A stretch of 36,090 nucleotides of DNA from Acidobacteriaceae bacterium (GTDB lineage: Bacteria; Acidobacteriota; Terriglobia; Terriglobales; Acidobacteriaceae), in NCBI GenBank assembly GCA_003171315.1, contig PMYE01000035.1, positions 1 to 36,090 of the forward strand. The letters run 5' to 3'. The translations under genes were made by a program, and so were the position numbers. Each line of letters starts with the position of its first letter. The first letter of the stretch is position 1. Shown piece after piece: positions 1 to 36,090 of this stretch. Below the pieces are notes generated by a model. That model saw only the letters and a list, made by a program, of their open reading frames with translations. It was not told the DNA's origin and did no database searches.

Positions 1-510
1 AAATAATATACGAGTTTTCGATCTGGTCTTTTGAGCGGTTCGGAAGGGGATTGACTCCGATTGGTTTGGCTCCGATTATCGATTACTCGATTGTCATCCC
101 TTTTGCCGCATTGTCGTGTTTAGATCGATGATTAGCGCTCGTTTCGATGGCTGGAATGCGGATCGCAAAACCCTACCCAGTTTCCCAGAGCCTAGCCTCT
201 GAACGAAGCTCAACCCATGCTCAATAAGCGCTTCGGGCTTGAAATCGCCAGCAGGGACTGCGGTGAGTCGAGAGCCACAGACGGCGAATCGGCGATCGAT
301 TTCGAGAGGCGTGAACCGTCTTGTTTCTGGAGAGCGAGCCCGCAGCGGTTCTCAGTCAAGTCGCTGGAGTGCAATGATTCCCAAACACGAGCAGGTGAGA
401 TTTGGAGATGGTTCACCCGACCTCTTATTCTGAATGAGCGCGTCGAACGCCGCCGCGGTAAACTCGCGGCTCAGTCTTCAATGCGAAGAGAGTAGGACGT
501 CTCCGAACTC

Positions 511-1644
511 ATGGCAAATTCATTGTCATTCACCGGGTTTGTGCTGAAGAACCTCAGGCGCCGGCGGTTGAGGACCCTGCTCACGCTGACTGGGATCGGA
601 ATGGCGGTTGGCGCGTTTGTGGGTCTGGTGGGCTTTTCGAGCGCATTCCAACAGCAGTGGACGCGGATTTACTCCAGCAGCGGCACGGACATCTCCGTGA
701 TTCAGGGCACGTTCCTGAACACGACACTGAATGAGTCGGCGATTGCAAAGCTCACGGGTCTGCCTGTTGTAGCGCAGGCCTCACCCACGATCTATAACCT
801 GATGGACCTGACCCCGGACGTGAATGCGCTGGTCTACGGCTGGAACGCCGATGCGTTTCAGCTCGATTCTCTGCAAATTCTGACGGGGCGACGATTTCGA
901 GATGGCCTGCGCGAAGTCATGCTCGGCGATCTTCTGGCTCAAGATTTGAATAAGAAACCCGGTGACACGCTTGACCTTCAAGGTACGCGATTCAAGGTGA
1001 CTGCGATCTATCACGGCGCTTCAACGCTCGAGGCGGCCGCGGTCATCATGCCGCTCGACCAACTGCAGCAGCTAAGCGGCATGGAAGGCAAGGTATCGAC
1101 GATCGATGTGCGGCTGCGCCCGGCGCCGGCCGGCGAAGCGCCGGAGAAATTCCTGAAGCGCGCGCAGGCCGAGATCCAGGACGCGCTGCCGGGGATGCGC
1201 GCGGTTCCCGCGGCCGAGCGCGCCAGAGACAATCAATTTGTGAGGCTGGCCCAGGCTTCCGCCTGGGGCACCTCTTTGCTCGCCCTGCTCATCGGCATAC
1301 TGGGAATCGCCAACACCATGGCAATGTCCGTATTCGAGCGCACGAGGGAGATCGGCATCCTGCGCGCGCTGGGTTGGAAGCGGTGGCAGGTGCTGGCGCA
1401 CATTGAGATTGAAGCTGTTTTGCTGGGCCTGGGCGGGGGATTTGTCGGTATCGCGCTAGGATGGTGTGCTCTGCGCGTGCTGGCCTCGTTGCCGCAAACT
1501 GCAAGTTTTTTTGCGGCGACCCTTCACTGGCCGCTGCTCGCCAAGGCGGTGGGAATCGCAATTCTGGCCGGGCTGGTTGCCGGAGCGCTTCCGGCGTGGC
1601 GCGCCGGGCAACTCTCGCCTGTGGATGCACTGCGGCACGATTAG
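511..1644 (+). CDS. ABC transporter permease, FtsX/MacB-like
   Basis: 377 aa; N-terminal TM after RRRRLRTLLTLTGIGMAVGAFVG; C-terminal FtsX signature NTMAMSVFERTREIGILRALGWKRWQVLAHIEIEAVLLGLGGG; ends PAWRAGQLSPVDALRHD. Confidence 0.9.
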   Translation: MANSLSFTGFVLKNLRRRRLRTLLTLTGIGMAVGAFVGLVGFSSAFQQQWTRIYSSSGTDISVIQGTFLNTTLNESAIAKLTGLPVVAQASPTIYNLMDLTPDVNALVYGWNADAFQLDSLQILTGRRFRDGLREVMLGDLLAQDLNKKPGDTLDLQGTRFKVTAIYHGASTLEAAAVIMPLDQLQQLSGMEGKVSTIDVRLRPAPAGEAPEKFLKRAQAEIQDALPGMRAVPAAERARDNQFVRLAQASAWGTSLLALLIGILGIANTMAMSVFERTREIGILRALGWKRWQVLAHIEIEAVLLGLGGGFVGIALGWCALRVLASLPQTASFFAATLHWPLLAKAVGIAILAGLVAGALPAWRAGQLSPVDALRHD

Positions 1645-1646
1645 CT

Positions 1647-2915
1647 ATGGCAAGATTCGGGGCATTTTGTTTTCCCGCAACCGGCCATCTGAATCCGATG
1701 ACCGCCCTGGCGCGTTCCCTGGAAATGAGAGGCCATGAAGTGATCCTCTTCGGCATTGCCGACACCGAGGCGCGTGTGCAAGCCGCAGGCATCAAGTTTC
1801 ATCGGATCGGCGCTGACGAATATCCGCTCGGTTCCCTGGGGAAGTTGGACGAGCGAATGGCCCGGCTTAAGGGGGTTGCGGCGCTTCGATTCACGTTGCA
1901 GTGGGTGAGGAATTTGGCGGGGATGGTTCTGCGCGACGGGCCGCGGGCGGTGCGGGCGGCCGGCATCGATTCGCTGCTCGTGGATGAGGCAGACTTTGCA
2001 GGCAATGTGGCAGATTACCTGGGCCTGCCATGGATCTCGATTGCCTTGCTGCCTCCCTTCATTCATGACGACCGGTTTCCGCCTTTCTGGTTCGGGTGGG
2101 CGGCGGGAAAGGATCCGCTCCGCCGTCTGCGGAACCGTCTTGCAATTCGATTGCTTTTGCGGATGGCGTCCCCCATCTTCAGGGATATAAACCAGCAGCG
2201 CCGGGCGTGGGGATTGAAGCCCCACCTGAACCCCGAGGACGCACTCTCGCCTCTGGCGCAAATCACCCAGCTACCGGAAGCATTCGAGTTCCCAATCCAA
2301 GGCAAAATGCCAGTAGGGCTCCACTACACGGGGCCGTTCGTACACGCGCAACAGCGTCCGGCAATTAAGTTTCCCTGGGAGCGCCTCGATGGACGCCCGC
2401 TCATTTACGCATCGCTTGGGACCTTTCAGAACGGCTTAGAAGCCATCTTCAGAACCATCGCGGATGCCTGCGCGGGGCTCGACGCCCAATTATTGATTTC
2501 GCTGGGCGGCGGACTCGATCCGGCAAAGATGGGCGAACTGGCCGGCTCCCCCCTGGTCGTGAGGTATGCGCCCCAATTGGAAATTCTGCAGCGGGCCGCA
2601 CTGGTGATCACGCATGCCGGGGTCAACACGGTGCTGGAATCGCTGTCCGAGGGAGTTCCGCTCGTGGCCGTGCCTCTCGGCAACGATCAACCCGGGGTGG
2701 CGGCCCGGCTCAAGGCGCGGGGGGCAGGGATAGTGGTTTCACGGCATCGGCTCAACCCGGCACGGCTTCGCAAAGCCGTCACGCTCGTCCTTCAAGAGCG
2801 CCGATATCGAGAGGCGGCTCGAGACTTGCAACGAGTCATCCGTCAGATGGACGGACCCGGTCGCGCGGCGGAACTCATCGAACAGGTCCTGAAGCTCCGT
2901 CCGGCTTCGTCCTGA
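1647..2915 (+). CDS. Glycosyltransferase, MGT/UGT-like (GT1 family)
   Basis: Start ATG 1647, 2 nt after the permease stop (MARFGAFCFPATGHLNPMTALARSLEMRGHEV). C-terminal donor motif THAGVNTVLESLSEGVPLVAVPLGNDQPGVAARL. The track ORF from 1461 is an upstream extension overlapping the permease. Confidence 0.88.
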   Translation: MARFGAFCFPATGHLNPMTALARSLEMRGHEVILFGIADTEARVQAAGIKFHRIGADEYPLGSLGKLDERMARLKGVAALRFTLQWVRNLAGMVLRDGPRAVRAAGIDSLLVDEADFAGNVADYLGLPWISIALLPPFIHDDRFPPFWFGWAAGKDPLRRLRNRLAIRLLLRMASPIFRDINQQRRAWGLKPHLNPEDALSPLAQITQLPEAFEFPIQGKMPVGLHYTGPFVHAQQRPAIKFPWERLDGRPLIYASLGTFQNGLEAIFRTIADACAGLDAQLLISLGGGLDPAKMGELAGSPLVVRYAPQLEILQRAALVITHAGVNTVLESLSEGVPLVAVPLGNDQPGVAARLKARGAGIVVSRHRLNPARLRKAVTLVLQERRYREAARDLQRVIRQMDGPGRAAELIEQVLKLRPASS

Positions 2916-3153
2916 ATCTGCTGTTGCGCGCCGTCCGGGCGGCTGTCTAAATGACTCTGCTGAAGGCCCTTTTCAAGCCGATGGCGTTAGACAGACGGAT
3001 TACCTGCCCAAAGAGCGGGCGCGTGACGCAGCGAGCCGTTCAGGTTTAAGGTAATCTCGAGAACAAACTTTTCGATGGACACGGCCCTTTCTGCCGGATA
3101 CACTCACATTCGACTCCCAAGCAAGCGATCCTGTCAGGGCGAACTTCCATCGC

Positions 3154-3381
3154 ATGGCGTCTCAACGGTCGTTCACAGTATTGGTCTCGAATCAGGTCGG
3201 CCGTAGGCGCCTCAGGACTCTGACGAGGCTCTGCGGGGCGAGGATTGCTGCCGGCCCATTCGCGGTCCGGCTCGGCATTTCCCCAGCATTTGAACGCATT
3301 GGCGTGACGGCAGGAGGTTGCGCCGGTACGCTCCCGGGCCGGCGTGTCGCGGCTTTACCCGGTGGAGGGGCCGCGGGATGA
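3154..3381 (+). pseudogene. Internally deleted remnant of an FtsX-like permease
   Basis: MASQRSFTVLVSNQVGRRRLRTLTRLCGARIAAGPFAVRLGISPAF aligns by eye with MANSLSFTGFVLKNLRRRRLRTLLTLTGIGMAVGAFVGLVGFSSAF of the 511-1644 permease. The end, in another frame, reads RAGVSRLYPVEGPRDD, resembling the permease C-terminus RAGQLSPVDALRHD. Confidence 0.65.
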
Positions 3382-4043
3382 CTGGCCCGATTCTCGAAGC
3401 ACGGAACCTGCACAAGAGCTATGACGAAGGACGCATCGGGGCGCTGCGTGGTGTCGATCTCTCGATCCAGGCTGGCGAGTTTGTGGCCGTCAGCGGGCAT
3501 AGCGGCAGCGGCAAGTCGACCCTTCTTCATTTGCTCGGGGGGCTCGATACCCCAAGCAGCGGGAGCGTCCTGTTCCGGGGCGCGCCGCTGGGCTCTTCTA
3601 TCGATTTCGATACCTATCGCTGCGATTTCGTCGGATTCATTTTTCAGGCTTTCTACCTGCTCCCCACCTTGCGTGCGATTGAAAACGTTCAAGCTCCCAT
3701 GCTTGCGTCGCGGAACCGCCGCGGCAACCGGGGGCAACGCGCCGAGGCGCTGCTGCGGGAAATGGGCCTGGAGCATCGCATGGACCAGCATCCCCACAAA
3801 CTCTCCGCGGGAGAGCGGCAGCGCGTAGCGATTGCCAGGGCGTTGGCCAATCGACCGGAGATTCTGTTGGCCGATGAACCCACGGGGAATCTCGACAGTG
3901 CAAACTCCGCGCGCATTCTGGAGATCTTGACCGGAATTCAGAAGAAGCACGGCATGACGCTGATCGTGGTCACGCATGAGGATGAAATTGCGCGCGCGGC
4001 GCCGCGCCACATCCGCATCCACGATGGAAGGATCGCGTCATGA
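3378..4043 (+). CDS. ABC transporter ATP-binding protein, LolD/MacB-type
   Basis: Walker A GHSGSGKST, signature LSAGERQRVAIARAL, Walker B ILLADEPTGNLDS, H-loop VVTHE. Confidence 0.93.
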   Translation: MTGPILEARNLHKSYDEGRIGALRGVDLSIQAGEFVAVSGHSGSGKSTLLHLLGGLDTPSSGSVLFRGAPLGSSIDFDTYRCDFVGFIFQAFYLLPTLRAIENVQAPMLASRNRRGNRGQRAEALLREMGLEHRMDQHPHKLSAGERQRVAIARALANRPEILLADEPTGNLDSANSARILEILTGIQKKHGMTLIVVTHEDEIARAAPRHIRIHDGRIAS

Positions 4044-4399
4044 GGCTGGCCTGCGTTTTGCCCCTAGCGGCACTGTTGATCGCCACCACGGCGCACGCGA
4101 CGGATGTGCAGGCAGTCCTCACGCCACTGCGGAATCACATTGAGGCTTCGGACTATCGTGCCAACGGGCAACTTGTCCGGGTAGACGCCAACGGGAATCG
4201 CATCAGCTATGCACTCAGCGTGAAGGGGCTCTGGTTTGCAGGCGCTTTGCACATGCTGGTGGACATCGTCCCTCCCAGGGGCGCTGCAGCGTCAGCGCGG
4301 CAGGACGAGTGTGTCCGCATCCGGGGCAGCGCCAAAGCCCATCTCGGCGCCGGGGATTTCGGATCTGAGCAGATCGCCAATTTCGAGGATCGTCCATGA
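4040..4399 (+). pseudogene. Truncated outer-membrane lipoprotein-sorting (LolA-like) protein
   Basis: Signal peptide, then DVQAVLTPLRNHIEASDYRANGQLVRVDANGNRISYALSVKGLWFAGALHMLVDIVPPRGA resembling the N-terminal part of LolA-like lipoprotein-sorting proteins. Only 119 aa; the C-terminal part is missing or degenerate. Overlaps the ATPase and hydrolase genes by 4 bp each. Confidence 0.55.
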
Positions 4400-5424
4400 G
4401 CCTTTCACTTGTGATTTTGTCTTGCATCGCAGCGATCCTTGCCGCGGGTTTTCTCTATCAGTGCCTTGGTACCCGGCGCGACAGGCTGCGATACACCGGC
4501 CCGGGCCGCTGGGTAGAAATTGGGCGCGGGCAAAAGCTCTACGTGGTGGAAAAGGGATCGGGCGGGCCGGCCGTGCTCTTCGAGGCCGGTATTGCGGCCA
4601 CCAACCTGAATTGGCATCACATCCAGGAGAAGGTTTCTTGTTTTACCGCAACCGCATCGTACGATCGCAGTGGCCTTGGCTGGAGCAGTCCATGCCGGAG
4701 TCAGCGCACGCCTGGAAACATCTCAACCGAACTGCACACGATGCTGGAAATGGCGAGCATTAAGCCGCCGTACATCCTTGTGGGACATTCCTTTGGCGGA
4801 TTGGTCATGCGCCGCTACGCAGCCATATATCCCGAAGATGTCGCCGGCGTTGTACTGGTGGATCCGATGCGGTGCGAGGAATGGCCCCCGCTCAAACCTG
4901 AAAAACAATCCATGATCGAGCGCGTTAAGAGGCTTTCCGGTTACGCGATTCCGATTGCCCATTTTGGTTTGGCCCGGCTCGCCGTGACATCTCTGCTATG
5001 CCGTTCGGGAAGGCTGTCGGGACATCTCGCGGACGCGGGGGGAGTGGGCGGGCGCCATGTTCTCAAGCGGGTTACAGAAGAAGTAGGCAAGATGCCCAGG
5101 GAGGTGTGGCCTGTGGTTGCCGCACACTGGTCGCGACCAGGCTACTATGCCGGAATGCAACGCCATGTCGCGGCAGTCCCCGACACCGTGCGCGAAATGC
5201 AGCACGCCGATCCCATTCTCGATATTCCGGTCGTGGTGCTGACCCCCGGGAAGTCGACGCCCCTGTCCAACCAGTGCCTCAGAAAAATTGGGAACAATGT
5301 GCGGCAGGTGATTGCGGTGGAAAGCGCGCACTGGATCCATCTCGATGAGCCGGAACTGGTGATCGACTACATTCGTGAGATGGTGACCGCCGCAGCGCCT
5401 GCAGCGGTCCCGGCGATGGCCTGA
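4396..5424 (+). CDS. Alpha/beta hydrolase
   Basis: 342 aa; N-terminal TM/signal anchor; nucleophile elbow VGHSFGGLVMRRYA; C-terminal SAHWIHLDEPELV supplies His. Confidence 0.88.
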   Translation: MSLSLVILSCIAAILAAGFLYQCLGTRRDRLRYTGPGRWVEIGRGQKLYVVEKGSGGPAVLFEAGIAATNLNWHHIQEKVSCFTATASYDRSGLGWSSPCRSQRTPGNISTELHTMLEMASIKPPYILVGHSFGGLVMRRYAAIYPEDVAGVVLVDPMRCEEWPPLKPEKQSMIERVKRLSGYAIPIAHFGLARLAVTSLLCRSGRLSGHLADAGGVGGRHVLKRVTEEVGKMPREVWPVVAAHWSRPGYYAGMQRHVAAVPDTVREMQHADPILDIPVVVLTPGKSTPLSNQCLRKIGNNVRQVIAVESAHWIHLDEPELVIDYIREMVTAAAPAAVPAMA

Positions 5425-5477
5425 CTCCGGCCGCCTGCGAACTAACCAATCGTCCGGCGCAGCGCGCACCAGTGGCT

Positions 5478-7079
5478 TCACTCCATCAACGGCGCGAATC
5501 GCTCCTGGAGCACGCGCCGTAGAAACTTGCCGGCGTGGTTCTGCGGCAGATCGCCCGAGTCGAGAATCCAGATGCGCCGTGGCGCCTTGTACGCAGCGAG
5601 ATTGCCGCGGCACCAATTCAGCAGTTCGCCTTCGGTTGCTGAGGAACCCGCATGCAATTCAACCGCGGCCACGGGAACCTCTCCCTTTTCGCGATGCGGC
5701 AGGCCGAACGCGACGGCACGGGCCACGGCAGGATGGGCCAGAATCGCCTCTTCCAGCTCGCGCACGTAGACTGAGTAGCCCCCCGACTTGATTACATCTT
5801 TCGCGCGCCCCACCAGCCGGATAAACCCCAGGCGATTGCGCACAGCCAGGTCGCCCGTACGCAACCAGCCGTCGCCAGTCAAAATCCTCTGGGCATCTCC
5901 TTCGTCTTTCCAATAATGCGGGGTCAGCCCGCGGCGACGAATCTGGCACTCGCCGGCTACGCCCGCAGGCACGCTGCGCCCGTTCTCATCGACAACACGA
6001 ATGCGATATGGCGGAACGGGAATGCAAAGGTTCCCGCTCCCGGGCAGCAGCGGCAACTCAACGCCCATCATAGCCAGGCCGCCCAGTTCCACCATGCCAT
6101 AGCCATTCAGAAGAACAGGGGGAACACGCAAACCACCCGGCAGCCGGAACAGGGCTCCGAAACGCCGCAGCCGCTGCCACACCTCCGAGGGAAGATGGTC
6201 GCTGGCCGAGAGCCACACCCGCACGCTTGCCAGACGGGCAGGTGCGGGATTGGCATTCATGAGCCGCGCAAACATCGCGGGTACGCCGACAAAGGCGGTA
6301 ATGCGAAAGCGCTCGGCAAGATCCAGCGCAGCTTCTACATCAAAGCGGTCCAGAAAGCAGCCGCGGATGCCGGCCATCAGACCATAGAGAGCAATACTCA
6401 CGGCCATGATGTGCGACCAGGGCAGCGCCACCAGCGCCAGGTCCCGCGGTCCCAGAAATACTCCCGAGAGCACCGTCGACGCGCGCGCCCCCAGCAGTGC
6501 GTTGCTCGATAAGGCTGCGCCCTTGGGGAATCCGCTGGTGCCGGAGGTGTGAAAGATGGCAACCGTCGCGGCCGGATCGATCGTTGCCGGCGGGAACTTC
6601 TCATGAACCTCAGAAACGCGCTGGAAGAGCTCGAGCGTCTCCTTCTCATTGTCGGCTTGTATCCAGGTGCGCACATTCAGAGCCTCGCGGCTTCCGATGC
6701 TGCGTTCGAATACCGTTCTGTCTGTAACCAGAATCTCCGTTCCGCTATCGGCCAGAATCCGGCGCACCTCGACAAGGGAGAGCATCGGATTGAGTGGCAC
6801 CGCAATGCCTCCGGCGCGGATAATGGCCAGAAACCAATGAAAGCATCTCCGGTCATTGGTGCGATAAATCGCTACCGGCTGGCCCGGGCGAAGCGCGACG
6901 GTCCGCCGCAGAAACGCATCGATCGAGCAGATTTTTGCGTGGAGATCGGCAAGGTGAAACGGCCCGGCGTCATCGACATGAACTTCGCAATTTCCCTTCC
7001 GCCGAACCAGTTCATCCACAAGGTTAGCCACCGTGACGCCGCGGTCGCGCGCGAGTTGATAGCGGAGGAGAATGCTCAT
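5478..7079 (-). CDS. AMP-forming acyl-CoA synthetase/ligase
   Basis: 533 aa; P-loop HTSGTSGFPKGA; YGMVELGG; GWLRTGDLAVRN; C-terminal catalytic Lys region PQNHAGKFLRRVL. Confidence 0.92.
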   Translation of the reverse strand: MSILLRYQLARDRGVTVANLVDELVRRKGNCEVHVDDAGPFHLADLHAKICSIDAFLRRTVALRPGQPVAIYRTNDRRCFHWFLAIIRAGGIAVPLNPMLSLVEVRRILADSGTEILVTDRTVFERSIGSREALNVRTWIQADNEKETLELFQRVSEVHEKFPPATIDPAATVAIFHTSGTSGFPKGAALSSNALLGARASTVLSGVFLGPRDLALVALPWSHIMAVSIALYGLMAGIRGCFLDRFDVEAALDLAERFRITAFVGVPAMFARLMNANPAPARLASVRVWLSASDHLPSEVWQRLRRFGALFRLPGGLRVPPVLLNGYGMVELGGLAMMGVELPLLPGSGNLCIPVPPYRIRVVDENGRSVPAGVAGECQIRRRGLTPHYWKDEGDAQRILTGDGWLRTGDLAVRNRLGFIRLVGRAKDVIKSGGYSVYVRELEEAILAHPAVARAVAFGLPHREKGEVPVAAVELHAGSSATEGELLNWCRGNLAAYKAPRRIWILDSGDLPQNHAGKFLRRVLQERFAPLME

Positions 7080-8183
7080 AGCGCAGAAACGGGTTTGCGG
7101 CCCCAGTCGCTGGCCACACAGTAATGGAAAAGCCGGTCGAGATAATCGAGTACAGGCGGAGGGCTTACTCCGGCGGGTTTCAAAAGACGTTCGGCATTGC
7201 TGGTGTCAAACTGCATGCGCATGGTGAAGTAGTCCCGGTAGGCCCGGCCATCGCGCAACACACGGCGCTTACGCCCCCATAAAGTGGCAAACAGAAGGGG
7301 CCGCAGCACGGCGAAGAAGAATTTCGGATCGACATAACGCGGCTCAAGTCCATTGAAGTACTGCATGGCTCGATGAGCAACCTTGTCGATGGTTGCGCTG
7401 CCGCGGGGTCCGGCGCAGAGGTGCACGGTCGAACTCAATGCGTCCTCGTCAAAGAGCAGCCCGGCGACAGTTTTGGCGACAAAATCGACCGGCACGATGT
7501 CCAAAACCGCATCGGGATAGCCGGGCACGGTTCGCCAAAGCCGCCGCGCGTAGATCTTGAGCGGCCAATACATCATCTTGAAGCTGGAGGTGACGCCGGT
7601 GCGCGAATCTCCCACGATGATACTGGGGCGCAGAATCACGCCGGGGATAGAGCCAAGACGCGAACGCACCAGGGCTTCCGCCTCGGCTTTGGTTTGTTCA
7701 TAGGTATTGCGATAGGTTTGGCCGACGTTCAGCTCGTCCTCGCGCACCAGGTCCGAACGCTCGCCGGCAACGTAGGCAGTACCCACATAGGCGAAGCTTC
7801 GAAGTTGGCGCGCGCCGCCCGCAAAATCGAGAATATGCCGGGTACCCTCCACGTTGATGCTGCGTGCCTCGTCGAGCGAGTGATCGAACCGCACCGTGGC
7901 GGCGGAGTGGACCACGCGGGTGGTTTCCGCCTGGAGGCGGCGGTAGCGCTCTGTCTCTAGCCCGCAGCCAGGCTGGCTCACGTCTCCAGACAAAACGTGA
8001 ACGCGCGAGCGGTCCGCGGAAGGGATAAAGGAATCGGCGCGCTGTCGGCCCGATTGTCCCCCTCGATCGCGGATGAGGAGCGCCAGTGTTGCATTTGGCC
8101 GCTGCTCCAGTAGTTCGCGTACCAATTGCATTCCGAGGAAGCCGGTGGCGCCAGTGACCAGGATGTGTTCTTCGCTGTTCATT
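7076..8183 (-). CDS. NAD(P)-dependent extended SDR / thioester reductase-like (NAD_binding_4-like)
   Basis: MNSEEHILVTGATGFLGMQLVRELLEQ (Rossmann GxxGxxG), YEQTK (YxxxK), ILRPSIIVGDSRTG. 4-bp overlap with the ligase. Start chosen at 8183; the track ORF extends to 8269. Confidence 0.85.
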
Positions 8184-8488
8184 TCGAAAGCGGCCTCTGC
8201 CCCCAGGCCACACGCTACCGGTGAAAGACGACCGGCGGAAGCCGCTGAGGCGGGTAGGTCTCGCGTCATTATAGCCCGTGTGCCGCGGCGATCTGGCTGG
8301 TTGTAGTCAGTCCGCGTTGAGTCCGTCTCGCCCAGCCGCGCCGTGGCGTCGCGGAGATTTTCCAGTCAGCGTAACTCTCCTTCTGCTCGATGGCGGCGTT
8401 ATGGGTTTTCTTCTCTGTTTCCGGCCCCAGAACTTCCTTTGGCCCCAAAACCTCACCGCCGCCAATCCCAAAGGCAGGCCGTCCGGTG

Positions 8489-8945
8489 GGCCCGCTCCTG
8501 CATGGCATGCACACCACGCCCGGTGCAGCACCCGTCGCCATGCCGCTGCGGAAGATGACCAGCGACGAGCGCCTGGCCGCTGACTTCGCCGGTACCGGCC
8601 TCACCACCGGTCCACATGCCGTGGCTTATCACCGCGCGGCACTGCGCAGAGAAGGCATTCTCTCAGCAGACGACCTGTTACGCTGCGTCAACCATGGTCT
8701 CGTCCGCATCGCTGGCTGTGTAATCGCCCGGCAGCGCCCCGGCACCGCCAAGGGCTTTGTCTTCCTCTCGCTCGAAGACGAAACCGGCATCGCCAACGTC
8801 ATCGTTGCCCCGGATATTTTCGAGCGTGATCGAAGCGTTGTCACACGCAGCCGATTCCTGGTCATCGAAGGCCCGCTTCAGAACCAGGACGGCGTAATCC
8901 ACGTCAAGGCTCAAAGCATCGCGCCGCTTGACATCACGAGGGCCG
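8489..8945 (+). pseudogene. dnaE2: C-terminal remnant of error-prone DNA polymerase III alpha subunit DnaE2
   Basis: MTSDERLAADFAGTGLTTGPHAVAYHRAALRREGILSADDLLRCVNHGLVRIAGCVIARQRPGTAKGFVFLSLEDETGIANVIVAPDIFERDRSVVTRSRFLVIEGPLQNQDGVIHVKAQSIAPL matches the DnaE2 C-terminal OB-fold region as I recall it. No polymerase or PHP domains are present upstream. Confidence 0.8.
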
Positions 8946-9198
8946 TTTGGTTGTCAACCGACTCTGCCTCGCTTACCGGGAACACGCTTCCCTGTACCAT
9001 CCCCCGTACGCACGAGCTGCGGCCAATGCGCAGTTCCGCCGCACGCACAGCGTCGGCGGCGCAGGAACACCCGCATTCCTTCGAGGAGTCTATCGGCAAA
9101 ATCGCGCCAAGATTGAAGGGCGCCCAAGCCAACCGGCGCCCCAGGGGTGCAAACGGTCCGGAAAAGAGCCGCGTGCACCCGTTATGGGGCAGAAGCGG

Positions 9199-11616
9199 CT
9201 ACTCTTCGCGCAGAAGGACGAGCGGATCGGCGGCCAGCGCCCGGCGCGCCGGAATCCACGAGGCCACCAAGCCGAGCAAAAGCATGGTTGTGACCACCCC
9301 GCCGAGAACCATCGGATCCTTTGGCGTGGCCTGATAGACGATAAACGACAGGAGGCGCGTGGCCAAAACGCCCAGCGCCAGTCCCGCGGCCGAGCCGATG
9401 GTCAGCAGGCGGAAGGCGCGGCCGAGCGAAGCGCGCAGGACTTCCCGCTTGCTGGCACCGAGCGCGACACGGATTCCCAGCTCGCGCAGCCGCCGGCTAA
9501 CCACGTAGGAGGCCATGCCGAAGACGCCCGTCACCGCGAGCATCGCGCCGAGCAGGCCGAGGATCCCCAAGGCTACTGTCGCGATATGCGGGGCGAATAG
9601 CGCGGTATCCATCGCTCCGGTCCACGTCTCTGTCTTGAGAGGCAGGCTGGAATCCAGGCCGTGCAAAGTGCGCTCCAGCGCCGCCGTCATCTCCGGGGGA
9701 TCGCGCCTGGTCCGCACCACCAGCGACATGTTGCTTGACTGATGCTGCTGGAAGGAAAAGAACATTGCGGGCTTTTGATCTTCGGTCAGCGTCCGGTATT
9801 TGCCGTCTTCGACCACGCCGACGACGATAGCCCGGTTGCCGCCCGAGAATTTGAAATGTCCGCCGATCGCTTTGCCGACCGATCCGAAGACCTTGATCGC
9901 GAACTGCCGGTTCACCAGAGTTGCGATCGGGGCGTTCTTGTCGTCATCGAGCCTCAGATCCCTGCCCGCCAAAAGCCGCGTTCCGGCCGCGTCGATGTAA
10001 CCCGGCGAGACGGTGTAGTTCATCGCATCGGCGGCATAGTTGGTGGGCCGGAAATCGGTCGTAGTGTCGGTGTAGACGTAGGAGTCACCCGCGGCGAGCC
10101 CCAGCGGAAACTGGTCGACAAGCCCAACGGAGGACACGCCCGGGATGGCCGCCGCCGCGCTCAACATGCGCCGCTGCATCTCGGGCACGCGGTCACCCGT
10201 GTAGCCGGCCATGTGCAGATCGGTTTCGACGAGCAGGGCATTCTGCGGCTGGAACCCGAAGTTGCTGTGGAGAGATCGCGCCAGTCCCCGTACGGCGACC
10301 AGCGACGAGGTGACCAGCACGGCGCAAATCGCGATCTGCGTTACCAGCAGCACGTCGCGCAGGGTAAACCGCCTGCCTCCCCCGGTGCCGCTCATTCCTG
10401 TGCGAATCACCTGCCACGGATCGGCACGCATGACCTGGCGGACCGGGACCATTCCAAAAAGCAGACCACTGACGAGCGCCAGCAGCAGCGCCACGCCATA
10501 GGTGCGCGCGTCAGGATTCACCGGCACATTGATGGGGATATTGGGAATCGGCTGCCAGGCGCTGAGGCCGTGCAGGATCGCCACGCCGCCAGCGAGCCCG
10601 ATGGCTCCTCCGGCCAGAGAGAGCAGCAATGCCTCGGTGAGCAGTTGGCGCAGAATCAGAACGCGCCGCGAACCCAGCGCCAGACGCAGCGCCACTTCCT
10701 TGGCGCGATCGGCGGCGCGCGCCGCAAACAGGCTTCCCAGATTCGCGCAGGCGGCGAGCAGAATGAGCCCTGCCAGCAGCATTAACCCGGTCATGAATGC
10801 TCTCGCCGGGCCGCCCAGCATGTCGCCGATCAGTCCTGGACGAGCCAGGGTGAATTTGATCCCCTCGTCATCGGCCGGATAGGCCTTTGCCAGCCCCGCG
10901 CCGATTGCGTTGAGGTCGGCGGCTGCCTCATCCGGGGTTACGCCCGGCTTCAGCCGACCGAGCACGAAGGGCGAATGATTGCCGCGCGACTGGAGCGAGT
11001 TGCTGCCCTGCACGACCGGCTCTTCGACAATCGGAATCCACAACGCCGGCGAGAGAAACAGCTCCGTGCCGCGGAACTCCGGCGGCGCCACGCCGATGAT
11101 GGTGAATGGGTGCTTGTTGATCTCGACCATCCGCCCCACGACGCCGCGGTCGCCCTGGAAATGACTGTTCCAGTAGGCATAGCTCAGGACGACATAGGGA
11201 GCGCTGTCGAAGCCTTTCTCATCGGAAGCGTGGAAAAAACGCCCCAGATAAGGCTGTATGCCGAGCGCGTCGAAGTAGTTGCCGCTCGCCAGGTAGGGCC
11301 ACGCCGTCGAGGGATTCCCGCCGTTGTCCACCCCTACGGCGCCCAGGATCAGCACCGCCGTCAGGCTCTCGAAGCTCCGATTCCGGTCGCGCAGATCGAG
11401 ATAGTCGGGGTACGACTGCGAGGGAGACCGGAAGTACTGAATCTGGTAGAGGTTCTGCGCATTCGGCACGTTCACCGGGCGCAGCACGAGCGCGTTCAGA
11501 ACGCTGAATACGACGGCATTCGCGCCAATTCCCAGCGCCAATGTAACGATGGCCGTCAGGGTAAAGCCCGGCGATTTTGCCAATTGCCGAATTGCGAACT
11601 TCAGATCGTTGAGCAT
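9199..11616 (-). CDS. ABC permease, MacB-like ADOP family (acidobacterial duplicated orphan permease)
   Basis: 805 aa; MLNDLKFAIRQLAKSPGFTLTAIVTLALGIGANAVVFSVLNALVLRPV; two FtsX domains; C-terminal SWIPARRALAADPLVLLREE. SD-like AGGTGA just upstream. Confidence 0.94.
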   Translation of the reverse strand: MLNDLKFAIRQLAKSPGFTLTAIVTLALGIGANAVVFSVLNALVLRPVNVPNAQNLYQIQYFRSPSQSYPDYLDLRDRNRSFESLTAVLILGAVGVDNGGNPSTAWPYLASGNYFDALGIQPYLGRFFHASDEKGFDSAPYVVLSYAYWNSHFQGDRGVVGRMVEINKHPFTIIGVAPPEFRGTELFLSPALWIPIVEEPVVQGSNSLQSRGNHSPFVLGRLKPGVTPDEAAADLNAIGAGLAKAYPADDEGIKFTLARPGLIGDMLGGPARAFMTGLMLLAGLILLAACANLGSLFAARAADRAKEVALRLALGSRRVLILRQLLTEALLLSLAGGAIGLAGGVAILHGLSAWQPIPNIPINVPVNPDARTYGVALLLALVSGLLFGMVPVRQVMRADPWQVIRTGMSGTGGGRRFTLRDVLLVTQIAICAVLVTSSLVAVRGLARSLHSNFGFQPQNALLVETDLHMAGYTGDRVPEMQRRMLSAAAAIPGVSSVGLVDQFPLGLAAGDSYVYTDTTTDFRPTNYAADAMNYTVSPGYIDAAGTRLLAGRDLRLDDDKNAPIATLVNRQFAIKVFGSVGKAIGGHFKFSGGNRAIVVGVVEDGKYRTLTEDQKPAMFFSFQQHQSSNMSLVVRTRRDPPEMTAALERTLHGLDSSLPLKTETWTGAMDTALFAPHIATVALGILGLLGAMLAVTGVFGMASYVVSRRLRELGIRVALGASKREVLRASLGRAFRLLTIGSAAGLALGVLATRLLSFIVYQATPKDPMVLGGVVTTMLLLGLVASWIPARRALAADPLVLLREE

Positions 11617-11656
11617 TTGTCACCTAGTTGTACGCAGAATCTTCGTCCTCTGTTCC

Positions 11657-11673
11657 CGCATGTGGAAGGCCAC
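11657..11673 (-). promoter_or_regulatory. Candidate sigma54 -24/-12 promoter upstream of the 9199-11616 permease
   Basis: Minus strand GTGGCCTTCCACATGCG: GG-N10-GC spacing intact, about 40 nt upstream of ATG 11616. Confidence 0.4.
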
Positions 11674-11823
11674 ACTGGCCGTTTGAAAACAAAGGGATTA
11701 CCGAACAGAAGCAGGTTTACGCTGTCCGCTTACGGCAATCCGTGTCCGGAATCGAACAGGTTGGCACGCTCGGCGATTTCGAATCGGCGACGACGATTTC
11801 CCGCGATATGACACAGCAGGCCG

Positions 11824-13215
11824 TCAAGCCCGCGGGTTCACGTCTCGCGATTCCGGCTCGGCTCTCCGTCCGGGCGCCGGCCCCATGGGCAAGCGGATCG
11901 ATGCCCGCGCGCCCTCGCCGCTTTCGCGGTTGACGAGCGAGATCTCGCCGCCGTGAGCGCGGGCGATCTGTTGGGCCAGGGCAAGACCGATGCCGCTTCC
12001 GGTCGATTTCGTCGTATAAAACGGGACAAACAGGTTCTCTGGATTGGCGATGCCCAGGCCCCGGTCTTCGATGACGATCTCCACGCCGGCGCCGTTGACC
12101 TTCCACGTGACGCACACGGGTTTTGCCCCGTTGGCAATCGATGCGTCGGCGGCGTTGGCGAGCAGGTTGATCAGCATCTGCTCGAGCTGGTCCGAATCGG
12201 CGTTGAGGATGGCCGTCGGGCCAGGAACGAGCTCGACGGGAATGCGCTGGTCCAGATGCACGACGCGCTCGATGAGTGGCGCGAGCTGGACTTCGCGGAA
12301 CCGCGGCGGGGGCAATTGCGCAAGCTGCCGGTACGATTGTACGAAGCGGTGCAGCGCGTCGGCGCGGCTTTCGACGACGCCCAATCCGCGGCGGAAATCG
12401 CTCGTCAAGGCTTCGTCGCCGTGCAAGGTTTCGACCCGCGCAAGCAGGCTGCCGGCAATGGATTTGATCGGCGCAAGCGAATTCGAGAGCTCATGGCCCA
12501 GCACGCGAATCAGGCGCATCCAGGCGGCCTTTTCCTCGTCCTGGAGTGGAACGCTGACGTCAGCCAGAACAAGCAGCGTGTGGGGCGCTCCATCCTGGCG
12601 GAAGACGACTTTGCGCAGCAGCCAGCGCACGGGCGCGGCGCCGAAGGAACGGATGGACTGATCTGGCGCGCCGAGCCAGTCATCGAGGCGCAACTCATTT
12701 GCGGAATGTCCAATACATCGCGCATAAGGGCGATCGAGCAGTTTGAGGCCGGCATTGTTGACCAGTTGCAAGCGGTTCTCACGATCGAAGGCAAAAAGGG
12801 GCGCGTGCATCACCTCAAGGATGCGCGCCAGCAGCGCGGTTGCCTCAAGTGAGCGCACGCGCTGCTTTTGCAACAGATCGGCGAGCGCGTTGACCTCCGC
12901 AGCCAGTTCCCCGAGTGCATCGGGGGATGAAGCGCCGCGCGCGCGAAAGGAATAGTCGCCTTCACGAAGCGAGGAAACGACGTTGGAAAGTGTTTGCAGC
13001 GGGCGGATAAAACCGTCTACAAGGGCGGAGGCGACGAGGGCAAGATAAATGAGCAGACACGCCCCGAACAGAAGAGCAGGTACGACGTCGAGCTGCCGCT
13101 GATAAAAGAAGACACAGAGAAAAATCAGCGCAGGCAAACCGAGCAGGAAGGAATAAAGCCACGCCCTGCGAATGGCCCGGCGCGCGGGCCGCGGCGATCT
13201 TGTTTCATAGGCCAT
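11824..13215 (-). CDS. Sensor histidine kinase (HAMP, PAS-like, HisKA/HATPase; NtrY-like)
   Basis: Two N-terminal TM segments; H-box VLGHELSNSLAPIKSIAGSL; N-box INLLANAADASI; G-box VIEDRGLGIANPENLFVPFYTTKSTGSGIGLALAQQIARAHGG. 11-bp overlap with the response regulator. Confidence 0.92.
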   Translation of the reverse strand: MAYETRSPRPARRAIRRAWLYSFLLGLPALIFLCVFFYQRQLDVVPALLFGACLLIYLALVASALVDGFIRPLQTLSNVVSSLREGDYSFRARGASSPDALGELAAEVNALADLLQKQRVRSLEATALLARILEVMHAPLFAFDRENRLQLVNNAGLKLLDRPYARCIGHSANELRLDDWLGAPDQSIRSFGAAPVRWLLRKVVFRQDGAPHTLLVLADVSVPLQDEEKAAWMRLIRVLGHELSNSLAPIKSIAGSLLARVETLHGDEALTSDFRRGLGVVESRADALHRFVQSYRQLAQLPPPRFREVQLAPLIERVVHLDQRIPVELVPGPTAILNADSDQLEQMLINLLANAADASIANGAKPVCVTWKVNGAGVEIVIEDRGLGIANPENLFVPFYTTKSTGSGIGLALAQQIARAHGGEISLVNRESGEGARASIRLPMGPAPGRRAEPESRDVNPRA

Positions 13216-14644
13216 ATTTTTCCATGCGCCGGTAGAGCGCGGCGCGGCTTAGCCCCAGGGATTCCGCGGCTTGAGAAATGTTGCCGTCGCAGCGGCGCAG
13301 CACTTTGCGGATCAGCGTGGCCTCCATTTCGTCGATGCTCATATTGTCAAGCGAAAGCGCCGCCGGCCGCGCTCCCGAGATGGAGAGATTGGCCGGCTCG
13401 ATCTCTTCACCGCCGCACAGAAGCAAAGCGCGCTCGATGCTGTGCTCCAGCTCGCGCACATTGCCCGGCCAGGAATACTGCATCATCTGCTGCATGGCAG
13501 GCGCCGAGAAGCCGTTCACCTGCTTGCGGTAGCGGGTACGAAGCCGGGAAAGAAAATGCTGCGCGAGCAGCGGGATGTCCTCGCGCCGGTCGCGTAGCGG
13601 AGGCAGATGGATCTCCACCGTATTGATGCGGAAGAGCAAGTCCTCGCGGAAGTTGCCTGCCTTGGCTTCCTCGTGCAGCAGCGCATTCGTCGCACAGAGA
13701 AGGCGCACGTCGACGCGCCGGGTCTGCGACGATCCCACGCGTTCCAATTCGCCTGTCTCCAGGACGCGCAGAAGTTTGGCTTGCTGGCGCAGTGGCACGT
13801 TAGCAATTTCATCCAGAAAGAGCGTGCCGCCGTTGGCTAATTCGAAACGGCCCACGCGGTCGGCGCGCGCGTCGGTAAACGCGCCCTTCACGTGGCCGAA
13901 GATCTCGCTTTCGAAGGTTCCCTCCGGCAGCCCGCCCGCGTTCACCGTTACCAGCGGCATGCGGGCGCGCGGTGAGGCGGCGTGAAGCAGATGCGCGACG
14001 ATCTCCTTGCCGGTGCCGTGTTCGCCGGTGATGAGAACATTGGCGTCGGAAGGGCCAACCCGCGCGATCAGTTCGAGGACCGGCTGCATCGAGGGAGCGG
14101 AAGCAACAAACTCCGGCATGCCTTCGGCGCGGAGCAGGCGGTTTTCGAGTTCCAGCTGGCGGGCACGGCGCAGCGCCTGGCGCAGCTCGGCGTGAACGCG
14201 GATGAGGGAGAGCAGCCGCTCGTTCTCCCAGGGCTTTTGGATGAAGTCACGCGCGCCGCGCTTGATGCTTTCGACGGCCAGGTCGATGTTGCCCCACGCC
14301 GTCATCACGATCACCGGAAGCCGCGCATCGAACTCCTGGATGCTGGCCAGCAGATCGAGGCCTTCCCGGCCGGAGGTGGTGTCGCGCGTGTAATTCAGGT
14401 CGATCAGCACCACATCGTAGTCGCGCTCGTGCAGCGCCTCCATCAGCAGCTGCGGCAATCGCACGCAGTCCACATCGATCGCCTGCGGCTTGAGCAGCAG
14501 CTCAACTGCCTCCAGAACATGCGGTTGGTCGTCGGCAACCAAAACCCGAATTTTGTCTCGCTTACTCGAGATGGCCCGCCTCCATAGCTCCTGATTTCGG
14601 TTCGAGCGAGGAATACCCGTCGCTGGGGGCCCCGGATTCTGCAT
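13205..14644 (-). CDS. Sigma54-dependent response regulator, NtrC family
   Basis: Receiver IRVLVADDQPHVLEAVELLL...VVLIDLNY; AAA+ Walker A GEHGTGKE; GAFTDA loop; GGTLFLDEI; C-terminal Fis-type HTH GNISQAAESLGLSRAALYRRMEKYGL. Start 14644 is the nearest in-frame ATG and is uncertain. Confidence 0.92.
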   Translation of the reverse strand: MQNPGPPATGIPRSNRNQELWRRAISSKRDKIRVLVADDQPHVLEAVELLLKPQAIDVDCVRLPQLLMEALHERDYDVVLIDLNYTRDTTSGREGLDLLASIQEFDARLPVIVMTAWGNIDLAVESIKRGARDFIQKPWENERLLSLIRVHAELRQALRRARQLELENRLLRAEGMPEFVASAPSMQPVLELIARVGPSDANVLITGEHGTGKEIVAHLLHAASPRARMPLVTVNAGGLPEGTFESEIFGHVKGAFTDARADRVGRFELANGGTLFLDEIANVPLRQQAKLLRVLETGELERVGSSQTRRVDVRLLCATNALLHEEAKAGNFREDLLFRINTVEIHLPPLRDRREDIPLLAQHFLSRLRTRYRKQVNGFSAPAMQQMMQYSWPGNVRELEHSIERALLLCGGEEIEPANLSISGARPAALSLDNMSIDEMEATLIRKVLRRCDGNISQAAESLGLSRAALYRRMEKYGL

Positions 14645-14831
14645 CAGCGATGGAGGTACCGTAGTCTTTGAGGATCGAACCGGTGGTGCGCCGCACTTCG
14701 ACGCGAGCCTTCTTATATGCGGCCTCATCGGCAGCCAGTGCGGACTCCGATTGAGCCAGATCGTTCTCTGCCGAAAACGTCTGTCGGTTCGAACCTGCGC
14801 TCAGCTTCAGCTTACTCTGCATGATATCCAA
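14562..14831 (-). pseudogene. C-terminal fragment of a TolC-like protein (partial duplicate)
   Basis: KLKLSAGSNRQTFSAENDLAQSESALAADEAAYKKARVEVRRTTGSILKDYGTSIADAESG aligns with QLGAKSSSDTLAAQHDLSIAESLLVAAQTAYEKAKVDIDRASGETLQQTGVSIDDAKMG at the end of the adjacent intact TolC gene. Confidence 0.75.
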
Positions 14832-14902
14832 TGTATGCCGGGCCAGCGCGACTCCTCCATTCGGGATAACCGGGTTGCGCCAAAAACGGATGTTTCATCG
14901 AT

Positions 14903-16969
14903 CTATGGCTCACGCGACACGACTCCCATTTTCGCGTCGTCGATCGAGACACCGGTTTGCTGCAGTGTCTCTCCGGAGGCCCGGTCGATGTCCACCTTCG
15001 CCTTTTCGTAAGCTGTCTGCGCGGCCACAAGAAGGGATTCGGCAATGGACAGATCGTGCTGCGCGGCCAACGTATCGCTACTGGACTTGGCTCCGAGTTG
15101 TTGCTCCTGCTCGGTGACATCGAAGGTATTTTCGGCCAGGTCGCGAGCCTTTGTAGCCGCATCGACGCGAGCCTGCGCCTGCTGCAGCGCGAAGAGCGAG
15201 TTGCGCACGTCGAAGCGAATGCTCTTCTTTTGCTCTTCGAAGGTGATCTGGCGCTGCCTGAATTCCAGCGAGGCTCGAAACTGATCGGCCTTGGCAACGC
15301 GGTTGCGAAGGTTGATCGACAGATTCATTCCGAACTGATATTCCGGCGAAGAGTAATTGAATGTGTTCTCGAACATGCTGCCGAACCCCGTGGGGAGATC
15401 GGATGCGCACTCGGCGGCGCCCAGGTCGCAGTTCGGGTTTCTCGGTCCCGCAATGCCCGCTCCTGCGTAGAAGCCATAGACGTTTAGCGTGGGCAACAGC
15501 TCGCTCCGGATCGATTTGAGACTCATCTCCGCCACCTGCATTGCGAGCTCGTCCTGGGTGACGTCGGGGCGGTTCTTCTCGGCTTCGGCGATGAGATCGT
15601 CAATCGATTTGGAGGCGTTGTCATCGGGCGGTCCGGCGCGATCGAGGGGGATGACCGGCATCTCGTCGATGGCCGCATTATCGGTCTTGGTAATGGCGTT
15701 TTTTATGAGCAGTTCGTTCAAGCGCAGAGTGGCGCGCGAAACGGTGAGGTCGCCTTCGCTGGTCGCCACGTCCGTTTCGTCCTTGTTGACCTGCAAAGCT
15801 GGAATGGCCTGCAGTTGGAGCTGCTTCTGGTCATCTTGAAGTGTTCGCTGTGCAAATGCGAGGGAGTGCTCCTTGACCTGTTCGTCCTGATAGGCGTTCA
15901 CAAGGTCCCAATAAATATTCTCGACCTGCGTGACCGTCGCAATCACCTGCGCGCGAAAGGCCAGGTCGGTGATCTGGAGATTCTTCTTCGCGATGTGCAT
16001 GTAGCGCTCGTTGGTGGAGATTCCGAAACCGGCGAGGAGCTGCTGCGTGAGGATCACCTGGAAATTCGAGTAGAGCGAAGGGTTGATAGCTTCGTAGGGG
16101 CTGTTATTTGCGTAGCGCTGCCCCTCGTAATTGACGGTCAAGCCCGTTCCGAACGGAAAGTTCTGGGTGTAATTTGCCAGGGCTTCGATAGTGTTCTCCT
16201 TAAACACGGGAACGCCATAGCTAAAGGCGTTGCCCTCCTGGGCGGCGATGTGATCCGTGAAGCCCTTAAAGTTCAGAAAGGGATCGAAGGAAGCGACCGC
16301 GGTCCCGGCGCCGAGCGTCGAGGTCACGATGCCGCCTGCGCCGGCAGCAGCCGACCCGGATGTGGCGCCCCCGGAGCCGGAACTTCCACCAGCGAAGCCC
16401 CCCTGCGTAGACGACTGCACGATCCCGGTACTGACCCCGTTCACGCTGCCGCCGGCCTTGGTGCGCGCGTAGTCGGTTTGCGCAATGGGGAAGTTATAGC
16501 GGAAGTAGGCGAGATCGAGGTTGTTTTCGATAGCCAGGGCGATGGCATCGTGCAGCGAAATGTACAGTTTCCCGTCGCGGATAAGGTTCTCCAGGCGCGG
16601 CGAATTGGTGAGATCCAGCGGGGGCGCCTCGCTGGGTCTGTAAGGTGCGAGCGGGTTATGCGAGTGCGGAAGATCCACGTGAAATGGCCGCTGGGGGGTA
16701 ATCGCCTGCTGCTGTGTCTGCCGCATCTGCTGCGCCAGCGTAGGGGGCGGCGCGGCAGCGCCGTTCGCCGCGGGCGTCGGGGCCTCCGGCGCCGGCGTCG
16801 CCTGTGAGTTTTGCGGCGCAGATTGCGCTTGCGGTGGCGCGGCCGCGAAGGCCAGGTTCACTTGCAAAAGCAAAATCGCTGCAACGGCTTGAATACGCAA
16901 AACAGCCGATTTGGAGGAGCGGGAATTCATGGGTGTCTTACCAATAGATCGGGTAGGATTGTCGCTCAC
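14903..16969 (-). CDS. TolC-family outer membrane efflux protein
   Basis: 688 aa with signal peptide (from ATG 16930: MNSRSSKSAVLRIQAVAAILLLQVNLAFAA); long coiled-coil repeats typical of OEP. The GTG at 16969 overlaps the ATPase stop; ATG 16930 is an alternative start. Confidence 0.9.
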   Translation of the reverse strand: MSDNPTRSIGKTPMNSRSSKSAVLRIQAVAAILLLQVNLAFAAAPPQAQSAPQNSQATPAPEAPTPAANGAAAPPPTLAQQMRQTQQQAITPQRPFHVDLPHSHNPLAPYRPSEAPPLDLTNSPRLENLIRDGKLYISLHDAIALAIENNLDLAYFRYNFPIAQTDYARTKAGGSVNGVSTGIVQSSTQGGFAGGSSGSGGATSGSAAAGAGGIVTSTLGAGTAVASFDPFLNFKGFTDHIAAQEGNAFSYGVPVFKENTIEALANYTQNFPFGTGLTVNYEGQRYANNSPYEAINPSLYSNFQVILTQQLLAGFGISTNERYMHIAKKNLQITDLAFRAQVIATVTQVENIYWDLVNAYQDEQVKEHSLAFAQRTLQDDQKQLQLQAIPALQVNKDETDVATSEGDLTVSRATLRLNELLIKNAITKTDNAAIDEMPVIPLDRAGPPDDNASKSIDDLIAEAEKNRPDVTQDELAMQVAEMSLKSIRSELLPTLNVYGFYAGAGIAGPRNPNCDLGAAECASDLPTGFGSMFENTFNYSSPEYQFGMNLSINLRNRVAKADQFRASLEFRQRQITFEEQKKSIRFDVRNSLFALQQAQARVDAATKARDLAENTFDVTEQEQQLGAKSSSDTLAAQHDLSIAESLLVAAQTAYEKAKVDIDRASGETLQQTGVSIDDAKMGVVSREP

Positions 16970-17664
16970 CTGGCCTCCGTTGCAGCAGGCTGCAAGGCCT
17001 CGTCGCGCGTCATCCAGCCGTCGCCCAATTCGACTATCCGTCTTCCGTAGCGCGCGTTCGCTTCCGAATGTGTCACTTGCACAATGGTCGTGCCGGAGCG
17101 GTTGAGTTCGCAGAAAAGCTGCATGATCTCGCGGGCCTGCGTGGAGTGCAGGTTTCCGGTGGGCTCATCGGCCAGCAGCAGCGCGGGCGCGTGGACCACG
17201 GCGCGAGCGATGCCCACCAATTGCTGCTGGCCGCCGGAGAGTTGGTTGGGATACAGATCCTTCTTGGCGACGATCTGAAAGCGGTCAAGGATGTCGGCGA
17301 CCATTCCCGCGCGATCCTTTGCCGGCATGTTCTTGTACGAGAGCGGCAGGTCGATGTTTTCCGCCACCGTAAGATCGTCGAGCAGGTGATAGCTCTGGAA
17401 GACCATGCCGATGCTCTGGCGGGCCAGGTCGGCGCGCTGCTTGCGGTTCAGCGTGTGAACCGCGGTGTCGCCGAACCAATACTCACCCTTCCAGCCGTCG
17501 TCGAGCAGGGCCAGTATGTTCAGCAGCGACGACTTGCCTGCGCCCGAGGGGCCCATCACGGTGACAAACTCGCCCTCTTTGATGGTGAGACCAATTCGGC
17601 GCAACACCCATTCTTCGGTGTGTCCGTTCTTGTAACTGCGTTCCACGTTTTTCAGTTCGATCAT
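16966..17664 (-). CDS. ABC transporter ATP-binding protein, MacB/LolD-like
   Basis: MIELKNVERSYKNGHTEEWVLRRIGLTIKEGEFVTVMGPSGAGKSSLLNIL; signature LSGGQQQLVGIARAV; LLADEPTGNLHS; VTHSE. Confidence 0.93.
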   Translation of the reverse strand: MIELKNVERSYKNGHTEEWVLRRIGLTIKEGEFVTVMGPSGAGKSSLLNILALLDDGWKGEYWFGDTAVHTLNRKQRADLARQSIGMVFQSYHLLDDLTVAENIDLPLSYKNMPAKDRAGMVADILDRFQIVAKKDLYPNQLSGGQQQLVGIARAVVHAPALLLADEPTGNLHSTQAREIMQLFCELNRSGTTIVQVTHSEANARYGRRIVELGDGWMTRDEALQPAATEAR

Positions 17665-17671
17665 GATTGAG

Positions 17672-20143
17672 TTACTCCGATCTGAGTGCCTGCATGGGAT
17701 CAATAGATGCGGCGCGGCGCGCGGGCAGGAGGGCGGCGCAGCCGGAGACGACGATCATGGCCGCTACGGCCAGAACGAAGCTCAGCGGATCAAGCGGCGA
17801 CATCTGGTAGAGCATCGACTTGAGCGGACGCACGGCGAACAGCGTGAGCGGAATGCCCACGGCAAGACCCGCGATCAGCACCCACAGACTTTCGCGCATC
17901 ACCATGGCCAGCACCTGCCTGCGGCTCGCGCCCAGGGCCATGCGCACACCGATTTCTGTCGTGCGCCGGCTCACGCGGAACGAGTGCGCGCCGTAGAGGC
18001 CGGTTGCCACCAGTAGCGCCGCCAGCACGCCGAAGAATCCGCCCATGGCGGCAAACATGCGCTGCTGCACATACGACTCATCGAACTGCTGCTGCTGCGT
18101 CATCGGCTTCTCAATGGGCACATTGGGATAGAGCGCGGCCACCGTTTTGCGCATCGCCGGAATCATCGCCGCCGCGTCGCCACGCACACGCACCTCGATG
18201 TGCAAGGTACCAGCCAGTGAAGGAAACTGCATCGCAGCGTAGTATGCCATCGGGATTGGCTCCTCATCCACCGAGCGGTACTTGCTGTCGCGTGCCACGC
18301 CGACAATCGTATAACGAAGCTTCCTCTGGCCAATCTGATGTCCCATTGGATTGGTGTTGGGCAGCAGCTTCTTTACGAATGTCTCGTTGACCACCGCAAC
18401 CAGTTGCGTGTCCCGCGCATCGGACTCGGCAATATCGCGGCCAGCAAGAATTGGAACGCCCATCGTATGAAAGAAACCCGCGCCAACAGCGTTCGTGCGC
18501 AGCCGTACGCCTTCTTTCTCGACACCATCCAGCGCCATGCCGCTGTTGCTGGACCATCCCGTGCCAGGACGATTCGCCACCATGGAAACCGACTCCACGC
18601 CCGGCTCCTGACGCAGCCGGTCGAGCAGCGTGCGAAAGAAGACATGAGGCTCGACCTGCGCCGGCGGCGCGACGCCGAAGACCAGCAGGCCCTCTGTCTG
18701 CATTCCCAGATTCTGCGCCGCATAATTGCGCAATGTGCGCAACAGCAGGCTGGCAGCCATCAGTAGCACCAGGCAGATAGCCATCTGCCCCGCCAGCACG
18801 ATGCGCCCGCCCAAAACGCGTCTGCGGTTTGTAGTCGCGTTTGCCGCCGTCGCGCGCAGCACTCCTGCCACCGGCGCGTGAATCGCGCTCCACAAGGGCA
18901 CAAGCCCAAAAAATAGCGCGGCCAGCGCAGAGATGAATAGCGTAAACAGAAGCACACTGCGATCCGGACTGAGGCCCGTATCGATCTCCGACCACGATGC
19001 CAGCATTCGCGTGGCCGCGAGCGCAAAGAGCCAGCCAAGCGCCGCACCAATGGTTACCAGCAATAGGCTCTCACAGAGCAACTGGCGGAAGATGGCTGCC
19101 CGTCCGGCCCCTATGGCGAGTCGGAGGCTGAACTCGCGCTGCCGCACCGTGTTGCGCGCCTGCACCATCATGGCCACGTTGGTGCAGGCAATCAAAAGCA
19201 CCAGCCCGACCAAGTCCATGAGAATCCGCAGCGGCTCGCGGTACTGCTCGTTATATCCGCCGACGCCGCGCGCGGGAACGAAGTCCAAGAGCGGCTTCCA
19301 CTGCTTTGGATCGATCAAGCCGACGCCTTGCTTGGCAGCCTCGCCGAATGTGCCGGCAAGCGCCTGCTGCGCCTGCATCAGCGTAACGCCGGGACGCAGC
19401 CGCGCCATCATGCGCAGACACCACCATTTTGGGGAACCGTAGAGCGTGTCGTATTCGGCGGGCGCGCCCCAGGCGTTCAATTCCGGCCGATTCTGCAAGG
19501 GAATCCAGAAGTCGGTTGCGGTGGCCGGTTCGATGCCCTTAAATCCGTGGGCCGCCACGCCCACCACTGTCATGGGGATGCCTTTGATGTAGAGAGTCTG
19601 GCCCACCACGTTCGGATCGCGCGCATAACTTCGCGTCCAGTAGTCGTAACTCAGAACTACCGTCGCTGTGTGCTCCTTTTCGTCTTGCGCGGTGAATCCG
19701 CGACCGCGCTCGATGCGCACGCCCAAGCCTGAGAAGAAGTTGCCGCTGACCTCTTCGCCCTCGGCCTCCTCCGGAAGTTCGCCGTGACGCACCGCAATGT
19801 TGCCGATGCTGAGGGGAACATAGGCGATCAACTCCTCGAAGACATCATGGCGCTGGCGCAGCGCCTCGAAGACCGCTTCAGAAAACGAAGAGTCCCCGTT
19901 GCCCGTGTTGCCGGCCCCAGGCGGCTGGCTTTCGTCGTTGGCCATGCGCACGTAAGAGAGTCCTTCCGCGCGGCTGACGGGAAGCAACTGCATGAGGATC
20001 GCGTTCATCACGCTGAAGACGGCGGTATTGGCGCCGATGCCCAGCGCCAGCATCAGCACAACCGTCATTGTGAATCCGGGCGACTTGCGCAACTGGCGCA
20101 GCGCGTACCGAAGGTCACGGAGCAAATTCTGGAAAAACATCAC
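17672..20143 (-). CDS. ABC permease, MacB-like ADOP family
   Basis: 823 aa; LLRDLRYALRQLRKSPGFTMTVVLMLALGIGANTAVFSVMNAILMQLLPV; C-terminal ALLPARRAASIDPMQALRSE; 4-bp overlap with the upstream ATPase gene. Confidence 0.94.
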   Translation of the reverse strand: MMFFQNLLRDLRYALRQLRKSPGFTMTVVLMLALGIGANTAVFSVMNAILMQLLPVSRAEGLSYVRMANDESQPPGAGNTGNGDSSFSEAVFEALRQRHDVFEELIAYVPLSIGNIAVRHGELPEEAEGEEVSGNFFSGLGVRIERGRGFTAQDEKEHTATVVLSYDYWTRSYARDPNVVGQTLYIKGIPMTVVGVAAHGFKGIEPATATDFWIPLQNRPELNAWGAPAEYDTLYGSPKWWCLRMMARLRPGVTLMQAQQALAGTFGEAAKQGVGLIDPKQWKPLLDFVPARGVGGYNEQYREPLRILMDLVGLVLLIACTNVAMMVQARNTVRQREFSLRLAIGAGRAAIFRQLLCESLLLVTIGAALGWLFALAATRMLASWSEIDTGLSPDRSVLLFTLFISALAALFFGLVPLWSAIHAPVAGVLRATAANATTNRRRVLGGRIVLAGQMAICLVLLMAASLLLRTLRNYAAQNLGMQTEGLLVFGVAPPAQVEPHVFFRTLLDRLRQEPGVESVSMVANRPGTGWSSNSGMALDGVEKEGVRLRTNAVGAGFFHTMGVPILAGRDIAESDARDTQLVAVVNETFVKKLLPNTNPMGHQIGQRKLRYTIVGVARDSKYRSVDEEPIPMAYYAAMQFPSLAGTLHIEVRVRGDAAAMIPAMRKTVAALYPNVPIEKPMTQQQQFDESYVQQRMFAAMGGFFGVLAALLVATGLYGAHSFRVSRRTTEIGVRMALGASRRQVLAMVMRESLWVLIAGLAVGIPLTLFAVRPLKSMLYQMSPLDPLSFVLAVAAMIVVSGCAALLPARRAASIDPMQALRSE

Positions 20144-20865
20144 TCCGCCTCCACTTCCTCTTCGAGCTTTTTCAGTTCGGTCTCGGAGACGACCTTTCCG
20201 TCGAAGAGATGCACCTCGCGCTGGGCGTGCTTGGCGAAGCGGGGGTCGTGCGTGACCATGCAGATGGTCGAGCCCTCGCGGTGCAAATCGGCCAATAGGT
20301 GCATCACGGCTTCGCCGTTTTTCGAGTCCAGGTTGCCGGTGGGCTCGTCGGCCAGCAGGATCGCGGGCGAGCCGGCCAGCGCGCGCGCCACAGCGACGCG
20401 CTGCTGCTGGCCGCCGCTAAGTTGCGCCGGGTAGTGCTTCCTGCGGTGCGCCATGTTCACGCGCTCCAGGGCTTCCTTGGCGCGCTTTTTGCGCTCCGTC
20501 GAAGCCATGCCGGAGCGGTAAGTCAGCGGCAGTTCAACATTCTCCTCGACGGTAAGATCGCCGATCAGATTGAAGCTCTGGAAGATGAAGCCGATCTCCT
20601 GGTTGCGGATGCGCGAGCGCTCGCCGAAGCTGAGGCTCTCCGCGGGCTTGCCGTTGAGCCGGTACTTGCCCGCCGTGGGCGTATCGAGCAGGCCCATGAT
20701 GGAGAGCAGCGTGGATTTGCCGCAGCCGGACGGGCCGGAGATGGCCACATACTCGCCGCGCGAGATGGTCAGGTAAATGCCGGAGAGCGCGTGCGTCTCT
20801 ACTTCGTCGGTGTAAAAGACCTTGGTCAGGTCCTCGATTTCAATTAGCGTGCCGTTCGATGCCAT
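20140..20865 (-). CDS. ABC transporter ATP-binding protein, MacB/LolD-like
   Basis: MASNGTLIEIEDLTKVFYTDEVETHALSGIYLTISRGEYVAISGPSGCGKSTLLSIMGLLD; LSGGQQQRVAVARALAGSPAILLADEPTGNLDS; VTHD. Confidence 0.95.
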   Translation of the reverse strand: MASNGTLIEIEDLTKVFYTDEVETHALSGIYLTISRGEYVAISGPSGCGKSTLLSIMGLLDTPTAGKYRLNGKPAESLSFGERSRIRNQEIGFIFQSFNLIGDLTVEENVELPLTYRSGMASTERKKRAKEALERVNMAHRRKHYPAQLSGGQQQRVAVARALAGSPAILLADEPTGNLDSKNGEAVMHLLADLHREGSTICMVTHDPRFAKHAQREVHLFDGKVVSETELKKLEEEVEAE

Positions 20866-20924
20866 GATCTGCCTTTCCTTGTTTTGCGATTCTGATTCCT
20901 GATCTCTGATGCTTGATCCCAGTG

Positions 20925-22193
20925 CTATTCCAGCCGAATGCGGTCCACGTTGTCCCACCGCGACATATCGGAAAGGATCACCGTGTCGCCTTCCTTCAAG
21001 CCCTCGATCACTTGAATCTCGTTCACCGAGGCGCGGCCGACTTTGACCGGCACACGCGTGGCGCCTTTGCCATCGGGATCGAGCTTGAACAGGCTCAGCA
21101 CGGAGTTCTCGTTGCCCAGCGCCGGCCGGCCCACGTAGAGCACGTCCGCCATGCGCTCCAGGTCGATGGTGCCGTCAACGCTCAACTGCGGAACCGCGCC
21201 CGGCGGCAACGCTCCATCAAGTTCTACGTCTACCGTGCGTGTTCCGTTCACTACCGAAGGATCGATTCGCGTGACGTGACCGGGAATCACGCCGTTGTGG
21301 GTGTCGATCGAGGCCGGTTGGCCGATCTGGATGTCGCGGGCCTGCGTCTCGGCAATCTGCAGGGCGGCTTTCAGCTTGTCGCGCTGGATGACCTCGGCCA
21401 CACTGGTTCCCGCCGTCACGTGTTCGCCCACTTGCACCGGGGTGGCCAGCGGCGCCAGCGTGCCGGCGATGGTGGAGCGAACTTCGAGCGCCTGCGCCTG
21501 CTTCTCGTAAAAATCGAGCAATGCCCGGGCCTGGTCGATTTTGGTCTTCTGCGAGGCAAGCTCAACTTCGATCGCCTTCTGGTTCACGCCGAGCTGCTGC
21601 TGGCTGAGCTGGTGCTGTGCGGTTAACTGGTCGGCGGTGCTCTGCGACTTCTGGTAGGTGAGGCCGGAGATGACGCCCAGGTCGTAAAGCGCCTTGTCGG
21701 TCTGGGCTTGTAACTGATCCTGTGTATAGTTGGCATTCACCTGCGCCGCAGCGGTCTTCTTGTCCATCAAAGTGCTTTCGAGCTGAGCCTGGAGACTTTT
21801 GTAGTCGGCCTGTGCGGCCTTGAGCGCCAATTGAGCGTTGAGCACTTCCTGCTGGAGTTGCGGGTCGGCCAGATCCATGATGATGGTGTTCGGAGTGACC
21901 TGGGCGCCGGGCAATACGCGGATGCGAATGACAGTCGCGTCGGTCTGCACGGGAATCAGCTCGATCGAGTCCTCGCGCGGAACTAAACTACCCGTTGACG
22001 CGCGTACCTGGCGGACCATCGGTCCGCGCTTGACCGTGTCGGTCCAGATGGTCGAGCGGTCGACCGGGGGCGCGGCCGGCTTTAGCCTCGCCACAGCCAG
22101 CCCCGCAACCGTTAACATCACCACCGCAACGCCAACCCATGCGTAAAGCTGGCGCTTCTTTTTCTGTTTAATGTCAGGCCGCGCGATATCCAT
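20925..22193 (-). CDS. HlyD/MacA-type periplasmic adaptor subunit
   Basis: Single N-terminal TM; LVPREDSIELIPVQTDATVIRIRVLPGAQVTPNTIIMDLADPQLQ lipoyl half-motif; coiled coil; C-terminal YVGRPALGNENSVLSLFKLDPDGKGATRVPVKVGRASVNEIQVIEGLKEGDTVILSD. Confidence 0.92.
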   Translation of the reverse strand: MDIARPDIKQKKKRQLYAWVGVAVVMLTVAGLAVARLKPAAPPVDRSTIWTDTVKRGPMVRQVRASTGSLVPREDSIELIPVQTDATVIRIRVLPGAQVTPNTIIMDLADPQLQQEVLNAQLALKAAQADYKSLQAQLESTLMDKKTAAAQVNANYTQDQLQAQTDKALYDLGVISGLTYQKSQSTADQLTAQHQLSQQQLGVNQKAIEVELASQKTKIDQARALLDFYEKQAQALEVRSTIAGTLAPLATPVQVGEHVTAGTSVAEVIQRDKLKAALQIAETQARDIQIGQPASIDTHNGVIPGHVTRIDPSVVNGTRTVDVELDGALPPGAVPQLSVDGTIDLERMADVLYVGRPALGNENSVLSLFKLDPDGKGATRVPVKVGRASVNEIQVIEGLKEGDTVILSDMSRWDNVDRIRLE

Positions 22194-22207
22194 ACGCTAG
22201 AAATCTA

Positions 22208-22224
22208 TGCACTTGGCCTGCCAA
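22208..22224 (-). promoter_or_regulatory. Candidate sigma54 -24/-12 promoter upstream of the adaptor gene
   Basis: Minus strand TTGGCAGGCCAAGTGCA compared with consensus YTGGCACGrNNNTTGCW: TTGGCA and TGCA elements with exact GG-N10-GC spacing. Confidence 0.5.
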
Positions 22225-23050
22225 AGTACTTTTGATTGTTTGTCCTGAAACTAAACCACTTAGCCAAGCTAGCAGCATGGGATAGCGGCTTCAGGGTGAC
22301 CGTTTTCTGCGAGGCAGTGTTCGATTTCGAACAGTATGCAACACGCGCAAGCTCGGCGCTCATCCCGGCATTCTCATCTTCGAGGCACGCGAGCCTGGAT
22401 ATGTGGTATGGACTGTTGGCAGCAACAACTGAGGTGTTCCGATGTTCAGGTCTAATACGCAGCTGATCCTTTATCCGGGGCGCCTCATTGCACAGTTGAT
22501 CCTCCTGAAGCTGCTGGATACTGAAGCGCGCGACGCAAAATTATCCGGAACCTACCTCGCCCCGATTTATCCTGAAGCGCCAACATTCGAAGACCCAATC
22601 GACGACCTGAACAGAATCGGGGTTCCCAAAAGGAATTTTCGTTCGCCATACCAGGACCGACGAGTTCCCCTCATTCGAACGCGCCCCTCGACTCCCGCGG
22701 TAACCGCTCCCAAAACTGCCAGGAGAATATCTCCGGCGGGCGTTGACTGAAGGCGAAACCCCTCGGCACAAACTTTCTCCAATACACCCAACGCGAAGCG
22801 CCGCCGAAGGTAGTCTCCGGACAGAGAGAGAAATTTTTGAGTCTCCAGAAACGGGTGAAGTCTCAGGAGGTCGCATAAACACTGGGGTCTGGATGTGTTT
22901 TCACCTTCTGCATCGGGAAATAGACTTCGGTCCAGAGCGCAGCCACAATGATCCGATGGGAGCCGGTGAGTGAGTTTCCCATGCATATGCCCAAGTGCGC
23001 GGATTCTGAGAAAAAATGAATATCGGCAGTGCGACAGAAATCGAGTTCTT

Positions 23051-23215
23051 CAACCTGCTACATTTGTTCGTGGCGCAAAGACGACTCAACTCCTCAAGGT
23101 GCATTTACAATGGCGAGGATAGTTTTGAGTTCGCACACCTGTGTCGCGAATAGATCGGAACCGGCATGACCGCGGACCAGACCAAACGGCAATCATCGCA
23201 TCAAGAGGTGTCAAA
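23051..23215 (+). repeat. Conserved leader of copy 1 (pairs with 24798-24963)
   Basis: CAACCTGCTACATTTG...CTCAACTCCTCAA...GCATTTACAATGGCGAGGAT...TTTTGAGTTCGCACACCTGTGTCGCGAAT...ATCATCGCATCAAGAGGTGTCAAA is repeated at about +1748. Confidence 0.85.
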
Positions 23216-24706
23216 GTGAGAATCGGAACCTTCCGCCATTGTTCATTGTCGATCAGACTTGCAGCGCTTATATCGCTCATTTACCCCGGCCTGGTTGCGG
23301 CAAAGGGAGGGGAAAGCGCGGTGCACGCTCAATCTTCCGGCGCAACCTTGCCCGCTTACCCGCTCAAGCTGAGCGCGAACCACCGCTATCTTGTGGACCG
23401 GAAGAATAGGCCGTTTCTGATCGTGGGAGATACTCCGCAGGGGCTCATGTGCAGGCTGAGCGAGGCAGATGCCGAGAAGTACTTTGCCGACCGCCAGGCG
23501 CATGGTTTCAACACGGCCGGGTGGATCGATGTAGCCTGCGCGGGCAGGGACTTTCCTGACATCAAGAGCGGCGCCACCCCAGACGGCATTTTCCCGTTCA
23601 CCGGATTCTTGGCAGGCGGGACGGATCTAGCGCATTACGATCTCACCAAACCCAACGAGGTTTATTTCGCGCGCCTCGATCGCATGATTGAAATTGCGGC
23701 AAAACACGGTATTTTGGTTTTCATCGATCCGGCGGAGACCGCTGGTTGGATGCCAACCCTGCGCAACAACGGCCTCGCCGCGGCATACGCTTACGGACAA
23801 TATCTTGGCCGGCGATATAAGAAGTATGCGAACGTAGGCTGGATCAGCGGCTGCGACTTCAACAACTGGCGGGTTCCCACGGACGACGCATTAGCACTAG
23901 CAGTAGCCAAAGGGATCCAATCGATTGCCCCGGAGCAGCTTCAGAGTGTTGAGCTCAACTACCAGATGAGTTCTTCCCTCGACGATCAATCCTGGGCGTC
24001 AATTATTTCACTCAACTCCACCTATGCCTACGCGGCGACCTACATTCAGATGTTGCACAGCTACAATCAAACGCCGGTGATGCCCGACTATCTGGTGGAG
24101 GCGCACTACGATCTGGAGAACGTCGGCGAGCCAAACGACTACGGAACGCCCGAGGTGCTGCGGCGCCAGGAATACTGGACCATGCTGAGCGGCGGGGTGG
24201 GGCAAGTTTATGGAAATCACTACACCTGGGATCTTCCACATGGTTGGGATTCCTATATTGATACGCTCGGCGTATCGCAGCTGGAGATATGGAAACACTT
24301 CTTCTCCTCATTGCCTTGGCAGGATCTTGTTCCCGACCAGCAGCACACAACGCTTACAGACGGCTTCGGAACTTTTGGCAGCGACCAGATTCTGCTCGAT
24401 TCGAGCACGCTTGCGACCAACAATCCCGTCCGTGTGAGCCAGAGCAACTATGCGACGGCCGCCAGGACAGCTGACGGATCGTACGTGGTCGTTTATATGC
24501 CAACCGCGCGCACGGTCACTGTCAATATGAGTAGCCTGAAAGGCCCCGCTACTGCCAAGTGGTTTGACCCAACGAATGGAACCTACCACGCGGTCCAGGG
24601 TGGGCCACTTCCGAACACCGGAACCCGGCAATTCACTCCGCCGGCAAAGAACCGCGCTGGCGACAGCGATTGGGTGCTGCTCATTAATTCATCCAGTCGG
24701 CCATAA
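23216..24706 (+). CDS. DUF4038 / apiosidase-like TIM-barrel protein with C-terminal collagen-binding-like domain (copy 1)
   Basis: GTG 23216 preceded by AAGAGG; secreted; LSANHRYLVDRKNRPFLIVGDTPQGLMCRLSEADAEKYFADRQAHGFNTAGW; C-terminal SYVVVYMPTARTVTVNMSSLKGPATAKWFDPTNGTYHAV. The ORF is open upstream to 23141. Confidence 0.82.
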   Translation: MRIGTFRHCSLSIRLAALISLIYPGLVAAKGGESAVHAQSSGATLPAYPLKLSANHRYLVDRKNRPFLIVGDTPQGLMCRLSEADAEKYFADRQAHGFNTAGWIDVACAGRDFPDIKSGATPDGIFPFTGFLAGGTDLAHYDLTKPNEVYFARLDRMIEIAAKHGILVFIDPAETAGWMPTLRNNGLAAAYAYGQYLGRRYKKYANVGWISGCDFNNWRVPTDDALALAVAKGIQSIAPEQLQSVELNYQMSSSLDDQSWASIISLNSTYAYAATYIQMLHSYNQTPVMPDYLVEAHYDLENVGEPNDYGTPEVLRRQEYWTMLSGGVGQVYGNHYTWDLPHGWDSYIDTLGVSQLEIWKHFFSSLPWQDLVPDQQHTTLTDGFGTFGSDQILLDSSTLATNNPVRVSQSNYATAARTADGSYVVVYMPTARTVTVNMSSLKGPATAKWFDPTNGTYHAVQGGPLPNTGTRQFTPPAKNRAGDSDWVLLINSSSRP

Positions 24707-24750
24707 GGAAGTGGTGGTGATTCTGGCTTATCCTTCTATGCCGGGCGCTC

Positions 24751-24795
24751 GAATCCCTAGGGCGGTCTTATTCCCCGTACGGCGCCCAGATGTTC
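24751..24795 (-). pseudogene. Fossil of the aldehyde dehydrogenase gene 3' end at the duplication junction
   Basis: 24768-24795 TTATTCCCCGTACGGCGCCCAGATGTTC matches 27161-27188 TTATTCTCCGTACGGCGCCCAGATGTTC (27/28), i.e. minus strand NIWAPYGE-stop. GGCGGTCTTA just upstream is also shared (24761-24770 vs 27138-27147). Confidence 0.75.
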
Positions 24796-24797
24796 AT

Positions 24798-24963
24798 CAA
24801 CCTGCTACATTTGATTCTTGGCGCAGAGACGCCTCAACTCCTCAAGCAGCATTTACAATGGCGAGGATCATTTTGAGTTCGCACACCTGTGTCGCGAATC
24901 GATCGGAACTGGCATGACCACGGACCGGACCAAACAGCAATCATCGCATCAAGAGGTGTCAAA
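24798..24963 (+). repeat. Conserved leader of copy 2 (pairs with 23051-23215)
   Basis: Same as above; long exact blocks including GAGTTCGCACACCTGTGTCGCGAAT and ATCATCGCATCAAGAGGTGTCAAAGTGAGAATCGGAA. Confidence 0.85.
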
Positions 24964-26451
24964 GTGAGAATCGGAATCTTCCGCCATTGTTCATTGTCGA
25001 TCGGACTTGTAGCGCTCAGTTCGCTCATTTACCCCGGCTTGGTTGCGGCAAAGGGAGGGGAAGGTGCGGCGCACGCTCAATCTTCCGTCGCAACATTGCC
25101 CGCTTACCCGCTCAAGCTGAGCGCCAACCACCGCTATCTTGTAGACCAGAAGAATAGGCCGTTTCTGATCGTGGGAGATACTCCTCAAAAACTAATGTGC
25201 AGGCTGAGCGAGGCAGACGCTGAAAAGTACTTTGCCGACCGGCAGGCGCATGGGTTCAACACGGCCGGGTGGATGGATGCAGCCTGCGCGGGCAGTGGCT
25301 TTCCTGAGCTCAAGAGCGGCGCCACCCCGGACGGCATTTTTCCGTTCACGGGATTCCTGGCGGGCGGGATGGATTACGCGCATTACGATCTGTCGAAGCC
25401 AAACGAGGCCTACTTTACGCGTCTCGACCACATGGTTCGGATTGCGGCAAGACATGGCATTTTGGTTTTCATCGATCCGGCGGAGACCAATGGTTGGCTG
25501 CAAACATTGCGCACCAATGGCCTTACTGCGGCCTATGCTTACGGACAATATCTTGGCCGCCGCTATAAAAAATACTCGAACGTCGCGTGGATCAGCGGGA
25601 ATGACTTCAACAAGTGGAGAGTTCCTACCGATGATGCATTGGTACTGGCCGTAGCGAAAGGGATCCAGTCGGTTGCCCCGGAGCAGCTCCAGACTGTTGA
25701 GATCAACTACCAAACAAGCTCGTCTCTGGACGATCCAAGCTGGGCGCCGATCATTTCGCTCAACGGCACCTATACTTACTCGGCGACCTACATCCAGATG
25801 TTGCACAGCTACAATCAAACGCCGGTGATGCCCACCTATCTGGAGGAAGCGCATTACGATCTGGAAAATATTGGCACGCCAACAGACTATGGAACGCCTG
25901 CGGTGCTGCGGCGCCAGGAATACTGGACCATGCTGTGCGGCGGGGTGGGGCAATTCTATGGCAATCACTACACTTGGATCCTTCCGCCGGGGTGGAACTC
26001 GTATATCGATACTCTTGGCGTATCGCAGCTTACGATCTGGAGAGATTTCTTCTTATCTCTGCCGTGGCAGGACCTGATTCCCGACCAGCAGCACAAAACC
26101 GTAACGGCAGGCTTGGGTAGCTTTGGCAGCGACCAGGTTCTGTTCGATTCCGACACGCTCGCGGCTACAATCCCAGTGGGCGTTAGCCAGAGCGATTATG
26201 CGACGGCAGCCAGGACAGCGGACGGATCGTACGTGGTCGTTTATATGCCAACCGCGCGCACGGTCACTGTCGATATGAGTAGCCTGAAGGGCCCCGCAAC
26301 TGCCAAGTGGTTTGACCCAACGAATGGAACCTATCGCGCGGTCCAGGGTGGGCAATTTCCAAACAAGGGAACCCGGCAATTCACCCCGCCGGCAAAGAAC
26401 CGCGCTGGCGACAGCGACTGGGTGCTGCTACTCCATGCATTGAGCCGCTGA
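24964..26451 (+). CDS. DUF4038 / apiosidase-like protein (copy 2, tandem paralogue)
   Basis: GTG 24964 with the same AAGAGG context; near-colinear with copy 1 across its whole length. Confidence 0.82.
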   Translation: MRIGIFRHCSLSIGLVALSSLIYPGLVAAKGGEGAAHAQSSVATLPAYPLKLSANHRYLVDQKNRPFLIVGDTPQKLMCRLSEADAEKYFADRQAHGFNTAGWMDAACAGSGFPELKSGATPDGIFPFTGFLAGGMDYAHYDLSKPNEAYFTRLDHMVRIAARHGILVFIDPAETNGWLQTLRTNGLTAAYAYGQYLGRRYKKYSNVAWISGNDFNKWRVPTDDALVLAVAKGIQSVAPEQLQTVEINYQTSSSLDDPSWAPIISLNGTYTYSATYIQMLHSYNQTPVMPTYLEEAHYDLENIGTPTDYGTPAVLRRQEYWTMLCGGVGQFYGNHYTWILPPGWNSYIDTLGVSQLTIWRDFFLSLPWQDLIPDQQHKTVTAGLGSFGSDQVLFDSDTLAATIPVGVSQSDYATAARTADGSYVVVYMPTARTVTVDMSSLKGPATAKWFDPTNGTYRAVQGGQFPNKGTRQFTPPAKNRAGDSDWVLLLHALSR

Positions 26452-26589
26452 TAAGCAAATAGCGGCGCGCGCGGCCTGATACGCCATTTGGCGAATGAAC
26501 GCGTGTCTCCCGTTTTCGGCTGGGGGCCTTTTGCATGGCCTGTTCATCCCCGGTCGCTCCAGGCCGGCGCGGCATTGCGGCAGCTCTGT

Positions 26590-26850
26590 CTATGTTGAAG
26601 CGGCAGGCACGGGCGCGGAGACAATAGCAGTCCCATTTGGGGTAACCGTTGGGCGCGCCGCGCGCAACCATCCGGCGGAAAGCCAGGAACGAGGGACTGA
26701 GAATTCCGACAAGCCGCAATCCAGGCAAATCTGGACATCCGGGGAAGGAGTCACTGGAGGATGGCTCAACGTGCGAGGGCTGTTCCGATAGAGACGAATC
26801 TCCGCGGGAATGACTGAAACCGAGTTGGACTGGCACCTGGGGCAGGTCAT
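26590..26850 (-). CDS. Small zinc-ribbon-like protein
   Basis: 86 aa MTCPRCQSNSVSVIP...DVQICLDCGLSEFSVPRSWL with two CxxC knuckles; no competing homology on the other strand. Confidence 0.5.
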   Translation of the reverse strand: MTCPRCQSNSVSVIPAEIRLYRNSPRTLSHPPVTPSPDVQICLDCGLSEFSVPRSWLSAGWLRAARPTVTPNGTAIVSAPVPAAST

Positions 26851-27023
26851 GCGTGCACCTCTAAGTCAGCAGACACTTGAACAACCAAGAGCAACCAATC
26901 CGAACAGTACATCAAATATGACGTACCTACGGTAATCTTAATGTGGTTACTTTAGCAATCAACAATCTGACGTTTTTCAGCACTTAGGTAATGTATTGTA
27001 CAGAGCCTACCGGCGCCATGGGG

Positions 27024-27044
27024 GGCACAAAGCCACTTTGTGTC
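27024..27044. other. Hairpin-forming inverted repeat
   Basis: CACAAAG-CCA-CTTTGTG perfect 7-bp stem (27026-27042) with a G.T and a G-C extension; no adjacent T tract. Confidence 0.4.
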
Positions 27045-27160
27045 TCCAGTGTTTCTCCAGAAAGGGCGCTTTTTCAGTAAATTGTGTGGAGATCGACGAT
27101 TGGCGCGGTTTCCACTTCCGGCGCCGGAGAATAACCAGGCGGTCTTAACGGTTCGGGCGA

Positions 27161-29560
27161 TTATTCTCCGTACGGCGCCCAGATGTTCTTCACTTGCGTG
27201 GCGTGTTGCAGGAACCAGCGGCCTTCAGCCTGCGAGGGGTTGAACCAGTCGTACTCGTGCCCGTCGTTGGTCCACACCTGTTTCATGTTGCCGATGGAGG
27301 CGGCGCGCACCATCGTGGCTTCCTCGTTCGAGCGGAAGCACCAGATGGCCTCGATGCCGTCGTGCTCGGCCAGTGTTTTGGCCAGCTCCGCGGGACGGCC
27401 GGCAACCAGATTCACCACTCCGCCCGGCACGTCGCTCGTATCGAGCAGTTGATACAGGTCGCCGATGATCAGCGGATACTTCTCCGAAGGCACGGCCACC
27501 ACGGTATTGCCCATAGCCATGGCCGGCAGCACCAGCGAGAGCAGGCCAAGCAGCGGCGCCCCGCTCGGCGCCAGAATGCCGATGGCGCCCACCGGTTCCG
27601 GCATGGCGATGGTGATATTGCGGCCCGGCGGATGATGCACCACTCCCTCGTATTTGTCGGCCCACGCGGCATAGCTGAAGATGCGCTCGATCGAGAGATC
27701 CACTTCGACCGTCGCCTGTTTGTCGCCGGCGGCGCGCGCAAGCCGGTGCGCGATCTCGTCGCGGCGCTGGATCGTGTTTTCCGCGAGGAAGTAGATCACC
27801 TGCGCGCGATAGTGCGCCGTTGTTTGTGCCCAGCCCGCGGCGTTTCGCGCCGCCTCCACTGCATTGCGAATGTCCTTGCGATTGCCCAGCGGCGCCTCGC
27901 CAAGCAGCTCGCCCCCGCGCCCATGAACCGGGAACGAGTAGCCGGAGTCCGGCCGCGCCTGCTTGCCGCCAATGTACTGCTTCACCGTGCGATCAATATT
28001 CGATCCCGGCGGCGAACCGGCCCTCGTGAAACCTTCCTCTTCATCGGGAGCCTCAATCTTCGCCGCATTCGCCGCCGCAGCGGGCAGCGCATGCAGCCAC
28101 TTCGGCGTCAAGTACTCGAGCATCCCCTCGCGTCCGCCTTCGCGTCCATACCCCGATTCGCGATAGCCGCCGAATCCGCACGCGGCGTCGAACTGGTTGG
28201 TGCAGTTCACCCACACCACTCCGGCCTTCACCTTTGAAGCCAGGTCGAGCGCCACATTGATGTTCTCGCTCCAGATGCTCGCGGCCAGGCCGTAGACGGT
28301 GTTATTGGCCAGCTCCGCGGCCTCGGCCGGTGTGCGGAAGGTCATCGCGACGAGCACCGGCCCGAAGATCTCCTCCTGGACCACCGTCGCCGCCGGATGC
28401 ACATCGGTAAGCAGCGTGGGTGGGTAGAAGCAGCCCTTCTCCGGCAGCGGATTGCTCGGCTGCCAGCACTTCGCCCCCTCGGCCACGCCGGCATCCACCA
28501 TCTTGCGGATGGTATCGAGCTGCACCGGCGAAACGACCGCTCCAATATCGACAGCCTTGTCGAGCGGCGCGCCCACGCGCAGCGTTTCCATCCGCGCGCG
28601 CAGCTTGGAGTAGAGCGTCTCGGCCACGCGTTCCTGCACCAGCAAGCGCGAGCCCGCGCAGCACACTTCTCCCTGGTTGAACCAGATCGCGTCTACCAGG
28701 CCCTCGACGGCCGAGTCAAGATCGGCGTCGTCGAAGACGACGAAGGGCGATTTGCCGCCGAGCTCCAAAGAAAGTTTCTTCGTCGAATTTGCCGTCGCTT
28801 TGCGGATGATCCGGCCCACCTCCGTCGATCCCGTAAACGCCACCTTGTCAATTCCGGGATGCTCGATGAGCGCCTGGCCGGTCTTCGCGTCGCACGTCAA
28901 CACGTTCAGCACACCAGGCGGCAGGCCCACTTCCATCGCCAGCTCAGCGAACGCCAGCGCGGTCAGCGGCGTATACTTCGCCGGCTTGATGACCACCGTA
29001 TTGCCCGCGGCCAGCGCCGGGGCCACCTTCCAGGCGAACATCAGCAGCGGAAAATTCCACGGAATCACCTGGCCGACCACGCCGCAGGCCGTGTAGTTCG
29101 GGAACTCCTGCTCCAGCAGTTGCGCCCAGCCCGCGTGGTGATAGAAGTGGCGCGCAACGAGCGGAATATCGATGTCCCGGCTTTCGCGAATGGGCTTGCC
29201 GTTGTCCATCGTCTCCAACACCGCCAGCCGCCGCGAGTGCTTCTGCACCTGCCGCGCCAGAGCGTACAAATACCGCGCGCGCTCGTGGCCGCTCAGCGCC
29301 TGCCACGCTGGCAAAGCCTTCCGCGCCGCAGCGACAGCGGCTTCCACGTCGTCGGTGTTGCCTTTGGCCACTTCGGCGATCGTCTCGCCTGTCGAAGGAT
29401 CGCTCGTGGTCATGTACTCGCCGCTCGCCGGCCTCACCCAAGCGCCGCCGATGAACTCTTCAAACCGGCGCTGGTGCCGCTCGAGCCACTGAACGGCTTC
29501 CTTCGGATCCTCCGGCGCTGCGCCATACTCCATGGACAAGAACTTTTCCGCAATGCTCAC
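27161..29560 (-). CDS. Two-domain aldehyde dehydrogenase, ALDH16-like
   Basis: 799 aa; first domain has FTGSTEVG, LELGGKSPFVVFDDADLD and catalytic NQGEVCCAGSR. The second ALDH-like domain ends at about 270 aa without a catalytic Cys region. Confidence 0.92.
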   Translation of the reverse strand: MSIAEKFLSMEYGAAPEDPKEAVQWLERHQRRFEEFIGGAWVRPASGEYMTTSDPSTGETIAEVAKGNTDDVEAAVAAARKALPAWQALSGHERARYLYALARQVQKHSRRLAVLETMDNGKPIRESRDIDIPLVARHFYHHAGWAQLLEQEFPNYTACGVVGQVIPWNFPLLMFAWKVAPALAAGNTVVIKPAKYTPLTALAFAELAMEVGLPPGVLNVLTCDAKTGQALIEHPGIDKVAFTGSTEVGRIIRKATANSTKKLSLELGGKSPFVVFDDADLDSAVEGLVDAIWFNQGEVCCAGSRLLVQERVAETLYSKLRARMETLRVGAPLDKAVDIGAVVSPVQLDTIRKMVDAGVAEGAKCWQPSNPLPEKGCFYPPTLLTDVHPAATVVQEEIFGPVLVAMTFRTPAEAAELANNTVYGLAASIWSENINVALDLASKVKAGVVWVNCTNQFDAACGFGGYRESGYGREGGREGMLEYLTPKWLHALPAAAANAAKIEAPDEEEGFTRAGSPPGSNIDRTVKQYIGGKQARPDSGYSFPVHGRGGELLGEAPLGNRKDIRNAVEAARNAAGWAQTTAHYRAQVIYFLAENTIQRRDEIAHRLARAAGDKQATVEVDLSIERIFSYAAWADKYEGVVHHPPGRNITIAMPEPVGAIGILAPSGAPLLGLLSLVLPAMAMGNTVVAVPSEKYPLIIGDLYQLLDTSDVPGGVVNLVAGRPAELAKTLAEHDGIEAIWCFRSNEEATMVRAASIGNMKQVWTNDGHEYDWFNPSQAEGRWFLQHATQVKNIWAPYGE

Positions 29561-29590
29561 AGCGTCTCCTTCCGATCCTCTGCTGGACCT

Positions 29591-30631
29591 CTACGCGATG
29601 GGATGCCTGTACGTAGCCGAGTACCGCCCGGTCAGATGATGCTCCAGTTGGCGCTCGATATCGCCTAGCATTCCGCTGGCGCCGAAGCGGAACAGCGACG
29701 GCTCCAGCCACGGCCGCCCCAGCTCGTCTTTCATCAGCGCCAGCCAATCCAGCGCCTGCTTCGCCGTGCGAATTCCGCCCGCCGGCTTGAACCCCACCGC
29801 CATGCCCGTGCGTTCCGCGTAGTCGCGAATGCACCGCACCATGATCAGCGAAACCGGCAGCGTGGCGTTCACCGCTTCTTTGCCCGTCGACGTTTTGATG
29901 AAGTCCGCACCGGCCATCATCGCCACCCAGCTCGCGCGCGCCACATTGCGCAGGGTCATCAGATCGCCGGTACCCAGAATGACTTTGAGATGCGCCGGCC
30001 CCGCGGCCTGCTTGAACGCCGCAACCTCATCGTAGAGCGCCTGCCACTCGCCGCTGAAGACATGCGCGCGCGTGATGACAATATCGATCTCCTCTGCGCC
30101 GGCTTCCACGCTGCGGTGAATCTCCTCCACGCGCTCGGCGAGCGGCGACAATCCGGCAGGGAATCCTGCCGACACCGCAGCTACCGGAATGCCCGATCCC
30201 TCCAGCGCCTTCACCGCCGTTTCGACAAACGCGTGGTATACGCAGACGGCGCCGACCGTCAGACGCAGATCTTCAATGCCGAGCCCCTTCACGATATGCC
30301 GCTGCAGTGGATTGCGCGCCTTGGCGCAAAGTCTCCGCACGCGGTCGGCCGAGTCGTCCCCGCTCAGTGTGGTCAGGTCCATGCACGCGATGGCGCGCAG
30401 CAGCCACGCCGCCTGCGTTTCCTTTTTCACGGTGCGCCGCGCAACATGCGTTGCCGCCCGCCGCTCCACCGCGCTGGTGTTCACGCGCACGCCTTCCACC
30501 CAGTCCAGGTTGAGTGGAATGCTCCGGTTAGCTTCGAGCGTGCGCCCGTTCAGGACTGCCGGGATGGCCATGGGGATATGTTGAACGGCGTGGACCGCAT
30601 TGTTCGTTGACGTGATGGGTTGGAGGGCCAT
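29591..30631 (-). CDS. deoC: Deoxyribose-phosphate aldolase
   Basis: DLTTLSGDDSADRVRRLCAKARNP; Schiff-base Lys in GADFIKTSTGKEAVNATLP; VGFKPAGGIRTAKQALDWLALM. Start at 30631 (MALQPITSTNN). Confidence 0.92.
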   Translation of the reverse strand: MALQPITSTNNAVHAVQHIPMAIPAVLNGRTLEANRSIPLNLDWVEGVRVNTSAVERRAATHVARRTVKKETQAAWLLRAIACMDLTTLSGDDSADRVRRLCAKARNPLQRHIVKGLGIEDLRLTVGAVCVYHAFVETAVKALEGSGIPVAAVSAGFPAGLSPLAERVEEIHRSVEAGAEEIDIVITRAHVFSGEWQALYDEVAAFKQAAGPAHLKVILGTGDLMTLRNVARASWVAMMAGADFIKTSTGKEAVNATLPVSLIMVRCIRDYAERTGMAVGFKPAGGIRTAKQALDWLALMKDELGRPWLEPSLFRFGASGMLGDIERQLEHHLTGRYSATYRHPIA

Positions 30632-30721
30632 GTTGCTGTCTCCGCAGGAGAACTGAGAAGCCGCTGCAACGAAAAGACCGGCCCCCTCTACTTTCGCAGA
30701 GAAGCCGCGGTTAGAGAACGA

Positions 30722-30750
30722 AGGATAAATCTCTTGCTGGTGCAAATCAA
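30722..30750 (-). promoter_or_regulatory. Candidate sigma70-like promoter for deoC-ALDH
   Basis: Minus strand TTGATT-N17-TATCCT, about 90 nt upstream of the deoC start. Confidence 0.45.
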
Positions 30751-30767
30751 CTGTGGTGCAAATCAAC
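30738..30767. repeat. Two direct repeats TGGTGCAAATCAAC, period 16 bp, overlapping the -35 region
   Basis: Exact 14-bp repeats at 30738-30751 and 30754-30767. Confidence 0.8.
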
Positions 30768-30824
30768 CGCGGCATTGAGAGCTGCGTTTTCGCGTATGTT
30801 GCGCGGTTTGGCAACCGCCTTCGA

Positions 30825-31967
30825 TCATAGCGGCGGTGGCTTGCCGCTCGTCAGGTCGCGGATGATCTCCACCTCGCGTTCGCGGTACGGCGTGCCGTCG
30901 GCATGAAAGACATCGTGGAACCAGATCGCCGGTTGCTCAAGCACATACGGGTGCTGCCACGAGTCCCAGGGCAGATACGTCTGGCTTTTGCCTGCCACCA
31001 ACCCCCAGTTGATCGCTCCCACGCGGTACTGGTGTGCAATCGGCAGGATGGTGTCGAATGTGCTCCCATTACCGCGCGCCATGTACTCGGTGCAAATGAT
31101 CGGCCTGTGAAACTGCTCCAGGTCCTTCACACGCTTCTCGAAATCTTCGGGCCAGCCGTAGTTGTGAAAGCTGATCACGTCCGATTCTTCGATCTGCACC
31201 CGCGCCATCGGCGGCATCTTGTCAAGCGAGTCCCAATCGCCGTGCCACAGCCCGCTGGTGAGCGGCTGGATGGGGTGTTCGCTGCGCGCCCACGCAAAGA
31301 CCTGCGGCACCAGGCCGAGCACGATCTCGTTCTTGTTGCGCGGTTCGCCCCTTGCGTAGGCGCTCTCGTTGCCGTTGTCCGGCTCGTTCCACACGTCCCA
31401 GGCCAGAATCCGGGGGTCGTTCGCAAACGACCCCACCACGCCCTTCACATACTGCTCCAGGCGCGGATATTGCGTGGGATCGGCGAGCACCGCCGCGCCC
31501 GGCGCCTGCACCCATCCCGAGTTATGCACGCCGGGAATCGGCGGGTGTTGCGGGCCCAGCTTGGGAAACGGATCCCAGCACGAGTCGAATAGCACAAACA
31601 CTGGCCGGATGTGATGCCGCGCGGCAATCGTCAGAAATGTATCGATGCGCTGTTTGAATCCCTCCGGATCCTGCTCCCACAGCAGGTTGTGCAGAAAGAC
31701 GCGCATGGTGTTCATCCCGATTCCTTCCGCCCAGCCCAGCTCGCGATCGATAGTTTTGGGGTCAAAGGTGTCGGACTGCCACATCTCCAGCTCATTGATG
31801 GCCGTCGAAGGCAGGAAATTCGCGCCCACAGGCCAGGGCTGCGCCGCGTACCATGTATTCGCCTGCGCCTCGGTCCATCGCTCCTGTGCGTGCAGGCAGG
31901 GGAGCGTGGTAACCAGCAGCACGATGGCCGCCAGACATGGGCGCGTCGTTTGCAGGGAAGATTTCAT
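30825..31967 (-). CDS. Secreted glycoside hydrolase, clan GH-A (GH5-like)
   Basis: Signal peptide; INELEMWQ; ILAWDVWNEPDNGNES (NEP acid/base); VISFHNYGWPEDFEKRV; RPIICTEYMARGNGS (second Glu). Confidence 0.85.
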   Translation of the reverse strand: MKSSLQTTRPCLAAIVLLVTTLPCLHAQERWTEAQANTWYAAQPWPVGANFLPSTAINELEMWQSDTFDPKTIDRELGWAEGIGMNTMRVFLHNLLWEQDPEGFKQRIDTFLTIAARHHIRPVFVLFDSCWDPFPKLGPQHPPIPGVHNSGWVQAPGAAVLADPTQYPRLEQYVKGVVGSFANDPRILAWDVWNEPDNGNESAYARGEPRNKNEIVLGLVPQVFAWARSEHPIQPLTSGLWHGDWDSLDKMPPMARVQIEESDVISFHNYGWPEDFEKRVKDLEQFHRPIICTEYMARGNGSTFDTILPIAHQYRVGAINWGLVAGKSQTYLPWDSWQHPYVLEQPAIWFHDVFHADGTPYREREVEIIRDLTSGKPPPL

Positions 31968-32054
31968 GCGGAACTCCTTCTCGCCAGGAAGAAGAATTCT
32001 ACCGTCTCCGCGTGCCTCGCGGAGCGCTCACTTCACATCGCCGGCCGGCGCTGC

Positions 32055-32453
32055 CTACGGCTTCAGCACAGTCAATCCCGGAACGGCCGCGAAACGCCGC
32101 GTGTTGAAGGTCACGATCGCAGCGCCGGATTCACGGGCCGTCGCCGCAAGCATCAGGTCGTGCGGGTTCATTCTTTGTCCGGTGGCCTCAACTTCCGCCC
32201 ACAGGCGCGCATGTTCGGCTGCTGCCTTCTCGGTGTATGGAACGACCTCAAACACGCTCAGCGCGCGGAGTACGAACTTCTGTCGCCTGGCGCGGTGAAC
32301 TCCGGCGGCGCGCTCCACGCTGCGCCACAACTCTGCCACCGTGATGGCTGCGAGCTTGATCTCCTCGTTGGGATGCGAGCGTAGCCACGCATCGAGGTCG
32401 AGAGCCTTCCGTTCGGCCTGTATGATCACATCGGCATCGATCAGAAACGCCAC
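32055..32453 (-). CDS. PIN-domain toxin, VapC-like
   Basis: From GTG 32453: VAFLIDADVIIQAER...ITVAELWRSVERA...NPHDLMLAATARESGAAIVTFNTRRFAAVPGLTVL; acidic residues typical of PIN domains. The longer track ORF to 32678 overlaps the antitoxin. Confidence 0.85.
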   Translation of the reverse strand: MAFLIDADVIIQAERKALDLDAWLRSHPNEEIKLAAITVAELWRSVERAAGVHRARRQKFVLRALSVFEVVPYTEKAAAEHARLWAEVEATGQRMNPHDLMLAATARESGAAIVTFNTRRFAAVPGLTVLKP

Positions 32454-32728
32454 GGCCGCACCTGGGGCTGCAGCGATCCGCGCGCCTGTTCCAAATCGTG
32501 AAGCCAGGAGGTGGCTTCTACCTCTCCAACGTGAACGCCTTCCACGGCTTTTTGCAGTGCTGCGGCTAACTCGCTTCCTTTTCTTGGTTTTTGCCCGGCC
32601 GGCTCGATGCGGGCCACGGGCGCTCCACCCTTGAGCAGGATGAAGCTTGCGCCCTGATAGCGCGCGCGATTCACGCACTCCGCAAAGTTCCGCGATGCCT
32701 CCGTGACACTGATGCTGACGGGGTCCAT
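32441..32728 (-). CDS. Phd/YefM-family antitoxin
   Basis: MDPVSISVTEASRNFAECVNRARYQGASFILLKGGAPVARIEP; overlaps the toxin start by 13 bp. Confidence 0.85.
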   Translation of the reverse strand: MDPVSISVTEASRNFAECVNRARYQGASFILLKGGAPVARIEPAGQKPRKGSELAAALQKAVEGVHVGEVEATSWLHDLEQARGSLQPQVRPWRF

Positions 32729-32798
32729 GAGGTCAGATTATCAGATTTTTCTACCGTCGCTCACGCTGTTGAGTCTTTCGGTCCTGCTTCCAGTTTGT

Positions 32799-33692
32799 TT
32801 ACTCGCCCGCGAAGCGCTCCATGAGCGCGTCGAAGTCCTCCAGCCGGGCGTACTCGATGATCACTTTCCCGCGGCCCTCGTGGTCTTCAATCGTAACTTT
32901 AAGTCCCAGGGCTCGTTGCAGCCGCTCCTGCGCATCGCGCACGTTGGGATCAACGGGCGGTGTCGGTTTGGGCCCTTTTTTCGCTTTGCGGCTGGGGTCG
33001 ATAAGCCCTTGCACATAGCTCTCTGTTTGGCGAACAGATAGCGAAAGAGCGGCGATCCTCTGCGCCGCCTTCTCAATTCCCTCGGCGTCTTCAATCGCCA
33101 GCAGTGCGCGTGCATGCCCGAATGTGAGCTCGCCGGACTCGACCCGATCCTGGATCGATGACGTTAACTTCAACAAACGCAAAAAATTAGCTACAGTTGC
33201 TCGATCCTTTCCGGTGCGCTGTGCTATCTGTTCCTGGGTCATGTGGAACTCGCGTGAGAGCCGCTCGAAGGCGCGCGCCTGCTCCATGGGGTTCAGGTCG
33301 GCTCGTTGCAAGTTCTCGACGATGGTGATTTCCAAAGCCTGTTCGTCAGAAACCTGGCGCAGGATAGCCGGAACGGTCTTCTTGCCAGCCATCTGCGAGG
33401 CGCGCCAGCGCCGCTCGCCGGCGATGAGCTGGAAACGGCCACCGGCCAACGGGCGAACAAGCACCGGTTGCACCACGCCGTTGGCGGCGATCGAGGCGGC
33501 CAGTTCCGCCAACTGCTCCTGATTCACCTGCGAGCGTGTCTGGAAAGGGTTCTGATCGATCTGATCGAGTGGAATCTCCCGGGGCTTTCCGCCCTCGCTT
33601 TCGGCCACGGGCGTGGTCTGAACGCGCGGAAGCAGGGAGTCGAGCCCTTTGCCCAGGGCGCGGCGTTTGGTGTCAGGGGTAGTGGTATTCAT
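32799..33692 (-). CDS. parB: Chromosome-partitioning protein ParB
   Basis: IPLDQIDQNPFQTRSQVNQEQLAELAASIAANGVVQPVLVRPLAGGRFQLIAGERRWRAS; HTH MTQEQIAQRTGKDRATVANFLRLLKL. Confidence 0.96.
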   Translation of the reverse strand: MNTTTPDTKRRALGKGLDSLLPRVQTTPVAESEGGKPREIPLDQIDQNPFQTRSQVNQEQLAELAASIAANGVVQPVLVRPLAGGRFQLIAGERRWRASQMAGKKTVPAILRQVSDEQALEITIVENLQRADLNPMEQARAFERLSREFHMTQEQIAQRTGKDRATVANFLRLLKLTSSIQDRVESGELTFGHARALLAIEDAEGIEKAAQRIAALSLSVRQTESYVQGLIDPSRKAKKGPKPTPPVDPNVRDAQERLQRALGLKVTIEDHEGRGKVIIEYARLEDFDALMERFAGE

Positions 33693-33777
33693 GGTGCAAA
33701 TTCCTCAATTCCAGCGAGTTACGTTAAGCTCATTGAACTCTGGCAGCGAAGGTTTAGACCAGTAGGCGGCTAACAGG

Positions 33778-34623
33778 TCATGAATAGGGCCAAAACGCAC
33801 CTCTCGGCCGGGGACTATCGCCGGCCATGGCTTTGCGTTCAGCGGCGCGTGGGCTTTCGATCTGATTTCGAGCCAAAAATTCCCCCGTCATCTCAAAGTA
33901 TGCCTCGGCCCCACGTGAGCGAGGGTCGTACAAGAAGACCGGTTTACCGTGGCTCGGTGCTTCCGCCAGACGGACGTTGCGCGGGATCACGGTCCGATAA
34001 AGAATGTCCCGAAAATACTCGCGAAGGGTGTCGGTCACCTGTTGAGCGAGATTGGTGCGATCGTCGTACATGGTCAGCAGCACGCCTTCGATAGTGAGGC
34101 TGGGATTGTAGGCCGCGCGCACCCGTTCGAGGGTTGAAATCAGCTCCGAGATTCCCTCAAGAGCGAAGTATTCGGCCTGCATGGGCACAATCAGGCTCTC
34201 CGCCGCGGAGAGCACATTGAGAGTCAAAAGGTCGAGGGCCGGCGGGCCATCCAGGAAGATGAGATCGAAGTTGTCTCTGATCGGTTCCAGTCCGTGGCGT
34301 AGGCGGAGGGCGCGGTCCTCTGTCGAGGCCAGCTCAATATTTGCCCCAGTCAGATTCTTGGAGCCGGGCAACAGCCAAAGACCATCCACTTCTGTGGAGA
34401 GGACGACCTGTTCCGCCATACTGTCGCCCATGAGCACGTCGTACGCGGAGTGGCGGCTGTCGTCACGCTGGAGCCCGAGACCCGAGGAGGCGTTGGCCTG
34501 GGGATCGCAGTCAACCAGGAGGACTTTGAGGCCTTCTAAAGCCAGACATGCGGCCAGATTGATGGCTGTGGTGGTTTTTCCCACTCCGCCCTTTTGGTTC
34601 ACGACCCCGATGATCTTGCCCAT
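33778..34623 (-). CDS. parA: Chromosome-partitioning ATPase ParA/Soj
   Basis: [68 protein letters not shown]. Confidence 0.96.
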
Positions 34624-34899
34624 GGCATTTCAGAGTAAAGGAAAGAGCTGAAACGCGAATTTCCTTGCGTTGTGGGAAACCGGGCAAGGTTGTGGAAAGC
34701 GCGTGGGGCTCGACGGGCTGCTTTGTGTAGCAATCGCTTGAGCAGGAAGGGTTTCTCAGCCAGATCCCGCAATGGGGCTTGGAACGGACAATAACGGCCC
34801 TGTGGTGGAAAACCTCATGGCGATTTGGCGCGATTTTGCTGAGGTTGCGGAGTGTGTCTTATTTTGAACCCAAACCCAAATTGGGCCGCAAGCGATCGA

Positions 34900-34915
34900 T
34901 GTTCCACATGGAACC
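34900..34915. promoter_or_regulatory. parS-like site (imperfect)
   Basis: TGTTCCACATGGAACC, close to TGTTCCACGTGGAACA. Confidence 0.75.
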
Positions 34916-34955
34916 CTTGCCGTTTCGGTTCCCATCCCGACTACGTATCCCAAAC

Positions 34956-34971
34956 TGTTCCACGTGGAACA
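34956..34971. promoter_or_regulatory. parS site (perfect 16-bp palindrome)
   Basis: TGTTCCACGTGGAACA, the known parS class. Confidence 0.9.
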
Positions 34972-35092
34972 CACAGAAGGGTGCAATCTGCTAAATACAG
35001 GGCGTGGTCCGATGGATTCTCTTCACCGGCCCTCTGGATTCCGGAACCGGATAGGCTCAAGACTCGTATCAAACGACAAGGAGAACCTACGC

Positions 35093-35500
35093 ATGAAATG
35101 GCTCCTTGCACTGATCACTATTTGCCTTGCTTCAACAGCCTCCCTGGCGCAATCTACAGCCGCCACCCCCGAACAGACCCTTCAACAACAAATAGCTCAA
35201 GCGAGATCGCTTTCTGAAAAACATGCCTATGCGGAAGCCGCCGCGATCCTGGAGAAGTTCTCCGCCGATCCGCAGATCACGGCAACACCAGAATGGACCA
35301 ATGAACTCTATAATCTGGCCTGCTATCAGGCGCTGGCGGGGTAGCCTGCTCAGGCGCTTGCTGCGCTCAAAAAGGCCTTCGCTTTGGGCGCCGGCGCCTT
35401 TGTTGAATCGACTGGTACGCTCTCAATTATTCACAGAGAATCGGGGCGGTCGGTTGAAAATTCGCTTGACAATCTCTTGCGGAAGCGCCTAGCGTGGTGC
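35093..35500 (+). pseudogene. Secreted TPR-like protein interrupted by an in-frame TAG
   Basis: MKWLLALITICLASTASLAQSTAATPEQTLQQQIAQARSLSEKHAYAEAAAILEKFSADPQITATPEWTNELYNLACYQALAG-stop(35342-35344)-PAQALAALKKAFALGAGAFVES in the same frame. Confidence 0.7.
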
Positions 35501-35700
35501 GCAATGAATTAGTCGTCATCGAAGTAGGCATTCGCTTCACCGCGTAACTCTGGATGAAGCTGACCTTTTCGAGTGTTTCTTTCTGGGCCCGGTCACACGG
35601 CCGTGCGGCAGGGTTTTCCCTTCTCCCAAAATCTGCGCAACTCCTTATGCTCTGGGGCTGAAGAAGTTTCTGTGCCCAGCGCGTAACTTCTTCACGCGTC

Positions 35701-35717
35701 CCGTCGATGGTCGACGG
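35701..35717. other. Short perfect inverted repeat
   Basis: CCGTCGA-TGG-TCGACGG. Confidence 0.4.
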
Positions 35718-35862
35718 AGAGGAGTGTTGTGCGCTCAAATCCCCGACCACGGTGTAAAGGACAAGGATAAGTAGTCACATTTCAAATGAAGGGAAGGAGA
35801 TTTCGCTGAATGAGAAATAGATCTGTTTCTTCTCTATAAAGTCTCCGAAGTCTCCCCTGTTC

Positions 35863-36063
35863 GTGTTGATGCTCGCTGCTCCGGCCTTGCTCGGCATCCT
35901 GGCAAATGCCCGGGAAATGAGTGCCCAAAGTGTAGTGTGCGGTCAGCCCATTCTTAACTCGAAATACACCGCAATACCGGCCGCGGCGCAGATGAACTCC
36001 GATCTCGTACACCTCAACGCTCCTGCTTATAGCAGCAAGATTTGCGAGCAGGGCGGGGGGTAG
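35863..36063 (+). CDS. Short ORF of unknown function, possibly a fragment
   Basis: MLMLAAPALLGILANAREMSAQSVV resembles a TM/signal-like segment; the rest is unrecognised. Confidence 0.2.
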   Translation: MLMLAAPALLGILANAREMSAQSVVCGQPILNSKYTAIPAAAQMNSDLVHLNAPAYSSKICEQGGG

Positions 36064-36090
36064 CACTATGAACTGAACCGTAACAGCATC

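Follow-up and report, generated by a model that had tools for sequence, protein, structure and literature searches.

A conserved two-ATPase locus with its own sigma54 two-component system as a candidate shared module for MacB-type export by acidobacterial duplicated orphan permeases

An eight-gene run on the minus strand of a 36,090-nucleotide stretch of DNA from a soil bacterium of the Acidobacteriaceae (hereafter 'the window') probably serves as a common energising and exit module, or hub, for type VII (MacB-type) export, with a sigma54 two-component system of its own. From comparative sequence analysis, we place the probability of this reading at roughly 65%. With slightly less assurance, we favour a model in which the ATPases, adaptor and channel are common, in the fashion of ECF transporters, to dozens of dispersed orphan permeases, with cargo set by the permeases (many of them PadR-regulated) and motor capacity set by the sigma54 system. 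In Acidobacteriota and Gemmatimonadota, the permeases in question, the ADOPs, constitute a large family of paralogues, and two example genomes each encode 52 to 55 that exceed the cut-off. We know of no established energy source or function for them, and our literature search found no paper on ADOP energisation; the paper describing the Solibacter paralogues does not use the term 'orphan'. The near-perfect genome-by-genome link between this family and one small locus provides candidate ATPases and an adaptor for all ADOPs and, in many lineages, a candidate outer-membrane channel as well. If the model is true, many permeases would draw on one motor for export, an arrangement that to our knowledge is otherwise represented only by ECF importers, and it would help to explain how the permeases have multiplied so freely.

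Profile searches of the window recovered all eight genes on one strand and in the order given by the preliminary description: adaptor, ATPase, ADOP permease, ATPase, outer-membrane factor (OMF, TolC family), sigma54 response regulator, histidine kinase and ADOP permease (Table 1). Several gene junctions overlap or abut, and gaps of approximately 175 bp and 208 bp separate the OMF from the response regulator and the kinase from permease B, respectively. The N-terminus of the adaptor, MDIARPD, is the consensus one. ATPase 1 likely starts at Met33 (20862) and ATPase 2 likely at Met14 (17664), and the N-terminal ~45 residues of the response regulator may be over-called.

Table 1. Features of the hub locus, with positions in the window.
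Feature	Position	Strand	Evidence
-24/-12 (sigma54) promoter TGGCAGGCCAAGTGCA	22208..22223	(-)	14 bp upstream of adaptor ATG; motif scan and orthologue comparison
Periplasmic adaptor (membrane fusion protein, MFP), HlyD/RND_mfp type, 422 aa	20925..22193	(-)	HlyD_3 match
ATPase 1, MacB/LolD/DarD class	20140..20958	(-)	Complete Walker A, signature QQQRV, D-loop NLDS
ADOP permease A, fused pair of MacB-type halves	17672..20143	(-)	TIGR03434, 812 bits vs cut-off 622
ATPase 2	16966..17703	(-)	Signature QQQLV, D-loop NLHS (Asp replaced)
Outer-membrane factor (TolC/OEP family), 688 aa	14903..16969	(-)	Two OEP domains, best E 3.8e-30
NtrC-type sigma54 response regulator	13205..14728	(-)	Response_reg, Sigma54_activat, Fis-type HTH_8
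Histidine kinase	11824..13215	(-)	HATPase; HAMP just under cut-off; H-box HELSNSLAPI by eye
ADOP permease B	9199..11616	(-)	TIGR03434, 757 bits vs cut-off 622

This gene content supports the original view of a MacB-type tripartite exporter carrying a sigma54 two-component system. The locus pairs an HlyD_3 adaptor with an OEP outer-membrane protein, as expected of a MacAB-TolC type of system (the TolC subfamily model itself scores under its cut-off), and the combination of MacB_PCD and FtsX domains with MacB/LolD-class ATPases places it in the type VII ABC (MacB/FtsX) superfamily. We also agree that this is not the standard MacAB layout; ATPase and permease are encoded by separate genes. Envelope-stress or lipophile export was put forward as the function, which we regard as a guess; no evidence on the substrate of the exporter was found.

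Each of the 13 same-genus loci with sequence covering the core retains the order of the core genes, a recurrence far from chance, and this order is still recognizable across the phylum and in Gemmatimonadota. Loss of this order among relatives would have spoken against the initial proposal, and other Acidobacteria instead conserve it. Hub genes are mostly 70-90% identical among relatives, the response regulator orthologue occupies the same place in their loci, and the OMF is in position in every same-genus locus that spans the core. Adaptor orthologues are 68-88% identical in 20 of the 24 same-genus genomes and 43-50% identical in most genomes of the same order and class. Judged by such comparisons, the adaptor is the most diagnostic gene of the hub; runner-up adaptors are far weaker than the hub orthologue in the genomes compared.

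The two ATPases are 40% identical to each other and separate in a tree with 100/100 support. The D-loop Asp of ATPase 1 is present in 51 of 51 loci examined, whereas every readable ATPase 2 orthologue carries His or Gln, and never Asp, at this position. This change in ATPase 2 only, together with the co-conservation of the two proteins, suggests that they may act as a heterodimer. The NLHS motif of ATPase 2 occurs in 92 genomes, every one of which is positive for both the adaptor and ADOPs. This motif proved too narrow to serve as a universal marker: two genomes (G074 and G427) carry NLQS instead, and in some hubs ATPase 2 is not nearby. Specifically, ATPase 2 is absent beside the hub in some lineages with ADOPs and the adaptor (L137, L138, L140, L142 and L146), and therefore a motor of two ATPases is not found everywhere. 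Both ATPases score best against the DarD model (235.8 and 243.5 bits vs a cut-off of 375). The LolD and YbbA models also match under their cut-offs; for YbbA, the scores are 206 and 154 bits against the 336 required of an equivalog.

Both permeases clearly belong to TIGR03434, whose curated cut-off applies over full length. The family name, acidobacterial duplicated orphan permease, implies the lack of a partner ATPase, whereas members here sit between two ATPase genes. PF12704 (MacB_PCD) and PF02687 (FtsX) are matched in two stretches each, and an AlphaFold model of permease A (pLDDT 83.7) has eight predicted membrane helices (4+4) and two periplasmic domains. Its best fold match in the PDB is Escherichia coli YbbAP, followed by MacB, with LolCDE and BceAB-S structures also matched, such that an ADOP is predicted to resemble, within one chain, a permease pair of the MacB/YbbP type. 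The cytoplasm-facing segments of ADOPs are conserved (2.5-2.8 bits) and the periplasmic domains are not (1.7), although cytoplasmic segments are usually the better conserved ones in ABC permeases.

These similarities raise the possibility that the hub and ADOPs, instead of exporting across the outer membrane, move lipids or lipoproteins within the envelope as the Lol and YbbAP systems do. YbbAP, the closest structural match to the permease, is reported to extract hydrophobic compounds out of the inner membrane (PMC12646458), and the ATPases do match the LolD and YbbA models. However, those matches fall under the cut-offs, and the operon in the window's genus includes a dedicated adaptor and OMF, neither of which is used by Lol or YbbAP. 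We therefore consider this explanation improbable. It is far less probable still that orphan ADOPs are envelope sensors or regulators and that the hub merely belongs to the same regulon. The fold matches do include BceAB-S structures, and a PadR regulator gene precedes 24 of the 50 orphan ADOPs in a complete same-genus genome, but both permease halves retain MacB-like periplasmic domains and conserved coupling segments.

The preliminary description envisaged one closed pump in which two permeases pair with two ATPases. This is not supported by the relatives, where the number of permeases (mostly ~30% identical) between the conserved ATPases ranges from 0 to 6 while both ATPases stay. Because permease number varies independently of the ATPases, we reject a pairing of one ATPase per permease. 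Some genomes rich in ADOPs have a hub with no permease at all (G027-G029, G031 and G035), and in one Gemmatimonadales genome no permease lies between the ATPases, although the genome encodes 52 ADOPs. The distal permease B, originally counted as a pump component, likewise cannot be considered a fixed hub gene. Its orthologues are 73-84% identical in the genus and usually reside elsewhere in the genome, adjoining the hub only in three genomes (G018, G019 and G023) and at one further locus (L037).

Co-occurrence was scored in 396 Acidobacteriota and 150 Gemmatimonadota genomes from lists copied by hand, using thresholds for strong ADOPs (E<1e-140) and the hub adaptor (E<1e-60) that were chosen after the distributions were seen. 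Among Acidobacteriota, 154 genomes have both, 240 have neither, and each gene occurs alone only once: ADOPs in a genome that is 87% complete (G205), and the adaptor in a genome with an intermediate ADOP score (G314). Fifteen of the 16 genera examined show no discordance, and 14 of those 15 are mixed. The Gemmatimonadota comprise 70 genomes with both, 69 with neither, 1 with the adaptor only and 10 with ADOPs only; these ten are possibly incomplete or carry diverged adaptors. ADOP-like genes have been reported for Bacteroidota as well, and our counts cover the two phyla named. Co-occurrence alone fits equally well with one shared motor or with two gene sets needed by the same lifestyle.

The complete same-genus genome encodes 55 ADOPs over the cut-off, only five of which are inside its single hub, and the hub's adaptor is the sole adaptor match in the stretches read. 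Unlike the in-hub ADOPs, which adjoin ATPase genes, 49 of the 50 others have no ATPase match within 3.5 kb; the exception has a match of 28% identity that is 2.7 kb away. Genome comparison thus suggests that orphan ADOPs may physically share the hub. Alternatively, ATPases 1 and 2 might serve only permeases in or near the operon (for example, ATPase 1 with permease A and ATPase 2 with permease B). In that case orphan ADOPs would have a different role or different partners, and co-occurrence would arise because ADOPs originate from, and seed, the operon. We view such self-contained exporters as unlikely, even though the operon does contain ADOPs in the window's genus, permease B adjoins it here, and the remaining genes form a complete tripartite system. 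This explanation does not sit well with two-ATPase hubs that lack an intervening permease in ADOP-rich genomes, with an ATPase number that is unchanged as permeases vary, with the usual location of permease B, or with orphan ADOPs that retain the cytoplasmic motifs of the family despite having no ATPase nearby.

The putative promoter of the hub, TGGCAGGCCAAGTGCA, is the one match to a relaxed -24/-12 pattern in the window, where 0.16 are expected; a consensus scan allowing two mismatches was too unspecific. Among 47 close orthologues, 41 carry a site matching at least 9 of 12 positions at 10-18 bp upstream of the adaptor start, vs 6 of 2000 random windows. Only 2 of 24 distant orthologues have a site at the same place, and therefore we limit the promoter claim to orthologues with at least 55% identity. 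Sites matching at least 10 of 12 positions are present within 200 bp upstream of only 4 of 55 ADOPs, which assigns the promoter to the hub and rules it out as a general ADOP feature. Sigma70 and terminator scans yielded nothing over chance level. The genome carries rpoN, and the response regulator has the receiver, Sigma54_activat AAA domain and Fis-type HTH of an NtrC-type activator, as well as a GAFTDA loop read by eye. Hydropathy of orthologues indicates that the kinase has two membrane helices and a short outer loop, followed by a HAMP-like region and the HATPase domain, and neither this analysis nor the domain search revealed a periplasmic sensor domain. The conserved promoter before the adaptor fits autoregulation of the hub.

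In the shared-hub model, the module would consist of the adaptor, ATPases 1 and 2, and the outer-membrane channel, and each ADOP would be a fused MacB-like pair of half-permeases without its own motor. In-operon and orphan ADOPs alike would dock on the one ATPase pair via conserved cytoplasmic helices, much as a single EcfAA' motor serves the S-components of ECF importers, whereas the divergent periplasmic domains would choose the cargo. The ATPases would power MacB-like mechanotransmission, and cargo would presumably move outward through the adaptor and OMF. The kinase might take its signal from the membrane or from the transporter itself and, via the regulator, turn up the hub from the -24/-12 promoter.

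Compared with known systems, the locus shares with MacAB-TolC an adaptor, MacB-type permease domains, an outer-membrane factor and a tripartite logic. It differs in its separate ATPase and permease, fused-pair permease, two different ATPases, sigma54 two-component genes and, as we propose, several interchangeable permeases. Scores against the one-chain MacB equivalog (PRK10535) are accordingly low, at 226 bits for ATPase 1 and 101 and 78 bits for the permeases vs 966. The darobactin exporter DarBCDE, which is tied to a biosynthetic cluster, supplies the top ATPase model, and DarB and DarC match the permease and adaptor weakly, but all three Dar scores are under the curated cut-offs. E. coli YbbAP(-TesA) resembles the hub in its permease fold, fused halves, two periplasmic domains and separate ATPase, but has no adaptor or OMF and only one ATPase type. 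YbbP also has two extra linking helices (PMC5985334), and the eight-helix model of permease A does not correspond to such a ten-helix permease. Group II ECF transporters, in which many substrate subunits are proposed to compete for one module (PMC7755397) described as including an ATPase pair, EcfAA'T (PMC4820897), are importers with unrelated membrane subunits and no adaptor or OMF. The resemblance is by analogy only, and resides in one energising module for many substrate subunits.

Our best model, an inference as regards sharing, heterodimerisation, direction and autoregulation, is a hub common to acidobacterial duplicated orphan permeases (ADOPs, TIGR03434). Under this reading, two ATPases (ATP1 and ATP2) would form a motor pair serving any ADOP, the adaptor and the outer-membrane factor (OMF) would supply the exit duct, and the two-component system would set the level of the hub. 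All eight genes claimed by the preliminary description are present (see table), and permeases A and B exceed the curated ADOP cut-off of 622 bits, with scores of 812 and 757 bits. The ATPases are separate proteins sharing 40% identity, notable intergenic gaps lie ahead of the regulator (~175 bp) and permease B (208 bp), and the genome carries rpoN.

Features of the window and of three ADOP loci elsewhere, by position
Feature	Position	Strand	Remark
MFP adaptor, ATPase 1, ADOP permease A, ATPase 2, OMF, NtrC-type response regulator, histidine kinase, ADOP permease B	22193 to 9199	(-)	in this order
-24/-12 site TGGCAGGCCAAGTGCA	22208-22223	(-)	14 bp ahead of adaptor ATG
Second MacB/Lol-type pair	511-5424		unrelated to hub
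Its half permease	511-1644
Its ATPase	3318-4043
Macrolide-type glycosyltransferase	1461-2915		accompanies second pair, as does an alpha/beta hydrolase
AMP-dependent acyl-CoA ligase and thioester-reductase-like SDR	5478-8269		4-base overlap
Apiosidase-like/collagen-binding-domain glycoside hydrolases	23141-26451		two in tandem
Aldehyde dehydrogenase, DeoC, PIN-domain protein, parAB pair	27161-34623
Four-ADOP array	L164:4001-14401 (G002)		PadR gene at its head
Orphan ADOP	L116:5001-9299 (G002)		sigma54-type regulator and kinase ahead, same strand
Further ADOP of window's genome	L156:5685-8137		spread over two frames

Of 24 same-genus genomes, 20 have an adaptor orthologue of 68-88% identity; in most genomes of the same order and class the identity is 43-50%, and the next-best adaptors are far weaker matches. 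Conservation of gene order, a check proposed in the preliminary description, was borne out: adaptor, ATP1, permeases, ATP2, OMF, regulator and kinase recur in 13/13 same-genus loci whose sequence spans the core, the window included. The variable element is how many ADOPs the two ATPases enclose, one to six within the genus and none in five sister-family genomes (G027, G028, G029, G031 and G035). A Gemmatimonadales locus (L069) likewise reads adaptor-ATP1-ATP2-regulator-kinase, without a permease between; its 3.8 Mb genome (G434) holds 52 ADOPs above the cut-off. ATP2 is missing near the hub in some members of the phylum (L137, L138, L140, L142 and L146). Within the genus, identity is mostly >80% for ATP1, ATP2 and the regulator; the in-hub permeases of relatives are mostly just ~30% identical to those of the window. 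The distal permease, previously described as part of the island, is a neighbour of the hub and no fixed component, because its orthologues (73-84% identity, in most of the genus) adjoin the hub only in G018, G019, G023 and locus L037 and otherwise lie elsewhere.

The main rival explanation is that the ATPases serve in-operon permeases only. In G002, a complete same-genus genome, 55 ADOPs exceed the cut-off and five are in the hub; no ATPase-like match lies within 3.5 kb of 49 of the 50 others, the sole exception being a match of 28% identity 2.7 kb away. In the G002 stretches read, no adaptor match occurs besides the hub's. A PadR-family regulator gene lies directly ahead of 24/50 of these orphan ADOPs, whereas none of the five hub ADOPs has one, and several remaining orphans are later members of tandem arrays. 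The regulator and kinase at L116 share 40% and 38% identity with their hub counterparts, an arrangement suggesting that other ADOP-linked two-component pairs exist. The L156 ADOP shares 76% identity with permease A along most of the protein and 93% in its last 67 residues, possibly through gene conversion and frameshift.

Among 396 Acidobacteriota genomes, 155 have a strong ADOP match (E<1e-140; 143 exceed the curated cut-off) and 155 a hub adaptor (profile E<1e-60), both thresholds having been picked with the distributions known and the genome lists copied by hand. Both genes occur together in 154 genomes and neither in 240, leaving G205 (87% complete; ADOP only) and G314 (adaptor with an intermediate ADOP score). 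Of 16 multi-member genera, 14 are mixed without discordance, one is uniformly positive and one contains G205; this distribution argues against shared ancestry alone as the cause. The 41 nearest genomes follow the same pattern: G006, G011 and G013 lack both, and the adaptor is missing from G012 and G038 (fragmented or 54% complete), which do have ADOPs. Among 150 Gemmatimonadota, 70 have both, 69 neither, ten only ADOPs and one only the adaptor.

The ATPases form separate, fully supported groups on the tree. ATP1 has the D-loop NLDS and signature QQQRV in every locus examined; ATP2 has the signature QQQLV and the D-loop NLHS (NLHT once, NLQS in two loci), with Asp never at that D-loop position in any readable orthologue. 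The NLHS motif occurs in 92/396 phylum genomes, all 92 positive for both ADOP and adaptor.

A -24/-12 site with at least 9/12 consensus positions lies 10-18 bp ahead of the adaptor start in 41/47 distinct upstream regions of orthologues of at least 55% identity, as against 6/2000 random windows; distant orthologues have one there in just 2/24. Across the genus its distance to the ATG is 12-16 bp. Since the site is so near the ATG (the two lie around 22194-22223 in the window), the hub transcript is possibly a near-leaderless sigma54 transcript, with a predicted leader of only a few bases if the usual -12 spacing holds. Kinase orthologues cross the membrane by two helices, with a short loop outside, and the signal therefore probably comes from the membrane or the transporter.

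Permease A is modelled (pLDDT 83.7) with 4+4 membrane helices plus a pair of periplasmic domains; among PDB matches YbbAP ranks first and MacB next, and each half matches MacB by sequence. Across 54 ADOPs, conservation is highest in the N-terminal helix, both coupling segments and the C-terminal tail (2.5-2.8 bits) and lowest in the periplasmic domains (1.7 bits), as would be expected if docking is common and cargo variable, although such a pattern is also usual in ABC permeases. Elsewhere in the window, the ligase and SDR may form a small lipid or natural-product cluster with the adjoining glycosyltransferase and hydrolase.

The open literature searched contained no publication on ADOP energisation; for Dyadobacter, a member of the Bacteroidota, one paper gives 28 and 33 genes per genome annotated as ADOPs. 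Judged by the curated models, the locus is neither MacAB nor YbbAP nor the darobactin exporter. The proposed hub would work much as ECF importers do with their shared module, yet the two are unrelated.
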